Origin: Pacificibacter maritimus
GTDB taxonomy: Bacteria; Pseudomonadota; Alphaproteobacteria; Rhodobacterales; Rhodobacteraceae
Assembly (NCBI RefSeq): GCF_003814915.1
Contig: NZ_RKQK01000002.1
Location: 373,184-437,183 of the forward strand
Direction of reading: 5' to 3'
DNA length: 64,000 nt
A model generated the notes under the pieces. The model did not search any database, was not told the origin of the DNA, and saw only the letters and a program-made list of their open reading frames with translations. Shown piece after piece: positions 1 through 64,000 of the stretch (position 1 is its first letter; each line of letters opens with the position of its first letter). The position numbers and the translations under genes are program-made.

Positions 1-380
1 CGTGTCTTGGCCTGCAATTTTAGAAAGGCTTCAACCCGAGGCCCCACCATTTCGGCGTGATCGGGAACCACCAAGGTTTCATCTTGCACGCGCGCGGCGC
101 GCACAGCGCCAGAAACGATCAACAGGTCTTGCCCCCGATAGGGCACCCGCACCCCAAGTTTCGCGAAACGCACATCAGGCAACCCGCCAAGGTTGTCGCG
201 AATCCATGGCTCTTTGTCGCGCAAGAAAGCCAAAGCGGATTTTTCATTGGTGCGCAGCGGCATCGACAGAGTGACCCGCCCATCTAAGCGTGACACACGC
301 AATGATAGTCTGCGTGTGCGCGCAGATCGGCGCAAGATCACCCCGATGGTGGGGTCGCCTTCTAAAATGACTTGATCCAT
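1..380 (-). CDS. YgjP/SprT-like M48-type metallopeptidase (partial)
   Basis: The minus strand is open from an ATG at 380 to the window edge, giving about 126 residues of the N-terminal half. The translation starts MDQVILEGDPTIGVILRRSA and continues with an RRLSLRVSR stretch, Val/Thr-rich strands and a PWIRDNL segment. This is how YgjP-like (DUF45) zinc peptidases begin. The HExxH zinc site of this family sits in the C-terminal half, which lies outside the window, so catalytic competence cannot be judged. It is divergent from the TIGR02300 gene. The family call rests on the overall N-terminal pattern only. Confidence 0.75.
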   Translation of the reverse strand, partial: MDQVILEGDPTIGVILRRSARTRRLSLRVSRLDGRVTLSMPLRTNEKSALAFLRDKEPWIRDNLGGLPDVRFAKLGVRVPYRGQDLLIVSGAVRAARVQDETLVVPDHAEMVGPRVEAFLKLQAKT

Positions 381-572
381 TGTCTCGCGCCCGTCCGTCA
401 GTGTCAGCCCTATGCCGCAGGTTCATCTCCCACGACAGAACCACAGTACCGCTGCTTTACCGCAGTCGCCACAGCAAAACACCGTAAATCTGCAAAAGCC
501 TTTGACACGCCCGCGATGATATGGCATGGCGCGTCATCTCCGAAATGGATCTACAAGACGAAAGGGATTGTC

Positions 573-893
573 ATGCCCAATGAAGAATGGGGCGTTAAGC
601 GCCTCTGCCCAACCAGCGGCAAACGGTTTTACGACCTCAACAACGACCCAATCGTTTCACCATACACTGGTGAAGTGGTGACGTTTGACGCGAATAATAA
701 ATCGCGCGTTGCAGCAGCTGAAAAGCAATCTACAGCACCAGAAGACGATGATGTAGATGACACAGACGAGTTGTTGGTTGATGATGACGACTCAGACATC
801 GATATCGATGATTCTTTGCTAGAAGATGATGACGACGACAATGTGTCGCTCGACGAAATCGCTGATGTCGCTGCGGACGATGACGACAACTAA
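573..893 (+). CDS. TIGR02300 family acidic protein
   Basis: A 106-residue protein starting MPNEEWGVKRLCPTSGKRFY and containing the FYDLN motif at about residues 20-24. The first 45 residues form the conserved small domain. The rest is an almost purely Asp/Glu tail. This matches the TIGR02300 (FYDLN acid) family of alphaproteobacteria, whose function is unknown. The open frame extends upstream to 372, but the ATG at 573 begins the conserved domain and follows an AAGGG-type ribosome site. Two hairpins and then tRNA-Ala follow. Confidence 0.9.
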   Translation: MPNEEWGVKRLCPTSGKRFYDLNNDPIVSPYTGEVVTFDANNKSRVAAAEKQSTAPEDDDVDDTDELLVDDDDSDIDIDDSLLEDDDDDNVSLDEIADVAADDDDN

Positions 894-952
894 TTTTCGC
901 AACACCGTGCTATTTTGGGCTTGAACTTCGCTCGATAGCGCAATAATCAAAC

Positions 953-996
953 GCGGCAGGGCGTTTTTCGCCCGCCGCTGACTGCACTTGCAGTCA
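953..996 (+). terminator. double hairpin after the TIGR02300 gene
   Basis: Two consecutive hairpins. The first is GCGGC-A-GGGCG / CGCCC-GCCGC (953-978) with a T-rich loop. The second is TGACTGCA / TGCAGTCA (979-996). They lie between the TIGR02300 stop codon and tRNA-Ala. Neither is followed by a strong T tract, so this is a likely but not textbook terminator. Confidence 0.5.
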
Positions 997-1007
997 ATCT
1001 TGGTTTT

Positions 1008-1083
<76 letters not shown>

Positions 1084-1269
1084 AACCCCTCCCCCTTTAA
1101 AATTAGTAATTTACAGAGATTATTGATCAACATCGACCACCATCTTTGACCAAGTCCTAGATGCTGGAAATGTTGGACTGATGCCCTGCCCTCGCGCTGG
1201 CCTTGTGCTGGCCTTTAGCCATCGCCTTGCTGTGACGCGCACAGGGTTTTGCACGCACGCAGGCATAAA

Positions 1270-1298
1270 AAAAGCGGCAAGACAGGCTTGCCGCTTTT
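1270..1298. terminator. bidirectional hairpin terminator downstream of acnB
   Basis: A 12-bp stem AAAAGCGGCAAG / CTTGCCGCTTTT with a short loop, A-rich on one side and T-rich on the other. It lies just past the acnB stop codon and can act on both strands. Confidence 0.85.
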
Positions 1299-1318
1299 AG
1301 AGTTTCTATGTCGCCAGT

Positions 1319-4105
1319 TTAGAACTGGATGGACTTTGCATCCAACGGCTTTTGCAATGGCGGTGCAAACTTTGTAAGGTCGATGCCCTCAACAGCTTTG
1401 AGGTATTCGTCCAAAGTCGGCGTGCGACCAAGGACAGCTGAAAGCACAACAACTGGCGTTGACGCGAGCAGGGATTCACCTTTTTTCTCTGAAGAGTCTT
1501 CAACAACACGTCCTTGGAACAAGCGTGTTGATGTCGCCAAAACAGTGTCACCTTTGGCGGCTTTTTCTTGGTTACCCATGCAAAGGTTACAGCCAGGGCG
1601 CTCGAGGTAGAGGATGTTTTCATACTCTGTACGCGCCGTGTTCTTTGGTGCTGCATCATCAAACTCAAAGCCAGAGTATTTCTGCAAAACAGCCCAATCG
1701 CCGTCTTCTTTCAATTCGTCGATGATGTTGTATGTGGGGGCAGCCACAACAAGCGGCGCCTTGAATTCAACCGTTCCAGTTTCTTTTTCAAGATTTTTCA
1801 GCATCTTAGACACGATCTGCATATCGCCTTTGTGCACCATACAGGATCCGATGAAGCCAAGATCAACTTTACGTTCGCCTTTGTAGTAAGACACAGGGCG
1901 AATGGTGTCGTGGGTGTAACGCTTGGACACGTCTTCGTTGTTTACGTCTGGGTCCGCGATCATCGGTTCGATGATTTGGTCGAGATCAACAACAACTTCA
2001 GCAAAGTATTTTGCGTTCGCGTCTGGCGTCAAAGCTGGTTTTTCACCTGACTGGATTTCACCAATGCGTTTATCAGCAATCGCGATGAGGCCCTTGAGAA
2101 CACCTTTTTCGTTGTCCATGCCTTTGTCGATCATGATCTGAATACGGTGCTTGGCGATCTCAAGCGATTTCACCAAAGTGTCGTCTTCTGAAATACAGAT
2201 CGACGCTTTCGCTTTCATCTCTGCAGTCCAGTCAGTGAATGTGAAGGCTTGGTCGGCCAGAAGAGTTCCGATATGCACCTCGATGATGCGGCCTTGGAAA
2301 ACGTTGTCACCGAACTGTTTCAACATCTGCAATTGCGTCGCATGCACAACATCACGGAAATCCATGTGTTCCGCCATTGAGCCTTTGAACGTCACTTTCA
2401 CAGATTCAGGAATTGGCATCGTCGCCTCACCTGTGGCCAATGCCAATGCTACGGTGCCAGAGTCCGCGCCGAAGGCCACGCCTTTGGACATACGTGTGTG
2501 GCTGTCGCCGCCGATGATAATCGCCCAATCATCAACAGTGATATCATTGAGAACTTTGTGAATAACATCGGTCATGGCGTGGTATTCGCCTTTTGGATCA
2601 CGCGCTGTAATCAGACCAAACTTGTTCATAAAGCTCATCAGCTTTGGAATGTTTTCTTGTGCTTTGAAATCCCAAACAGACGCTGTGTGACAGCCAGATT
2701 GGTAAGCGCCATCAACAATCGGAGAGATCGTTGTCGCCGCCATTGATTCAAGTTCTTGCGCAGTCATCAAGCCTGTTGTGTCTTGCGAACCAACGATATT
2801 AACCTCGACGCGCACGTCGGAACCTGCATGCAAAACTGCACCTTCTTCAATACCAACAGCGTTTTTGTTGAAGATCTTTTCAACAGCTGTCAGGCCTTGG
2901 CCCTTGTGCGAAACTTCACGTGAAGGCGCATAAGCGGAGACAAGTTTTTGACCCAATGTGGCCGCCGCAAAGTTTTGTAGTTTTTTGCCAAAGACGATCG
3001 CGTAAGATCCGCCAGCCTTGATGAATTCGACTTTTTGCGGTGTCAAAGATGACGAGATATCAACCAGCTCTTTGTCACCGTTGTAGAGTTTTTTCGTCTT
3101 AGTGTTGATGGTCAAGACTGTGCCAGTTTCAACTGAGTAAAGCTGCTCAAGAACGGGATCACCGTTTTCGTCTTTGACAGTGTTGCCGTTAGCGTCTTTT
3201 TTCTTGGCCCAGTTTTGCAGATCAATGCCGATACCGCCAGTCACGCCAACAGTGGTCAAGAAAATCGGAGAAATTCCGTTTGTACCCGCAACAACTGGCG
3301 CGATGTTCACGAAAGGCACATAGGGGCTGGCAGGTTTACCAGTCCACAAAGCCACGTTGTTCACGCCAGACATGCGAGAAGACCCAACGCCCATAGTGCC
3401 TTTTTCAGCGACCAACATAACGCGCGCATCTGGATTGGCTTTTTGCAATTCTTTGATCTCATCCTGCGCAGCCGGTGAAATCATGCATTTGCCGTGCAGT
3501 TCGCGGTCAGCGCGTGAGTGCGCTTGGTTGCCCGGAGACAAAAGGTCGGTTGAGATATCGCCGATGCCAGCAACATAGGTTACGACTTTGATTTCTTCTT
3601 CGATTTCTGGAAGCTTGGTGAAGAATTCCGCAGCTGCGTAGCTTTCCAACAAGTCTTTTGCGACAGCGTTGCCTGCTTCGAATGCCTCTTTCAAGCGCGC
3701 CATGTCAGCGTCGTACAAGAAGACCTGTGTTTTCAAAACTTCAGCTGCGTTTTTCGCAATCGCCGCATCAGCGCCCAGCGCGAGATCAAGCAGAACGTCA
3801 ACAGATGGTCCGCCCTTCATATGCGACAAAAGCTCAAGCGCGAAAGTTGGCGTAATCTCTGCCACTTCGGCTGCACCAAGAATGATGTCTTTTAGAAATG
3901 CAGCTTTCACGGTCGCGGCACTCGTGGTGCCTGGCAATGTGTTGTAAATGAAAAACTTCAAAGCTGTATCGCGTTGATCATTTGAAACGTCTTTGATCAG
4001 TTCCACAAGCTCGCCAACCAATGCGCCATCTTCGATGGGCTTGGGGTTCAAAGCAGTCTTTTTGCGGGTTTCGATCTCATCTAGATAGTCAGCGTACAAG
4101 CTCAT
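1319..4105 (-). CDS. acnB: AcnB-type aconitate hydratase / 2-methylisocitrate dehydratase
   Basis: A 928-residue protein that isomerises citrate and isocitrate in the TCA cycle; AcnB enzymes also hydrate 2-methyl-cis-aconitate. AcnB order is visible: an N-terminal HEAT-like domain rich in Leu/Ala helices, then the swivel domain, then the iron-sulfur domains. Probable [4Fe-4S] ligands are Cys755 in FIGSCMVHKG and Cys839 and Cys842 in GCNLCMGNQ. The protein is about 60 residues longer than the E. coli enzyme. Part of the difference is an insertion between the first and second ligand (84 residues apart, against about 59 in E. coli). The start at 4105 gives MSLYADYLDEIETRKKTALN, a normal AcnB beginning. 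It is monocistronic. Confidence 0.95.
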   Translation of the reverse strand: MSLYADYLDEIETRKKTALNPKPIEDGALVGELVELIKDVSNDQRDTALKFFIYNTLPGTTSAATVKAAFLKDIILGAAEVAEITPTFALELLSHMKGGPSVDVLLDLALGADAAIAKNAAEVLKTQVFLYDADMARLKEAFEAGNAVAKDLLESYAAAEFFTKLPEIEEEIKVVTYVAGIGDISTDLLSPGNQAHSRADRELHGKCMISPAAQDEIKELQKANPDARVMLVAEKGTMGVGSSRMSGVNNVALWTGKPASPYVPFVNIAPVVAGTNGISPIFLTTVGVTGGIGIDLQNWAKKKDANGNTVKDENGDPVLEQLYSVETGTVLTINTKTKKLYNGDKELVDISSSLTPQKVEFIKAGGSYAIVFGKKLQNFAAATLGQKLVSAYAPSREVSHKGQGLTAVEKIFNKNAVGIEEGAVLHAGSDVRVEVNIVGSQDTTGLMTAQELESMAATTISPIVDGAYQSGCHTASVWDFKAQENIPKLMSFMNKFGLITARDPKGEYHAMTDVIHKVLNDITVDDWAIIIGGDSHTRMSKGVAFGADSGTVALALATGEATMPIPESVKVTFKGSMAEHMDFRDVVHATQLQMLKQFGDNVFQGRIIEVHIGTLLADQAFTFTDWTAEMKAKASICISEDDTLVKSLEIAKHRIQIMIDKGMDNEKGVLKGLIAIADKRIGEIQSGEKPALTPDANAKYFAEVVVDLDQIIEPMIADPDVNNEDVSKRYTHDTIRPVSYYKGERKVDLGFIGSCMVHKGDMQIVSKMLKNLEKETGTVEFKAPLVVAAPTYNIIDELKEDGDWAVLQKYSGFEFDDAAPKNTARTEYENILYLERPGCNLCMGNQEKAAKGDTVLATSTRLFQGRVVEDSSEKKGESLLASTPVVVLSAVLGRTPTLDEYLKAVEGIDLTKFAPPLQKPLDAKSIQF

Positions 4106-4578
4106 GGCGGCCTCGCGGGATATGCGTTAAATCAAGCGTTAATCCCAGATTCAGTGTAAAGTGACGAATCCGGATTAAGCAATTGTATGCCGATGTATAC
4201 CAACCCCTTTCAACTTGCAAGATTACAACATCCACAAGCAAGGTGATGAAACACATCTGACTTCGTTCATTTTCATAGGGCTGGAATGACGTTATTTCAT
4301 GAATATCAAACAAACGCAGTTTGAAGTTTTCGAAAATTCTCAAAATACGCACCAGATATCCGAGGATATATTAGCGCCACGCGCAGGGAAAGGCTAAGCA
4401 TTTTTCCATGTGCAAAAAACTGTTTTCCTCCGCCGCTGGTGCCTGCTGCAGCCAGCCTGCACTTTCTGGGCGCCGCAAGACATATTGCCAAAGAGGAGAG
4501 CTTGCACCAAGCGGCTGTTGCTGCGAGCGTTGACCCCGACGACGACCGCTTGATTGTTGGCATAGGACGGTCTTTTAA
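4106..4578. other. intergenic region upstream of acnB
   Basis: 473 bp between acnB and the HEPN-like ORF. It must hold the acnB promoter, but no clear boxes were found. One plus-strand frame stays open for about 85 codons (roughly 4330-4590) without an ATG. It contains the readable stretch LIVGIGRSFK. It could be the tail of a decayed gene or chance; it is not called as a gene. Confidence 0.4.
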
Positions 4579-5031
4579 ATGCTGCTGGGCTTAATTCTTG
4601 AACACCTTCACATGTTAGGAAATACAAGCAAAAGAGCCGAGCAAAAGCATTATGTTGAGTTTATCGACAAATACTCGACGCCAAGAGAGCTGGGAGACAA
4701 TGGGGTAGGGATTTACCGCCTGCGTGGCGGGCTAGCCCACAGGGGCGACATGAGGGGACACACGCATAACAGCGCGACACATGTCTTATTTTCAGTTCCT
4801 GAAACTCAATCAAAGATGCATGCATTCAGGATAGAAGCGGACGGAAAGACCCCCGCCCTGTTTGATTTAGATCTTTTTATCGACGGCTTGGATGCAAGTG
4901 TACGCCACTGGTACAAAGCAAATGATTCAAACACTCAGGTCAATCTTAATTTACCTCATCTGATCCGCTACAGCTCAAATGGTGTGTCACCGTTCACCAA
5001 GGGGTTGCCCGCAATTGTGAGTGGCGCGTGA
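4579..5031 (+). CDS. hypothetical protein, HEPN-like
   Basis: A 150-residue orphan with no confident family. The segment IYRLRGGLAHRG contains Arg49 and His54 in an R-x4-H spacing, as in HEPN RNase domains (often 'lYxlRNgLvH'). The N-terminus LGLILEHLHMLG would be the preceding helix. An in-frame TAA lies directly before the ATG, so the start is fixed unless it is lower in the frame. A weak AGGA lies 11 nt upstream. It sits 140 bp outside the left repeat of the island. HEPN proteins are frequent toxins or defence effectors, but that role is only inferred here. It could be a truncated relic. Confidence 0.45.
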   Translation: MLLGLILEHLHMLGNTSKRAEQKHYVEFIDKYSTPRELGDNGVGIYRLRGGLAHRGDMRGHTHNSATHVLFSVPETQSKMHAFRIEADGKTPALFDLDLFIDGLDASVRHWYKANDSNTQVNLNLPHLIRYSSNGVSPFTKGLPAIVSGA

Positions 5032-5169
5032 CGTAAACTTCACGAATGCGTAAGCGACCTGCGCCGACGGGGCATTACCTTAAGCCAAATCCGCAACATG
5101 CGTCACAACATGCAAAGCAACAATCGACCTTCAATTTATCTAGTGAAAACAAAAAATTAAAGGGGATTG

Positions 5170-5189
5170 TGGCGGAGACGAAGTCCGCC
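5170..5189. repeat. left attachment repeat overlapping a hairpin
   Basis: The 14-bp sequence at 5170-5183 is identical to the 3' end of tRNA-Ser at 30855-30868. The inverted repeat GGCGGA (5171-5176) / TCCGCC (5184-5189) surrounds the GACGAAG spacer, so the site can also fold. The 170 bp from here to the first island gene hold no gene and include a very AT-rich patch. Confidence 0.8.
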
Positions 5190-5359
5190 ATCAAAGAACC
5201 CTATAGTATTTATATAATTAAGTATTATTTATATTTAAATTTTCAATACCACACTTAGTACCTCACCGCATCTCCACTCTTAATCTATGTGAGCGCGCCA
5301 CCATGCCTATTTTTGTCCCCCGCTCTGGCGCCCCGTTGCACAAGGCTCTCGATCTTTTC

Positions 5360-7414
5360 TCAGAACCGTCCCTTATTCCACTCATGTTCTTCTGCACGAG
5401 AAAGGGGCTGGGATGATCCTTCTTTGCGAACGAAGAACTCCTCCTTACCTTCTGAAATCACGTGAACGGGTTTGTTCGCCCTTGAGGCCTCGACATGACA
5501 AATCTGTTTGTCGTCATAGGTAGGCCAGTTGAGCTTCCAGAGCTTCATCACATCCTTGCCAAGATACTTGTCGAAGATATTGGCAAGGTGGAGCTGAAAA
5601 CCGTCCCGATCTTTTTTTGAAAGGGTGCCGTAGTCGAGTTCGAGACCAATGGCATTGCCATGGTCATCCACGCCGATAAAGAGGCTTCCGCCGTCAGAAT
5701 TCATGAATGCCGCAACTGTTTTGGCGACCACATGTTCAAGTTTCTTGTTCACTTCGCCTGTGCGCATGTCGTATCGCAGGGTGGATTTGAACTCGACCAG
5801 CTGACCCTCTCCTTCGAGGATCAACTCATGCACGGGATCGATCTGAGGAGGTGCTTCGGATGGTTCGATGCGCTTCAAGATCTCGGAATAGAGAACTTCT
5901 GAGCGATACTTAAGGAATGCGGTGAAATCGTCTTGGATAACTGAGGCATCATCCATCTCGATGAGATGGCTGTTCAGCGCATGTTTCAACTCTGAATTCT
6001 CATCTGAAAAATCCGCTAGATATACTGAAGGAGCCTTGGCTCCGATCCGCTTCTTGTTCAGTTCAGCGCTGACCAAGGTGATGTTGACTATCGAGTTGGC
6101 ATAAGGGGTCTCCGCATCGGTGCCGTGATTGCGAATAAAAGCTCTGGGGAAGAAATGATGATAGTTCTTACTGCTGGCGATCTTGAGATATGAGTTATCC
6201 AGAAGCACCTTGCCGTTTGTGTCGAAATCCTTTGGTTCATGATACGCAAGAATGCAGAGGATCGATTTGCAAATAGCGTTCCCAGTCGAGAAATCGGTTT
6301 CCCTGAGATCTTGGGCCGAGTTCATGAAAAGCTTGAACTCAGGGTAAGATGGCCGTTTCCCATCGATGATCAAGTCAACTTTCTTAATGTCAGCGGCAAG
6401 TTTCGACTCTGTGGCCGACGAATAGCGCAGCGACAACGAGGAACGCCAGAAAAGCTCTTCGAGATACTTCCGCTGTTGGCCGTTCGGTGACTTGCCTGTT
6501 TTCAAGAAGAAGTAGGCAAAAGGCACGATCAGCGTATCATAGGGCAGAATCTGGGAAACAGGTATCCGCAAAACTGTCCGGAAGTGGTCGATAGTTTTCT
6601 CGATCACAGAGATGACATCATCCCACCTTGCAATAATGTCGGCCTTGTCCAGACCCAGGATAGTCTTCCGCTTGCACTCCTTCGACTCGCTTATGACCAG
6701 GCTCAAGATTTGCAAGAGTACGGAAGCGGAGATGTTTTCGTACTTGCTGTCATTGAGCTTTTTCTGGAACTTCTCCCAGTGGGTCTGCATGTCGAAATTG
6801 GCAGCTTCGTCGTAAGTTTTTGCCGACATGATTTCGAAAAGCGTAAGAACCTTTCCTCCTGTATTTATTCGGGTAAAAACCTCAATGGCAGACTCGATAT
6901 CGTTTTGTCGAAGGGTAACTGTCGAGAATGCGTAAGTACTGAATGCATTGGAGTATTCGTCGATTTGATCAATTTGCCATTCTTCAAAGCCGTCACTTTC
7001 CAACTTTTTGCCCATCTTATGGTTGAAGTTCAAAACGTCATGCAGGGGTATAAAAACTTCTGCCTCGTCTTTAACGGTGACGATATCCTTTTCCTTCTCC
7101 TCGAGGTTCTTTTCAAGGTTCACGACGATGTCTTTGTAGTCGGTAATCTTTTTCTCACCAGGCTTTCTGATCTGCTCACCTAGATAGGCAGCAAAGAGGG
7201 AGGTGATACGTTGCTGCCCATCAAGCACATATTGAACATTGCTTCCTACGGGCGTCTCGGGCAGTTCAAAACCACCAATGTTTTTAATATCGTTGATACG
7301 CTGATCCGTTTCCCAGAGGATAAATGTGCCGATGGGATAGCCTTTCAGGATCGAATCCAAAAGCTTCGCCGTAGCCTTCAAGTCCCAGACAAAATCCCGC
7401 TGGAACTTGGGCAC
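5360..7414 (-). CDS. GmrSD/BrxU-like DUF262-DUF1524 nuclease fused to an AlbA_2 domain (5' end interrupted)
   Basis: 684 residues from a GTG start. The DUF262 domain carries KFQRDFVW at the N-terminus and DGQQR at residues 65-69, the nucleotide-handling motif of GmrS-type proteins. A DUF1524-like HNH nuclease follows, with NYHHFFP (His419-His420) and a later NITLVSAELNKK. The last 160 residues are an AlbA_2/Schlafen-like domain (VEFKSTLR, then DGGSLFIGVDD). GmrSD proteins cut modified DNA, and BrxU is a BREX-associated member. The natural frame seems to begin at an ATG at 7489 but hits TGA at 7441-7439 (codon 17). The missing N-terminal bases read DVKKGIIKVPKFQR after the stop. AAAAAGGG upstream of the GTG could allow restart. 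It is the last gene of the BREX operon. Confidence 0.82.
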   Translation of the reverse strand: MPKFQRDFVWDLKATAKLLDSILKGYPIGTFILWETDQRINDIKNIGGFELPETPVGSNVQYVLDGQQRITSLFAAYLGEQIRKPGEKKITDYKDIVVNLEKNLEEKEKDIVTVKDEAEVFIPLHDVLNFNHKMGKKLESDGFEEWQIDQIDEYSNAFSTYAFSTVTLRQNDIESAIEVFTRINTGGKVLTLFEIMSAKTYDEAANFDMQTHWEKFQKKLNDSKYENISASVLLQILSLVISESKECKRKTILGLDKADIIARWDDVISVIEKTIDHFRTVLRIPVSQILPYDTLIVPFAYFFLKTGKSPNGQQRKYLEELFWRSSLSLRYSSATESKLAADIKKVDLIIDGKRPSYPEFKLFMNSAQDLRETDFSTGNAICKSILCILAYHEPKDFDTNGKVLLDNSYLKIASSKNYHHFFPRAFIRNHGTDAETPYANSIVNITLVSAELNKKRIGAKAPSVYLADFSDENSELKHALNSHLIEMDDASVIQDDFTAFLKYRSEVLYSEILKRIEPSEAPPQIDPVHELILEGEGQLVEFKSTLRYDMRTGEVNKKLEHVVAKTVAAFMNSDGGSLFIGVDDHGNAIGLELDYGTLSKKDRDGFQLHLANIFDKYLGKDVMKLWKLNWPTYDDKQICHVEASRANKPVHVISEGKEEFFVRKEGSSQPLSRAEEHEWNKGRF

Positions 7415-7678
7415 TTTGATAATGCCCTTTTTGACGTCTCATATCAGGTCATCGTATGTCTTTGAGTCGGGCTTTGGCTGATTATTCATTCTTTTGTCCG
7501 TTTATTTTTTTCGCTTTTGCAATTTTAGTTCGTTGGCCCGCCACTCTTGCAGGTGGTCACGCTCGCGTTAAGTCCATGCAGAAAAACGCCTCTGGGACAG
7601 GCGGGACAAACGGTTCTGGTTCAAATCAACGCGGAACATCGTTTAGCTCTTTTCTGAAATATTGAAGCAGTTCCATCG

Positions 7679-9751
7679 CTAGTTTTGCCGCACATAGGTC
7701 ACATAGAAATTCTTAAGCATACGATGTTCTTGGAGGCGGTCGCTGAGGCTGAAGCCGTCGCGTCGCACTGGCGCTTGGAAGATATCGAGACCGCGGTCAA
7801 GCACGATTTTCCAGCCAGTATCTGCGACGATATCTCTCGCATGAACTGTTCCTGATCCATCAAACGCCCAAGTGAAATCAACGCCTGATCCAGTGCATGC
7901 CTCAGTGATGCTTTCGAGAAGTTCGCGCTGTTTTTGGACGTTGCCATCGTCAGGTCCGGTGACAAGGTGGATGGCAACTTGGTCTTCAGGCGCTTTGCGC
8001 TGAATGACCATTTCAACAAATTCCATCATATTTTTGATCTGATAAAAGTAGCGGATATAGGGGTCCGTCACGATGATCCGCGACGCGCCGTCCAGATAAG
8101 GGCCGAAAAGCTTGTCATAGCTGACGCCTTTTCGGTTTTCCGAAAACACATGATGCCCTTCCTCTGCCAGAGGCTTGGCGGGCTTTAAGCCGCGTGTGGC
8201 ATCGGTAGGGGCTTGCTCAGCATCGATGACAACGTCAGCGCCATCGGTCGATTGATCCTGTTGCTTGGGGTCTGAAGCGGGTTTGAGGTAGTAAAACTGT
8301 GGAAACTCTTGCTCTTCTACGGTCTGCACACGCCGCTTTTCGCCATCTGAACCGGAATAGTAGAAGTCCACGTCCGGGTACGTTGCATCAATTCTAAATA
8401 GCTGATCCTTCACACGCTTTCGGCTTTCCATCGCAAGCTGCAAAAGTTCTTCGACATCCTCAGCCGTTTCGTCCCCGGCGGGGAAAATCACCTTCAGAAA
8501 ACCAGACATGGTCTTGTAGATGGCGTCGCGGTCACGGGTTGAGATCTTTTCGCTGACTTTGAAGTGCATGTCAGGACGGTTCGAGAAATCTTCTTGACGC
8601 AAATGGCGAAGGATCTCGGCAAGGTAGTCAACGATAAAACCATAGCCGCTGGTGAACATTTCGCCACGAATAACGTCGATCTCCCAACCCGGCAGATAGG
8701 CATGGAGGCGGTCTATGAAGGCGGAATCGTGGAATTGGGGGGGCAGCGCCTCGAACAGATCGCTGTTCTTAAGCATGTAGGGCACATTGTGGTCCGTGTT
8801 GCCCACAAATGCAAAACTCGCCTCGGCCCCCATAGGGTTAGTGCCGCGCGAGAACGTCTTATTTGCCATGTAGTTTTTCATGATATCGACAAGCGCTTTA
8901 TTAGCTGTCTTCTCGCGGCCCGCAAATTCATCGAACGCCACAACGTCCCAATACCCTACTAGCCCAATCCTGCCATTCGAGTTGTTCACAAACAGCTTAG
9001 GGATCGATACCTCACCGCCAGAGATCAGCTGTCCATGGGGTGAAAATTCCGAGAAGATGTGTGATTTGCCTGTGCCTTTTGGGCCAAGCTCGATGATGTT
9101 GTAGTTCCGCTCCACGAAAGGAATGAGCCGCATGAGCTGCAGGAGCTTGCTGCGCCGCCCAAAGGCGTCCGGGTTAAAGCCGATCGATTGCATCAGCAGG
9201 TCAATCCATTCGTCTGAGGTGAACTGTCCGCGTGCTTCTTTGTATCCCTCGTAGTCGACCTTGGCGATTTGGATTGGTTTGATCGTCTCGATCACCCAGG
9301 GCGATGTACGGGCCTCTTCTGAGAATTCGTATTGGACATCGGCGATGCACCAAACACTTGTGACGAGCAGTTTAGGGTGCGCTTTGACAGTGCCGCTGTC
9401 GACCGCAACCTTCTTGATCCCGAGGTTTTCAAAATTGGCCTCGTAGCTGTCCGTCTTTTCGTTCAACGATACGCTGATCTGGTCGATAACCTTGTATCGG
9501 CCTTTTTCCTTGATTGTGGACTGGATAAGCCCCGCTTCGCTGCGGTGGACGTAGTGCTTACGCAGGATTTCCTTGACCGTCTCGATGCCACTCTCGATCG
9601 ACGCCTCATCATCCGTCGCGCAATACTGTCCCAGAAGATACTCGAGAACATAGGTTGGAACGATCGCGTTGCCTTTGACTGCCTTCACCAGATCCTTGCG
9701 AACCACATAGCCCGCGAAATGCTCATTAATTTTGTCGTCGAGTGCGCTCAT
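7679..9751 (-). CDS. brxL: BREX Lon-like AAA+ protein BrxL
   Basis: A 690-residue BREX type 1 component. It has the family N-terminus (MSALDDKINEHFAGYVVRKD), a Walker A GPKGTGKS at residues 223-230 and the AFVGNTDHN segment of the AAA+ core. The C-terminal part is Lon-protease-like, ending near FYVTYVRQN. BrxL proteins form AAA+ rings that bind DNA and are needed for phage exclusion in type 1 systems. The ATG follows the pglZ stop by 9 nt, so the two are co-transcribed. Length is normal and no lesion is seen. Confidence 0.93.
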   Translation of the reverse strand: MSALDDKINEHFAGYVVRKDLVKAVKGNAIVPTYVLEYLLGQYCATDDEASIESGIETVKEILRKHYVHRSEAGLIQSTIKEKGRYKVIDQISVSLNEKTDSYEANFENLGIKKVAVDSGTVKAHPKLLVTSVWCIADVQYEFSEEARTSPWVIETIKPIQIAKVDYEGYKEARGQFTSDEWIDLLMQSIGFNPDAFGRRSKLLQLMRLIPFVERNYNIIELGPKGTGKSHIFSEFSPHGQLISGGEVSIPKLFVNNSNGRIGLVGYWDVVAFDEFAGREKTANKALVDIMKNYMANKTFSRGTNPMGAEASFAFVGNTDHNVPYMLKNSDLFEALPPQFHDSAFIDRLHAYLPGWEIDVIRGEMFTSGYGFIVDYLAEILRHLRQEDFSNRPDMHFKVSEKISTRDRDAIYKTMSGFLKVIFPAGDETAEDVEELLQLAMESRKRVKDQLFRIDATYPDVDFYYSGSDGEKRRVQTVEEQEFPQFYYLKPASDPKQQDQSTDGADVVIDAEQAPTDATRGLKPAKPLAEEGHHVFSENRKGVSYDKLFGPYLDGASRIIVTDPYIRYFYQIKNMMEFVEMVIQRKAPEDQVAIHLVTGPDDGNVQKQRELLESITEACTGSGVDFTWAFDGSGTVHARDIVADTGWKIVLDRGLDIFQAPVRRDGFSLSDRLQEHRMLKNFYVTYVRQN

Positions 9752-9760
9752 GTTCAGTCC

Positions 9761-12256
9761 TTAAAAGTCGAAATCTGTAGAAATGCCACGGCGCAGTTGA
9801 AAACGGTGGCTTGAGTAATCATCGTAATGGCTTGTCTTGCCGATCCGTTCTCGGAGTTTAAGGAAAACATCCTGATTATTGAAACGATCTGCTTCTCGTG
9901 CCAGCAGGAATTTAATAGGTAATTCCCGTTCGCGAGCGTTTTGCGAAGTGTAGTCAAAGGTAAGCTGATGTTCATCCGAAATGAGCGTTCCGTCCGACGT
10001 GTAAATTCCAGCCAAGACGTCGCGCTGCTGTTGTTTTTCGGAAACTGGCTGCGTCTGGTAGAGGGTAACCGCCGTCTGGCCAGAGGAAATCAGGCTTTTT
10101 CCGGCGATGATAATCTGAACTTCGACCTTCTCAACATCTGCTTCACGCCGTTTCCCGACCCTTATGACCGGGATGACAACTTCTTGAAGCGTCGCACCTC
10201 CGTGAACAAAACGGCTGCCAGCGCCCTTTTTGCGCAAACGGTTTATTGAATTGGGGATGAGAACCTCGATATCGCCTTTCAGCCCCAATTCATCCGGACG
10301 AAACTTCTTCATTCCCGCAGTCTCGTTTAAATTCCGGCCAAGCACAAACCGCCGGTTCGTATCGAGTATTTCACCACCCGTAGGATCTGCTACCGAAAAA
10401 TCCGTCTTGTCCAGAGCGCGGTGCTGGTAGATGAAACCGTGATCTGCTGTGATGAGAATGTTCGAGAAATTGGCCGTTGTTAGCTTGCGAACAAGCTTGG
10501 TCAGATCCTCGACTGCACCCTCTGTAGCTTCGGTCAAACGCTCTTCGGTGGAGAGTTTATCTCCAACGATGTCGATCCGGTTATGATAAAGATAGAGGAC
10601 ATCGTGGTCGCGGAAAATTTCCTTTCCGTCGTCGGCCTTCAACGCCATAAAATCATCTGCTTTCATGGCCTTCACACGATCATCAGTGCGCCCCATTCCC
10701 AGCACTTTTTCACGGTTGGCTGTCCCTTGCGTCGGCATTCCAAACGATGTCACGGTTGTGTCACCACAAAGCGTTAGGTCTTTGTTGGGCAACAGCGATG
10801 CCATACCCAGCTGGGTGTAGCTTGGCAAAGCGGAAATCATCGGCTTTATTTCTGCATCGAACCGGTTCAGCTTTCGGATTTCGCGTAAAGTTTCTTCAGC
10901 CACCTCGTAGCGCAACGCGTCTGAAATGATCACGACCACCTTCTGATCACGGCGACGAAATTCGGCGACTTGATCCATGTAGAAGTCAGTTTGCCGCGTG
11001 TACCCAGAGATTGCCCATTCATTCAGACCAGCAATCTGATCCTGCCAAGCGTCGTTGACGGCGGATAGGAAATTGGTCGTGTAGCGGTTTTCTACACTCT
11101 CAAACAGCGCGGCAAGCAGCGAGGCCTGACCGCTCTTCTGCATGTGAAAAATGAACTTGCGATACAGCTGATCGATCTTGAACCAATGCGAGACATACCG
11201 TTTCACCCCCTCGCTCGGAGAGGTCATGGTCAGGTTGGCTTCGGCCAGAGCCTGTTGAAACTCGGTTGCATAGCCAATTGCGCGGTAGATGTCCTCGTAG
11301 GTCGGATACCAATGGCTCTGCCGCCGCTCGCGTACGATTTTTAGCACATCCGCTGATGACACTGTTTGACTGGCCATCTCGGACACGAGGGACCGGATGA
11401 TCTGACGATCGATGGCTTCAAAATGATCAATTCCGCGCAAGGCTTTAATGTCGCGATCCTGCACATCGTCGGTAATTCGAAGGATGTCTTGGTACTTCCC
11501 ACTCAGCGTCTCAAAGGCTTTGGCACCCAAGCGATTGTTCTTCCAGCGACGAAAGACCAGAAGCGCCTCGCCATTCAGCTTACTGTCCTCGCCCAGCGTG
11601 CGGCGATAGCAAGACTGGAACAGCGTAATGGCAAAATCCATGAAGTCCGGCTCATCACTCGCATAGCCGTAGGCATTTTCGACTTGTTTCCAGAAAAGTG
11701 CAGTCAGCCCAGAACGCTCCATCAGGCGTATCGCGTCATCGCGGCCTTCGGCCAGCTCGCCCAGAAGCGCCTCGATCACTGTGTCCAGCGCACCTTCAGC
11801 ACCTGTGCAAACGGCCAGCATGCGGCGCAGCACGTCAGTCTTTGTGTCTGACGGCGTGATCAGCTGCTTTAGCGTCTCAATGCGGCCTTTTGATTTGTAG
11901 AACTCCAAATGGTCGCGCACCACGTCTTCAAATTGCACAGGCAGACCAAGCTCGGCCAACCAGATCGCGGCCTGGTCGGCCTTGAACACGCCGCAAGCGA
12001 AATGCAGATCGAGCAGCCAGTTGTCGGCCATCTCGGGTGCAGGGCCATCTTTGAACACAAGGAACTTCTGCTTTGGCTCTTGCCGCAGCATCCGGTATTT
12101 CAGACCAAATTCGTTGTTCACGATTTCGACCTTCTCGACATCCGGCAGATCCGCCGCCTCATACTCAGCCCGCATGTCGCGCGCCGCGTCGTACCAGAAC
12201 ACGATCCGGTGCTCGTCAAATAGCCGTTTTAGGCCAGCTTCAATCCGCTCACTCAT
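9761..12256 (-). CDS. pglZ: BREX-1 phosphatase-fold protein PglZ (type A)
   Basis: An 831-residue alkaline-phosphatase-superfamily protein. Metal-site motifs are visible: VVVIISDALRYE with Asp446, and ITADHGFIYQHR with Asp605-His606. PglZ is the signature protein of BREX. Its catalytic role is unresolved; it interacts with the methylation and exclusion machinery. Its ATG overlaps the end of the downstream-copy pglX (ATGAG...TAA, 4 bp). The C-terminus ends SHRFQLRRGISTDFDF, typical for type A. No truncation is seen. Confidence 0.93.
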   Translation of the reverse strand: MSERIEAGLKRLFDEHRIVFWYDAARDMRAEYEAADLPDVEKVEIVNNEFGLKYRMLRQEPKQKFLVFKDGPAPEMADNWLLDLHFACGVFKADQAAIWLAELGLPVQFEDVVRDHLEFYKSKGRIETLKQLITPSDTKTDVLRRMLAVCTGAEGALDTVIEALLGELAEGRDDAIRLMERSGLTALFWKQVENAYGYASDEPDFMDFAITLFQSCYRRTLGEDSKLNGEALLVFRRWKNNRLGAKAFETLSGKYQDILRITDDVQDRDIKALRGIDHFEAIDRQIIRSLVSEMASQTVSSADVLKIVRERRQSHWYPTYEDIYRAIGYATEFQQALAEANLTMTSPSEGVKRYVSHWFKIDQLYRKFIFHMQKSGQASLLAALFESVENRYTTNFLSAVNDAWQDQIAGLNEWAISGYTRQTDFYMDQVAEFRRRDQKVVVIISDALRYEVAEETLREIRKLNRFDAEIKPMISALPSYTQLGMASLLPNKDLTLCGDTTVTSFGMPTQGTANREKVLGMGRTDDRVKAMKADDFMALKADDGKEIFRDHDVLYLYHNRIDIVGDKLSTEERLTEATEGAVEDLTKLVRKLTTANFSNILITADHGFIYQHRALDKTDFSVADPTGGEILDTNRRFVLGRNLNETAGMKKFRPDELGLKGDIEVLIPNSINRLRKKGAGSRFVHGGATLQEVVIPVIRVGKRREADVEKVEVQIIIAGKSLISSGQTAVTLYQTQPVSEKQQQRDVLAGIYTSDGTLISDEHQLTFDYTSQNARERELPIKFLLAREADRFNNQDVFLKLRERIGKTSHYDDYSSHRFQLRRGISTDFDF

Positions 12257-15200
12257 TTACTTAACCCAACAATCTTCTTCAACGCAGCGTCGAATTTCGG
12301 ATAGTTCGCCTTCACCCCGTCATCGAGGTCGATCTCGATCTTCTTTTGTGCTAACGGGAAGATCACGTCGCGTTCCCATTCGTTCAGCTCGTCGATCTGC
12401 TTGGCGACCTTGGCCGCCTCCTTCAGCGCCTTGGTCTTCTGCCCTTGGGTCGCTGTCGGATCATAGGCCAGTTTCTCCTGCTTTGTACGCTCGCCCTCCA
12501 GCTTGGTGATGAACTCGCGCAGGTAGTCGTTGAGCAGCACCGACACTGTGTCGGCGCGGTAGCGGTGCATGTAGATCAGCGCGTTGAACGTGCCCTTGGG
12601 GCTGGAGAACATCCAGTAGATCGGGCGCTTTTTGTAGCGCTTCACGTGGTCGGCGTAGAAATCCTTGGTGAAATAATCTCTCAGGGACCTTGGTTTTCCG
12701 TTCTTGCCAAGCGTGTCCTCTATAAACTTCAGGTTCTCGCGGAAATGCGCCTCGCCGAAGGTCACGCGCAGGAACAGGTGGAAGCGTTCGGTGATGTCGT
12801 CGGGGAACCAGTTCTCGTCGAGCACGGGGATGACGTTGTCTTCGTCCGGCATGAAGGTCGGCTCGGGCACACCTTTTTCTTTAAGGGTGGCGAGGTAGTC
12901 GGCCAGCGTCTCGCCCTGATTGGCGAGGATCAGGCCGGGGGCGTCGAGGCTGTAACGCCCGAACATGCAGCCCACGGCGTAGGACAGGAACTCGGCCATG
13001 GTGTCGGCACGCAGGCGGGTCTCGTTCGCCTCGGCGTCGTTCTTGATGCCATAGCGATAGGCAGGGTTGCAGGTGAGGGTGATCTCGTTCAGCGGCACCT
13101 CGGGGGGCAGCTCGTCTTGCAGACCATAGGCGTCGATGAAGATGCGGTTGTTCTCTTCCTCAAGGCGCTGCATCTCGTCCGTTATGGACTGCCAATGGGC
13201 GCGGAGAGTGGCGTAGCTGACCTCCAGCGTTTCGCCACGATGATCGGGCGAGAGCAGCGGGAGCGTGGTGAAATCCCAGGAGGTTTCGTACGAGTCCCAG
13301 TCGGTTGTATGCGAGGCCACAAGTTGCCGGACGACGCGCTCAACACTTGCGTTCTGTTGGGTCGCTCGCGTGGGAGCCGGAATCTTGGCGAGATCTCCAA
13401 CCGTATTGGTGATCGTAGGATTTACAACGTTTTTGAACGTGCGCGCGACAGGCGAGTTGAAATAAGCCAATGAAAAGTAGGGGGCATCAGAGAAAAAACA
13501 TGGCGAGAGGTCTCCCGGAAGCAGTCCGCCCTCATGGAGGCGATATGCCTCTGGACCGCTTGAAATTCGCCCCCAGCAAACGGCCTCTTTGAAGTACAGG
13601 TCTTCGCTGGGGATAATGGCCTTGCCGGTAGCCTTAATGTCGCGTCCATCCGATTGCCAGTTCACTACTAGATCAATACCACCCGCCCACTTCCGATAGT
13701 CGCCACCATTATTGAATCGAAACCATTTTTCGGAACGTTGAAGAGCCTCGACGCGGTTACGACTAACAAAGTCTGTTTGCTCAGAGCCAACCTCTGACCA
13801 CTGCCTGATGAAAAGGTCCTTGTTTCCAGTTTGAAGTCCTCGGCGCGTGCTCCCAACTGAAGAGAGCATATCCTCAAGGAATGCATCTGCGACATCCTGA
13901 GATATCCAGTATGCGATAGGGTAGCCCGGGATCCGTTCGAACTCGGTGGTGCTTGCTTTGTAAACTTCGTCATCCGCTCCTGAGGCGGCTCTTTTCAAAG
14001 CCTCCAGTTTTTCATTTTCGTTCCGTCCATCTATCAAGCGAACAAAGTACCCAGCACTGGAAGCCTTCCGAGACTTTTCGAAAACAAAAGCAGTTGTCGA
14101 CACGACTGACCCGCCGATTGTATCGAATGCTCTCTCTCCAAGGTGTGCCATCGAAGTAAGATGAGACGATGCAAGCAACCATCCACGCATTTTCTCAAAG
14201 GACGAGAGAAACATCCAAGACTGCATGTTGATCATGGCCATGAACCCGCCTTGGACATTCAGCATGAGCGAGCGAACCATAAACATTGCGAAGAGATCAG
14301 ACTTTGAATCTGAGTAGTTAGCTTCGGTCCACGTCATAAGAGTGGGGTTCATGCCACCTCGACCCATATACGGCGGGTTGGCCACCACCACGTGATACTT
14401 CGGCGTCAGCGCTTCGGCCATGCGTAGCACGCCGATGACACGCTCCTGCACTTCTTTCAGCAGCAGGTCGCCGCCGAAATCCCGCGCCTCGACTATCCGC
14501 AGCGTCTCGGCGGGGTCGTGCAGCTTCGGCACGATCAGCGAGCCGAAGTTCTTGGCCTGCTCGAACTGCCTCAGCGTCTCGCGCAGCTCATCCGTGAACA
14601 GATCCTTGCCCACCACGGCGGCCACGTCCTGCATCTCGGCAGGCGTAAAGCTCACGTTCTGCAACACGCAAATGTCGGGCTTTGCCTCCATCCGCAAGAA
14701 CCGCCGCCGCCCCAGCTTGGCCGCCGCCTTCATCGCCAGTGCAAAAGCCGCCAGCGCCCCCGCGCGGTCGTCGATCTCCACTCCGGTCAAATTGTGCGTC
14801 AGGATCAGCGCGGGGATCTCGGTCGCGTCATAACCCTCTTCCTCGTAGATGGCGTAGAGCAGCTCAAAGGCATAGGTCAGCATGTGCCCCGAGCCTGCGG
14901 CGGGATCGCAGATGCGGATTTCTTCGGGGCGGGTGATGCGCAGAAAGTCCGTCTCGGGCTCTTCGGGCGCGATGTAATAGTCCATCTTGGCCGCCAGCCC
15001 GCTTGCTGGATTGTTCAGCAGCCAGAGCCGCCCCAGCGAGTTCTCCACCAGATAGCGGACGATCCAATGCGGGGTGAAGAGCTGCGTCGCGGCGGGGATG
15101 TTCTCGGCCTCGATCTTAACGTTCTTCTTGAGGTCCGCAAATACTTGGTCCTTCCTCTCGGAGATGTAGAATTGGTAGAGCCAGCCAACGATCTCTACAT

Positions 15201-15777
15201 CCTCACAAGCATTTGGTGTCATGGCTTCGCGCAGATACGCTAGGATCGAGGCTGGCGATAGTAGGTCTTCCGGCAACAACAATTCGGTGTAGTCGTCGAT
15301 CCTCTCAAACAAGAAAGGCATAGATTTCTGCCAGTAATTGCAAACCGCAACGAGCAGCAATCGATAGGCCTCTGACTGTGAATCGGGGCTCGGGACACGC
15401 CCATCCAAGAGAGCAAAGACCCTTTTGCGAGTTTTTTCAGGCACAATATCGGCACTTATGTTTCCGGCCTTTGCCTCAACCAGAATTTCAGGCTGAAACT
15501 GGCCGGGCACCGGAGACACAACCCGGATAGCGTTTAGATTATTCAAATCCATATAGCGCAACGCCGATAGGCGGTTGAACCAAATATAAGCGACCCTTTC
15601 GATGACTTCGCCTTTGCTATGTTTATCAATAGCTGCATCCAGCTTCTTCATCGCATTTGGGTGTTCGCGCCTTTCCGAAGCGCCCGCCATTAAAACTAAG
15701 CCAAGCCTGGCGTCGACCTGTTCTACAAGGGCGCGCCGTGCAAATTGAGAGAATTTTTTAAGCTTCGAGATGTCCAA
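12253..15777 (-). CDS. pglX: BREX-1 adenine DNA methyltransferase PglX, second copy
   Basis: 1,174 residues from a TTG start at 15777. The frame is open to 15819, but the TTG follows GAGGAG by 7 nt and aligns with the ATG of the other pglX (both lead into LKKF). SAM motif I is CDPAAGSGH (about 304-312 from 15819) and the catalytic motif is NPPY (about 480-483, same numbering). PglX makes N6-methyladenine on host DNA and sets BREX specificity. The core is about 95% identical to the other copy and the C-terminal 300 residues are identical. The part after NPPY (about 485-870), the presumed target-recognition region, differs strongly. The start overlaps the nuclease-like gene by 20 nt. Confidence 0.93.
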   Translation of the reverse strand: MDISKLKKFSQFARRALVEQVDARLGLVLMAGASERREHPNAMKKLDAAIDKHSKGEVIERVAYIWFNRLSALRYMDLNNLNAIRVVSPVPGQFQPEILVEAKAGNISADIVPEKTRKRVFALLDGRVPSPDSQSEAYRLLLVAVCNYWQKSMPFLFERIDDYTELLLPEDLLSPASILAYLREAMTPNACEDVEIVGWLYQFYISERKDQVFADLKKNVKIEAENIPAATQLFTPHWIVRYLVENSLGRLWLLNNPASGLAAKMDYYIAPEEPETDFLRITRPEEIRICDPAAGSGHMLTYAFELLYAIYEEEGYDATEIPALILTHNLTGVEIDDRAGALAAFALAMKAAAKLGRRRFLRMEAKPDICVLQNVSFTPAEMQDVAAVVGKDLFTDELRETLRQFEQAKNFGSLIVPKLHDPAETLRIVEARDFGGDLLLKEVQERVIGVLRMAEALTPKYHVVVANPPYMGRGGMNPTLMTWTEANYSDSKSDLFAMFMVRSLMLNVQGGFMAMINMQSWMFLSSFEKMRGWLLASSHLTSMAHLGERAFDTIGGSVVSTTAFVFEKSRKASSAGYFVRLIDGRNENEKLEALKRAASGADDEVYKASTTEFERIPGYPIAYWISQDVADAFLEDMLSSVGSTRRGLQTGNKDLFIRQWSEVGSEQTDFVSRNRVEALQRSEKWFRFNNGGDYRKWAGGIDLVVNWQSDGRDIKATGKAIIPSEDLYFKEAVCWGRISSGPEAYRLHEGGLLPGDLSPCFFSDAPYFSLAYFNSPVARTFKNVVNPTITNTVGDLAKIPAPTRATQQNASVERVVRQLVASHTTDWDSYETSWDFTTLPLLSPDHRGETLEVSYATLRAHWQSITDEMQRLEEENNRIFIDAYGLQDELPPEVPLNEITLTCNPAYRYGIKNDAEANETRLRADTMAEFLSYAVGCMFGRYSLDAPGLILANQGETLADYLATLKEKGVPEPTFMPDEDNVIPVLDENWFPDDITERFHLFLRVTFGEAHFRENLKFIEDTLGKNGKPRSLRDYFTKDFYADHVKRYKKRPIYWMFSSPKGTFNALIYMHRYRADTVSVLLNDYLREFITKLEGERTKQEKLAYDPTATQGQKTKALKEAAKVAKQIDELNEWERDVIFPLAQKKIEIDLDDGVKANYPKFDAALKKIVGLSK
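12302..13182 (-). repeat. 881-bp perfect direct repeat, copy A (3' end of second pglX)
   Basis: Compared line by line with 17557-18437, the two are identical over 881 bp with a constant offset of 5,255 bp. Identity stops sharply at both ends; the final 15 codons differ. It encodes the PglX C-terminal domain. The perfect match at synonymous sites indicates recent duplication or ongoing gene conversion. Confidence 0.97.
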
Positions 15778-16276
15778 CAGCAGGCTCCTCACTAATTCGT
15801 CTAACCGATTGAACCCCAAACTGACGTTTCCATTGTTCTAGATTTAGGATTACGCAACTTGTGGCGCAGTCGCGCGTCCAATCCAAATGCCTGATCGGTA
15901 TCGATTTCTTCAATTGATCCTGTTTATTCAGCAATAATGCTACGTCTAAGCTTTGCATCGACAAAAGAACTACGTAGACGATGGAACGATCAGTTATTCC
16001 CTGCGCAGTTCTGAAAAAAACTGTGTCACGGAACTTTCCAGCCAAGTTCTGCACAAGTACCCCAGAACCTAGTTTATTCAAGAAACCATCGATGTTCTGG
16101 GGATTAGGAATATCTAAATCCTTAATTTCTACGAATATGTCACGATCGTCGTATTCAGCAATGAAGTCGACGCGTTTAATGGTGTTGGGACTATGATATT
16201 GGGCATCGTCAAAATTGATGACGGCTGTTGCCCCTGCAAAGCTGATCTCCAAATCGAGTTCTCGCACCGTTATCAT
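15758..16276 (-). CDS. small PD-(D/E)XK nuclease-like protein
   Basis: 172 residues, no named family recognised. The segment RVDFIAEYDDRDIFVEIKD gives Asp37 followed by Glu50-Ile-Lys52. That is the D...ExK arrangement of PD-(D/E)XK nucleases, with the hydrophobic strands expected around it. The start ATG overlaps the stop of the upstream ATPase (ATGA). Its own 3' end overlaps the TTG of the second pglX by 20 nt. Its translation is thus coupled to both neighbours. An ATPase plus a small nuclease is a common two-gene defence arrangement. The nuclease call is motif-based inference; a non-catalytic partner is also possible. Confidence 0.6.
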   Translation of the reverse strand: MITVRELDLEISFAGATAVINFDDAQYHSPNTIKRVDFIAEYDDRDIFVEIKDLDIPNPQNIDGFLNKLGSGVLVQNLAGKFRDTVFFRTAQGITDRSIVYVVLLSMQSLDVALLLNKQDQLKKSIPIRHLDWTRDCATSCVILNLEQWKRQFGVQSVRRISEEPAVGHLEA

Positions 16277-17445
16277 AGTGACACACCTTCCAGAGAGCGT
16301 TCGATTTCGGCGTCGTAAAGTGCACCAAACGTTTTCGCAATTCCAGTTTCCGCTAGTTGGTCGTATTCATCGGTAGAGTGAACGGATATTGAACCAGTTT
16401 CTTCGTCTCGGGCCAGAACATGGAAGCGAATGTGATCCTCATGTCCGGTATTTTTGAGTAAATCGAACCACTTAAGAAGGACGTAGTCGTGGGTCGCTAC
16501 AACGACTTGCTGTCCGTTGCGTGACAGTTCCAAAAGAATTTGAACAACTTTCTTCATCAACTTTGGATTAAGGTTTGCTTCTGGTTCATCCCAAAGCAGC
16601 ACTCCTGTCTTCCCAGGACTAACTGCACCGTTGCAAAGCAGCCGATGTAGGACACCTATCTTTCTGTAACCCTCAGCTGTCATGGCGCTCGAGAAAGATT
16701 GACCTTCTTTCGAGACGAAACGAATGACAGTGGAATCCTGGTATACCTTTGCGGCCTGCGACCGTGTCCTGTCTGGAGCAGCTTTTTCCTCATAATGACC
16801 AGGTTCAAAACGGAATGCGCCTTCCTCTGTCCAGCGGTATCTTCCACCTACTAGATCTACCAATTCACGGATCACAGAAGACAACCTAGGATCCTCAGAA
16901 ACACGAGATGCTTCATCTTCGAATCCGGGAGAAACTAAAAGCTCGGCGAGGTCGGTATAACCATCATCGAAAATTGCCTCTACAGTTTCACGATCGTAGT
17001 TTGAATTCCGCATACCGCGAACAAGCGACAGAACTTCCTTAGCAGGAATGAAAACCGGTTTTGTGGCGTGAGAAGATGTTGTAGCCGTCTCACTGATTTT
17101 GAAGTACTTTGAACGGTTGTTGAATGAAATCTCGACAGTTGAACCGTCTCCATTTACCAGACTAAGTCTTGTTTCAGAATCAGCGCCTTTTGAATGTAAG
17201 GCTCCTAGGCGAACGTCTTCAGGGGTGAATATCCGTACGAATTTTTTTGATGCAGAAGCTTCTTCTTCAGATTTATTTTGCCCTGCTATTGAGGGCTGGC
17301 CCACCAAACCCAGACCGTAGATCGCTTTCAAGATGTGAGTTTTGCCAGTACCGTTAGAGCCAATCATTACATTCAATTTTGGTGACAGCTTTAATTGCAG
17401 ATTTTCAAATGCTGTGAGGTTTTCAATTCGTAGTTCAGAAATCAT
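16273..17445 (-). CDS. AAA/ABC-type ATPase (AAA_21-like) inside the BREX operon
   Basis: 390 residues. The N-terminus MISELRIENLTAFENLQL is typical of RecF/SMC-like ATPases. Walker A is GSNGTGKT (29-36) and Walker B is GVLLWDEPEANLNP with Asp286-Glu287. It is followed by the His switch VVVATHDYVLLKW. No long coiled coil is present, unlike SMC or Rad50. The family is used in several defence systems (AriA of PARIS, OLD-type, Septu-like). The partner here is not the DUF4435 protein of PARIS. It lies 65 nt after the first pglX and overlaps the nuclease-like gene. Its role as an accessory defence sensor is inferred from position. Confidence 0.82.
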   Translation of the reverse strand: MISELRIENLTAFENLQLKLSPKLNVMIGSNGTGKTHILKAIYGLGLVGQPSIAGQNKSEEEASASKKFVRIFTPEDVRLGALHSKGADSETRLSLVNGDGSTVEISFNNRSKYFKISETATTSSHATKPVFIPAKEVLSLVRGMRNSNYDRETVEAIFDDGYTDLAELLVSPGFEDEASRVSEDPRLSSVIRELVDLVGGRYRWTEEGAFRFEPGHYEEKAAPDRTRSQAAKVYQDSTVIRFVSKEGQSFSSAMTAEGYRKIGVLHRLLCNGAVSPGKTGVLLWDEPEANLNPKLMKKVVQILLELSRNGQQVVVATHDYVLLKWFDLLKNTGHEDHIRFHVLARDEETGSISVHSTDEYDQLAETGIAKTFGALYDAEIERSLEGVSL

Positions 17446-17510
17446 TCAAAATAACCCTTTGTCGTAAATTTTCAGCAATGACGTTGATTGGCAAATTTCT
17501 CGATTCGACA

Positions 17511-20500
17511 TCAGCTAAGCCCCACGATCTTTTTCAGCGCGGTGCCGAATAGCGGGTAGTTCGCCTTCACCCCGTCATCGAGGTCGATCTCGATCTTCTT
17601 TTGTGCTAACGGGAAGATCACGTCGCGTTCCCATTCGTTCAGCTCGTCGATCTGCTTGGCGACCTTGGCCGCCTCCTTCAGCGCCTTGGTCTTCTGCCCT
17701 TGGGTCGCTGTCGGATCATAGGCCAGTTTCTCCTGCTTTGTACGCTCGCCCTCCAGCTTGGTGATGAACTCGCGCAGGTAGTCGTTGAGCAGCACCGACA
17801 CTGTGTCGGCGCGGTAGCGGTGCATGTAGATCAGCGCGTTGAACGTGCCCTTGGGGCTGGAGAACATCCAGTAGATCGGGCGCTTTTTGTAGCGCTTCAC
17901 GTGGTCGGCGTAGAAATCCTTGGTGAAATAATCTCTCAGGGACCTTGGTTTTCCGTTCTTGCCAAGCGTGTCCTCTATAAACTTCAGGTTCTCGCGGAAA
18001 TGCGCCTCGCCGAAGGTCACGCGCAGGAACAGGTGGAAGCGTTCGGTGATGTCGTCGGGGAACCAGTTCTCGTCGAGCACGGGGATGACGTTGTCTTCGT
18101 CCGGCATGAAGGTCGGCTCGGGCACACCTTTTTCTTTAAGGGTGGCGAGGTAGTCGGCCAGCGTCTCGCCCTGATTGGCGAGGATCAGGCCGGGGGCGTC
18201 GAGGCTGTAACGCCCGAACATGCAGCCCACGGCGTAGGACAGGAACTCGGCCATGGTGTCGGCACGCAGGCGGGTCTCGTTCGCCTCGGCGTCGTTCTTG
18301 ATGCCATAGCGATAGGCAGGGTTGCAGGTGAGGGTGATCTCGTTCAGCGGCACCTCGGGGGGCAGCTCGTCTTGCAGACCATAGGCGTCGATGAAGATGC
18401 GGTTGTTCTCTTCCTCAAGGCGCTGCATCTCGTCCGTCATGCCCTGCCAATGGTCGCGCAGGCGGGTATAGGTGGCCTCCAGCGTGTCGGCCCGGTGATC
18501 GGGCGAGAGCAGCGGGAGCGTGGTGAAATCCCAGGAGGTTTCGTAGGCGTCCCAATCGGCACGGGCGATTTCTACCAATCTGTCGACCAGATGTGTTACC
18601 GATACTTCTTCATAATCTTCGAATACTGGCAGCAGCTTCATACTTCCTGGGCCAAAATCTTTTGCCGCGACGACGCGCAGCAGCGGGGGCATTACTTTGG
18701 AATGCAGTAGGCCCAAGGAAACATCGAGAGCGCGTGGACTGTCGCTGAAGAACATAGAATTTTTCTGATCAAAAATATGACCATAGGTTACGCGGCGGAC
18801 TGACAATTTGCTTGCAATAGTGTTGTAGGCAAGTCCGTTACGAAAGTAATACTGCTCGTTTCTAACCGTGGAGCTTTTGTGCGATTTGATCTCGGCACCA
18901 TCCGAGTGCCAATCGAGAATGAACTCATGATTTCCGAACCACTTTCGGTAGTCGCTGCCCTTAACATAAGGAACCCATTTCCCGGACCAACTTGTTTTGG
19001 TTTCCGGTTCAATATCGAAATCGATCGAAACACGACTGACTTCTCCCCAGCTTCGAATGAAGCGTGGGTTGTCACCGGTCTGAAGACCTGTGAAGGCTTC
19101 CGCATATTCCTTGAGGGGAGTACCGTCGGCATAAGCGCTACGAGTGTGGTCGGATACGAAATAGGCAACTACGTTTCGCGGAAGACGTGTAAAGTCAGAC
19201 GCTCGTGCCAGATGCTCACCATGTCTTTCGCGAAGCATGGCGGCCTTCTCATCAGAGTTCTGCCCCTCGGTAAGATCGAAGAACTGGGCTGCTCGATCGG
19301 GATTCCCGCCGCGTTGAGACACAAAGCCCGCTACCTGAACTACCTCTCCTTTGATTTCGTCAAATGCGCGAGGGCCAAGGTGTGCCAACTGTTGGAAGGG
19401 CGAGCCAGAGATCAGACGTGCACGCATTTCCGTATAGTCGTCACCAAATAACCAGCTATCCATAGCGATCATTGCGAACAGCCCGTGCCTGCGGCAAAGC
19501 TTACTTAAGCGATCAATGAACGCGGCATAGAGGTCTGAAAAACAATCGGGGAACTTTTCGACGAGAAAAGACTGAAGCTGGCCGTTAAGATCACCTTTCT
19601 TCTTATACGGCGGATTGGCCACCACCACGTGATACTCTGGCGACAGCGCCTCGGCCATGCGCAGCACGGCGATGACACGCTCCTGCACCTCCTTCAACAG
19701 CAGATCACCGCCAAAATCCCGCGCCTCGACCACCCGCAGCGTCTCGGCCGGATCGCGCAGCTTCGGCACGATCAGCGAGCCAAAGTTCTTGGCCTGCTCG
19801 AATTGCCGGATGGTCGCCCAAAGCGGACCATGGAAGGCAATCGCTTCGTTCAACTGCCGCGCCACGTCCTCAAGTCTGGCATAGACCTCGGGCGCGTTGG
19901 TGGCCTCTTCCACCCGGGCCACCAGCGCGTCGAGATCCATGCGGTATGTCGTGTCATTGCCGTGCTTGGCGTAGGCCTTGCCAATCCCGATCAATCTCTC
20001 GGAGATGTTGGGCGAGTTCGCACTCTTCTTGAACGCCGTCTCAAGCTGTTTGCGTTCTTTGGCCGATTTGTCTGATGCCGCGATGGCCAAGAGTTCGGAC
20101 CGAACGTCTTGGGTTTGGTTCAGGATGAAGGGGGTCTGAGCCGCCTCTTCAAACAAGCCAAGCTCCCAATCGAGCGCGACACCGAACACGTGCATCGCGT
20201 TGTCAACGATGTCCTCGAAGCCCTTTGCCTCAGCGTGCTTCAAATAGCGGCTGACGGAGTGCCAGAATTCATCGAGGATGAGAGGCGTTTTCGATAGGCC
20301 ATTAGCCACCCGATCGACGTTTAGGTCGTAGCCAAGGTCGGCAACAAAGTCGTTGAACTCGCTTATCTGGAAGCGATGTTCCTGCAACACGCAGATGTCG
20401 GGTTTTGCCTCCATCCGCAGGAACCGCCGCCGCCCCAGCTTGCCCGCCGCCTTCATCGCCAGTGCAAAAGCCGCCAGCGCCCCCGCGCGGTCGTCAATCT

Positions 20501-21485
20501 CCACCCCCGTCAGGTTATGCGTCAGGATAAGCGCGGGGATCTCGGTCGCGTCGTATCCCTCTTCCTCGTAGATGGCGTAGAGCAGGTCAAAGGCATATGT
20601 CAGCATGTGCCCCGACCCGGCGGCGGGATCGCAGATGCGGATCTCTTCGGGGCGGGAGATGCGCAGAAAGTCCGTCTCGGGCTCTTCTGGCGCGATGTAA
20701 TAGTCCATCTTGGCCGCCAGCCCGCTGTGCGGATTGTTCAGCAGCCAGAGCCGCCCCAGCGAGTTCTCCACGAGGTAGCGGACGATCCAGTGCGGCGTGA
20801 ACAGCTGCGTCGCGGCGGGGATGTTCTCGGCCGTGATCTTTTGGTTCTTCTTGAGGCCCGCGAAGACCTGATCCTTCTTCTCAGAGATGTAGAACTGGTA
20901 GAGCCAGCCGATGATCTCGACGTCCTGACAGGCGTCCTCGGTCATGACCTTGCGCAGTTCGGCGAGGATGGAGGTCTGCGAGAGCAGATCCTCGGGCATC
21001 AACAGTTCGGTGTAGTCATCGATCTGCTCAAACAGGAAGGGCATCGGCCCGTGCCACTGATTGCAGGTATGGACGAGCAGTTGACGGTAAGCTTCGGCCT
21101 GCGGATCATTGGAGGGCGTGCGCCCGTTCAGCAGGGCTTCGATGCTGGTTGGGGCTTTGTCAGGCAGGTTGCCCGCCATTGCCTCTGACAAGATCTCGGG
21201 CCGTGTTGCGCCGTCAGCCGGAGAGACCACCCGCACCTGCGTGTAACCGTTGGCATCCATAAAGCGCAGGGCGGTGAAGCGGTTGAACCACGTATAGGCG
21301 ACCTGTTCGATGACCTGCGTTTTACTGGTGCGTTTGATCGCGTTGTCGAGGTCTTTGGTCGCCTTGGGGGCCTCGCGCCGCGCCGCGCTGTTTTCGGCCA
21401 GAACGACATCGAGTTTGGAGGTCACCTGATCTATCAGCAGGTTACGGGCCGCTTGGGCGAATTTCTTGAGCGCGTTGGTATCCAT
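17511..21485 (-). CDS. pglX: BREX-1 adenine DNA methyltransferase PglX, first copy, with an insertion
   Basis: 1,324 residues. Motif I CDPAAGSGH lies at about 285-293 and NPPYKKKG at 624-627. Relative to the second copy, about 160 extra residues lie between DICVLQ and RQFEQAKNFG, from EHRFQISEFNDF onward. The N-terminal 240 residues are roughly 55% identical to the other copy, the SAM core about 95%, and the post-NPPY region is different. The last 300 residues are identical. It probably methylates a different site or a variant site. The start ATG overlaps the brxC stop codon by one base (TAATG). Confidence 0.93.
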   Translation of the reverse strand: MDTNALKKFAQAARNLLIDQVTSKLDVVLAENSAARREAPKATKDLDNAIKRTSKTQVIEQVAYTWFNRFTALRFMDANGYTQVRVVSPADGATRPEILSEAMAGNLPDKAPTSIEALLNGRTPSNDPQAEAYRQLLVHTCNQWHGPMPFLFEQIDDYTELLMPEDLLSQTSILAELRKVMTEDACQDVEIIGWLYQFYISEKKDQVFAGLKKNQKITAENIPAATQLFTPHWIVRYLVENSLGRLWLLNNPHSGLAAKMDYYIAPEEPETDFLRISRPEEIRICDPAAGSGHMLTYAFDLLYAIYEEEGYDATEIPALILTHNLTGVEIDDRAGALAAFALAMKAAGKLGRRRFLRMEAKPDICVLQEHRFQISEFNDFVADLGYDLNVDRVANGLSKTPLILDEFWHSVSRYLKHAEAKGFEDIVDNAMHVFGVALDWELGLFEEAAQTPFILNQTQDVRSELLAIAASDKSAKERKQLETAFKKSANSPNISERLIGIGKAYAKHGNDTTYRMDLDALVARVEEATNAPEVYARLEDVARQLNEAIAFHGPLWATIRQFEQAKNFGSLIVPKLRDPAETLRVVEARDFGGDLLLKEVQERVIAVLRMAEALSPEYHVVVANPPYKKKGDLNGQLQSFLVEKFPDCFSDLYAAFIDRLSKLCRRHGLFAMIAMDSWLFGDDYTEMRARLISGSPFQQLAHLGPRAFDEIKGEVVQVAGFVSQRGGNPDRAAQFFDLTEGQNSDEKAAMLRERHGEHLARASDFTRLPRNVVAYFVSDHTRSAYADGTPLKEYAEAFTGLQTGDNPRFIRSWGEVSRVSIDFDIEPETKTSWSGKWVPYVKGSDYRKWFGNHEFILDWHSDGAEIKSHKSSTVRNEQYYFRNGLAYNTIASKLSVRRVTYGHIFDQKNSMFFSDSPRALDVSLGLLHSKVMPPLLRVVAAKDFGPGSMKLLPVFEDYEEVSVTHLVDRLVEIARADWDAYETSWDFTTLPLLSPDHRADTLEATYTRLRDHWQGMTDEMQRLEEENNRIFIDAYGLQDELPPEVPLNEITLTCNPAYRYGIKNDAEANETRLRADTMAEFLSYAVGCMFGRYSLDAPGLILANQGETLADYLATLKEKGVPEPTFMPDEDNVIPVLDENWFPDDITERFHLFLRVTFGEAHFRENLKFIEDTLGKNGKPRSLRDYFTKDFYADHVKRYKKRPIYWMFSSPKGTFNALIYMHRYRADTVSVLLNDYLREFITKLEGERTKQEKLAYDPTATQGQKTKALKEAAKVAKQIDELNEWERDVIFPLAQKKIEIDLDDGVKANYPLFGTALKKIVGLS
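17557..18437 (-). repeat. 881-bp perfect direct repeat, copy B (3' end of first pglX)
   Basis: Partner of 12302-13182, base-for-base identical in the comparison made by eye, at an offset of 5,255 bp. Homologous recombination between the copies would delete the intervening second methylase specificity region plus the ATPase and nuclease-like genes, leaving one intact chimeric pglX. Confidence 0.97.
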
Positions 21486-24400
21486 TACACAATAACTTTC
21501 TTGCCCGCGCGGATTTCGGCCAGCAGGGTCTTTTTCATTTCTTCGAGGTACTGATCGACGTCGTCTTCATCGGTGAGCAGCGTTTTCGGGGCTTTGATTT
21601 TGAGCGTCGATGCAAGGACTGTTGTTGGGGCCTGCGGTGCAGGAGCGGGCCGATCGCTGGGCTGCGGATCGGGTGCAGGTGCAGGGCGCGCGAGCCGGTC
21701 GAGTTCGTTGACGGCGTCAGCCAGCAGGTTCGTGCGCGCGCCATTGGCCCGGTCACGCAGCACGGGGATCAGCGTGACCGTGTCGAGCCCGGCTTTGTGG
21801 CTATCGATGCGCGCGTTGATGCGTGCTTGTTTATCAGCATCGAGAGCTTGGAAGTCCGGCATCTGCGCGATCTTGGCAGCGACTTCTTGCACCTCTGCGA
21901 TGACGGCTTTGCGCTCTTCCAGCACCTTAAGCTCGACCTTATTCTTCAGATCGAAGAGGTCGGATTTCAGGCTCTGGATCGACGATCCCTTGAAGCAGTT
22001 GGGATCCTCCAACGCCGCACGAAGTTTTTGACCGGCTTCAGGATCCACATAGTCGATGTTGGAAGACTGATTAGCGAGCATATCGCGCGCATCGTCATAG
22101 ATGCCTTTTTGTGCGCCGCCCATAAAGGATTTCACTTTGTCGAGGATATCTTCCTTCGCGTTCAGAAGATCATCCTCACGTTTGGGGGCTTCGGATATAT
22201 ACCAGTTTGCCGGTTTGCCCTTCATACCACGCAGCAGTTGGTGGAATGGCTCAAGCCCGGTCAGGAACGCGTAGAGGTGCGACAAACGCATAAGGCCGTC
22301 TACCTCCACCTCCAACGCCTCGATGCTAGTGATCCATTCAGCGCCCAGGCTGCGAGCGTCCGTCCCCGACGAAGGATGAGAGAAAAGTTCCTGATAAAGT
22401 TCTTTGGCGCTACGAATTTCAGCGGCTGTGAATTCCAATTGCGGAGTAAGCAGGATGTTTGGCAGCGCATGGCTGTTGTTGAGCGCTTTTGCGAGATCCA
22501 GCCCTTCCTTGACTGCACTATCGACACGCGCCTCGACCTTGCCTTTGGCGACCAAACTACCTGCAAGACACAAAGCAGCGGTCATGGGCCAGCCGTAGGG
22601 TTTTGAAGTGAACCTGTCGGCTAGGTATTTGACGGAGACTTTGACGCCATTGCGTGCTTGCGCATTGATGAAGCTCAGAACGTCCTGTTCTGCCTCGTGG
22701 ATGCCGGTACCATCGGATCCAAACAGACCGCTTTCAGATTGCACTGCTTTGTTGATGTCTGCCTCAGTGTAGCTGACGCCACGCAACATCGGCAGGTTGG
22801 TGTAAACCTTGTCGACCAGAGACTGAAAAGCTTTGCTGATGCGCTCTTGAGGGTCTTCACCTCCGATCTCAAGCTCGTCACCTCTGACGAACAGCCGAGC
22901 CTCACCCATTAGCTTCCGCAGCCGCATTTCGAGGTCTTTGGCACGGCGGCCATTTTGCTCGCCTTTTTCTGCGACGATACGGTCACGGCCTGGTTGCGGA
23001 GAGCCGCTCCGAGATTGACGAATGAACTTATCGGTCTGTTTGAAGAGGATCAGGTCGCGGACGAAGTTCGCATCCGGCTTCATGGATACCGCTAGCTCCT
23101 CGCGCGACATGGTTTTCATGCGCACTGCATCGGGGCTTTCAGCTTCATCGCTGAAGGGAGAAATGACGTTGATTGCAAGTTCGTATTCGCGACCGACCGC
23201 ATGATCATCCAGCCTCCTCGTGAAGGCGTATTCGCTGTTGGTCGCCAAATGCTTGATCTTGCGATGCCGAAGGATTGTATCGAAAGCGATTGTCTCGAGT
23301 TCCTTCGATAGTTCCGAGGGGTCAATGTCGAGTGCCTTAATTTCCGCTTCGACGTCTTTTTCTTCATTGGTCAGGAATTCATAGACCTCACCATTCCGCT
23401 GGATGTAGGTTTCCCTCTCAAGGCGACTTAAGGCTTCCTCGATCTGACGACGTTGCATTGTCTGATCAGCCTCGAATTCCGACAAAAGCAGAATGCCGAT
23501 GTTGCGCACAGACGGTTTGAAGCCTTTGACGTATTTGACCAGGAACAAAGACTTAAGAACTCGGACTGCAAATGGATCATCCAGATTCTTTTCGGCGATC
23601 TGGATGCTTTGTTGTACCGATGATTTGAGCGCGGTCCGGATCCCTTCAAACATGAGATCGAAAGTCGCCAGACCTCCCACTTCTCGGTCTTTCAGTTTTT
23701 TCGAGACCTCTTGGAAAACGCCTAGCATTGAGCGTTCGCCAACAGAGCTATGCTTACCCTCAAATGCGTTGTGCTCCGACAGCGAAGTGATCGCCATCTG
23801 AAAGAGATCGTATTGATACGGTGGGAACGGATAGCTTGCGATGAACTGATCACGGTCACGATAGTTCTTGAGCTTCATCGACCCGTCGGTGAAATCGAAC
23901 AGTGTCTTGAGGTTGTTTTCTTCGCGATCGTGGAGGTTGCCGAGCGTTACTTGGGCCTCAGGAGTCTTGGCCAAAAGGCGACGCTGAATCACTTCCGCTA
24001 CATCTGCCGAGTTCAGGGGCATACGGTTGCTGAAACGGGCTTGAATTTTGGAGAAGTCGTTCTCTTGCTGTTGGGTCATGTCACCGATCACCGAGGCCAT
24101 TTCTTGCTGAGCGGTGACGATGATCCAGGCCTGCCCTTTGCATTTTGTGTTCAGGCTTTCCGCAATGGTTTGCAGATTGGTCATGAGCTTTATGTTGTCC
24201 GCAATATACTGGCCGACTTCGTCTACGAAGAAGTTTAGTCGGAACCCTTTGGGTTGCTCATCAATCCACACTTTAACGGTCTCTGCGAAATCTTCGATCG
24301 AGACCCGAGTGTCTTTGCGGTATTGGCTTAGGATGTCCTTGGCGTCGTTTGCGTCACCACCTGTTGCAGCCGCAAACGCAGTCGCGATGTTCTTGGACTC

Positions 24401-25003
24401 GAGTACCGCTTGTTCACGCCCACGACCCCAATCCTTGCCTGATGCGTTTAGGAAGGCGGCCTTGAACGCGTCGAACTGGCCGCGACCTGCGAGATCGCGT
24501 TCGAATTGGGCGATGTGGGGCTGCTTGCCATAATACCCACAGGTCTCGTCAAAAACCTTCTGGAACACCGAGAGAAGAGCGTCGACATCCGTCTTCGAGA
24601 TAACGTCTGCTTTTTGGTCGATGTTGAACAAGATCGACTTTGAGGGGATCGAGACCGCCTTGTTCAAAGCACCGCCCAACATCGGGTTGTCTTTGACTTC
24701 GGGCTTTTCCGCAAAGATGTCGTGGGCTTTGACGCCATCCACACTTCGGTTTTCGAGCACCAAAGCGAGCATTTTCAAGAGGTGAGATTTACCAGAGCCA
24801 AAGAACCCAGATATCCACACCCCGTTCGATGTGTCGTAGTTATTGTAAGCGTCAAGGAACTGTTCAAGGCGCTGCCCGATTTCACCGGTTACAACGTACT
24901 CATCCAGTTCAACGCGAAGGCTCGCCTCGTCGTCGGCCTTGATAACGCCATCAATGGCACGGTCGACGGGTTTTTCAAAAATGTCTTTTAGCAACTGGAC
25001 CAT
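21485..25003 (-). CDS. brxC: BREX P-loop ATPase BrxC
   Basis: A 1,172-residue BREX ATPase. The N-terminus MVQLLKDIFEKPVDRAIDGV is family-typical. Walker A is GFFGSGKS at residues 66-73 in the sentence-like motif GVWISGFFGSGKSHLLK. A Walker-B-like NFFVDEVGQYIADN follows near residue 258. A Pro-rich linker (residues about 1095-1125) precedes the last helix. BrxC is a large ATPase essential for BREX exclusion and methylation. It starts 4 nt after brxB and its stop overlaps the pglX ATG. Confidence 0.94.
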   Translation of the reverse strand: MVQLLKDIFEKPVDRAIDGVIKADDEASLRVELDEYVVTGEIGQRLEQFLDAYNNYDTSNGVWISGFFGSGKSHLLKMLALVLENRSVDGVKAHDIFAEKPEVKDNPMLGGALNKAVSIPSKSILFNIDQKADVISKTDVDALLSVFQKVFDETCGYYGKQPHIAQFERDLAGRGQFDAFKAAFLNASGKDWGRGREQAVLESKNIATAFAAATGGDANDAKDILSQYRKDTRVSIEDFAETVKVWIDEQPKGFRLNFFVDEVGQYIADNIKLMTNLQTIAESLNTKCKGQAWIIVTAQQEMASVIGDMTQQQENDFSKIQARFSNRMPLNSADVAEVIQRRLLAKTPEAQVTLGNLHDREENNLKTLFDFTDGSMKLKNYRDRDQFIASYPFPPYQYDLFQMAITSLSEHNAFEGKHSSVGERSMLGVFQEVSKKLKDREVGGLATFDLMFEGIRTALKSSVQQSIQIAEKNLDDPFAVRVLKSLFLVKYVKGFKPSVRNIGILLLSEFEADQTMQRRQIEEALSRLERETYIQRNGEVYEFLTNEEKDVEAEIKALDIDPSELSKELETIAFDTILRHRKIKHLATNSEYAFTRRLDDHAVGREYELAINVISPFSDEAESPDAVRMKTMSREELAVSMKPDANFVRDLILFKQTDKFIRQSRSGSPQPGRDRIVAEKGEQNGRRAKDLEMRLRKLMGEARLFVRGDELEIGGEDPQERISKAFQSLVDKVYTNLPMLRGVSYTEADINKAVQSESGLFGSDGTGIHEAEQDVLSFINAQARNGVKVSVKYLADRFTSKPYGWPMTAALCLAGSLVAKGKVEARVDSAVKEGLDLAKALNNSHALPNILLTPQLEFTAAEIRSAKELYQELFSHPSSGTDARSLGAEWITSIEALEVEVDGLMRLSHLYAFLTGLEPFHQLLRGMKGKPANWYISEAPKREDDLLNAKEDILDKVKSFMGGAQKGIYDDARDMLANQSSNIDYVDPEAGQKLRAALEDPNCFKGSSIQSLKSDLFDLKNKVELKVLEERKAVIAEVQEVAAKIAQMPDFQALDADKQARINARIDSHKAGLDTVTLIPVLRDRANGARTNLLADAVNELDRLARPAPAPDPQPSDRPAPAPQAPTTVLASTLKIKAPKTLLTDEDDVDQYLEEMKKTLLAEIRAGKKVIV

Positions 25004-25007
25004 GGGG

Positions 25008-25607
25008 TCAGACCTCGTAATTCATTATGTCAAAAGCGCGGTAGTAGCGTTGGGGAGGAACCGCCCCAAACAAGTGCAATGCGGTCATTCCACCTACGCT
25101 CGCCGTATATTTCCCAGGGAAGAACACGACTAGTGGTTTGTCCTTGATCGTGCTCTGGAGGTTTTCGAGAATGAGATTAGCTCTCAGGAAAGGGTAAATT
25201 TCACCGATACCGGAAAGGAAAACAACGTCGTGGTCGTGAGTGCTGATCAAACCCTCAATTTTGGGAGCAAAGTGTTCCTTTGGATCCAGAACACCTTGAA
25301 GAAGTTCCATGATCTCATCTTTGTCGCTTTCCGCCTCAATCTCGATCACTTGCTCCAGAATACCACGGTCGGACAAAACCTCGAGCGCGAGGTCGTAAAG
25401 GCTAATGTCCAGCACTTTAACGCCCGCATTCTGAATTTGCGTGACTAGGTTTGCTCGATCCAAGTCCATTGACATCCCCTCAAGCGCGGGAAAGGGATAA
25501 ATGAAGAAAGGGACTTCACTAAAACCCTGCTTGGACAGGAAACGCTTGCTGGTAATCACATGAAAAAGATGCTCGGCGCGCTCTTTCCGGTTCAATTCAG
25601 TTTTCAA
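25008..25607 (-). CDS. brxB: BREX protein BrxB (DUF1788)
   Basis: 199 residues from a TTG at 25607. The frame is open to 25670, but GAGGGG lies 7 nt before this TTG and the start falls one base after the brxA TGA. BrxB proteins normally begin just before the conserved stretch seen here, EHLFHVITSKRFL, followed by EVPFFIYPFP. The region ending VFFPGKYTASVGGMTALHLF and YRAFDI is characteristic of DUF1788. It is an essential small BREX type 1 component of unclear biochemistry. Confidence 0.9.
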   Translation of the reverse strand: MKTELNRKERAEHLFHVITSKRFLSKQGFSEVPFFIYPFPALEGMSMDLDRANLVTQIQNAGVKVLDISLYDLALEVLSDRGILEQVIEIEAESDKDEIMELLQGVLDPKEHFAPKIEGLISTHDHDVVFLSGIGEIYPFLRANLILENLQSTIKDKPLVVFFPGKYTASVGGMTALHLFGAVPPQRYYRAFDIMNYEV

Positions 25608-25608
25608 A

Positions 25609-26223
25609 TCAAGCCCCCTCGACCGGAACGCTGGGGAAGACTGCCAGCTCGCCGGAATTATGTTCTTCAATCATGTTTTTCAAATACGTGGATAGAATTG
25701 CTGTCTGGATCCGGCGGTCTTCGGAAATAATCCCTGCTTCCCGCATCATACGAAACATAATTTGGCGAAGCTTGAGTTGGGTTGACCGGCTTAGCCCTGC
25801 CAATCCTTCATCCCATTCGGCTTTTGCCGCGAGAAGGATGTCAAAGCTCTCGAGTGGCAGGTCAAGTTGGTAAGAAAGATACCTTTCGCGAACGACTTCC
25901 ACGGCAAATTCTCTGACAAAGCGATATGCACGACAGGCAGCAATCCAGAGAAGCGCCTGCTGATCAGACCGATCTGCTTTCTCCAAAAAGTAAGAACGTT
26001 CCTCAGCCGTCAACTTGAGCAGGCGGTTGGATATTTCGCGCAACGATCTGCGGTTAGACGCAGACTTGGGCAGACTGGTTGCGCCTTCGTCCATTGCCCG
26101 GAGAATTGTGTTTTCCCAGGGCTCCCCCTCGACATGCAAACGTGCGACTTCCAGGCTTTCGTTCAAGAACAGACCGCCGGTGCTAAAGGACATTTTGTAG
26201 TCTTGCTGGTTCGCGATTGACAT
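25609..26223 (-). CDS. brxA: BREX protein BrxA (DUF1819)
   Basis: 204 residues; first gene of the BREX operon. The pattern KMSFSTGGLFLNESLEVARL followed by a Ser/Arg-rich SNRRSLREISNRL is typical of DUF1819/BrxA, an all-helical DNA-binding protein. A strong AGGAGGG lies 4 nt before the ATG. The stop TGA is followed one base later by the brxB start. In known type 1 loci BrxA leads the operon, as here. Confidence 0.9.
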   Translation of the reverse strand: MSIANQQDYKMSFSTGGLFLNESLEVARLHVEGEPWENTILRAMDEGATSLPKSASNRRSLREISNRLLKLTAEERSYFLEKADRSDQQALLWIAACRAYRFVREFAVEVVRERYLSYQLDLPLESFDILLAAKAEWDEGLAGLSRSTQLKLRQIMFRMMREAGIISEDRRIQTAILSTYLKNMIEEHNSGELAVFPSVPVEGA

Positions 26224-26828
26224 TGAGCCCTCCTAGCTAGCCTTAGAAACTCACCTTCAGCTTGACTGATCTTTGAGGGTACTTTTTGCGCCAGTCAATT
26301 GTTATAATCATCTTTAATTCCTCAACCAATTTGACACCGAAAGAACAAAAATGCCAGCCTAATAGCTTATCACGCCAATTTAAAATATGCGTTCACAAAG
26401 GTCTACCCAAAGTAGGCAATCATAAGTCCCCATGGAAGTGTCTCCATAAACTTACTTCCGACTTTGTGGACGCAATTTTGTTGAGGCTTAAAGCCATCGG
26501 AGACACAAAACGTATAGAGTCGGGTATCTCAGGGTCCGCACTAAGGGCCGGAAAATTATTCGCCAAGATTTCAGGCTTACTGATTGGTTTTGACCTGCTC
26601 ACCCCCCCAAGTACCCTGCAGATTTGCGCGGACGAACAGATCACAGTAATAATCAAGGACGGGTACGCCACAGTGACTGCCCGCCCTCCGTGCTTGTCGT
26701 TCGGGACACTCTCTACTCCAAAACAAATTGGTAGCGTCTGTGAGCTGAACGTTAAATATCTGATAAACCTAAAGCAAATCAGACATAAGTCAGCTATAAG
26801 TGGGCGACAAATCGGCGATAAGTCGCAC
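26224..26828. promoter_or_regulatory. 605-bp leader region of the BREX operon
   Basis: No gene is confidently seen between brxA and the TerS-like gene. It should carry the BREX promoter. A candidate minus-strand -35 is TTGACT (26298-26293) with a weak AAAGAT about 18 bp downstream. Two overlapping ORFs in opposite directions (plus 26286-26867, minus 26420-26671) have no good ribosome site or family resemblance. No WYL-type BrxR regulator gene is found. The 11-bp repeat array lies at its right end. Confidence 0.4.
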
Positions 26829-26841
26829 CTAAGTTCGAGAT
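26776..26841. repeat. six tandem 11-bp iteron-like repeats
   Basis: Six directly abutting 11-bp units start at 26776, 26787, 26798, 26809, 26820 and 26831. The consensus is about AAGTCGGCGAT. The AA(G/A)T start is kept in all six and the rest drifts. The 11-bp pitch puts each unit on the same DNA face. The last unit overlaps the stop codon of the TerS-like gene. The array resembles replication iterons or an operator array. Confidence 0.75.
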
Positions 26842-27314
26842 CCCGCCCTTTGAATTTCGGCTCTTAGCTCGGATATTGTCATCTCATCTAAACTATTGGC
26901 AGACGGTTTTGCCGGTTCTTGTTTCTGTCCTTTCGTGCCCATTGGGAAGCTTGCCTGGGTATTGCAGGCTTTATGACCCCAGGTGTCAGGGAAACGCTTT
27001 TGGAGAATGTGGATCAATAACTTGGCGTCGGCTGGCCCTCCGCAGGCTGCCTGAAGCGCCTGGCGCGTCCAGTAGGCTGTCAGATAGGTCCAAGCCAGCT
27101 GGCAAGCATCATCGAAGGCCGGGTAGCGGTTCGCCCAATTGTACATCGTCGAAAGTGATACTTCTATCTGTGCGCACCATTCCTCGGGGAAGTGCCCCTG
27201 ACGCGCAAGTTCGGTTACCAGCTTACAAAATTCTGACCGGTATTTCAGAACATTTGTCGCGCGCGGATCTTTTGTGATTGGAACGATGTTGGATCGCTTG
27301 CGGCTTTGTTTCAT
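26829..27314 (-). CDS. terminase small subunit-like / HTH DNA-binding protein
   Basis: 161 residues from the ATG at 27314; the frame also allows 27326. The middle reads GHFPEEWCAQIEVSLSTMYN followed by WANRYPAFDDACQLAW. That is a helix-turn-helix followed by the 'W..+hPeF.eA...a' pattern of phage terminase small subunits. The later AKLLIHILQKRFPDTWG fits the same family's oligomerisation part. No large terminase subunit is present. A lone TerS is a hallmark of phage satellites, which use it to redirect helper packaging. That function is inferred from context. Confidence 0.55.
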   Translation of the reverse strand: MKQSRKRSNIVPITKDPRATNVLKYRSEFCKLVTELARQGHFPEEWCAQIEVSLSTMYNWANRYPAFDDACQLAWTYLTAYWTRQALQAACGGPADAKLLIHILQKRFPDTWGHKACNTQASFPMGTKGQKQEPAKPSANSLDEMTISELRAEIQRAGSRT

Positions 27315-27534
27315 CGGTAAAACCATTTCGCAATTTGGGGTTCGATTTACGGTGGGCCAGTTTTGTGGGTTTACGCTAAGCGCACAAAGATACCGTACGC
27401 TCGATTAATGTGGGGAGATGACACGAGATTGAGGCACCATACGGCTAGCCGCTCCTCGCAAGACCCAATGTCAGCAGCGCCAGCGAATGACATGGGCCGC
27501 CTTGCTGTTTGCTCTTCTGTTGGATCGGTCGCGG

Positions 27535-28416
27535 TCATGGCCCGAGGCCTGCGGCTTGGATTTGCGCCTCGGTCACCAGTTTCGAGGCGAGCAATGCCGT
27601 GACTTGGGTGCTCGTGATGTGTTTGCACAGCGGGCTGCTGTCACTGATCCAGCAGGCCAGCAGCGTGTGATGATCGGCCTGCGATGCTGCCGTTTTCTCT
27701 CGGTCTTCCGCTTGCTTCTCGACATAGGCCCGCCAGCGTCTCGACTGAAACCAGTTGTCGGAAAAACAGACCTTGGAGCGGGTGAAACCTGCGCTGCCGG
27801 TCGCGTAGGCTTTGACTGCTTGCAGCAAATACTCCTGTGCGATCCCTTCCTTCATGGCCTCTTTGATTCGGGCAAGGCAGACTGCTTTGCCGCGAAGCCG
27901 GTCCGGTGGATACGCCGCCAGAATTTTTTCAGCTTCTTCATCTCCCGCCGCCTCGCACTTGCGCGTAGGTGGTTCTTTCACAGGTTCAATGGTAAGGTTC
28001 GTGTCCCGGTTTGGGACTACCCCCGTCTTTCTGCTGGGACTTTTCCCCCACTTTTTTGAGACGTTTCCCCCCGTTTCATTTTGAGACACAACCCCATTGA
28101 GATCGCTTACCCCAACCTTCGGCCGCGAGGTGGGACCATGATTAATGTCTAGGTGCAGTTCGTACTGGTTAGCCCCCCGCCCGCCGTTGCCATCCCCACG
28201 GGCATGGCGCGTGACAAGCCCGCATTTTTCCAAAGTCGTCATATGCCGAAACAGTGTTGCACGACCCATTCCGCATTCTTCTGCCAACCGCTGTGCACTT
28301 GGGTTGCACTGGCCAGTTTCCTTGTTGTGAAAGTTCGCCAGTTGGAACAGCACGATCTTCACTGCAGGCTTTAAGCCTTTAACGCTTGAAGCCCAAATCA
28401 AAGCCATACCGCTCAT
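27535..28416 (-). CDS. winged-helix replication-initiation-like protein
   Basis: 293 residues. The first 75 form a helix-turn-helix/winged helix: KIVLFQLANFHN, NPSAQRLAEECGMGRATLFR, then HMTTLEKCGLVTR. A Gly-rich wing (GDGNGGRGANQYEL) follows. The middle is a polar linker. The C-terminal half (KILAAYPPDRLRGKAV, then CFSDNWFQSRRWRAY) resembles phage replication-initiator tails. Such proteins occur in prophages and integrative elements beside integrase and AlpA genes. Start 28416 or the Met four residues later are both possible. A pure transcription regulator cannot be excluded. Confidence 0.6.
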   Translation of the reverse strand: MSGMALIWASSVKGLKPAVKIVLFQLANFHNKETGQCNPSAQRLAEECGMGRATLFRHMTTLEKCGLVTRHARGDGNGGRGANQYELHLDINHGPTSRPKVGVSDLNGVVSQNETGGNVSKKWGKSPSRKTGVVPNRDTNLTIEPVKEPPTRKCEAAGDEEAEKILAAYPPDRLRGKAVCLARIKEAMKEGIAQEYLLQAVKAYATGSAGFTRSKVCFSDNWFQSRRWRAYVEKQAEDREKTAASQADHHTLLACWISDSSPLCKHITSTQVTALLASKLVTEAQIQAAGLGP

Positions 28417-28557
28417 TGCATGGATCCCAAGAAAGGGAACGGATAGAGCCTCGACTTGTTTTCCGAACTCAAAGTATCGGTATTTCGAAACCTCCCTCTA
28501 CTATTTTGAATTGCAACCGTAGGAGACCAACTTCCGATACTGAAGGTCTTGAGCAAA

Positions 28558-28854
28558 TCACTCAACATGACCAGGCTCCACGCGATTTGCTTCAGCATAG
28601 GCGTTCAAATCTGCGCCGCGATAGATAATCTTGCGGCCCAGACGATAGAATGCGGGGCCCATATTTTTGTGTCGCCACTGTGCAAGTTTGTCCCGGTCGC
28701 CGAGGAGGTTGAGTTCCTCGTCGCCCAGAACGTAATTTCGGGTATCGTCGAATAGGCTTGCACCCGCTTGTGAAGGTTTGCGCCGATCAAGGAGGAGCTT
28801 GGGTTTCTCGCTGTTCAAAGCAAAATTTTGGTTGCTTTTACGTGGGGGGGCCAT
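28558..28854 (-). CDS. AlpA/excisionase-like helix-turn-helix protein
   Basis: 98 residues from the ATG at 28854, which follows AGAGG by 6 nt; the longer frame to 28986 has no such site. The C-terminal half has the HTH_17 pattern: LAQWRHKNMGPAFYRLGRKI then YRGADLNAYAEA. There is a DNA-reading helix followed by the 'gppyyklG+kvlYr..dld.yl' signature. Proteins of this type are small recombination directionality factors or activators of integrative elements. Position beside the integrase supports that role. Confidence 0.72.
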   Translation of the reverse strand: MAPPRKSNQNFALNSEKPKLLLDRRKPSQAGASLFDDTRNYVLGDEELNLLGDRDKLAQWRHKNMGPAFYRLGRKIIYRGADLNAYAEANRVEPGHVE

Positions 28855-28931
28855 TTTCTGCCTCTTTCCATTTGCATTGGATGAGACTTGGTTAACGCGA
28901 GTGAACTTGAATAGGAAAACAGTAAGAAAAG

Positions 28932-29504
28932 TTATTTTTCGAAATCGTAGTAATAAGCGTATGCCCATTTCGCGGGACTGTTCCAATGTGCGTTAACATC
29001 TGCAGCCTTGAGAGCTCCTTCTACCAGCTTGCAATATTCACCAGTCGGGGCATCACTTGTCGCAGCCGTCCCCAGCGTCGGTGTTCGACCCGATTGTTCG
29101 ACTACCTTATAACAAATCGCCGCAACCGTCCTCGCCGCCCAACTTGGATTGCCCCTGTTTTCATGCCCAAAGTAGAGGTCATACATAGTCAACGAGTAGT
29201 CCGTCAGTTCGATAGCCGATTTATGCAATTTGGCCAGAACATCTTCGTGGGCGCCAAGCGTTCCTCTAAATTTTCGACTTTGCGTCTCCAAACTAACTCT
29301 AAGTTTCTTGAGTTGCTCTATTTCCTTCCGTGCGTTTGGACGTGCACCCCATCCCATGTTCATCAGTGGATCATCTGGACATGCATCGAAAAAAATTTGC
29401 TCCGTATGCAGCTCAAAACCCTCGACATTTTCCTTAAGGAACTCACATAAAGAATTAATGTCGAATCCGAATTCGTCTTCCGGCCTAGGTAAATCATCAA
29501 TCAT
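28932..29504 (-). CDS. hypothetical protein overlapping the integrase 3' end
   Basis: 190 residues from the ATG at 29504, which overlaps the integrase stop (ATGATTGA); the frame extends to 29543. No family is recognised. It is mixed and soluble: EFGFDINSLCEFLKENVEGF, a Leu/Lys-rich helix around KEIEQLKKLRVSLETQSRKF, and an aromatic C-terminus WAYAYYYDFEK. No membrane segment or signal peptide is seen. Translational coupling to the integrase suggests a function in the element's life cycle or an integrase-proximal cargo. Confidence 0.6.
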   Translation of the reverse strand: MIDDLPRPEDEFGFDINSLCEFLKENVEGFELHTEQIFFDACPDDPLMNMGWGARPNARKEIEQLKKLRVSLETQSRKFRGTLGAHEDVLAKLHKSAIELTDYSLTMYDLYFGHENRGNPSWAARTVAAICYKVVEQSGRTPTLGTAATSDAPTGEYCKLVEGALKAADVNAHWNSPAKWAYAYYYDFEK

Positions 29505-30705
29505 GTTGATCCAACTCTTGGTCTTCCATGCCGTTTCGATCACCGATCACAAACTTTGACCATTCATCCATCAACTGACGCCGCCGCTGCAGCAAGTCTG
29601 ACCGAGCATAGGCGCGTTCGACCTTGGAACCAATGTTGTGAGCGAGGCTCATTTCCGCGATCTCGCGAGGCGCACCGGCGACGTCGGATGCCCAATCTCT
29701 GAACGTGGAACGGAACCCGTGCACAGTCACTCCTTCAACACCCATGCGACGCAGCAACATCAGCATTGCCATATTTGACAACGGTTTGTGACGTTTCTGG
29801 CCTTCGAATACGAATTCAGACTGCATAGCTTTCAATGGTTCGATGATACCCAACATAGCTTCAGTCAGAGGCACGCGGTGGTCTGAGCCTGTTTTCATAC
29901 GAATTTCTGGGCAGGTCCAAATGTTATCAATGAAATCCAATTCTTCCCAACGCATCCCCAAAGCTTCACCTGTGCGTGAGCCAGTCAAGCAAGTGAACAT
30001 TAAAGCTCTGGCAGCCATCGCATTTCGCGTTGAAAGATCCGCATAAAATGCAGGCACATCTTGCCAGGGCATCGCTTTGTGGTGCTTCACTTTGACTTTA
30101 ACCTTAGGGAGCACCTGCGCGTCCTTGATTGCTGTCACAGGGTTTTCACCAGAGCGAAAGCCCTTGGACTTTGCGACATCCAAAACGATCTTAAGCCGCT
30201 GCGCCAATCGCCGTGCTGTTTCATGTTTCTCTGTCCAAATTGGTGACAAGCACATCAAAATTTCACGCTGACCAATGCTATCAATGGGCATACGGCCAAT
30301 TTTGGGAAATGCATAATCGCGCAAAGTGTTAATCCATTGCTGACCGTGCTTGGCATTTTTCCACGTTGGCATTCGATCAATATGAACCTGCTGGGCTATT
30401 TCTTCGAACGTCGGAATATCGCGCTGCGCATTAAAACGCGGATTTAATCCCTGTTTAGCCATACGCCGATATTCAAGAGCGCGATCCCGCGCCTGGTTCA
30501 ACGTGACGACATCAGCGCCACCTAAGCCAAAATCAGTACGCAACGGCGCACCTTTTCGGTTTTTTTGCCCCTTAACAACAACACGCACAATCCAGCGCCG
30601 CGCCCCGCTTGGGTCCACGACAAGATACAAGCCGCCGCCGTCGCCGTGCCGCCCAGCGCCTAGGTTCTCAACAAGCTTCTTTGTTAGTTTTCCAGATAAG
30701 GCCAT
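29497..30705 (-). CDS. int: tyrosine integrase (P4-type, DUF4102 N-terminus)
   Basis: 402 residues. The N-terminus has the DUF4102 arm-binding pattern (HGDGGGLYLVVDPSGARRWI). The catalytic domain shows Arg244 in GSRTGEALGMRW, the His329-x-x-Arg332 box in HGFRSTFRDW, a later SLAHNIG and the nucleophile Tyr366 in RAYAR. It lies 150 bp from tRNA-Ser(GCT), whose 3' end is repeated at the far end of the island. It is therefore the enzyme that inserted and can excise the element. It appears intact. Confidence 0.93.
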   Translation of the reverse strand: MALSGKLTKKLVENLGAGRHGDGGGLYLVVDPSGARRWIVRVVVKGQKNRKGAPLRTDFGLGGADVVTLNQARDRALEYRRMAKQGLNPRFNAQRDIPTFEEIAQQVHIDRMPTWKNAKHGQQWINTLRDYAFPKIGRMPIDSIGQREILMCLSPIWTEKHETARRLAQRLKIVLDVAKSKGFRSGENPVTAIKDAQVLPKVKVKVKHHKAMPWQDVPAFYADLSTRNAMAARALMFTCLTGSRTGEALGMRWEELDFIDNIWTCPEIRMKTGSDHRVPLTEAMLGIIEPLKAMQSEFVFEGQKRHKPLSNMAMLMLLRRMGVEGVTVHGFRSTFRDWASDVAGAPREIAEMSLAHNIGSKVERAYARSDLLQRRRQLMDEWSKFVIGDRNGMEDQELDQHD

Positions 30706-30854
30706 TCAAAAATACCACAATTCATACCACCCAAGGAAAGCATACGAGGCAATTCGAAAGAAATCCAACAAAAAGATAAAATCGCACAAGGCGCAGATAA
30801 ACAAAGAAAAAGGTCGCCCAAGGCGACCTATTCAAAACCAACAAAATTGAGGTC

Positions 30855-30868
30855 TGGCGGAGACGAAG
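30855..30868. repeat. right attachment repeat in the tRNA-Ser 3' end
   Basis: TGGCGGAGACGAAG, identical to 5170-5183. It is the 3' terminus of tRNA-Ser, including the CCA complement, the usual crossover site for P4-type integrases. Confidence 0.85.
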
Positions 30869-30944
30869 GGATTCGAACCCTCGAGACCCTTCCGGGCCTA
30901 CTCCCTTAGCAGGGGAGCGCCTTCGACCACTCGGCCACGTCTCC
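30855..30944 (-). tRNA. tRNA-Ser (GCT)
   Basis: A 90-nt class II tRNA. The acceptor stem GGAGACG pairs with CGTCTCC, followed by discriminator G and an encoded CCA. The anticodon loop CTGCTAA within CTCCC...GGGAG gives GCT. A long variable arm and the GGTTCGAATCC T-arm are present. It is the integration target of the island and remains complete. Confidence 0.96.
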
Positions 30945-31275
30945 GCCGTCGTGATTAGAGTGCAGCCTATTATGATTCAAGCGGTTTTTTGGGCTGAGTG
31001 GAAATTAGTTGTGTTTTATTGGCCCTGATTTGCGCCCCCAACTGAGTTTACGGGGTCCATGCTGAGCTGTGCGCCGTGACTTCTATATCACAGGCCCTCC
31101 CAAAGTATCTTAGTCTTTCAATAAGAAATAGCCGAACTTCTTTACTTTACAAAATTACTCGGATAAGCAGCCCTTGCATTTTGACGCCAGCCACAAGGTC
31201 CGCCCTTTCAAGCCAGCCCATGCGTCCAAAGTCAAAAATGACTTGGACCAAAACACTTGAATGAGGGATAACGCC
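30945..31275. promoter_or_regulatory. promoter region of the TonB receptor
   Basis: 331 bp without a gene between tRNA-Ser and the iron receptor. The segment 31110-31160 is AT-rich and probably holds the promoter. The short plus-strand ORF at 31076 has no ribosome site. No convincing iron-regulator palindrome was found by eye. Confidence 0.35.
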
Positions 31276-33765
31276 ATGCGCAGCTTGCGTAACACGACTG
31301 CCGTTTCACGGCCCATTGAATCACGTCACATCGGCCTTTTGGGGGCCTCACTTGCAGCCGCTTGCTTCGCAGGTGCAGCAACAGCCCAAAATGCGAATGA
31401 TGGCGTTATTGTTTTGCCAACCGTTGATGTTGAAACCACAGAAGCCGCACCTGCGCAAAGTCAGCCGCAGCGGTCCACACGCCGCGCCTCTGCACCGCGC
31501 CCTGCTGCCCCTACGGTGTGCACACCAGAACTTACAGGCCAGCCGATCTGTGCAGCAGAAGATGCCGCGCGCGAACAAGCCGCGCGCGAAGCAGCCGAGG
31601 CAGCCCGTGTTGCTGAAGCCAAAGCCAATGCAGGCAACAGCCCCTACGCTGATCCAAATGCTGGCCTAAAAGCGGACACGCTTTCTATGGGCAAGCTGAC
31701 TGGCGAAATCAAAGACATGCCGCGCACAGTAACCGCTGTGACAAAAGAAGCATTGGAAACAACGGGCACGACATCCGTGCGTGAATTGGCCCGTACGACA
31801 CCTGGTATTTCGCTTGGTTTCGGTGAGGGTGGCAATGCCTATGGTGACAACATCTATGTGCGCGGATTTAAGGCAAACAACGATGTTTACGTTGATGGCG
31901 TGCGTGATCCAGGCATCGGTGTGCGTGAGACTTTCAACACAGAACAGGTTGAAGTTTTGAAAGGTCCAGCGGGTACAATCGGCGGACGCGGCACAACAGG
32001 TGGTGCGGTAAATATCGCGACGAAGAAGGCACAAGACGTTGATTTTACGCATATCGGTGTAAACGTGACCGATGCTGGCACAGCGCGCACGACACTTGAT
32101 ATGAACCGTGTGGTTGATGACCGCTTTGCCTACCGCTTGAATGGTATGTTGCAAGATGGTGACGTCGCGGGTCGCGATTCATTGAACGACGACCGCCAAG
32201 GCGCATCAGCCGCTGTGCGTTACAAGTTTAACGACAAAGTTACGTTGGAAGCGGATTACGCTTACACTAACATGAACCAAACACCTGACTGGGGCGTGCC
32301 ATATATTTCTGCACCTTCTGGCAATACCGACCCGAACTTCCCCGAAGGTCCAGTGACCGAATTTGGTGTTGATCGCGAGTCATTCTACGGCGTTAAAGGT
32401 CGTGATTACCAAGAAGCCACCAGCAAAGTCGGCACAGCCCGCTTGATTTGGGAATTGGACAACGGCTTGACCTTGACCAACACCCTGCGCGCCTCCACAG
32501 CAATTAACGATTACATTTTGACAGCGCCAAGTTCGGTGAATGACAACGGATCTACCGATGCTGCGGATTGGACTGCGAACCTGAGCTTCAAGAGCCGTTA
32601 CCAAGAAACTGACGTTATTTCTGACGATCTAGAACTGTCAGGCGTAAAAAACTTAGGCGGCTATGAGCATAGCTTCACCTTTGGCGCACATATTAGCCAA
32701 GAAGACGTTTCAACCTATTCTTACGACGATCTGTTGAGCGAAGATTACCAAGACACAAGCGGCAACCGCTGTGTGGTTGATGTGGTCAACCCAGATGCAG
32801 CCGGCGAAGGGTGCTGGGACGGATCACAAGCGCAACGTTCTGATAGCCATACAGATACAAATGTGCGCACCACTTCTGTCTTTGTCATGGATAGCGTGAA
32901 ACTGTCAGACCAGTGGACTGTAAATGGTGGCCTGCGTGTGGACCACTACGATCTGTCACGCGACAGTTATGATGATACAGGCGCTGTGACAGACTCCTAC
33001 AGCCGTGAAGATACCATGCTGAACTGGAATGTGGGCGCAGCCTACAAACCGCAAGACGATCTTACACTTTACGGCGCTATTGCAACATCAACCAACCCAA
33101 TGGGGCAAGAAATTGCATCGGGTGGTAGTTTCTACGGTGGCCTAGATGAAAATGGTCAAGCGCTTGCACCTGAGAAAAACACATCCTACGAGCTAGGTGT
33201 AAAATACGAGTACTCAGATCACTTGCTTTTGACGGCAGCCTTGTTCAACACAACAAAAGACAACGCACGTGAAGATATCGGCGGTCGCGGCAACTCTGTT
33301 GCATACGACACCTTGAAATACCAAGTGCAAGGTCTTGAGTTGGGTGTCTCTGGCCGCATCCACGATCGTATCGGCGTCTACGGTGGTGCTGTCTACATGG
33401 ATAGCGAAGTTCTGGAAAGCCAAGACCCAGATGCGATTGGCGAAGAAATTCCAAATATCGCCAAAACACAGTTCAACTTACTGACAACTTACGACGTCAC
33501 AGAAGATCTGATGTTGGGCCTACAAACCAATTTTGTAGGAGAACGCAATCTTGGCGGCATCTATGCAAACGGCAAAACACTGCCCGAGCAATGGAGCTTT
33601 GACATCGTAGGGTCTTACCAATTGAACGACAATTCCGACATTCAGTTCGGGATCACAAACGCCACAGACGCAACACTTTACGATGCGGCATACCGTTCAG
33701 GCGAACCCTTCACTTATGTGGCCCCTGGCCGCGAAATCTGGGCAACGTTTAACGTGAAATTCTAA
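31276..33765 (+). CDS. TonB-dependent siderophore receptor (catecholate type)
   Basis: 829 residues from the ATG at 31276, which follows GAGGG by 8 nt; an ATG five codons earlier lacks a site. A signal peptide ends near ATAQ. A 100-residue Pro/Ala/Glu-rich segment follows, then the plug (SVRELARTTPGISLGFGEGG, YVRGFKANNDVYVDGVRD, GPAGTIGGRGTTGGAVN) and a beta-barrel ending in REIWATFNVKF. The terminal Phe is the usual barrel end. It imports ferric siderophores across the outer membrane using TonB. The next gene is a PiuC/YbiX hydroxylase, the arrangement of E. coli fiu-ybiX and Pseudomonas piuA-piuC. Confidence 0.9.
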   Translation: MRSLRNTTAVSRPIESRHIGLLGASLAAACFAGAATAQNANDGVIVLPTVDVETTEAAPAQSQPQRSTRRASAPRPAAPTVCTPELTGQPICAAEDAAREQAAREAAEAARVAEAKANAGNSPYADPNAGLKADTLSMGKLTGEIKDMPRTVTAVTKEALETTGTTSVRELARTTPGISLGFGEGGNAYGDNIYVRGFKANNDVYVDGVRDPGIGVRETFNTEQVEVLKGPAGTIGGRGTTGGAVNIATKKAQDVDFTHIGVNVTDAGTARTTLDMNRVVDDRFAYRLNGMLQDGDVAGRDSLNDDRQGASAAVRYKFNDKVTLEADYAYTNMNQTPDWGVPYISAPSGNTDPNFPEGPVTEFGVDRESFYGVKGRDYQEATSKVGTARLIWELDNGLTLTNTLRASTAINDYILTAPSSVNDNGSTDAADWTANLSFKSRYQETDVISDDLELSGVKNLGGYEHSFTFGAHISQEDVSTYSYDDLLSEDYQDTSGNRCVVDVVNPDAAGEGCWDGSQAQRSDSHTDTNVRTTSVFVMDSVKLSDQWTVNGGLRVDHYDLSRDSYDDTGAVTDSYSREDTMLNWNVGAAYKPQDDLTLYGAIATSTNPMGQEIASGGSFYGGLDENGQALAPEKNTSYELGVKYEYSDHLLLTAALFNTTKDNAREDIGGRGNSVAYDTLKYQVQGLELGVSGRIHDRIGVYGGAVYMDSEVLESQDPDAIGEEIPNIAKTQFNLLTTYDVTEDLMLGLQTNFVGERNLGGIYANGKTLPEQWSFDIVGSYQLNDNSDIQFGITNATDATLYDAAYRSGEPFTYVAPGREIWATFNVKF

Positions 33766-33784
33766 GCCCACAGAACACGCATTT

Positions 33785-33811
33785 TGCGGGCGGTCCTTGG
33801 GGCCGCCCGCA
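33785..33811 (+). terminator. hairpin between receptor and hydroxylase genes
   Basis: TGCGGGCGG / CCGCCCGCA with a 9-nt loop, followed by ATTCCCTTTT. It sits 20 bp after the receptor stop and likely reduces read-through into the hydroxylase gene. Confidence 0.7.
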
Positions 33812-33840
33812 TTCCCTTTTCGACAAAACAGGTCCATGCC

Positions 33841-34524
33841 ATGCTGATCACAATCCCACAGGTTCTTACAAAAGCCCAAGTGCAAACCCTGCGCGCGGAC
33901 CTTGAGACAAGCCCATGGCAAGATGGCCGAAAGACCGCGGGCGCCCAGTCGCAAAGCGTCAAACTGAATCAACAACTCGATCCCGAAAGCGCAGAGGCCG
34001 CCCGCCTTGGCGAACAAGTCTTACGTGCCTTAACCAACCATCCGTTGTTTTTGTCAGCCGCATTGCCTCTGCGCATTTTGCCCCCGATGTTCAATCGCTA
34101 TGAGACGGGCGAAACCTTTGGCGTACACGTTGATAACGCGATCCGCGTGTCGCCCTTTACCCAAGAACGCCTGCGCGCCGATCTATCAATGACCCTCTTT
34201 TTGTCTGAACCCGATGAATATGAAGGCGGCGAACTTGTGATCGAAGACCACTATGGCACGCAAGAGGTGAAACTCTCTGCGGGTGATATGGTTTTATACC
34301 CGTCAACATCGCTGCATGAAGTGCGCCCTGTGACCAGCGGCGCACGTATTTCGTCCTTCTTTTGGCTGCAAAGCATGATCAGATCAAACGAGCATCGCAC
34401 AATGCTTTTCGATCTGGATCAAACAATCCAACTTCTCACGCAACGCCTTGGTGTGGACGACGCTGAAGTCGTGCGCCTGACAGGTATTTATCACAACATG
34501 ATCCGTCTTTGGTCCGAGGTCTAA
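33841..34524 (+). CDS. PKHD-type Fe(II)/2-oxoglutarate dioxygenase (PiuC/YbiX)
   Basis: 227 residues from the ATG at 33841 ([20 protein letters not shown]). The iron ligands are visible as His96-Val-Asp98 in [10 protein letters not shown] and His159 in [10 protein letters not shown]. The 2-oxoglutarate-binding Arg lies in [10 protein letters not shown]. Family members are linked to siderophore receptors and are thought to process siderophore complexes. The length matches E. coli YbiX. The exbB gene starts 4 nt after its stop. Confidence 0.93.
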
Positions 34525-34528
34525 TTCT

Positions 34529-35329
34529 ATGCGCATTCTTTCTACACTCACCGTGACCCTCCCCTTGTTTTTCATAGCGCAGACCGCGACTGCTGAAACA
34601 TTGGGTGAAAAATGGGCCCGCTTTAACGCATATGTCGCCACAGCTGGCCAAGATCACATGTCGCCCATCGGCATGTATATGGCGGCTGATGTCGTGGTGA
34701 AATCCGTCATGCTTGCACTGATTTTTGCATCCTTGCTTACATGGGCCATTTTTGCAGCAAAACTATTGTCGCTAGGCGTCGCCCGCCTGCGCTTGCAACA
34801 AAGCTATCGCCAGCTTGATACAGACGCCACATTGCGCGGCGCGGCACCTGATGGTCGTGGAGCGATGCCCGCGATGATTGCAGCCGCTTTGATAGAACGC
34901 GATCGCGCCAGTGCGGACATGCCGCGTGATGGCATCAAAGACCGCGCGGAATCAGCTTTGTCACGGGTTGAAGCAGGTGCGGCACGCCGTATGGCGGCAG
35001 GCACAGGGCTTTTGGCGAATGTCGGCGCTGTTGCGCCCTTCGTCGGCCTGTTCGGCACCGTTTGGGGCATTATGAACAGCTTTATTTCAATCGCCAATAC
35101 CAACACCACCAATCTGGCCGTTGTGGCACCTGGCATCGCGGAAGCTTTGCTGGCCACAGCGCTGGGGCTTGTGGCGGCGATCCCTGCGGTGATTTTCTAC
35201 AATATCCTATCACGTGCGATCACAGGCTACCGCGTTATGCTGACCGATGCTGCGACCTTGGTGCAGCGCACTTTGTCGCGCGACCTTGATCGCGCCTTTA
35301 CCGCGCAATCAACTGTTGAAGTGGAATAG
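34529..35329 (+). CDS. exbB: TonB-system proton channel subunit ExbB
   Basis: 266 residues. A signal-like N-terminus ends near TATAE. A first membrane helix lies at about 55-80 (SVMLALIFASLLTWAIFAAK). Two further helices follow, in the conserved NVGAVAPFVGLFGTVWGIMN and LATALGLVAAIPAVIFYN segments. With ExbD it converts the proton gradient into TonB motion. It is in an apparent operon with the hydroxylase upstream and exbD 3 nt downstream. Confidence 0.95.
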   Translation: MRILSTLTVTLPLFFIAQTATAETLGEKWARFNAYVATAGQDHMSPIGMYMAADVVVKSVMLALIFASLLTWAIFAAKLLSLGVARLRLQQSYRQLDTDATLRGAAPDGRGAMPAMIAAALIERDRASADMPRDGIKDRAESALSRVEAGAARRMAAGTGLLANVGAVAPFVGLFGTVWGIMNSFISIANTNTTNLAVVAPGIAEALLATALGLVAAIPAVIFYNILSRAITGYRVMLTDAATLVQRTLSRDLDRAFTAQSTVEVE

Positions 35330-35332
35330 ATC

Positions 35333-35782
35333 ATGGGTGCTAAAATTGGTGGTGATGGCGGCGATCTCGCCGAACAAAGCGATATCAACATCACGCCGTT
35401 TATCGATGTGATGCTCGTGCTTTTGATTATTTTTATGGTCGCAGCACCGCTTTCAACAGTTGATATCCCTGTGGAATTGCCTGTGGCTGTCGCAGATGCG
35501 CCCGTGCGCCCATCTGAGCCGATTTTCATTACAATCGCAGAGGATCTTACCCTATCTATAGGCGAAGTCACGATTGAGCGCGCAGACTTGCCCATGGAAG
35601 TCGGCATCGCCACGCGCCTGAACCGTGATGAGCGCCTATATCTGCGCGCCGACACTTCCGTACCCTACGGCGAGCTGATCAAAGTGATGAACACTCTGCG
35701 CAGCGAAGGCTATTTAAAAGTTGGCCTTGTCGGCCTTGATCCAGCCTCAGCTGACCCAGAAGATGTGGAGAATGCGCTATGA
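35333..35782 (+). CDS. exbD: TonB-system subunit ExbD
   Basis: 149 residues with one N-terminal membrane helix in NITPFIDVMLVLLIIFMVA. The Asp in it is the proton-carrying residue of the ExbD/TolR family. The periplasmic domain follows (YLRADTSVPYGELIKVMNTL). It overlaps tonB by 4 bp (ATGA), which supports coupled synthesis of the complex. Confidence 0.95.
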   Translation: MGAKIGGDGGDLAEQSDINITPFIDVMLVLLIIFMVAAPLSTVDIPVELPVAVADAPVRPSEPIFITIAEDLTLSIGEVTIERADLPMEVGIATRLNRDERLYLRADTSVPYGELIKVMNTLRSEGYLKVGLVGLDPASADPEDVENAL

Positions 35783-36615
35783 GTTTCGCATATGCTCAGG
35801 GCAATTCAGGCCCTCTTATTTGGACTTTGGCATTGGTGGGCAGTGTCGCCGTTCATGGGACGCTATCGGCCCAATTCATCCAAGACCCCACCCCGCCCAT
35901 AACCGCATCTGCGGGCGCAACGGGCGCCATCTTGTTTGATTTGGCAGATGTTATCACCGCCCCATCGACAAGCGGTGAGGCCAGTGTGGAAGTGGCAGAG
36001 GCAGAAGACGCGCCGACGGTAACCGAAAGCCCCGAAGTGGTTGAAGCTGCCAAAGCGGCGGATGAGCCGATGTTGGCGCAAATCCCCTATGCAGTAGAAG
36101 ACGACAGCCTAAAATTCGGCATCGCCAGCCCTGATCCAGTTGAGGACACCGAAGAAACCGCTGAAGAAATGGCGCAGGCCTATGACGAAGAGAAAATCCT
36201 AGAACCAAGCGCCGTTGGATCAGAAGCCGCCGAAGCGCAAGCTGCCTCATCCGAGGGATCAGATGCGGCCGATAAAGGCGATACAGCGCAGGCAAAATCC
36301 GAAGGTCTCACAGCCGTCGAAATGGCGCAAATTGCGGATTGGCAGAAATCTATTGTGGTTCGTATCGCAGCCGCGCGCAAATACCCCGCGCAGGCGCGCA
36401 GTAAAAAGATCGAAGGCGAAGTGCGCATGCGCTTTTCGATAGATCAATACGGTGTGATCATTTCGCGCTCGGTGGAAACTACATCAGGGGCCGCTATCCT
36501 TGACCAAGCTGCATTGGACGTTTTGGATGGGATCGAAAAATTACCCACCCCGCCGCAAAGTTTAGCGCGCGAGGCCATCACAATGATCGTGCCCATCAAT
36601 TACCGTTTTAAGTAA
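35779..36615 (+). CDS. tonB: TonB energy transducer
   Basis: 278 residues. An N-terminal membrane anchor (SGPLIWTLALVGSVAVHGTL) contains the His of TonB anchors. A long acidic Ala/Glu-rich periplasmic linker takes the place of the usual Pro-Lys repeat. The C-terminal domain has the AARKYPAQARSKKIEGEVRM motif and ends VPINYRFK. It links ExbBD to the receptor upstream. Its last 16 bp overlap the convergent hydroxyacid oxidase gene. Confidence 0.93.
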   Translation: MSFAYAQGNSGPLIWTLALVGSVAVHGTLSAQFIQDPTPPITASAGATGAILFDLADVITAPSTSGEASVEVAEAEDAPTVTESPEVVEAAKAADEPMLAQIPYAVEDDSLKFGIASPDPVEDTEETAEEMAQAYDEEKILEPSAVGSEAAEAQAASSEGSDAADKGDTAQAKSEGLTAVEMAQIADWQKSIVVRIAAARKYPAQARSKKIEGEVRMRFSIDQYGVIISRSVETTSGAAILDQAALDVLDGIEKLPTPPQSLAREAITMIVPINYRFK

Positions 36616-37694
36616 ACATGTTCTGGCGTGATGTCCGCGATGGTGCGGCATCCCGCCAGCATCATCGCTGCCTCTAATTCATCTTTCAGCATCCGCAAAA
36701 CATGGCTGGCGCCCTGCGCCCCTGCGACTGCCAAACCACATAGGACTGGCCGACCAACCAGCACGGCCGAGGCCCCCAAAGCCAAAGCTTTGAAAATATC
36801 GGTGCCACGCCGAATGCCACTGTCCATGAAAACGGGTATCGCGTCACCGACAGCCTGCACCACCTCTGGCAGCGCATTTATTGCTGAGGGCACCCCATCC
36901 AAAACGCGCCCACCGTGATTTGAAACGACCAATGCCGACGCGCCGCTTTGCACAGCAAGTAGCGCATCTTCAGGGGACAAAACACCTTTTATGACCACAG
37001 GCAAACCAACAGATTCGCACAGCCATGCAACGTCTTCCCACGTCGGGGCGCAATGCGCCACGCGGTCAAACAGAAGCGTTTCATCCGCCGCCAATGGTGC
37101 GAATTGCGGCCTTGGCAGACCCGCAAGGTTCACCGCTGAAATACCATCAGGCAGCGCAAACCCTGTTTCAATTTCACGGTCGCGAATTCCATTGACAGGC
37201 GCATCGACAGTTAAGACCAAAGCGCTGTAACCAGCGCGCATAGCGCGCTCGGCCAATACCATTGTCGTGGAACGATCAGCTTGCCAATACAATTGAAACC
37301 ACGATGTGTTTCCCTCACCTGCTGTGGCGACGTCAGACATCGGGGTTGCCGATTGTGAACTTAGGATCATTGGCAAATCCTGAGCGGCGGCGGCTTGTGC
37401 AGTTGCGCATTCCCCCTGCGGGCACAGCAGTTTTTGATAGGCGATTGGGGCGATCAAAAGCGGTGCTGACATTGGGGTATTTAACACAGTCACTTGCGTC
37501 CCCCCCCCACGTAGATCACGCAAAATCCGCGGACGAATACAAATATTTTCGAAATCCGATTGATTGGCGCGCAGGGTCGTTTCACTGCCAGCACCCCCGA
37601 AAAAATATGCCAAGTGATCCTCGGGCAAGTGTGCTTGCGCCGCTTTGAAATAAGCATTCAACGTGGGCATTGAGTGATGTGAATCCGTGGGCAT
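36600..37694 (-). CDS. FMN-dependent alpha-hydroxy acid oxidase/dehydrogenase
   Basis: 364 residues of the LldD/glycolate oxidase family. FMN-site motifs are present (PLLIAPIAYQKLLCP and FMDSGIRRGTDIFKALALGA). The catalytic His is in VVSNHGGRVLDG. Substrate cannot be told; lactate, glycolate or mandelate are family options. It converges on tonB with overlap and is divergent from hemP, so it shares the intergenic region 37695-37843. That position suggests it may be iron-responsive. Confidence 0.87.
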   Translation of the reverse strand: MPTDSHHSMPTLNAYFKAAQAHLPEDHLAYFFGGAGSETTLRANQSDFENICIRPRILRDLRGGGTQVTVLNTPMSAPLLIAPIAYQKLLCPQGECATAQAAAAQDLPMILSSQSATPMSDVATAGEGNTSWFQLYWQADRSTTMVLAERAMRAGYSALVLTVDAPVNGIRDREIETGFALPDGISAVNLAGLPRPQFAPLAADETLLFDRVAHCAPTWEDVAWLCESVGLPVVIKGVLSPEDALLAVQSGASALVVSNHGGRVLDGVPSAINALPEVVQAVGDAIPVFMDSGIRRGTDIFKALALGASAVLVGRPVLCGLAVAGAQGASHVLRMLKDELEAAMMLAGCRTIADITPEHVYLKR

Positions 37695-37733
37695 TTTGCA
37701 AGGTCCTCGGCAAGTTTCGTTACATTGAATGGT

Positions 37734-37800
37734 CGATAATCTATCGCATTTTAATTTCTGATAGAAAAGATAGGAATTGACTTATCTTATCTTTTTAGTC
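37734..37800. promoter_or_regulatory. palindrome-rich hemP / hydroxyacid oxidase control region
   Basis: This AT-rich stretch holds GATA-ATC-TATC (37734-37744) and AAGATA...TATCTT halves around a 10-bp spacer. They resemble iron-regulator (Fur/Irr-type) operators and lie between two divergent genes. The regulator cannot be named from sequence alone. Confidence 0.4.
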
Positions 37801-37843
37801 AGAAATAAGCCAACGCAACAAACTTGAACAGCGCACAGATTTT

Positions 37844-37921
37844 ATGTTTCTAACATCAAAACTCACCACAGCTTTTATTGCCATGAGCGCCGCATATCAG
37901 CCCGCCGCAAAGGAGCAATAA
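37844..37921 (+). CDS. possible 25-residue leader peptide of hemP
   Basis: The frame MFLTSKLTTAFIAMSAAYQP continues for five more codons and stops with TAA immediately before the hemP ATG. The hemP ribosome site (AAAGGAG) lies inside its last codons, so translation could be coupled. No strong ribosome site of its own was seen. It may be chance. Confidence 0.35.
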   Translation: MFLTSKLTTAFIAMSAAYQPAAKEQ

Positions 37922-38089
37922 ATGAGCACCCCACCAGCAAAAACACCTACAGCGGATCTTATGCACAGCTTGCCTACCTATCAAGCGCGGGAGCTGACCG
38001 AGAATGGCGAACAAGCCCTTATTGTGATGGAAAATCAAGTATATACTCTGCGCATCACCCGTGCGGGCAAACTTATCTTAACAAAGTAA
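37922..38089 (+). CDS. hemP: hemin uptake protein HemP
   Basis: 55 residues. The C-terminal half, with a VMENQVYTLRITRAGKLILT pattern, is the full HemP/HmuP signature. HemP proteins are small iron- and heme-linked regulators or uptake factors, usually next to TonB and heme systems. The ribosome site AAGGAG precedes the ATG. The gene closes the iron block. Confidence 0.9.
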   Translation: MSTPPAKTPTADLMHSLPTYQARELTENGEQALIVMENQVYTLRITRAGKLILTK

Positions 38090-38157
38090 ATCAAGATTTA
38101 TGTCCGGTCGCGGCCTGATTTAGCAAGCCCCTGTGCAGCGACTTTACGCTTACAAAA

Positions 38158-38176
38158 AATGCCCCAATGGGGCATT
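38158..38176 (-). terminator. terminator of the sugar transferase gene
   Basis: The 8-bp stem AATGCCCC / GGGGCATT has a 3-nt loop and is followed on the minus strand by TTTTTTG. It lies 27 bp beyond the transferase stop codon. Confidence 0.85.
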
Positions 38177-38202
38177 CGTGTGTTCTCTGGATTTTTGTAA
38201 GC

Positions 38203-38886
38203 TTACTTGCCTTCGCGTTTGATGACGACCGCAAAGGTCTTCCAAAACAAATTTATATCTGTGACCAAGGACAGTGTGCGGTAGTATTCTTCATCATATC
38301 CGACACGCTCAATGAATGTTGATTCATTGCGTGTAGAGACCTGCCAAGCGCCAGAAATACCAGGGCGCATTTTGAAATAGGCTTTCCCACCCGCATTCAA
38401 ATACATTGCGCTTTGGCTCGGCAAAAAGGGGCGCGGCCCGAAAAAGCTCATGTCACCAAAGAGCACATTCAAAAACTGCGGCAATTCATCCAGACTGGTT
38501 TTTCTTAGAATATTCCCAATTTTTGTGATGCGTGGATCAACATCAAGCTTTTGGTACAATTCCCATTCTTTACGAATTTCAGGATCTTTGCGACACATTT
38601 CGATCAAATGCTCTTCGGCATCGACCCGCATTGTCCGCAACTTCAGACACCGAAAATGTTTACCATCTTTTCCCACGCGCGCCTGCTTGAAAAAGGCAGA
38701 ACCACCATCGCGACGCACGATAAGTGCCAAAAGCAAGATTACGGGAAAGACAATCGGCGCTAAAACAAGGCATAAACAGATATCAAATAAACGTTTGCCA
38801 AAAAACCTATAGACCATGGCCGATTTAACATTGTCGCAAGCAGTTTCCACCGGACGAGAAATAATTTCAGTCGAAAAATTTGTCAC
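38203..38886 (-). CDS. initiating polyprenyl-phosphate sugar transferase
   Basis: 227 residues of the bacterial sugar transferase family (WbaP/PglC-type core). One membrane segment lies at about 30-58 (LFDICLCLVLAPIVFPVILL). Catalytic-domain motifs follow: FKQARVGKDGKHFRCLKLRT, KTSLDELPQFLNVLFGDMSF, GPRPFLPSQ and MRPGISGAWQV. It would put the first sugar phosphate on undecaprenyl phosphate for exopolysaccharide synthesis. It stands alone, without other polysaccharide genes in the window. Confidence 0.9.
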   Translation of the reverse strand: MTNFSTEIISRPVETACDNVKSAMVYRFFGKRLFDICLCLVLAPIVFPVILLLALIVRRDGGSAFFKQARVGKDGKHFRCLKLRTMRVDAEEHLIEMCRKDPEIRKEWELYQKLDVDPRITKIGNILRKTSLDELPQFLNVLFGDMSFFGPRPFLPSQSAMYLNAGGKAYFKMRPGISGAWQVSTRNESTFIERVGYDEEYYRTLSLVTDINLFWKTFAVVIKREGK

Positions 38887-39298
38887 TCAATCTCTCCTAG
38901 TCCAGCACATGCCGAGTTCAAGGTCAGCCTTAAAATTGACGCTTCGACGTAACGTCATAACGCAAAAAACAATCTTCACAACATTGTTAGCAAGAAATTA
39001 ACATCCACTGTTGCATTTTTTTACGACAGTTTTTTGTATTTTTTGATAACCCCTTGAAACAAGGTATAAACTGAGAAATGCCGTTATAAATTGAAGTATA
39101 AAAACGGCTTTTTCCTAAGCTTAATGCTTACGTATTAGACTCAATACGAAAAGAATATCGATTCGTTCTTGCAGGCCTCATCGCGAAAAAAGCATGCCAA
39201 ACGCCTATCTCGGCCAATAAGACTGCGCTTTTCATGCAAGAAAGCCGCCCGAATGAATCATTCGAACGACTTGAATTTTTAGAAATGGGTGCTGATCT
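38887..39298. other. AT-rich intergenic region
   Basis: 412 bp between the sugar transferase and ychF. It is AT-rich, with runs of T around 39015-39050 and a palindrome GAATGA-A-TCATTC near 39254-39266. It must hold the transferase promoter. No gene or RNA gene was recognised. Confidence 0.4.
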
Positions 39299-40396
39299 CT
39301 AGGTGTTAAACAAAAAGTGCATCACATCGCCGTCTTGTACGATGTAGCCCTTGCCCTCAGCGCGCATTTTGCCTGTTTCTTTGGCCTTTGTTTCGCCCTG
39401 ACAGGCAATGTAATCGTCATAGGCGATGGTTTCAGCACGAATGAAGCCGCGTTCGAAATCACCATGGATAACGCCAGCGGCAGCAGGCGCGCCAGTGCCC
39501 GCTTTGATGGTCCAAGCCCGCGCCTCTTTTGGGCCAACTGTGAAATAAGTTTCCAATTTCAGCAGTTCGTAGCCTGCACGGATCAAACGGTCGAGGCCTG
39601 CTTCTTCCAGTCCCATTTCATCCAAAAACATGTCTGCTTCTTCGGCTTCAAGCTGAGAAATTTCTTCTTCGATCTTCGCAGAGATCACCACAGCGCCTGC
39701 GCCCTGCTCGGCCGCCATGGCCGCGACAGCGTCTGAATGCTTATTGCCTTTTGAGGCGTTTTCTTCTTCGACATTACACACATACAGAATGGGTTTTTGC
39801 GACAAAAGCTGCAGCAAACGCCACGCTTTGGCATCGTCTTCATCGACTTCAACTGTGCGCGCGGGCATATCGTTTTCGATTGCAGTCTGCGCGGCAGCCA
39901 AAAGACGGTCTTGTTGGATGGCGTCCTTATCGTTGCCCTTGATTTTACGCACCAAACCAGCACGACGCTTTTCGATACTTTCAAGATCAGACAGCATCAA
40001 TTCGGTTTCAATGACCTTTGCATCATCGACAGGATCAACACGGCCCTCAACATGGGTCACATCGCCATCTTCGAAACAGCGCACAACATGCGCAATCGCG
40101 TCACATTCACGGATGTTCGCCAAGAACTGGTTGCCGAGACCCTCACCTTTTGATGCCCCTTTAACCAAACCTGCGATATCAACGAAAGTCATGCGCGTCG
40201 GGATGATCTGTTTTGATCCAGCGATTTCAGCCAAGGCATCAAGCCGACTGTCAGGCACAGCCACTTCACCGACATTCGGTTCGATGGTGCAAAACGGAAA
40301 ATTGGCGGCCTGTGCGGCTGCGGTTTTCGTCAAAGCGTTAAAAAGTGTCGATTTGCCAACATTCGGCAGCCCGACGATACCCATTTTGAAACCCAT
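39299..40396 (-). CDS. ychF: ribosome-associated ATPase/GTPase YchF
   Basis: 365 residues. The G1 motif GLPNVGKST lies at residues 9-17, followed by the coiled-coil insertion and a C-terminal TGS domain ending YIVQDGDVMHFLFNT. YchF binds ATP and the ribosome and is a universal OBG-family protein. The length is normal (363 in E. coli). Single gene. Confidence 0.96.
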   Translation of the reverse strand: MGFKMGIVGLPNVGKSTLFNALTKTAAAQAANFPFCTIEPNVGEVAVPDSRLDALAEIAGSKQIIPTRMTFVDIAGLVKGASKGEGLGNQFLANIRECDAIAHVVRCFEDGDVTHVEGRVDPVDDAKVIETELMLSDLESIEKRRAGLVRKIKGNDKDAIQQDRLLAAAQTAIENDMPARTVEVDEDDAKAWRLLQLLSQKPILYVCNVEEENASKGNKHSDAVAAMAAEQGAGAVVISAKIEEEISQLEAEEADMFLDEMGLEEAGLDRLIRAGYELLKLETYFTVGPKEARAWTIKAGTGAPAAAGVIHGDFERGFIRAETIAYDDYIACQGETKAKETGKMRAEGKGYIVQDGDVMHFLFNT

Positions 40397-40534
40397 TTCG
40401 CGTCCCTCTTATGTCATTTCCCGCGTATCTAAGCGCCAAACAGCTATCGCGCAAGTGCGCCTAAGCCCAATGAGCATTGCAACTGACGCAAAGATCGGCG
40501 AAACCTAGCCCTAAATGGTATAACGGAGCCCGCT

Positions 40535-41326
40535 ATGACACGTATCGACACCACATTTGCCACGCTGAAAGCCGAAGGTAAAAAGGCCTTTGTTGCCTAT
40601 ATAATGGCGGGCGATACGGATGAGGCCAAATCCCTTGAAATCATGAAAGCCCTGCCTGACGCGGGTGTGGACGTGATCGAATTGGGCATCCCTTTTACCG
40701 ATCCAATGGCGGATGGCGGCACCATTCAACTGGCAGGGCAGCGCGCCTTGGCTCAAGGGATGACTTTGCAAAAAACACTCGACATGGCCAGCGAGTTTCG
40801 CAAAACCAATGACAGCACGCCGATCGTTTTGATGGGCTATTTCAACCCGATCTTTTCACGCGGCGTTGATGCATTCTTGTCTGACTGTACGGCCGCGGGT
40901 ATCGATGGCTTGATCGTTGTGGATTTACCCCCTGAAGAAGACGACATGCTATGTTTGCCCGCACAAGACGCGGGTTTGAACTTTATCCGATTGGCGACCC
41001 CAACGACCGACGAAGCGCGCCTGCCTAAAGTCCTGACCAATACGTCTGGTTTTGTTTACTATGTTTCGGTCAATGGCGTTACGGGCTCAGCCGAAGCGTC
41101 CGGTGCCAATGTTGGGCCTGAAGTGGCTCGAATTAAGTCTCATACGGATTTACCTGTGATCGTTGGCTTTGGCGTGAATACGCCAGAGAAAGCGCGCGAA
41201 ATTGCATCTATCGCGGATGGAACTGTGGTGGGATCCGCCATTGTCAGCCAAATCGCGCAGGGGAAATCTGTCGAAGAAGTGACAGCCTTTGTAAAATCTT
41301 TGGCAGACGGCGCGCATAGCGCATAG
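40535..41326 (+). CDS. trpA: tryptophan synthase alpha chain
   Basis: 263 residues. The catalytic residues Glu49 and Asp60 are in [15 protein letters not shown]. The phosphate site is in [10 protein letters not shown]. It cleaves indole-glycerol phosphate to indole. It is separate from trpB and trpF, which lie about 12 kb downstream on the opposite strand. The ATG at 40535 gives a standard N-terminus ([20 protein letters not shown]). Confidence 0.96.
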
Positions 41327-41355
41327 CACCCCGCGCCGATCATGGAGCACAGCTG

Positions 41356-42231
41356 ATGTCACAGGATCTGGTCACGATTTCATCGCCCGAATTGACGGCG
41401 CAAGTGGCACCTCTTGGCGCTGAATTGCAGTCAATTCAAACCACGACAGGGCAGGATTTGTTGTGGAATGGTGATCATGCCTATTGGTCTGGGCGTGCCC
41501 CTATCTTATTTCCGATTGTCGGGCGTGCGCCCAATGATCGCATTTCTGTTGGCACGTTTTCGGCCCCAATGAAACAACACGGGTTTGCGCGGCGCTCTGT
41601 TTTTCGCTTAGAGACTCAGACCCAAAACATGTGCCGCTTTGTTTTAACCGACAATGAAGCGACTCGCGCGCAGTATCCCTTTGCCTTTCGCCTGACCGTC
41701 ACACATCAAATCACTGGTGCCACTCTTGAGAGCCGTGTTGATCTCCGTAACGATAGTAGGATGCCCATGCCGTTTGGTTTTGGCTTTCACCCTGCCTTTG
41801 TTTGGCCGCTTCCCAATGCCAAAAAAGCCGCGCCCCACACCATCACATTGCACAATAAGGGCGAACCCGAATTGGCACGCCTGACTGATGGCTTACTATC
41901 CCCCATGCGCTATCCCTCGCCTTTTACAGATGGACAACTGACCTTGGACCATAGCCAGTTTGACCAAGACGCCATGATATTTCCGACAGGCGCGGGCACT
42001 GACTTGACCTATGGGGCATCAGGCGCGACGCAATTGGATTTTACTTTTGAAAACCTGCCCAATCTTGCCATTTGGACAAAGGCAAACGCACCCTTTGTGT
42101 GTATTGAGCCGTGGCATGGAATGGCGGCTCAGATGCAAACATCAGATCAAATCGCGGATCGTCCCAACACTGTCACACTTGCTCCAGATGATAGCACGAC
42201 ATTCGCCATGACTGTCACCGTGCAGCCTTAA
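41356..42231 (+). CDS. aldose 1-epimerase family protein
   Basis: 291 residues. The family pattern is clear: TAQVAPLGAELQSI, WSGRAPILFPIVGRAPNDRI, MKQHGFARRSVF, GFGFHPAFVWPL with the catalytic His, and CIEPWHGMAAQ. It mutarotates a hexose or pentose. It is of the LacX/YihR type; the precise sugar is unknown. It begins 29 nt after trpA and may be co-transcribed. Confidence 0.87.
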   Translation: MSQDLVTISSPELTAQVAPLGAELQSIQTTTGQDLLWNGDHAYWSGRAPILFPIVGRAPNDRISVGTFSAPMKQHGFARRSVFRLETQTQNMCRFVLTDNEATRAQYPFAFRLTVTHQITGATLESRVDLRNDSRMPMPFGFGFHPAFVWPLPNAKKAAPHTITLHNKGEPELARLTDGLLSPMRYPSPFTDGQLTLDHSQFDQDAMIFPTGAGTDLTYGASGATQLDFTFENLPNLAIWTKANAPFVCIEPWHGMAAQMQTSDQIADRPNTVTLAPDDSTTFAMTVTVQP

Positions 42232-42319
42232 GCTGCCATGTGACAAAACTTGCCGCACTGGCCGCTTTGTCCTAAATGCCTGTTCACTTTGATAACCTTT
42301 TCACCATGAGGCCCAGACC

Positions 42320-43429
42320 ATGATCCAGACGCCCTATTACCTGATCGATAAATCGCGCCTATTGCCAAACATGGAAAAGATTGCGCGATTGCGTGAGGCG
42401 TCTGGCGCCAAGGCTTTGTTGGCGCTCAAATGCTTTGCCAGCTGGCCTGTTTTTGATTTCATGTCCGATTATATGGATGGCACAACTTCATCATCACTTT
42501 ACGAAGTTAAACTTGGGCGTGACAAATTTGGTGTTGGAAAAGATAAAGAAACCCATGCTTATTCTGTTGCTTGGGCCGATCATGAAATCGATGAAGTGCT
42601 GCAGGTGTCAGATAAAGTTATTTTCAACACCGCAGCGCAATTGCAACGGTTCGAGGCCAAATCACACGGCCACATACGCGGTTTACGGGTCAATCCTGGC
42701 GTATCGACATCTGACTTTGACCTTGCCGATCCCGCCCGCCCCTTTTCGCGTCTTGGTGAACATACCGTTGCGGGTATAGCACCCGTTGCGGATCTGATTT
42801 CAGGGTTCATGTTTCACAACAATTGTGAAAACGACGATTTTGACCGCTTTGATGACATGCTTTGTCACATCGAAGATCGCTTTGGCGGGCTGATCAAACG
42901 CATGCAATGGATTTCTCTTGGCGGTGGCATTCATTTTACAGGCGACGACTATCCGCTGGATAAATTCGCGGAACGCCTCAAACGATTTGCAGGGGAAAAC
43001 GAAGTCCAAGTCTATCTGGAACCTGGCGAAGCAGCCATCACGGGGTCGACCACTCTGGAAGTTTCGGTTTTGGACACACTGCACAACGGCAAAAACCTTG
43101 CCATTGTCGACAGTTCGATCGAGGCACATATGCTTGATCTGTTGATCTACCGCGAAAGCGCAAAAATCAGCCCCAACACAGGCGCGCATGATTGGATGGT
43201 CTGCGGCAAATCTTGTTTAGCGGGCGATATTTTTGGTGAATTCAAGTTCGAAGAGCCGCTCAAAACGGGGGATCGCCTGTCCATTCAAGATGCGGCAGGT
43301 TACACAATGGTAAAGAAAAACTGGTTCAACGGCGTCAAAATGCCCGCAATTGCCGTAAAAGAATTAGATGGAACCGTAAACCTAAAACGTGACTTCGGTT
43401 ACGATGACTTTATCACAGCCTTAGGCTAA
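42320..43429 (+). CDS. nspC: carboxynorspermidine/carboxyspermidine decarboxylase
   Basis: 369 residues, a PLP fold-III decarboxylase. The PLP Lys37 is in ALLALKCFASW. Later signatures are LGGGIHFTGDDYPLDKF, EPGEAAI and CGKSCLAGDIFGEF with the active-site Cys. It makes spermidine or norspermidine in the carboxynorspermidine route. The next gene supplies its substrate. GAGG lies before the ATG. Confidence 0.93.
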   Translation: MIQTPYYLIDKSRLLPNMEKIARLREASGAKALLALKCFASWPVFDFMSDYMDGTTSSSLYEVKLGRDKFGVGKDKETHAYSVAWADHEIDEVLQVSDKVIFNTAAQLQRFEAKSHGHIRGLRVNPGVSTSDFDLADPARPFSRLGEHTVAGIAPVADLISGFMFHNNCENDDFDRFDDMLCHIEDRFGGLIKRMQWISLGGGIHFTGDDYPLDKFAERLKRFAGENEVQVYLEPGEAAITGSTTLEVSVLDTLHNGKNLAIVDSSIEAHMLDLLIYRESAKISPNTGAHDWMVCGKSCLAGDIFGEFKFEEPLKTGDRLSIQDAAGYTMVKKNWFNGVKMPAIAVKELDGTVNLKRDFGYDDFITALG

Positions 43430-43473
43430 GCTCACCCTAGATTTATCACCCCAACTCTAAGAGGTCTTTTGGT

Positions 43474-44721
43474 TTGAAAAAGAACGTACTCATCATCGGC
43501 GCTGGCGGCGTCGCGCAGGTCGTCGTGCATAAATGTGCGCAAAACAACGATGTGTTTGGCGACATCCACCTCGCCAGCCGCACGCTTTCGAAATGTGAAA
43601 ACTTGCTTGCGACTGTCGCAGAGAAAAAAGCGATGAAACAAGAGGGCGTTTTGCAGGCCCATCAAGTGGACGCAATGGATACAGCGGCGGTGGTCGCTTT
43701 GATTAATAAGATCAACGCTGAAATTGTGATTAATGTTGGGTCTGCTTTCGTCAATATGACAGTGCTTGATGCCTGTATCGAAACGGGCGCGGCCTATATC
43801 GACACAGCGATTCACGAAGATCCCAAAAAGATTTGCGAGACACCCCCATGGTACGGCAATTACGAATGGAAAAAGCGCGATCTGTGCGCTGAGAAAGGCA
43901 TCACCGCGATCTTGGGCGCGGGCTTTGATCCGGGCGTTGTGAATGCTTTCGCGCGCTTTGCGATTGACGAGTTCATGGACGAGGTGACATCGATTGATAT
44001 CGTCGACATCAACGCGGGTGATCACGGCAAATATTTTGCCACCAATTTTGATCCAGAGATCAATTTTCGCGAGTTCACAGGCGTTGTCTATTCTTGGCAG
44101 CAAGGCGCTTGGCAAACCAATCAAATGTTCGAAATCGGCAAGGTTTGGGATATGCCCGTGGTTGGCCCCTCGCAGGCCTATATGTCTGGCCACGACGAGG
44201 TGCATTCTTTATCCGCCAACTACCCGCAAGCCGATGTGCGCTTTTGGATGGGTTTTGGCGATCACTACATCAACGTCTTTACAGTTTTGAAAAATCTTGG
44301 ACTTTTATCAGAACAGCCTGTGATGACAGCAGAAGGCCAAGAAGTGGTGCCGCTGAAAGTGGTCAAAGCGGTTCTACCTGACCCATCATCTTTGGCACCC
44401 AATTACACAGGCAAAACCTGCATCGGCGATCTGGTGAAAGGCACAAAAGATGGCGAAGAGGTCGAAGTCTTTGTCTACAACGTGGCCGATCACAAAGAAG
44501 CTTATAATGAGATCGGATCCCAAGGCATCTCCTTCACCGCAGGAGTCCCACCAGTCGCAGCGGCCATGTTGGTGGCCTCTGGCGAATGGGACGCGAAAAC
44601 CATGCGCAACGTGGAAGAGCTGGATCCAAAACCGTTCTTCACCATTATGGATCGCATTGGCTTGCCCACGCGCGTGCAAATCGGTGGTTTGGGCGGTAAA
44701 GATCAAGCTTGGAACGCTTAA
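43474..44721 (+). CDS. carboxynorspermidine/carboxyspermidine dehydrogenase (saccharopine dehydrogenase family)
   Basis: 415 residues from a TTG start preceded by GAGG at 43461. The NAD(P)-binding motif IIGAGGVAQVVVHK is at the N-terminus, followed by the family stretches ILGAGFDPGVVNAFARF and ETGAAYIDTAIHEDP. It condenses aspartate semialdehyde with a diamine to give carboxy(nor)spermidine, which NspC decarboxylates. The pair forms a polyamine operon closed by a strong terminator. Confidence 0.92.
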   Translation: MKKNVLIIGAGGVAQVVVHKCAQNNDVFGDIHLASRTLSKCENLLATVAEKKAMKQEGVLQAHQVDAMDTAAVVALINKINAEIVINVGSAFVNMTVLDACIETGAAYIDTAIHEDPKKICETPPWYGNYEWKKRDLCAEKGITAILGAGFDPGVVNAFARFAIDEFMDEVTSIDIVDINAGDHGKYFATNFDPEINFREFTGVVYSWQQGAWQTNQMFEIGKVWDMPVVGPSQAYMSGHDEVHSLSANYPQADVRFWMGFGDHYINVFTVLKNLGLLSEQPVMTAEGQEVVPLKVVKAVLPDPSSLAPNYTGKTCIGDLVKGTKDGEEVEVFVYNVADHKEAYNEIGSQGISFTAGVPPVAAAMLVASGEWDAKTMRNVEELDPKPFFTIMDRIGLPTRVQIGGLGGKDQAWNA

Positions 44722-44751
44722 AATCTGAGTAGATTTTATAGTCGACTTTAG

Positions 44752-44779
44752 GGGCCCGCAGTCATTGCGGGCCCTTTTT
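44752..44779 (+). terminator. terminator of the polyamine operon
   Basis: The 9-bp GC stem GGGCCCGCA / TGCGGGCCC has a 5-nt loop and is followed by TTTTT. Textbook intrinsic terminator. Confidence 0.95.
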
Positions 44780-44793
44780 AATCACCTAATGGT

Positions 44794-45744
44794 TTAATTT
44801 GCGCCAAAGTACATGCCCATATTATCGAGCGTTACCAGCTCGAAAGGAACAAATGTCAACGAGGGCACGGCTTTACCAGCCGCAAGATCAAGCGCATTCA
44901 GCAATGCATTCTCGCCTTGACCAGCCGCATTTTGGAACACGGTTACATCCATATCCCCCGCGCTCATTGACATAAGCGCCCCTTGGGTTGCATCAACTCC
45001 CCCAACAAGAACTTCATCCATGGATACGCCTGCCGCTTTCAAGGCATCAATTGCCCCCAGCGCCATACTGTCGTTATTGGCAAAGACTGCATCGACTGAA
45101 ACGCCAGACTCGATCTGTGCTGCGACGAATTCTTGCGCTTTTGCACGATCCCAATCTGCAACATCTTCGGCGACAATCTTGATAAAATCACATTCATCAG
45201 TTGCGAGCACTGTCTTCACAGCCTCAGATCGACCGACTGCACCCGCATGATCGTCTGGGCCACGCAGCAGCAGCGCAGTCGCACCATCTTGCTTGCCGGT
45301 TTCTTTGAGGACAGCACAGATTTCTTCGGCCTGAAGCCTCCCTGCATCATGTTCTGCGGAGGCAACAAAAGATTGTTTTGCAGGCATGCTATCAACGTTT
45401 TTCGGCGGCCGGTTCACAAAAATGATTGGCAGATCAGCATCTGCGGCCATATCACTTAATGTTTTGCCAATGTCTTCATCCACCACATGAAATACCACAG
45501 CATCGACATTGGAATTGATGAATGCTTTGAGCTGAGCCAGCTGCGTATCGCCATCGTTGTTCGTCTCAACAGACCTCAGTTCAATTCCACCAATTTCCTC
45601 AGCTTGGCTTTCAATACGGTCTTTAAGAACTGTCAAAAATGTGTCGCCAACACTGGCCATCGACACGCCGATAATTTCGGCTTGAGCAGCAGTAGCGCCG
45701 CCAAGAGATGCGGCGAGGGCCGCTGCAGTCAAGAAAGTTTTCAT
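44794..45744 (-). CDS. periplasmic sugar-binding protein (RbsB/LacI-like), orphan
   Basis: 316 residues from the ATG at 45744, preceded by GGAGGATCT; the open frame goes to 45897 but lacks that site. The signal peptide MKTFLTAAALAASLGGATAA ends near AQA. The mature part is a type I periplasmic binding protein (DAVVFHVVDEDIGKTLSDMA, DAVFANNDSMALGAIDALK, GVDATQGAL). No permease or ATPase gene is adjacent, so it may serve a distant transporter or act as a sensor partner. The divergent neighbour is a secreted PilJ-domain protein. Confidence 0.88.
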   Translation of the reverse strand: MKTFLTAAALAASLGGATAAQAEIIGVSMASVGDTFLTVLKDRIESQAEEIGGIELRSVETNNDGDTQLAQLKAFINSNVDAVVFHVVDEDIGKTLSDMAADADLPIIFVNRPPKNVDSMPAKQSFVASAEHDAGRLQAEEICAVLKETGKQDGATALLLRGPDDHAGAVGRSEAVKTVLATDECDFIKIVAEDVADWDRAKAQEFVAAQIESGVSVDAVFANNDSMALGAIDALKAAGVSMDEVLVGGVDATQGALMSMSAGDMDVTVFQNAAGQGENALLNALDLAAGKAVPSLTFVPFELVTLDNMGMYFGAN

Positions 45745-45905
45745 AGATCCTCCGAAAAATTCACAGGTTCTACCTAATCGTGACAGCTTAAAACTCCATG
45801 AAGATGCATCTAATGACCTAAAAGGCCCAAGAGAAAAGACCAACGTCTGTAACCGAATGGTAAGAAAATACAGCGATTGTTTGATCAAAGTTTTCAAACA
45901 TTAAA

Positions 45906-46784
45906 GTGATGATGTCTATGCGACGATGGGTTTTACATTTGACATTTTGGCTCTGTATTTTTGCACCCTCAACCACTTATGCGGAGGTATCGGTTTCTAC
46001 ACGCATCGAATTAGCAGGCTATCAAACTGCGTTGGCGCATCGTCTTGTTCGCGCCTTGTGTTATGCACAAGCGGACATACACCGTGACGAAAATCTGCAA
46101 TTGGCAGTCGAAACACGTGATGAAATATCTACATTGCTTGACGCTATGATTGAAGGAAATGAAGCGCGCGGAATAGCGGCAGAAACAGATAGCACGACGC
46201 AGACGCTCCTGAGTTCTACTCAAAAGATCTGGACGCCCACCAAGAAAAAAGTCGATGCTTATTTATCGGGTGAACCTTTTACGGATAAAAACCTCACAAA
46301 GCTAAGCTTTAAGGCCGATTCACTACAGAAATCATGGGCAAGTCTTATCAGTCGATATGAACTAAAATCGACGGTTGTCGGTGGTGCACACAACCTTGGT
46401 GTCGCACGGCACATTGCTGCCGCTAATCGACAGAGTTCGCTTATCGAACAAGCTGGCAAGCTGAGTTGCTTGGTCTGGTTGAACGGCGGACCAGACAAAG
46501 CCAAGTACCAGTTTGACCAACTGTCGCAGATCCTTCCGACTTTTCATCTAAACACCTTTGGATTGGCCTTTAGCCATACCGCGATTGGACTACCTCCGCC
46601 GCCTACATTTGATATTCAAACGCGCAACTTTGAAAGCTGGCTGGAGTGGGTTTCATTAAGTGGCATGTTCGACGCGACGCTTGATGGTAAGGTGAGTCCT
46701 GATGAACTTATCGCCATGGCCCATGGTATAAACATGCTGACGCTCACCTTTACTGAGACCATGAAACTCTACCTCCAGTTATAA
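45906..46784 (+). CDS. secreted protein with PilJ-type (type IV pili sensor) domain
   Basis: 292 residues. The N-terminus MMMSMRRWVLHLTFWLCIFA with a cut near TTYA is a signal peptide. Residues about 34-150 read like the 'iNlaGrqRmLsqr' helical sensor domain: IELAGYQTALAHRLVRALCY then TRDEISTLLDAMIEG. The C-terminal half has a similar second set of helices (GVARHIAAANRQSSLIEQAG). No transmembrane helix or signalling domain follows, so it would be a free periplasmic protein. Function unknown. It is divergent from the sugar-binding protein across 161 bp. Confidence 0.6.
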   Translation: MMMSMRRWVLHLTFWLCIFAPSTTYAEVSVSTRIELAGYQTALAHRLVRALCYAQADIHRDENLQLAVETRDEISTLLDAMIEGNEARGIAAETDSTTQTLLSSTQKIWTPTKKKVDAYLSGEPFTDKNLTKLSFKADSLQKSWASLISRYELKSTVVGGAHNLGVARHIAAANRQSSLIEQAGKLSCLVWLNGGPDKAKYQFDQLSQILPTFHLNTFGLAFSHTAIGLPPPPTFDIQTRNFESWLEWVSLSGMFDATLDGKVSPDELIAMAHGINMLTLTFTETMKLYLQL

Positions 46785-46864
46785 AGTAACACGGGCCTCT
46801 TGATCTAATCTGCTTAATACCCTCTAATTGGTAAGGAAATATATCCAATTTAGAAAGCTCGATC

Positions 46865-48028
46865 ATGGCCGCGATCACGAACATCAACGACCTCAAACGC
46901 CAACACAAACGGCGCACACCAAAGATGTTTTACGATTACTGTGAAAGCGGGTCTTGGACAGAACAGACATTTCGAGAAAACACAACAGATTTTGATCAAA
47001 TTCGGTTCAAGCAACGCGTGGCCGTGGACATGCAAGACCGCACGACCGCGACGAAAATGATCGGGCAAGATGTTGCCATGCCTGTCGCATTGGCACCCGT
47101 TGGATTGACTGGAATGCAATGCGCTGATGGTGAAATTAAAGCGGCAAAAGCTGCTGAAAAATTTGGCGTGCCGTTCACACTGTCAACAATGTCGGTCTGC
47201 TCGATAGAAGACGTTGCCAAACACACAACGAAACCGTTTTGGTTTCAACTCTATGTCATGCGAGATCAGGCTTTTTTAGAAAACATCATTCAGCGCGCTA
47301 AAGATGCAAAATGTTCCGCACTTGTTTTGACGCTTGATTTGCAAATTCTTGGTCAACGTCACAAGGATTTGAAAAACGGCCTGTCGGTTCCCTTGCGCCC
47401 TTCGGCGGGCAACATACTTGATGTGGCCACAAAATGGCGCTGGGGCATAGGGATGCTTCGCACGCAAAACAAGAGCTTTGGCAATATCGTTGGGCATGCA
47501 AAAGGCGTGAGCGATATGGGATCGTTGTTCACTTGGACGGCCGAACAATTTGATCTGCAACTCGACTGGGACAAAGTCGCAAAGATCAAAAAAATGTGGG
47601 GTGGCCCGCTCATTTTGAAAGGCATCATGGAACCAGAAGATGCGCGTAAAGCAGTCGAGGTGGGCGCAGATGCCATTGTCGTTTCGAACCATGGCGGACG
47701 CCAATTGGATGGGGCTCTTTCCTCAATCAAAATGCTCCCTGCAATTCTTGACGCAGTTGGGAACCAAATCGAAGTCCATATCGACAGTGGTATTCGGTCG
47801 GGTCAGGACGCCCTAAAGGCCATCGCGCTTGGTGCCAAAGGCACTTATATTGGGCGCGCTTACATTCATGGACTTGGCGCGAACGGCGAAACTGGGGTCA
47901 CCCAAGCCTTACAGATCATTCACAAAGAAATGGATACGACCATGGCGCTCTGTGGGCGAAGACACATCGAGACTATGGACAAAGATAACATTCTTGTGCC
48001 ACGCGACTTCTATGGTGATTGGGCCTAA
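46865..48028 (+). CDS. lldD: FMN-dependent L-lactate dehydrogenase
   Basis: 387 residues, a close match to LldD. It starts MAAITNINDLKRQHKRRTPK, has the MPVALAPVGLTGMQCADGE stretch, the catalytic His in VVSNHGGRQLDGALSS and the flavin-phosphate site in HIDSGIRSGQDALKAIALGA. It oxidises L-lactate to pyruvate at the membrane and feeds electrons to quinone. No lactate permease is adjacent. It is the second enzyme of this family in the window. Confidence 0.9.
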   Translation: MAAITNINDLKRQHKRRTPKMFYDYCESGSWTEQTFRENTTDFDQIRFKQRVAVDMQDRTTATKMIGQDVAMPVALAPVGLTGMQCADGEIKAAKAAEKFGVPFTLSTMSVCSIEDVAKHTTKPFWFQLYVMRDQAFLENIIQRAKDAKCSALVLTLDLQILGQRHKDLKNGLSVPLRPSAGNILDVATKWRWGIGMLRTQNKSFGNIVGHAKGVSDMGSLFTWTAEQFDLQLDWDKVAKIKKMWGGPLILKGIMEPEDARKAVEVGADAIVVSNHGGRQLDGALSSIKMLPAILDAVGNQIEVHIDSGIRSGQDALKAIALGAKGTYIGRAYIHGLGANGETGVTQALQIIHKEMDTTMALCGRRHIETMDKDNILVPRDFYGDWA

Positions 48029-48041
48029 ATTCCGCGCAGGC

Positions 48042-49208
48042 TCAGGCTGTATTCGCGAGGTAAGCCCGTCGCATTTGGACTGCGATCACGGCAGGAATGA
48101 TCACTGCGATCAGGATTGCGACAACGGCAAAGGCCACGCGCAATCCCCAGAGATCGGACACGAAACCGATCAGTGCGGGACCGACAAAGAACCCCGTGAA
48201 GCCAAAGAGCCACGCGCGCGAAATGGCGATTGCGCGTTGTTCACGGTGAACGAGCTTACCCAAAAGTGAATTGGCCGTTGGAACAATTACAGCCATCCCT
48301 GTTGCACATAGACCGATCCCGATTAAGGCGATGGTCTGGGTCGGCGCTAATGCAATTACCGTAGCCCCCAACATGCCCAAGATACCCGACCAGAACACGA
48401 TCCGTTCTTCGCCGAGTTTTTCTGTAAACACTTGCCCCAACAGACGGATGACACACATCACCAAACCTAATGTTGTTGGGCCGAAACTGCCTTCGCCTGG
48501 CGCGCTGCCCAGCTCGCGCTCCAAAAACAGCGCAGACCAAGATTCGATTGAATTTTCCCCCAAGAACGAAACAAAAAGCATCACTGCCACGAGTAAAATA
48601 AAGAACCACGGCAAACGTTTAGGGACAGGCTTCGCGGAGGCATCAGCCTCTACAGGTTGCCAATTACGTTCCCATGTGAAAACGCTCATAACCAACAAAA
48701 CACCCCCCATAGTGGGGAATATTTGGCTCGGTTCTAAGCCCACTTGCCGCAGTCCACCGCCAATCAAAGCAGACAAGCCGAAACACAGCGAAAACATCGC
48801 ATGATTGGCGTTCATTAGATGCAAACTGTGGCGTTCTTCCAATTCTGACAATCGCATATTGGTGCAGATATCAAAGCTTGCGACCCCTGCCCCCATGATG
48901 ATGAGGAACGTAAACAAGCTCAGCAAAGACTGTGCAAAAATAGGAAATTGCATAAGAATCGCGAGAACCAGTGCCAGAACAGGCAATAGAAACTTGCCGA
49001 GTGACTTAGAGAGTTTTGGGGCCATAAACATTGCGACCATCCCGCCGACTGCCGCCCCCATCAAAGCCAACCCAAATTGACTATCTGACGCCCCTGTTTG
49101 CGCTTTAATGTCAGGCACCATTGCGGCAAAGCAGCCCCAATAGATTCCAACACAACCCAACCCGAAAAAGGGCGCCCGCGACGCGTGAATGGCCTTGATG
49201 ATCGACAT
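48042..49208 (-). CDS. MFS transporter
   Basis: 388 residues from the ATG at 49208, preceded by GGGGAG; the frame is open to 49304 without a site. About 12 hydrophobic segments are visible, e.g. FFGLGCVGIYWGCFAAMVPD, LVAVMLFVSFLGENSIESWS and VAFAVVAILIAVIIPAVIAV. It is of the sugar/unknown-substrate MFS type (FucP/YbjJ-like). It converges with lldD, their ends 13 bp apart. Substrate unknown. Confidence 0.85.
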   Translation of the reverse strand: MSIIKAIHASRAPFFGLGCVGIYWGCFAAMVPDIKAQTGASDSQFGLALMGAAVGGMVAMFMAPKLSKSLGKFLLPVLALVLAILMQFPIFAQSLLSLFTFLIIMGAGVASFDICTNMRLSELEERHSLHLMNANHAMFSLCFGLSALIGGGLRQVGLEPSQIFPTMGGVLLVMSVFTWERNWQPVEADASAKPVPKRLPWFFILLVAVMLFVSFLGENSIESWSALFLERELGSAPGEGSFGPTTLGLVMCVIRLLGQVFTEKLGEERIVFWSGILGMLGATVIALAPTQTIALIGIGLCATGMAVIVPTANSLLGKLVHREQRAIAISRAWLFGFTGFFVGPALIGFVSDLWGLRVAFAVVAILIAVIIPAVIAVQMRRAYLANTA

Positions 49209-49424
49209 AATTCTCCCCGCCCCTTCATGTTGATCAAAGCGCTTGGATCCAGCTAAGGCAATGCACACCAGCGTACAATATGCGAGGGGCCCGCGCGAAG
49301 TCACTCTTTATGATCAGATGTTAAAAAAAGATCTTTCAATTTATCAGATTCTCACCTATACGCGCGACTTCACGCGGGTCTACAGCCTTGGAGGAGGCCC
49401 GCCCTAAAACATTGGAGAATTATT

Positions 49425-50057
49425 ATGGCTGGTCAGATTCCTGATTTTGTAGCCACGGAACGTACGGGGACAGGCAAGGGCGCCGCTCGTCAAGCACGTC
49501 GCGACGGCTTGGTTCCAGGTATCGTTTACGGTGGTGAAGCAGATCCTTTGCCGATCAACATCCCGTTCAACGTTTTGTTGAAGACTCTAAAACAGGGTCG
49601 CTTTTTGTCCACTTTGTTCAACCTAAAAGTTGAAGGTCAAGAAGACGTTCGTGTGATCTGTCGCGGTGTTCAGCGCCACGTTGTTAAAGATCTGCCAACA
49701 CACGTTGATTTCATGCGTCTAAAGCGCACTTCACGCATCAACCTTTTCATCCCTGTTGAGATTGTTGGCGAAGACGTAGCGCCTGGCATGAAAAAAGGTG
49801 GTGTTGTGACCCACGTTCGCACTGAGGTAGAACTCATGGTGACAGCTGGCGATATCCCTGAAAAAATCACTTTGGATGTCTCAAAAGGCAACCTTGGCGA
49901 TGTATACCACATCTCTGACGTGACATTGCCTGAAGGCACACGCCCTGTGATTGACCGCGATTTCGTGATTGCAAACATCACAGCGCCTGCTGGCTTGGCA
50001 TCTGCTGACGAAGACGATGCAGACGCGCCAGAAGCAGAAGCGGCAGAAGAAGCGTAA
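49425..50057 (+). CDS. rplY: 50S ribosomal protein L25 (CTC type)
   Basis: 210 residues. The L25 domain ([20 protein letters not shown] then [15 protein letters not shown]) is followed by the CTC-type beta domain ([20 protein letters not shown]) and an acidic Glu/Ala tail. It binds 5S rRNA. GGAG lies before the ATG. pth lies downstream, as in most alphaproteobacteria, but separated here by the convergent COG0523 gene. Confidence 0.95.
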
Positions 50058-50083
50058 GTTTCCTTCCCTTCGAAAATTTTCAA

Positions 50084-50110
50084 AACGCGGTCCTTTCGGG
50101 CCGCGTTTTT
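50084..50110. terminator. rplY terminator
   Basis: AACGCGGtCC / GGgCCGCGTT hairpin followed by TTTTTATT on the plus strand. It lies 27 bp after rplY, in front of the convergent COG0523 gene end. Confidence 0.9.
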
Positions 50111-50122
50111 TATTGTCTGCGT

Positions 50123-51349
50123 TTATTGCGGCTGACGACGCCATTTGGGGAAGGGATCTGACATGTTTTTCCATGCCTCTGGTTCGAATGTTTCAGCCCC
50201 TTCAACAAGCGCTGCATCCAGCGCCTTAGTGATGGTCGCACGCTCCAACCCCGCGCCGATAAACACAAGCTCTTGGCGGCGATCACCAAACGGTTCTTGC
50301 CAATGATGATCAAGATAGGCCTGTGCCTGAGGCGTGTCTGGTCGGCGGTTCTGCGGAACGGTAGCCCACCACACACCCAGCGGCTTGATACTGCTTAGCG
50401 CGCCAGCCAAGGAGAACTCAGCCAGCCAATCTGGCTGCGTGGCAATCCAAAAGTGCCCCTTTGCACGCAAGACGCCCGGCAGGGGGCCATTGAGAACCGC
50501 GCTTAATTTTTCAGGATCAAATGGGCGGCGCGCGCGATAGACAAAAGATGAAATACCATATTCTTCTGTCTCGGGGATGTGATCTTCAAACCCGTAAAGT
50601 TCTTTGGCCCAAAGCGGGTGCTCTTGCGCCGCTTCAAAATTGAACAGACCTGTATCAAAGATATGTTCATGAGAGACTTTGCCGTAATCCGCCTCAACAA
50701 TCCGCGCATCTGGATTTAAAGCCACAACAATCTTACGCGCTGCATCCAGTTTATAAGATCCCGCATCGCTGGCCTTGTTAAGCACAATAACGTCAGCAAA
50801 TTCAATTTGCTCCACCAGTAAATCCACCAAGGTACGATTGTCGTCATCCCCCAAAGCTTCCCCTCGATCCTTGATGAAATCATGACTGGCATAATCTTTC
50901 AGCAGATTCACAGTATCAACCACAGTGACCATCGTATCGAGGCGGGCCACATCGGAGAGGCTGACATCAAATTCATCGCGAAAGTCAAAGGTCGCAGCAA
51001 CGGGCAGAGGTTCAGAAATGCCTGAGGATTCGATCAGCAAGTAATCAAAGCGGTCCTGCTGTGCCAAATTGCTAACCTCTTGCAGTAAATCATCACGTAA
51101 CGTGCAGCAAATACAGCCATTGGTCATTTCGACCAAAGTTTCTTCTGTGGTGCTTAGATTTGCGCCACCCTCTCGAATGAGGTCCGCGTCGATATTCACT
51201 TCGGACATATCGTTGACAATCACCGCCACACGACGACCATCTCGGTTGTTTAAGACCTCATTCAAAAGCGTCGTCTTTCCAGCACCTAGAAAGCCTGACA
51301 GGACCGTTACAGGCAAACGGTCTTTCAAAGGTGTCGCGGGAATTGGCAT
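50123..51349 (-). CDS. COG0523 (CobW-family) GTPase, likely zinc metallochaperone
   Basis: 408 residues. The P-loop [11 protein letters not shown] lies at about 18-28. The metal-binding CxCC motif (Cys79, Cys81, Cys82 in TNGCICCTL) is that of ZigA/ZagA zinc chaperones. The CobW C-terminal domain follows. A probable Zur operator lies about 95 bp upstream, which supports a role in zinc shortage. Some related proteins serve nitrile hydratase or cobalamin synthesis, but no such genes are here. Confidence 0.88.
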
Positions 51350-51442
51350 ATCGTATGGCCTTTTCTGTATGGTTGTTTGTGCGCATCACTGTCGCGCGAA
51401 CTAAATCGCAAGTAGGGACTTACATAGCCGCCCATGCAATAA

Positions 51443-51463
51443 TTGTTATGTTATAACGTATCA
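51443..51463. promoter_or_regulatory. probable Zur box
   Basis: The sequence TTGTTATGTTATAACGTATCA has a near-palindromic core ATGTTATAACGT, close to known Zur operators (TGTTATA-type). It lies upstream of the COG0523 zinc gene on the minus strand. Confidence 0.6.
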
Positions 51464-51535
51464 TATCCAAACTGAAATCAGGACACAAGACAGAAATAGC
51501 TTTAGACCGACATCAAGCGATTTAGTGATCACTGG

Positions 51536-51637
51536 GTGAAGGGTCAGCACCAATCTTCGGTTTGGCCATGGTTCGGAAATCCCCTATGGCCTGATGCGCC
51601 GCCATGGCCTAAAACGGCTACAAACAGGAGACCTCAC
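51536..51637 (+). other. Trp-rich open segment in frame with pth
   Basis: A GTG-started frame runs straight into pth for 34 codons and contains VWPWFGNPLWP then PPWP, with four tryptophans. GGCCATGG and CCATGGCC near its ends form an inverted repeat. No ribosome site precedes the GTG. It might be a leader or a lineage-specific extension; the pth start at 51638 has a much better site. Confidence 0.3.
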
Positions 51638-52339
51638 ATGAAGCTTTTTGTCGGCCTCGGAAACCCCGGTGCGAAATATGCAGGCAATCGCCACAACATC
51701 GGGTTTATGGTGCTCGACCGTCTGGCCGAAAATGGCTTTGCGCCGTGGCGTGCAAAATTTCAAGGCAAAGTGACTGAAGGCAAACTTGGCGCTGAAAAGG
51801 TCATCTTGCTAAAACCTGAAACCTTTATGAACCTGTCAGGGCAATCTGTCGGCGAAGCGATGCGGTTTTACAAGCTCACGCCTGCCGATGTGATCGTGTT
51901 TCATGACGAGTTGGACTTGGCCCCCGGAAAGGCGCGGGTCAAAACCGGTGGCGGCCATGCGGGCCACAATGGCTTGCGCTCGATTCACCAACACATCGGC
52001 GCAGAATATGACCGCGTGCGCTTGGGTATCGGCCACCCCGGACACAAAGATCGCGTTGCGGGCTATGTACTATCAGATTTCGCAAAGGCCGACGAAAACT
52101 GGCTAGATGATTTGATCCGCGGATGTGTGGATGGGGCCGCAGATTTAGCAGCGGGCGAGAACGCCAAATTTGGCAATGCAGTCGGCCTGCGGGTGAACCC
52201 ACCACGCTCCTCAACAGGCACCAAGCCACAAGGACCTAAAGGCATACGCCAAGCGCCGACACCACGCCCAGATAAGCCTGCCCCCCCTGCCCCTGACAGC
52301 CGCAGCCCTTTTGAAAAATTGAAAGACAAATTCAAATGA
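51638..52339 (+). CDS. pth: peptidyl-tRNA hydrolase
   Basis: 233 residues from the ATG at 51638 (CAGGAG upstream). It has the family start MKLFVGLGNPGAKYAGNRHN with catalytic His19, then FMNLSGQSVGEAMRF and FHDELDLAPGKARVKTGGGH. It frees tRNA from stalled peptides. About 40 extra C-terminal residues, Pro/Lys-rich (KGIRQAPTPRPDKPAPPAPD), exceed the E. coli length; this tail is common in Rhodobacterales. Confidence 0.95.
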   Translation: MKLFVGLGNPGAKYAGNRHNIGFMVLDRLAENGFAPWRAKFQGKVTEGKLGAEKVILLKPETFMNLSGQSVGEAMRFYKLTPADVIVFHDELDLAPGKARVKTGGGHAGHNGLRSIHQHIGAEYDRVRLGIGHPGHKDRVAGYVLSDFAKADENWLDDLIRGCVDGAADLAAGENAKFGNAVGLRVNPPRSSTGTKPQGPKGIRQAPTPRPDKPAPPAPDSRSPFEKLKDKFK

Positions 52340-52716
52340 TCACACCTGATGACAGTGTAAATGTATTGGGCGGAGCTTTGGGCCTATGCTCTACAGCCCC
52401 CGTGACTGGGTTCTTTCGTGACGGCACCTGCAACACCTGCGCTCAAGACACTGGGTCGCACACAGTCTGCGCCGTGATGACAGATGAGTTCTTGGCGTTT
52501 TCCAAATATGTCGGCAATGATTTATCGACGCCTCGCCCTGAATTCGGCTTTGACGGTTTAAAGGCTGGGGATGCGTGGTGTCTTTGCGCCAGTCGGTTTC
52601 TACAGGCACATGATGAAGGCTGCGCGCCCAAAGTAAAGCTAGCCTGCACACATAAGCGCGCGCTTGATATCGTGCCACTAGAGGTGCTGAAGCAGCACGC
52701 AATTGACCCCGCCTAA
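52336..52716 (+). CDS. DUF2237 family protein
   Basis: 126 residues. DUF2237 signatures are seen: NVLGGALGLCSTAPVTGFFR then DGTCNTC, the VCAVMTDEFLAFSKYVGNDL stretch and GDAWCLCASRF. Several conserved cysteines suggest metal or redox chemistry; function unknown. Its ATG overlaps the pth stop (ATGA), so it is coupled to pth. Confidence 0.9.
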   Translation: MITPDDSVNVLGGALGLCSTAPVTGFFRDGTCNTCAQDTGSHTVCAVMTDEFLAFSKYVGNDLSTPRPEFGFDGLKAGDAWCLCASRFLQAHDEGCAPKVKLACTHKRALDIVPLEVLKQHAIDPA

Positions 52717-52724
52717 ATAGAAAA

Positions 52725-52745
52725 CGCGAGGGTTTGCCCCTCGCG
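52725..52745. terminator. shared terminator of the DUF2237 gene and trpB
   Basis: CGCGAGGG / CCCTCGCG hairpin with a TTTGC loop, followed on the minus strand by TTTTCTATTT. It serves trpB and possibly the convergent DUF2237 gene. Confidence 0.8.
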
Positions 52746-52772
52746 CTCATGACTGTTTCAATGTCGAAACCG

Positions 52773-54020
52773 TTATTCGGAATCGCGGCCTTCTGCGCCC
52801 ATTTCGATACCCAAATGACGCGCCACCGTGAAGATGTCTTTGTCTCCGCGCCCGCACATATTCATGACAATGATATGATCTTTGGGCAAAGTTGGCGCAA
52901 TTTTCATCACGTGCGCCAGCGCGTGCGAAGGTTCAAGGGCGGGAATTATACCTTCGGTGCGGCATGAGAATTGGAATGCGTCAAGCGCTTCTTTGTCGGT
53001 GATCGACACGTATTCCGCGCGTTTCGTGTCATGCAACCATGAATGCTCTGGCCCGATACCTGGGTAATCAAGACCAGCAGAAATTGAAAAACCTTCCAGA
53101 ATTTGACCATCATCGTCTTGCAAAAGATATGTCAAATTGCCGTGTAGCACACCAGGACGCCCACCTGTGAGGGACGCACAATGTTCCATTTTTGCATTCA
53201 CGCCCTTGCCGCCAGCTTCGACACCAATGATGCGAACGCTTTCGTCATCAAGGAAGGGGTAGAATAACCCCATTGCGTTAGACCCACCGCCGATAGCTGC
53301 GATGACAGTGTCAGGCAGGCGGCCCTCGCCTTCGTGTTCGGGCAACTGCCAGCGCACTTCTTTACCAATAATCGATTGGAAATCACGCACCATCGCGGGG
53401 TAAGGGTGTGGTCCTGCAACGGTGCCAATACAGTAGAAAGTGTTGTCTACATTGGTCACCCAGTCGCGCAAACCGTCATTCATCGCATCTTTTAGCGTGC
53501 CACGGCCTGATGTCACGGGCACCACTTCAGCGCCAAGCAACTTCATACGAAACACATTTGGCGCTTGGCGTTCGACGTCATGCGCCCCCATGTAGATTAC
53601 ACATTCCAAGCCGAATTTGGCACAGACGGTCGCTGTGGCCACACCGTGCTGCCCTGCACCTGTTTCGGCGATAATACGGGTTTTACCCATGCGACGCGCC
53701 AGAATGATCTGACCAAGCACGTTATTGATTTTATGGGCGCCTGTGTGGTTCAATTCATCACGCTTGAGATAAATCTTGGCGCCACCAAGTTCTTCCGTCA
53801 TGTTTTGCGCAAAATATAGCGGGCTTGGACGGCCAACGTAATGTTTCCACAGGTCATCCATTTCCGCCCAAAATGTCGGATCGGTTTTGGCTTTTTCGAA
53901 CTCTTCCTCAAGACTGAGGATCAAAGGCATCAAGGTTTCGGACACAAAGCGCCCACCGTAATTGCCAAAGCGGCCTTTTTCATCTGGGCCGTTCATAAAG
54001 CTATTGAAAAGATCGTTCAT
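52773..54020 (-). CDS. trpB: tryptophan synthase beta chain
   Basis: 415 residues from the ATG at 54020, preceded by GGGAG; the frame is open to 54068. The PLP Lys97 is in [13 protein letters not shown] and the Glu-containing [11 protein letters not shown] follows. It condenses indole with serine. It belongs to the trpF-trpB cluster; trpF lies 131 bp upstream. Confidence 0.96.
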
Positions 54021-54151
54021 CTTGAGGCTCCCTTGCACGAGAAATCTAGGCCACATCACGGCCTTCAAAGGTGCAATTATCTAACTGTCACATTGGATGT
54101 AGCGCAGTGGTCTAGGCTGGTAAAGCGGTGCGGCTGCTTTGGCCTGTATTT

Positions 54152-54793
54152 TCATGCTGCGCGAATGGCATCGATAAAGGCTTTGATCTTTTTGGGGTCT
54201 TTCACCCCCGGCGCGCTTTCAACGCCAGAGGAAACATCAACCTGTTTCGCCCCCGTCAATTGAATGGCCTGCACAACGTTTTCAGGCGTTAACCCCCCCG
54301 CCAACATCCATGGTGCGTTCCAGCCGCGCTTAGAAATCAATCGCCAATCAAAGGCCAAGCCATTACCACCGGGCAATGCAGCGCCTTTTGGGGCTTTCGC
54401 ATCGACCAAAACCTGATCACTCACCAGCCCATAAGCATCGAGCGCTTTCACATCCTGCGGGGATGACACCCCAACGGCTTTCATCACTGGCAAGCCATAG
54501 CGCGCACGGATAGCTTTGACCCGTTCAAGATCCTCTGATCCGTGCAATTGCAAGATATCGATCGGCACTGTGTCTGTCAGCTGGTCCAATGCCTCATCGG
54601 TTGAATTGACCACCAAGGCGACCTTGGCCACGCCAACGGGTACATCCAAAGCAAGATCACGCGCCAGTTCCAGCGACACATTTCGGGGCGACTTAGGGAA
54701 AAACACGAACCCCAAATATTGCGCCCCCGCAGCAACGGCAGCTTCACTGGACTGCTGGGAGTTTATCCCGCAAATCTTAACGCGCGTATCCAT
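54152..54793 (-). CDS. trpF: phosphoribosylanthranilate isomerase
   Basis: 213 residues. The N-terminus MDTRVKICGINSQQSSEAAV has the catalytic Cys8, and the phosphate-binding LAGGLTPENV is near the end. It converts PRA to CdRP in tryptophan synthesis. It lies between the LapA-type gene (32 bp upstream) and trpB. Confidence 0.95.
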   Translation of the reverse strand: MDTRVKICGINSQQSSEAAVAAGAQYLGFVFFPKSPRNVSLELARDLALDVPVGVAKVALVVNSTDEALDQLTDTVPIDILQLHGSEDLERVKAIRARYGLPVMKAVGVSSPQDVKALDAYGLVSDQVLVDAKAPKGAALPGGNGLAFDWRLISKRGWNAPWMLAGGLTPENVVQAIQLTGAKQVDVSSGVESAPGVKDPKKIKAFIDAIRAA

Positions 54794-54825
54794 ATTTAGC
54801 CTTAAATCGCTGAAGTCGTTTTAGT

Positions 54826-55173
54826 TTAAGTGTCGAGCAATGCGAGCACTTCGTCGCCTTCGTCTTTTGCTTTCGCAACTTTCAGCTTTGACACTTCGCG
54901 TGCCAAGGCATCTTTTTCGCGGCGGTGCTTGCTGGCAGCAGCACGGTGTTTGTACTCGCGCATGTATTCCCAAACAAAGCCGATCAAAAGCCCCGCGATG
55001 ATAGCACCAAAAATGACGACAAACAGTGGCAGGGAAATCGAATAGGCGATCCCCAAATAGTCGGCCATTTCAGCAGGCAAAAGGTTCAGAGTGACCTCGG
55101 CACGATTGGCCAAAGCAATCGTGATAAGCGCAACCGCAAGGGCTGCGAGAAAAACATAACGGATGGTGCGCAT
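54826..55173 (-). CDS. LapA-type membrane protein (DUF1049)
   Basis: 115 residues with two membrane helices (IRYVFLAALAVALITIALAN and LPLFVVIFGAIIAGLLIGFV) followed by a charged coiled tail (HRREKDALAREVSKLKVAKA). It is the usual partner between ihfB and trpF in this group. In E. coli LapA influences lipopolysaccharide assembly; the same role here is not established. Confidence 0.88.
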   Translation of the reverse strand: MRTIRYVFLAALAVALITIALANRAEVTLNLLPAEMADYLGIAYSISLPLFVVIFGAIIAGLLIGFVWEYMREYKHRAAASKHRREKDALAREVSKLKVAKAKDEGDEVLALLDT

Positions 55174-55183
55174 CGGGCGCTCC

Positions 55184-55465
55184 TTACTCTTCGTTCAAAC
55201 GATCGCGGAGAAGTTTACCTGTTTTGAAAAACGGCACATGTTTTTCTTCAACGGGCACACTTTCACCAGTGCGGGGGTTACGCCCCATTCTGGCATCTCG
55301 TTTCTTGACAGAAAAGGCGCCAAATCCGCGCAGTTCAACGCGATCACCTTTTGCCATAGCGTCGATAATCTCTTCAAAGATCGTATTCACGATCCGCTCG
55401 ACATCCCGTTGATACAAATGTGGGTTGTCGTCTGCGATCTTCTGAATGAGTTCAGATCGGATCAT
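55184..55465 (-). CDS. ihfB: integration host factor subunit beta
   Basis: 93 residues from the ATG at 55465 ([20 protein letters not shown]); the open frame continues to 55519. The DNA-bending beta-arm [20 protein letters not shown] carries the intercalating Pro. It bends DNA with IHF-alpha and also acts in phage-type recombination. The lapA-type gene follows after 10 bp. Confidence 0.96.
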
Positions 55466-55716
55466 GAAGTATCCCCCTAAAAGTTTGGCCTTTGGCCTTT
55501 GTAGTTCAGCAAGCTGCAAAGACTATAGGACGCGAATTTCCATCGTGAAATAGTTTCCTTGACCTTCGAGTCGAATTTTTTGCCTTTGATACGCTTAGCT
55601 TACCCCAAAATACTTAATTTACGCACTTTTTATTGGACGGAAGGACATGGAATCCAAATTTTGGTCTTTTTTATCAAGGTGATGCGAATCGCACAGCCGC
55701 ACAATGGCACATAGAA

Positions 55717-55748
55717 AAACGGCCCCGTGCAGAACACGAGGCCGTTTA
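55717..55748 (-). terminator. rpsA terminator
   Basis: AAACGGCC(T)CGTG / CACG(G)GGCCGTTT stem followed on the minus strand by TTTTTC. It lies 27 bp past the rpsA stop. Confidence 0.92.
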
Positions 55749-55775
55749 GGGTCGTCAGATTAACGCAGTTTGCGC

Positions 55776-57452
55776 TTAGTCTTCTGTTTTCAAAGCTGCG
55801 CCAAGGATATCACCCAAGGACGCGCCAGATGCTGATGAACCGTACTGTTCAACTGCTTCTTTTTCTTCAGCGATTTCACGTGCTTTGATGGACAGGCCAA
55901 GACGACGTGTCTTTTGGTCCACATTGGTCACGCGAACGTCAAGCTTGTCGCCAACGTTGAAACGCTCAGGGCGCTGGTCTGCGCGGTCACGTGCAAGGTC
56001 AGAACGGCGGATGAAGGATTTCGCACCTTCGTACTCAACTTCAACACCACCTTCTTCGATTGCTGTCACTGTGACAGTTACGATTGAGCCGCGTTTCACG
56101 CCTTCAACAGCGCCAGAGAAGCTGTCGTCGAGCGCTTTGATGGACAAAGAAATGCGTTCTTTTTCCACGTCAACTTCAGTGACAACGGCTTTAACAACAT
56201 CCGCTTTGCGGAAGTTCTGGATGGCTTCTTCGCCGCGCTCTTCCCATGACAGATCAGACAAGTGAACCATGCCGTCGATGTCGCCTGGCAAGCCAACAAA
56301 CAGACCGAATTCGGTGATGTTTTTAACTTCGCCTTCAACCTGTGTGCCCTCTGGGTGTGATTCAGCGAATACTTCCCATGGGTTACGTTGAGTTTGCTTG
56401 AGACCCAAAGAAACGCGACGCTTAGAAGAATCGATTTCCAGAACCATCACTTCGACCTCTTGTGAAGTAGAAACGATTTTGCCTGGGTGTACGTTTTTCT
56501 TTGTCCAAGACATTTCGGAAACGTGTACGAGACCTTCAACACCTGGCTCAAGCTCAACGAATGCGCCGTAATCAGTAATGTTGGTTACGCGGCCCATGTG
56601 AACTGTTTCAAGCGCGAATTTCGCTTCAACAGCATCCCAAGGATCGTCTTGCAATTGTTTCATGCCCAAGGAGATACGGTGTGTCTCTTTGTTGATTTTG
56701 ATCACTTGCACGTTGATGCTCTCACCGATTGTGAGGATCTCGGATGGGTGGTTTACACGGCGCCATGCCATGTCTGTGACGTGCAACAAGCCGTCAACGC
56801 CGCCCAAGTCAACAAACGCACCGTATTCAGTGATGTTTTTGACAACGCCTTCAACAGCCTGACCTTCAGTCAAGTTGCCGATAACTTCAGCGCGCTGTTC
56901 TGCACGTGATTCTTCAAGGATAGCACGACGTGATACAACGATGTTGCCACGACGACGGTCCATTTTCAAAATTTGGAATGGCTGCTTAAGACCCATCAAT
57001 GGGCCAGCGTCACGCACAGGGCGCACATCAACTTGTGAACCTGGCAAGAACGCAACTGCGCCGCCAAGATCAACCGTGAAGCCGCCTTTAACGCGACCAA
57101 AGATAGCACCGTCAACGCGCTCTTCAGCTGCGTATGCTTTCTCAAGACGATCCCATGCTTCTTCACGACGGGCTTTATCGCGGGAAATAACCGCTTCGCC
57201 ACGTGCGTTTTCAACGCGGTCAAGGAAGACTTCTACTTCGTCGCCTACAGCGATTGAAGGAGCTTCGCCCGGGTTGGTGAATTCTTTTAGTTCAACGCGG
57301 CCTTCCATTTTGTAGCCTACATCGATGATGGCTTGGCCAGCTTCGATTGCGATGACTTTACCTTTTACGACAGACCCTTCTTGAGGTGTGTCAATTTCAA
57401 AGCTTTCTGCGAGAAGAGCTTCGAAGTCTTCCATAGTGATGTTCTGAGCCAT
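55776..57452 (-). CDS. rpsA: 30S ribosomal protein S1
   Basis: 558 residues with six S1 RNA-binding repeats, each showing the 'V.NItdyGaFV.L...GLvH.Sdm.W' pattern (e.g. GVVKNITEYGAFVDLGGVDG and VTNITDYGAFVELEPGVEGL). It brings mRNA to the 30S subunit. The length is that of other alphaproteobacteria. The ihfB group lies downstream. Upstream, cmk is separated by two flavin-enzyme genes. Confidence 0.97.
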   Translation of the reverse strand: MAQNITMEDFEALLAESFEIDTPQEGSVVKGKVIAIEAGQAIIDVGYKMEGRVELKEFTNPGEAPSIAVGDEVEVFLDRVENARGEAVISRDKARREEAWDRLEKAYAAEERVDGAIFGRVKGGFTVDLGGAVAFLPGSQVDVRPVRDAGPLMGLKQPFQILKMDRRRGNIVVSRRAILEESRAEQRAEVIGNLTEGQAVEGVVKNITEYGAFVDLGGVDGLLHVTDMAWRRVNHPSEILTIGESINVQVIKINKETHRISLGMKQLQDDPWDAVEAKFALETVHMGRVTNITDYGAFVELEPGVEGLVHVSEMSWTKKNVHPGKIVSTSQEVEVMVLEIDSSKRRVSLGLKQTQRNPWEVFAESHPEGTQVEGEVKNITEFGLFVGLPGDIDGMVHLSDLSWEERGEEAIQNFRKADVVKAVVTEVDVEKERISLSIKALDDSFSGAVEGVKRGSIVTVTVTAIEEGGVEVEYEGAKSFIRRSDLARDRADQRPERFNVGDKLDVRVTNVDQKTRRLGLSIKAREIAEEKEAVEQYGSSASGASLGDILGAALKTED

Positions 57453-57706
57453 GTGGTCTCAATTTCCTTTTCAAAAACTTATATTCGGGCCATGCGGTTG
57501 TCTCCGCAGGTCTTGGGTTGCATTGGTCATTGAAAACAAAGCGTTTTGCAAAAAGAACAAGGGCCACGGGTATTCCCCTAGCCCTGCTCATTTGCGTCAA
57601 ACGACTCTTACGGTCTTCTAGACAGGGCGCGTATAGGCAAGTTTCCCCAAAGATGCAAGAAAATAAGGGGTTTTAACCTATACGCAGCGTTCAGTCCCTA
57701 AATTGG

Positions 57707-58705
57707 CTATTCGGCAGTCACCAATGACGACAAAGCTGCGGCCGCGATTGTAAGTGATGACAGTCGCGCAGGCAGATCATGGATCATACTGGTCATGATG
57801 ACTTCATCAGGTTGATGTTGTTTGATGATCTGTGACAAACGGCGCTGCACCGTGTCTGGGTTGCCCACTGCCGACACCGACATCGCATTTTTGACATGCG
57901 CCAAAATTTGAGCGGGAATGTGAGCTTCGACATCGCGTTCGGGTTTGCGCAATTTGCCAGGTGTGCCTTGGATCACATTCGCAAATGACATGAGTTGCGT
58001 CGAATGCAGATAGTGAGCCTCTTCATCCGTTTCAGCGCCAACAACACCCACAGCCATCATCGCATAGGGCGCATCCAGCCACTGCGAGGGGCGAAATGTT
58101 GTGCGGTAAATATGCAAAGCTTGTTCCAACTGCGCAGGCGCGAAATGCGACGCAAACGCGTAGGGCAGGCCCAAATGCGCAGCGAGCTGCGCACCAAACA
58201 GACTAGAGCCTAAAATCCAAACAGGCACATGGCTACCTTCCCCAGGAAAGGCCCTAATCTTTGCCGTATCAGGGTTATCACCCAAAAGATGCAGCAGTTC
58301 GACCACATCGTCGGGGAATTGATCCCCAGCTTGCATATTGCGGCGCAGGGCGCGCGCTGTGTCCATATCCGATCCGGGCGCACGGCCTAGACCCAGATCA
58401 ATACGGTTGGGATACATTGCGGCCAAGGTGCCGAATTGTTCGGCAACGACCAAAGGCGCATGGTTTGGTAACATAATGCCCCCCGACCCGATCCGCATCG
58501 TTTTGGTCGCCGCAGCAATATGGCCGATCAAAACAGCGGTGGCCGCACTGGCAATACCCGCAATGTTGTGATGCTCTGCCAGCCAAAACCGATGAAATCC
58601 CAAATTTTCAGCATGTTGTGCCAAGCTGACCGAGGCCGCAATGGCCTGTGACATCGACTGCTCTTCGGTCACGGGCGCAAGATCAAGAATGGAAAACTGC
58701 TTCAT
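57707..58705 (-). CDS. LLM-class flavin-dependent oxidoreductase (luciferase-like)
   Basis: 332 residues. It begins [20 protein letters not shown] and has the luciferase-family stretches [40 protein letters not shown] and [11 protein letters not shown]. These are the MsnO8/YhbW-type FMN/F420-like monooxygenases. Substrate unknown. It sits between the nitroreductase gene and rpsA. Confidence 0.9.
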
Positions 58706-58733
58706 AGAGGCCTCGAAAGAATGAGTGAAAAGA

Positions 58734-58764
58734 CGAAAGCCGAACCCTTAAGGTCCGGCTTTCG
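58734..58764 (-). terminator. nitroreductase terminator
   Basis: CGAAAGCCG / CGGCTTTCG hairpin, extended by GGACC/GGGTT-like pairing, followed on the minus strand by TCTTTTC. It lies 21 bp beyond the nitroreductase stop. Confidence 0.85.
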
Positions 58765-58784
58765 CAACAAATTGTAATTTCGCC

Positions 58785-59417
58785 TTAGTCGATTTTGGTC
58801 ACAAAGGACTCAACAGAACGACGCACTTTCTTTTGTGGCAAGAGCCAGTCGTTTTCCGCATCGCGTGTGCCGATGGTCAAGATCACTGCGGATTTCAGAC
58901 CAAGCTCTGCCAAGCCAAGGATTTCATCAACTTTCTCAGGAATGAAGCCTTCCATTGGGGTTGTGTCGACGCCCAGTTCTGCCGCAGCCGCCAAACCAAA
59001 ACCCAGACCGATGTAGGCTTGGCGCGCGGCGTGTTCAAAGTTTACCTCTGGGTCACGCGGTAGCAATTTTCCGCGCAAACCATCGTAGTAATCGTTGACT
59101 GGCTTGCGTTCGCCGCCGCGCACATCCACGTGGACATCAACGATAGAGCTGATGCGCTCTTCGGTGTAGTTATCCCATGCGGCAAAAACGATCACATGCG
59201 AGCCGTCGACAAGTTGTTGCTGACCAAAAGCAGCCTCAGACAACTGCGCACGTACTTCGGGATTGGACACAACAAAGACGTTGTATGGCTGTGTGCCGCT
59301 GGAGGATGGCGCCATGCGGATCGCTTCAACGATCTTGGCAACATTTTCTTCGGACACAGGTTTGCTTGGGTCCATTTTCTTTGTCGCGTAGCGCCAGTTC
59401 AACTTATCGAGAAACAT
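58785..59417 (-). CDS. NAD(P)H nitroreductase family protein (NfsB-like)
   Basis: 210 residues. The N-terminal KLNWRYATKKMDPSKPVSEE and the IRMAPSSSGTQPYNVFVVSN stretch bind FMN. The GLGFGLAAAAELGVDTTPME segment follows, and it ends AENDWLLPQKKVRRSVESFV. It reduces quinones or nitro compounds. It stands alone with its own terminator. Confidence 0.9.
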   Translation of the reverse strand: MFLDKLNWRYATKKMDPSKPVSEENVAKIVEAIRMAPSSSGTQPYNVFVVSNPEVRAQLSEAAFGQQQLVDGSHVIVFAAWDNYTEERISSIVDVHVDVRGGERKPVNDYYDGLRGKLLPRDPEVNFEHAARQAYIGLGFGLAAAAELGVDTTPMEGFIPEKVDEILGLAELGLKSAVILTIGTRDAENDWLLPQKKVRRSVESFVTKID

Positions 59418-59616
59418 AATTTTGATCCGTGTGTTGTGAAATATCTATATCCATCATGTGGGTATCTTGGATCAAATTGCAACGTTCAACGACGCAGACC
59501 AATTTACGTCAAGCATTCAAATAACCCACTGAATTAAAATAATTTAATTCGCGTGTATACTAAAAATGCGCCTCGGGTGAGCGCAGATGCACAGAATTAT
59601 TTAGACCAAAAACAGC

Positions 59617-60225
59617 TTAAGCGCGCTGCGCCTTGATAAAAGCAACAACCTGCGCCACGGCCGCGTCAATCGTCATGTCGCTGGTGTCGATGATCTTTGC
59701 GTCCTCTGCTGGTTTTAGAGGCGCCGCCGCGCGCGCGGAATCGCGTGCATCGCGTTCACGCAAATCCGCCAGAACGTGATCAAATGTGGTTTCAGCACCC
59801 CCAGCCGTCAATTCATCAAAGCGGCGCTTGGCACGAATGTCGTCAGTTGCGGTGATGTACAACTTAACTTCAGCATCGGGGCAAATCACCGTGCCTATGT
59901 CGCGCCCATCCAAAACTGCGCCCCCTGTGCGGCGCGCAAATGCACGTTGGAAATCGATCAAAGCTTCACGCACCTCAGGAATTGCCGCAACACGGCTCGC
60001 CGCTTGACCTGCATCAGCAGTACGTAAATCTGCGCGTGCCAAATCTTCGGCGGTTAGGGTTTTTGCGGCTTCAATCGGCGACAGACCTTCAAAGGTTTTG
60101 GCCCCAGTCGCACGGTACAAAAGCCCCGTATCCAGATGCGCAAAGCCGAATTCTTCGGCCACGGCGCGCGAAACAGTACCCTTTCCTGCCGCAGCAGGAC
60201 CGTCGATAGCGATGCAAAAGCTCAT
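59617..60225 (-). CDS. cmk: (d)CMP kinase
   Basis: 202 residues from the ATG at 60225; the frame is open to 60267. The P-loop GPAAAGKGT lies at residues 9-17, and the [20 protein letters not shown] segment is diagnostic. It phosphorylates CMP and dCMP. It follows aroA by 66 bp, the standard aroA-cmk pair. Confidence 0.95.
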
Positions 60226-60291
60226 GCGTTTATCCCTTGTTGGACGCCCAAGATGGCAAGCGCACACATGATGCGCAAGCCAAAGTTTGAC

Positions 60292-61641
60292 CTAAGCAGG
60301 ACTGCGCTCAACAACTGCCCCGAGATCGCCCATCAAGCGTTCGAACACTGGGAAAGATGTGGCAATCGGTGACCCATCATCGACAGAAACAGGGGCTTGG
60401 CTGGCCATGCCCATGATCAAAAACGACATCGCGATACGGTGATCGATAAACGTGGCACAGGTTCCACCGCCTTTCACACCGTTCGGTCCGCAACCATGCA
60501 CAATCAGCGTATCGTGATCTTCTTCGATCTCAACACCGCATTTTTCCAAACCGCGCGCCATAGCATCAATGCGGTCGCTTTCTTTCACGCGCAATTCTTT
60601 CACGCCCTTCATCACAGTCGTACCCTCAGCAAATGACGCCACAACTGACAGGATTGGGTATTCATCGATCATGGAAGCCGCGCGGGCGGGTGGTACTTCG
60701 ATACCTTTCAGTTTGGAGTATTTCACCCGCAAATCAGCAACAGGTTCGCCGCCCTCCTCGCGAGGGTTTTCAAACGTGATGTCAGCGCCCATTTCAACAA
60801 GCGTGGTGTAGAGCCCATTGCGTGTCGTGTTTTGACTCACGCCTGGCACCATGATGTCAGAACCCTCAACGATCAAAGCCGCACATACAGGGAAAGCGGC
60901 AGAGCTGGGATCACGGGGGACAGCCACGACTTGCGGCTTCAATTCGGGGCGCCCTGTCAGGGTAATCTTGTGACCCTCGGGGGTTTCTTCGGTGATCACT
61001 TCAGCGCCAAAGCCGCGCAGCATACGCTCAGTATGGTCTCGGGTGGCCTCTTTTTCGATCACAACCGTTTTGCCTGGTGCATTCAGCCCAGCCAAAAGCA
61101 CGGCCGATTTTACCTGCGCAGACGGCACAGGTGTCACGTATTCCACAGGCATCGGGTCGCCCGTACCAACTAGCGTCAGCGGCAAACGCCCGCCAGACCG
61201 ACCAACAGATTTGGTGCCGAACAAAGCCAAAGGATCGGTCACACGTCCCATAGGTCGCTTATTCAATGAGGCATCGCCTGTGAATGTCACAGCGAAATCA
61301 GACGTAGCGACGCAGCCCATGATCAGGCGCACGCCCGTGCCAGAGTTGCCGCAATCGATCACATTTTCAGGTTCACGAAACCCGCCAACCCCCACACCAT
61401 GCACAGACCAATTGCCAGCGCCGTGATCCACCACTTGCGCGCCCAAAGCGGACATAGCTTTGGCTGTGTCCAGCACATCTTGACCCTCTAAAAGGCCAGT
61501 GATTTTGGTTTCACCCACAGACATCGCGCCAAAAATCAACGCGCGGTGCGAAATAGATTTATCTCCCGGAACCGCTGCTGTGCCTTTAAGTGGGCCAGAT
61601 TTGCGGGCGGTCATTGGGATTGGGGTGCCGTGGCCGGACAT
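60292..61641 (-). CDS. aroA: 5-enolpyruvylshikimate-3-phosphate synthase
   Basis: 449 residues. The PEP-binding Lys28 is in [16 protein letters not shown]. The [12 protein letters not shown] stretch has Ala/Gly residues of class II (Agrobacterium-type) enzymes. [15 protein letters not shown] and RVKESDRI follow. It makes EPSP in the shikimate pathway. It is upstream of cmk. Confidence 0.96.
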
Positions 61642-61741
61642 GGGTCTCTCCTCATGTGGCGCAGGGCGCCTATATGTATTTGGTCAATTGATAGCGCAAA
61701 CAAAAATCAGGGTCTATTGGTAAGGACCGCGGCTCTGCACT

Positions 61742-62479
61742 TTAAGGGCGGCGAAACGTCATATAATGTGGGGTCCGCCCTTCGCGCAGCGCTTTTTGTT
61801 CATAGCGCGTTGAAATCCAATCGGACCACGGCGTGCTAAGATCATCGCGGTCGCCCTCAAAGATGAAGCCTGCTTTGGGAACTTCTTCGAGGGTTTGACG
61901 CACGTAATCTGGAATATCTGTGGCCACGCGAAACTCTGTTCCAGCTTTCATGGCTTTGAACAAAGGTACCAAATGTTCTTGGGTCACAAAGCGACGCCGA
62001 TGGTGACGTGACTTTGGCCAAGGATCGGGGTAGTTCAAAAACGCTTTTTCAAGACTTTCATCAGGCACCACGTCAAACAGATCGCGCACATCGCCTGGAT
62101 GCACCCAAACATTCTGCGTGCCCAGTTTGCGAATTTTACCCAAGAGCATCGCGACACCGTTCATAAACGGTTCGCAACCGATAATTTCAACATCTGGGTA
62201 GGTCTCACCCATATGCACCAAATGCTCTCCCCCGCCGAAGCCGATTTCAAGCCACACGGGTTTGTTCTTGAACTTCACGGCCATGTCTATGGGCGTGCGA
62301 TCTGGGTTTACATCCCAGCCGACATCGCCAGGCGAGAGGGCATCCAGATCTTCTTCCAGATAGTCTTTTTGGGCTTGGTTCAGCGTTTTGCCATGCAAGC
62401 GGCCATAGAAATTACGCCAAGGCGCACCGGATTGATGCGCGCCGGGGGGCTGTTTTTTGGGTGTGGTTTTATCGGTCAT
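61742..62479 (-). CDS. trmB: tRNA (guanine-N7)-methyltransferase
   Basis: 245 residues from the ATG at 62479; the frame is open to 62518. TrmB motifs are present: VWLEIGFGGGEHLVHMGETY for SAM and FLNYPDPWPKSRHHRRRFVT for tRNA. It makes m7G46 in tRNA. It follows aroA's upstream region by 100 bp on the same strand. Confidence 0.95.
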   Translation of the reverse strand: MTDKTTPKKQPPGAHQSGAPWRNFYGRLHGKTLNQAQKDYLEEDLDALSPGDVGWDVNPDRTPIDMAVKFKNKPVWLEIGFGGGEHLVHMGETYPDVEIIGCEPFMNGVAMLLGKIRKLGTQNVWVHPGDVRDLFDVVPDESLEKAFLNYPDPWPKSRHHRRRFVTQEHLVPLFKAMKAGTEFRVATDIPDYVRQTLEEVPKAGFIFEGDRDDLSTPWSDWISTRYEQKALREGRTPHYMTFRRP

Positions 62480-62553
62480 GGGCAGCGATTTATCAGGGCT
62501 TTGGCGCGGCGGCAACATCTGCGTTGACCCACCTGAGAACTGATGTGACAGAA

Positions 62554-63000
62554 CTACGCCTGCTGGATAACGAATAACCCGCCAACCATCATCGCAATTC
62601 CCGCCCCACGCATTGCCGTTATAGGGTTTTGCACCGCACCAAATAGGCCGAATTGGTCAATCACAGCTGCGGCCACCATTTGCCCCAAAAGTACGAAAAA
62701 CACAGCATTCCCCACCCCAAAGCGCGGTGCGATTGTGGTGATTGATACAATATAAAAGGCAAACAAAACACCGCCAAGGAACAGGTGTTTGGGCTGTGCA
62801 AAGACATTTGCGATACTGCTGCTGTGTTCAAAGAAAGACCAATAGATCAAAGCCGCAATACAGGCGGTGCAGGTCAAAATCGCCGCAGCGATAGCAGGCG
62901 ACCCAAGGCGTGCGCCAAGTTGCGCATTGAGCGCCGCCAAAATGGGAATACCCACGCCTGCAAAAAACATTACGATGGGGTCACGCAAACTGTCAGTCAT
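62554..63000 (-). CDS. DMT-family membrane protein (DUF606/YdcZ-like)
   Basis: 148 residues from the ATG at 63000; the frame is open to 63036. Five hydrophobic segments are visible (MFFAGVGIPILAALNAQLGA, AAILTCTACIAALIYWSFFE, FLGGVLFAFYIVSITTIAPR, AVFFVLLGQMVAAAVIDQFG, MRGAGIAMMVGGLFVIQQA). The Asn-Ala-Gln pattern in the first is typical of DUF606. Substrate unknown. Confidence 0.85.
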   Translation of the reverse strand: MTDSLRDPIVMFFAGVGIPILAALNAQLGARLGSPAIAAAILTCTACIAALIYWSFFEHSSSIANVFAQPKHLFLGGVLFAFYIVSITTIAPRFGVGNAVFFVLLGQMVAAAVIDQFGLFGAVQNPITAMRGAGIAMMVGGLFVIQQA

Positions 63001-63118
63001 CTGTTGTCCACTTAAAATGGCCCTAGCAAAGGGCATTCAGAATATTGGCCTCAGAGTGCAGCAAGGCTCGCCTCGTTTAAAGCATCATTCTTGCGCAGTT
63101 ACTTTGCAACAATGCATC

Positions 63119-63427
63119 TCAGCCTCGGCGATATATGCCGTAGGCGCGCGCAAAACTGTAACACTTCAGCGGCGCTTTGCAGCTTTTCGCAGGCGTCAAT
63201 TCGCGGTGCCTCTCATAGACCCAATCCATTTTGGCTTTGGATCGGGCATCCTGCGCTAATACCCAATCGAAATGAAAATTCGGATCAAAATAAAATTGGT
63301 CCCCAAGGATCACGGGCGGGCCCAACTTCGCACCCAGCTTGGTCACGAGCACCGTTTTGCCACTGCCTGATGCGCCCTCCAGTCCAGCAGGCTGCTTTAC
63401 GCTGTGATGATACGGATTGTCAGCGCC
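63119..63427 (-). pseudogene. remnant of a P-loop (uridine-kinase-like) gene
   Basis: The minus strand is open from 63427 to 63119 with no ATG before the P-loop. It reads GLEGASGSGKTVLVTKLGAK, a clear Walker A, then PPVILGDQFYFDP and FDWVLAQDARSKAKMDWVYE. It ends after about 100 codons, short of the 200 or so residues of uridine-kinase-like proteins. Its 5' part overlaps the DUF2322 stop. It is likely a gene truncated at both ends. Confidence 0.45.
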
Positions 63428-63726
63428 TCAGCCCCCGACACAATTTCAAACAAGCGATCAATGTTAGGGTGCGCGCCAGGACGGTTTTTTGCATCTTCGG
63501 TGTGTTCACCAAACACTGCAAGGCCATGCGTTGCCGCTGCGGCGTCGAGGGTGTCAAAATTTTGGCTAAGGTAATTGTAAACCACCAAAGATCCCTGTTT
63601 GCCTTGCACATTTTCAATCGTCGCAGTGATCTCATCTGCTGCGTTGACAAGGTCGATGCGAAGAATTCCGTCAACCGGAGGCATTTGAGACAGGTTGTCT
63701 TTGAAAGATGTAGTGGGTTGTATCAT
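63397..63726 (-). CDS. DUF2322 family protein
   Basis: 109 residues beginning MIQPTTSFKDNLSQMPPVDG. The central KQGSLVVYNYLSQNFDTLDA and AKNRPGAHPNIDRLFEI segments are those of DUF2322. Soluble, function unknown. AAGGATAT precedes the ATG. It lies between the P-loop remnant and queF. Confidence 0.8.
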   Translation of the reverse strand: MIQPTTSFKDNLSQMPPVDGILRIDLVNAADEITATIENVQGKQGSLVVYNYLSQNFDTLDAAAATHGLAVFGEHTEDAKNRPGAHPNIDRLFEIVSGAEALTIRIITA

Positions 63727-63807
63727 TGGGATATCCTTTTTTTAAGCTGCACCATAGCGCCTAACTAAAGACGCTATCAGCGCAGAAAGTTCAAATAACT
63801 TTAGCCT

Positions 63808-64000
63808 TCACCCGCGCCCACGATAGGGTGGCACACCTTGATCAGGGATCCATAGATCTTTGGGTTCCGGCCCAGAGGCCCAAAACACATCAATCGGGAT
63901 GCCGCCACGCGGATACCAATAGGCACCAATACGCAACCACTCAGGGTCCAAAAGTTCAGTCAAGCGCTTGCCGATATAAACAGAACAATCCTCATGAAAC
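63808..64000 (-). CDS. queF: NADPH-dependent preQ0 reductase QueF (C-terminal part)
   Basis: The last 63 residues are within the window. They begin [20 protein letters not shown] and continue with the [20 protein letters not shown] motif, ending [11 protein letters not shown]. This is the invariant QueF end. It reduces preQ0 to preQ1 for queuosine in tRNA. The start and the catalytic Cys lie beyond the window edge. Confidence 0.93.

Follow-up and report, generated by a model that had tools for sequence, protein, structure and literature searches.

What does a BREX operon gain from a second pglX gene? In the literature drawn on here, as far as its accessible text goes, each BREX system has one PglX and recognizes one motif. 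The locus considered here, which lies in a window of 64,000 nucleotides from Pacificibacter maritimus (the whole stretch of DNA analysed, to which all positions refer), carries two.

According to the accessible text of the structural studies on PglX (BrxX), this protein carries target recognition and changes in its target-recognition region (TRD) alter the motif; methylation and defence need the assembly of BrxB, BrxC, PglX and PglZ (PMC11341690, PMC11842806). Lacticaseibacillus paracasei Zhang has an additional methyltransferase gene, yet methylation is reported to be lost only on inactivation of pglX (PMC10164179). BREX clusters with duplicated or phase-variable pglX are also described in print, where these features are linked to changes in the recognition motif (PMC11842806). 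In the literature searched, which consisted mostly of papers readable without subscription, two situations were not found: (i) one operon with two full-length PglX that differ in N-terminal type; and (ii) a link between the PglX N-terminal domain and HEC-02. The earlier paper cited for duplicated or phase-variable pglX is probably that of Goldfarb (2015). The duplication of pglX as such is already published, and the more interesting part of the present locus is the pair of haplotypes with HEC-02 between them.

The operon runs on the minus strand in the order brxA-brxB-brxC-pglX-L-HEC02A-HEC02B-pglX-S-pglZ-brxL, as deduced from the list of open reading frames (ORFs), PADLOC and Pfam. The type 1 BREX gene set (brxA, brxB, brxC, pglX, pglZ and brxL) is complete in this one cluster (PADLOC, Pfam), whose features are, in the direction of transcription:

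25609 to 26223, minus strand: brxA (PADLOC, Pfam).
25008 to 25670, minus strand: brxB (PADLOC, Pfam).
21485 to 25003, minus strand: brxC (PADLOC, Pfam).
17511 to 21485, minus strand: pglX-L (PglX haplotype alpha), 1324 aa, first copy, directly after brxC; NCBIfam NF033452 BREX_1_MTaseX, 1352 bits.
17446 to 17510, minus strand: spacer of 65 bp from pglX-L to HEC-02A, with no recognisable brxC or pglZ remnant.
16273 to 17445, minus strand: HEC-02A, OLD/ABC-type ATPase, 390 aa; PADLOC HEC-02A 6e-104, Pfam AAA_21 4e-19.
15758 to 16276, minus strand: HEC-02B, 172 aa, probable PD-(D/E)XK nuclease; PADLOC HEC-02B 2e-60.
12253 to 15819, minus strand: pglX-S (PglX haplotype beta), second copy, ORF from TTG 15819; NF033452, 1406 bits.
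9761 to 12256, minus strand: pglZ (PADLOC, Pfam).
7679 to 9751, minus strand: brxL with a C-terminal phospholipase-D-like domain (MIT_C) (PADLOC, Pfam).

Transcription from the minus strand puts pglX-L ahead of pglX-S, a point missed by the first reading of the sequence, as were the HEC-02A and HEC-02B genes located between the two pglX copies and the likely start of PglX-S, which alignment with relatives places at TTG 15777 and not at 15819. The 65-bp spacer was considered as a brxC/pglZ scar of tandem formation and rejected, since in five comparisons between 402 and 1878 of 2000 shuffles scored at least as high. A promoter and terminator scan of the operon yielded counts at or below those of shuffled sequence, and an internal promoter is not claimed.

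Single-pglX type 1 BREX systems, such as those of E. coli HS and Salmonella D23580, have the same brxA-brxB-brxC-pglX-pglZ-brxL content and order, and the same PglX plan of N-terminal domain, methyltransferase, TRD and conserved C-terminal part, according to the accessible text of the published accounts (PMC11341690, PMC11842806). The window differs from them in having two complete PglX with very different TRDs, an insert of ~162 residues in one of them, and HEC-02A/B in between.

Regarding the surroundings of the operon, brxL is adjoined at 5360-7414 by a gene for a protein with a GmrSD N-terminal domain and a Schlafen AlbA_2 domain, a relative of which lies next to brxL in another genome (G193, locus L022; 92% identity over the 378 residues compared). 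A phage-type integrase (29497-30705) adjoins a tRNA-Ser gene, and 14 bp of the tRNA 3' end (30855-30868) are repeated at 5170-5183. The BREX operon probably sits on a genomic island of ~25.7 kb (window 5170-30868); its empty site was not found in the single same-genus genome checked.

Both pglX genes are intact type 1 BREX PglX genes with their catalytic motifs present. The two NF033452 scores lie far above the cut-off of that model (500 bits), and the motifs DPAAGSGH and NPPY occur at residues 286 and 624 of PglX-L and at residues 305 and 481 of PglX-S (numbering from TTG 15819). The modules in which the two proteins can be compared are the following:

18591 to 19619, minus strand: TRD of PglX-L, about residues 623-965 (approximate limits, from homology to solved BrxX/PglX).
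13345 to 14382, minus strand: TRD of PglX-S, about residues 480-825 (approximate limits).
19824 to 20309, minus strand: PglX-L insert of ~162 residues (393-554) in the methyltransferase domain, from GSG to NPPY; absent from PglX-S.
17557 to 18437, minus strand: 881-bp exact repeat in pglX-L, residues 1017-1310; offset 5255.
12302 to 13182, minus strand: 881-bp exact repeat in pglX-S, residues 880-1173; maximal exact match.

The insert, which the first reading of the sequence had passed over, is seen in two other named loci; among 34 PglX compared by alignment and GSG-to-NPPY distances, only PglX-L of the window, G038_L and the Aurantiacibacter protein have it. It matches no Pfam family, its sole hit (E 0.017) being under the cut-off of the family concerned.

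Identity between the two proteins differs from module to module: 58% in the N-terminal domain, 94% in the SAM core, 88% in the core just upstream of NPPY, 32% in the TRD, 84% at PglX-L residues 985-1040 and 100% at residues 1041-1310. Of the fourfold-degenerate sites, 30 of 50 differ in the N-terminal domain, 17 of 86 in core 1, 5 of 33 in core 2, 33 of 53 in the TRD, 2 of 17 in codons 985-1030 and 0 of 127 in codons 1031-1310 (PglX-L numbering). A preliminary description of this DNA had reported an 881-bp identity at an offset of 5,255 bp, copies that differ after NPPY, and identities of about 95% in the SAM core and about 55% at the N-terminus; its coordinates are right to the base, and the two estimates are a fair rendering of the values given above. 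Salmonella T802 and S838, residues that bear on one base of the motif, correspond in alignments read by hand to the pair K/D (PglX-L) and the pair L/T (PglX-S), respectively, which hints weakly at different motifs.

These observations point to a type 1 BREX operon that has probably, though by no means certainly, acquired a dual specificity, i.e. one machine with two PglX readers. The course of events would be as follows: (i) an alpha haplotype, of the kind found behind brxC, and a beta haplotype, of the kind found behind HEC-02A/B, were joined in one operon; (ii) the two PglX would take turns in the complex with the one set of BrxB, BrxC and PglZ; (iii) the cell would thereby methylate and guard two different DNA motifs; and (iv) a later recombination between the copies would have replaced the 881-bp C-terminal stretch, while the TRDs stayed different. 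From the sequence we infer the tandem origin, the expression of both PglX, the two motifs, the shared complex and the role of HEC-02. That a BREX operon of this kind could attend to two sites, as had been proposed for it, is plausible because both PglX are intact and have very different TRDs within one operon. If both PglX work, one set of BREX partners serves two readers, a situation that would help to tell how the BrxB-BrxC-PglX-PglZ assembly picks its reader and that would suggest that BREX can gain targets by adding pglX genes. There is a parallel in type I restriction, in which several specificity subunits can serve one motor and TRDs vary between conserved parts. Both cases have one machine with several target readers; since a BREX reader and its methyltransferase form one protein, a second reader entails a whole second PglX.

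Against dual specificity stands the rarity of the arrangement, which could be transient. Searches with PglX-S matched 9 of 295 genomes of the family, 2 of 385 of the class and 8 of 397 of another order of the class, and a search with the BREX_1_MTaseX family matched 12 of 398 genomes of the phylum; near matches were not found in E. coli genomes. Two full-length pglX genes occur in 2 of the 24 distinct matching genomes (the window's own and G038), a count for which just two candidate places were scored per matching genome, so that a remote second copy could escape it. A second copy is rare on plasmids too (242 records matching PglX-L account for 244 places), where the best-covered hit holds 45% of the query. 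Most of the relatives checked have a single pglX between brxC and pglZ.

The second copy could accordingly belong to a transitional state, in which a second haplotype has been inserted beside the resident one during a replacement of specificity and one of the copies is leaving via the 881-bp repeat. Such a direct repeat eases deletion, and the in silico joining of its flanks gives an open frame of 1325 residues, so that an open pglX would be left behind. Both genes of the window are, however, intact and motif-complete, and G038 and two operons from viral-collection contigs likewise have two copies, which have diverged there, so that such a state can persist. We regard a transitional state as unlikely, although it keeps a real share of the probability. 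The G038 operon, from another genus, has the same gene set with the haplotypes in reversed order (brxA-brxB-brxC-HEC02A-HEC02B-pglX(beta)-pglX(alpha)-pglZ-brxL). Its HEC-02B is just 27% identical to that of the window, which points to separate events of union. The viral-collection contigs L071 and L073 (61 and 88 kb; L072 is identical to L073) hold BREX with HEC-02 and, behind it, tandem full-length pglX genes with ends alike and TRDs 35% and 29% identical, respectively. Since both copies of each pair fall in the beta clade, these pairs would be separate duplications within a lineage and not mergers of alpha and beta. The pattern of alike ends and different TRDs recurs in four operons. Published duplicated or phase-variable pglX clusters resemble the window in having more than one pglX, as far as the accessible text describes them (PMC11842806); in the window the copies are direct and full length, belong to two N-terminal haplotypes and have an effector pair between them.

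The two haplotypes differ in the N-terminal domain, alpha genes as a rule standing directly behind brxC and beta genes behind HEC-02A/B. In this domain, PglX-L shares 89% identity with the second G038 copy and with the single pglX of G193, against 58% with PglX-S. Module trees were built for 20, 26, 29 and then 34 PglX sequences. In the N-terminal tree, beta emerges as a clade (support 100 with 20 and 26 sequences, 99 with 29) of those sequences that have HEC-02B immediately upstream; sequences that follow brxC make up the other group, alpha, which also includes the second G038 copy, located behind a pglX. Rooted on Azotobacter, alpha is not a clade but a grade from which beta arises. When the set is limited to the 25 sequences from alphaproteobacteria (6 linked to HEC-02), one change of the HEC-02 label suffices on the N-terminal tree, a number as low being reached by 0 of 2000 shuffles; the core 1, core 2, TRD and C-terminal trees need 4, 5, 4 and 5 changes (163, 784, 144 and 732 of 2000 shuffles). 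With all 34 sequences, the label needs 3 changes on the N-terminal tree (0/2000) and 7, 8, 8 and 7 on the others, in the same order (178, 618, 689 and 180/2000). With 29 sequences, a partial tracking of HEC-02 is also seen in the trees of core 1 and of the C-terminal region, at 5 changes each (11 and 15/2000). A strict coupling of the beta N-terminal domain to HEC-02 holds in the 25 alphaproteobacterial sequences and was rejected for the whole set, where beta members with no HEC-02 directly upstream are those of Arthrobacter, a second Methylomonas (just 1.3 kb upstream covered) and the second viral copies. Linkage between the pglX 5' end and the gene next to it upstream would be enough to produce much of this pattern, with no need of a functional bond.

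The pair in the window therefore looks like two haplotypes, alpha and beta, brought together, since a plain duplication would not explain why the two N-terminal domains belong to separate groups, each including relatives with the same upstream neighbour. A tandem duplication of one pglX, whose N-terminal domain, core and TRD were afterwards overwritten by imported alleles, would account for the identical C-terminal tract. It is opposed by the 15 of 45 positions that differ just past the tract, at the 3' ends of the genes (12257-12301), and the single-copy relatives of each N-terminal domain with the same upstream neighbour (brxC or HEC-02B), and it is considered distinctly improbable.

Beyond the other border of the identical tract, 19 of 122 positions differ at 13183-13304 and 67 of 96 at 13305-13400. 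Within the tract region, 0 of 127 fourfold sites differ, versus 22 of 119 in the SAM core (~18%; Fisher 4e-8, pooled). A recent exchange between the two pglX copies is well supported by this contrast. It would have taken place after the copies came together, because the tract is flanked by divergence on both sides and the cores differ at ~18% of fourfold sites, and it was most likely internal, because the nearest of 10 other loci compared is just 85% identical over the 881 bp. It is unlikely that a known relative donated this stretch to both copies. Like tracts could also have been left by one crossover at the origin of the tandem, conversion and crossover being indistinguishable here; the earlier suggestion of gene conversion around a changing target-recognition region is upheld in the sense of conversion or an equivalent exchange, in a tract bounded by divergence. 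The exchanged tract indicates which part of PglX stays common to the copies and which can vary.

A perfect direct repeat of this length, in frame, also brings to mind a recombinational switch, in which cells alternate the two PglX specificities through the repeat, all the more so as pglX phase variation is mentioned in the accessible text of several papers (PMC11842806, PMC11341690, PMC9122589). The consequences of recombination speak against it. A crossover in the tract would indeed delete 5,255 bp, as the preliminary description had foreseen, but the expected chimera is nearly PglX-L itself (3 substitutions and one extra C-terminal residue), with the TRD of PglX-L unchanged; the deletion also takes away HEC-02A/B together with PglX-S from the N-terminal domain through the TRD. 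Keeping the specificity of PglX-S would need a crossover within the core, where the longest exact run shared by the two copies is 52 bp. Either crossover is a one-way deletion and not a reversible switch of specificity, so the proposal that the operon switches between two sites falls, while that of two sites remains plausible. Phase variation of pglX by inversion is defined by an inverted pglX copy or by inverted repeats. Here both copies lie on the same strand as direct copies, no inverted repeat was found in window 8000-30000 (minimum length 25, seed 15), and the sole recombinase identified in the subset of window ORFs scanned is the integrase beside the tRNA. A switch is consequently very improbable.

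The least credible explanation, in which assembly or polishing made or perfected the repeat, draws on an assembly in 8 contigs, a repeat longer than short reads and the capacity of polishing to blur small differences, and is opposed by the unique arms on both sides of the repeat, the coherent operon order, the alternative join across the repeat (which would presumably give a deleted operon plus a circle) and the comparable two-pglX operon of G038.

HEC-02A and HEC-02B are adjacent and match both components of the PADLOC candidate system HEC-02, at the E values listed above. HEC-02A matches AriA models weakly (3e-21). HEC-02B is matched in PADLOC at E 0.001 only by HEC-02B models, with no match to AriB, and by nothing in Pfam; an identity with PARIS (AriA ATPase plus TOPRIM AriB) was rejected on the missing AriB match. 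HEC-02B has a conserved VD...EIKD stretch whose D37, E50 and K52 are invariant in 6 sequences; in an alignment of 8, E50 and K52 remain invariant and D37 does not (L068 has E). A structure model from the single sequence was useless (mean pLDDT 37), and one from the 8 sequences (pLDDT 75) had as its best, weak fold match the small subunit of R.BspD6I (E 7e-3, TM 0.34); a profile search of solved structures returned nothing significant (best E 0.07). On the conserved residues and the model, HEC-02B is a probable PD-(D/E)XK nuclease.

OLD-ABC ATPases paired with nucleases, including those of the PD-(D/E)XK type, are described in the accessible text on such dyads as backup effectors inside BREX loci (PMC12839542). 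The HEC-02A/B pair is most likely an embedded backup effector of this kind, with an ATPase sensor and a nuclease. It shares with BREX-embedded dyads such as PARIS an OLD-type ATPase with a small protein, probably a nuclease, behind it (PMC12839542). It differs from them in lying upstream of pglX, in tracking the N-terminal domain of PglX in alphaproteobacteria and in the lack of an AriB match. The presence of HEC-02 was also considered as a predictor of two pglX genes, a relationship that is not established: two copies occur in 2 of 4 HEC-02-positive versus 0 of 10 negative genomes (Fisher 0.066), out of 17 genomes from which G165, G288 and G937, with a cut or broken locus, were excluded, the 7 further genomes of the phylum search being outside the count.

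The N-terminal domain of PglX is described, in the same accessible text, as a helical bundle of unknown function (PMC12839542), and its link to the upstream effector pair gives it a testable role. A bolder and rather doubtful idea is that this domain is a docking module that decides effector wiring, so that beta would dock on, or be watched by, HEC-02 and alpha would not. If this were true, the two-PglX operon would read two motifs with two outcomes, ordinary BREX for one and a response backed by a second nuclease for the other.

Other arrangements of pglX were encountered among the relatives. In Rhodovulum sp. P5 plasmid sequence (L032, 11974-17390), the pglX annotation consists of two short genes next to a Tn3-family transposase; in that stretch brxC is not annotated and only the pglX 3' part matches PglX-L. 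A 598-aa pglX N half is found in L097 (G1194), whose contig ends 1.2 kb downstream, with the C half absent. Finally, in L095:5514-12225 (G1302) and L096:7944-14971 (G1160), pglX is split at the hinge between methyltransferase and TRD into two ORFs, with N halves of 649 and 631 aa and C halves of 577 and 599 aa, respectively. Between the halves lie an RT_UG5-nitrilase reverse-transcriptase defence gene in one case, and Schlafen-like and AriA/AriB-like (PARIS) genes in the other. Such a split pglX resembles separate M and S subunits.
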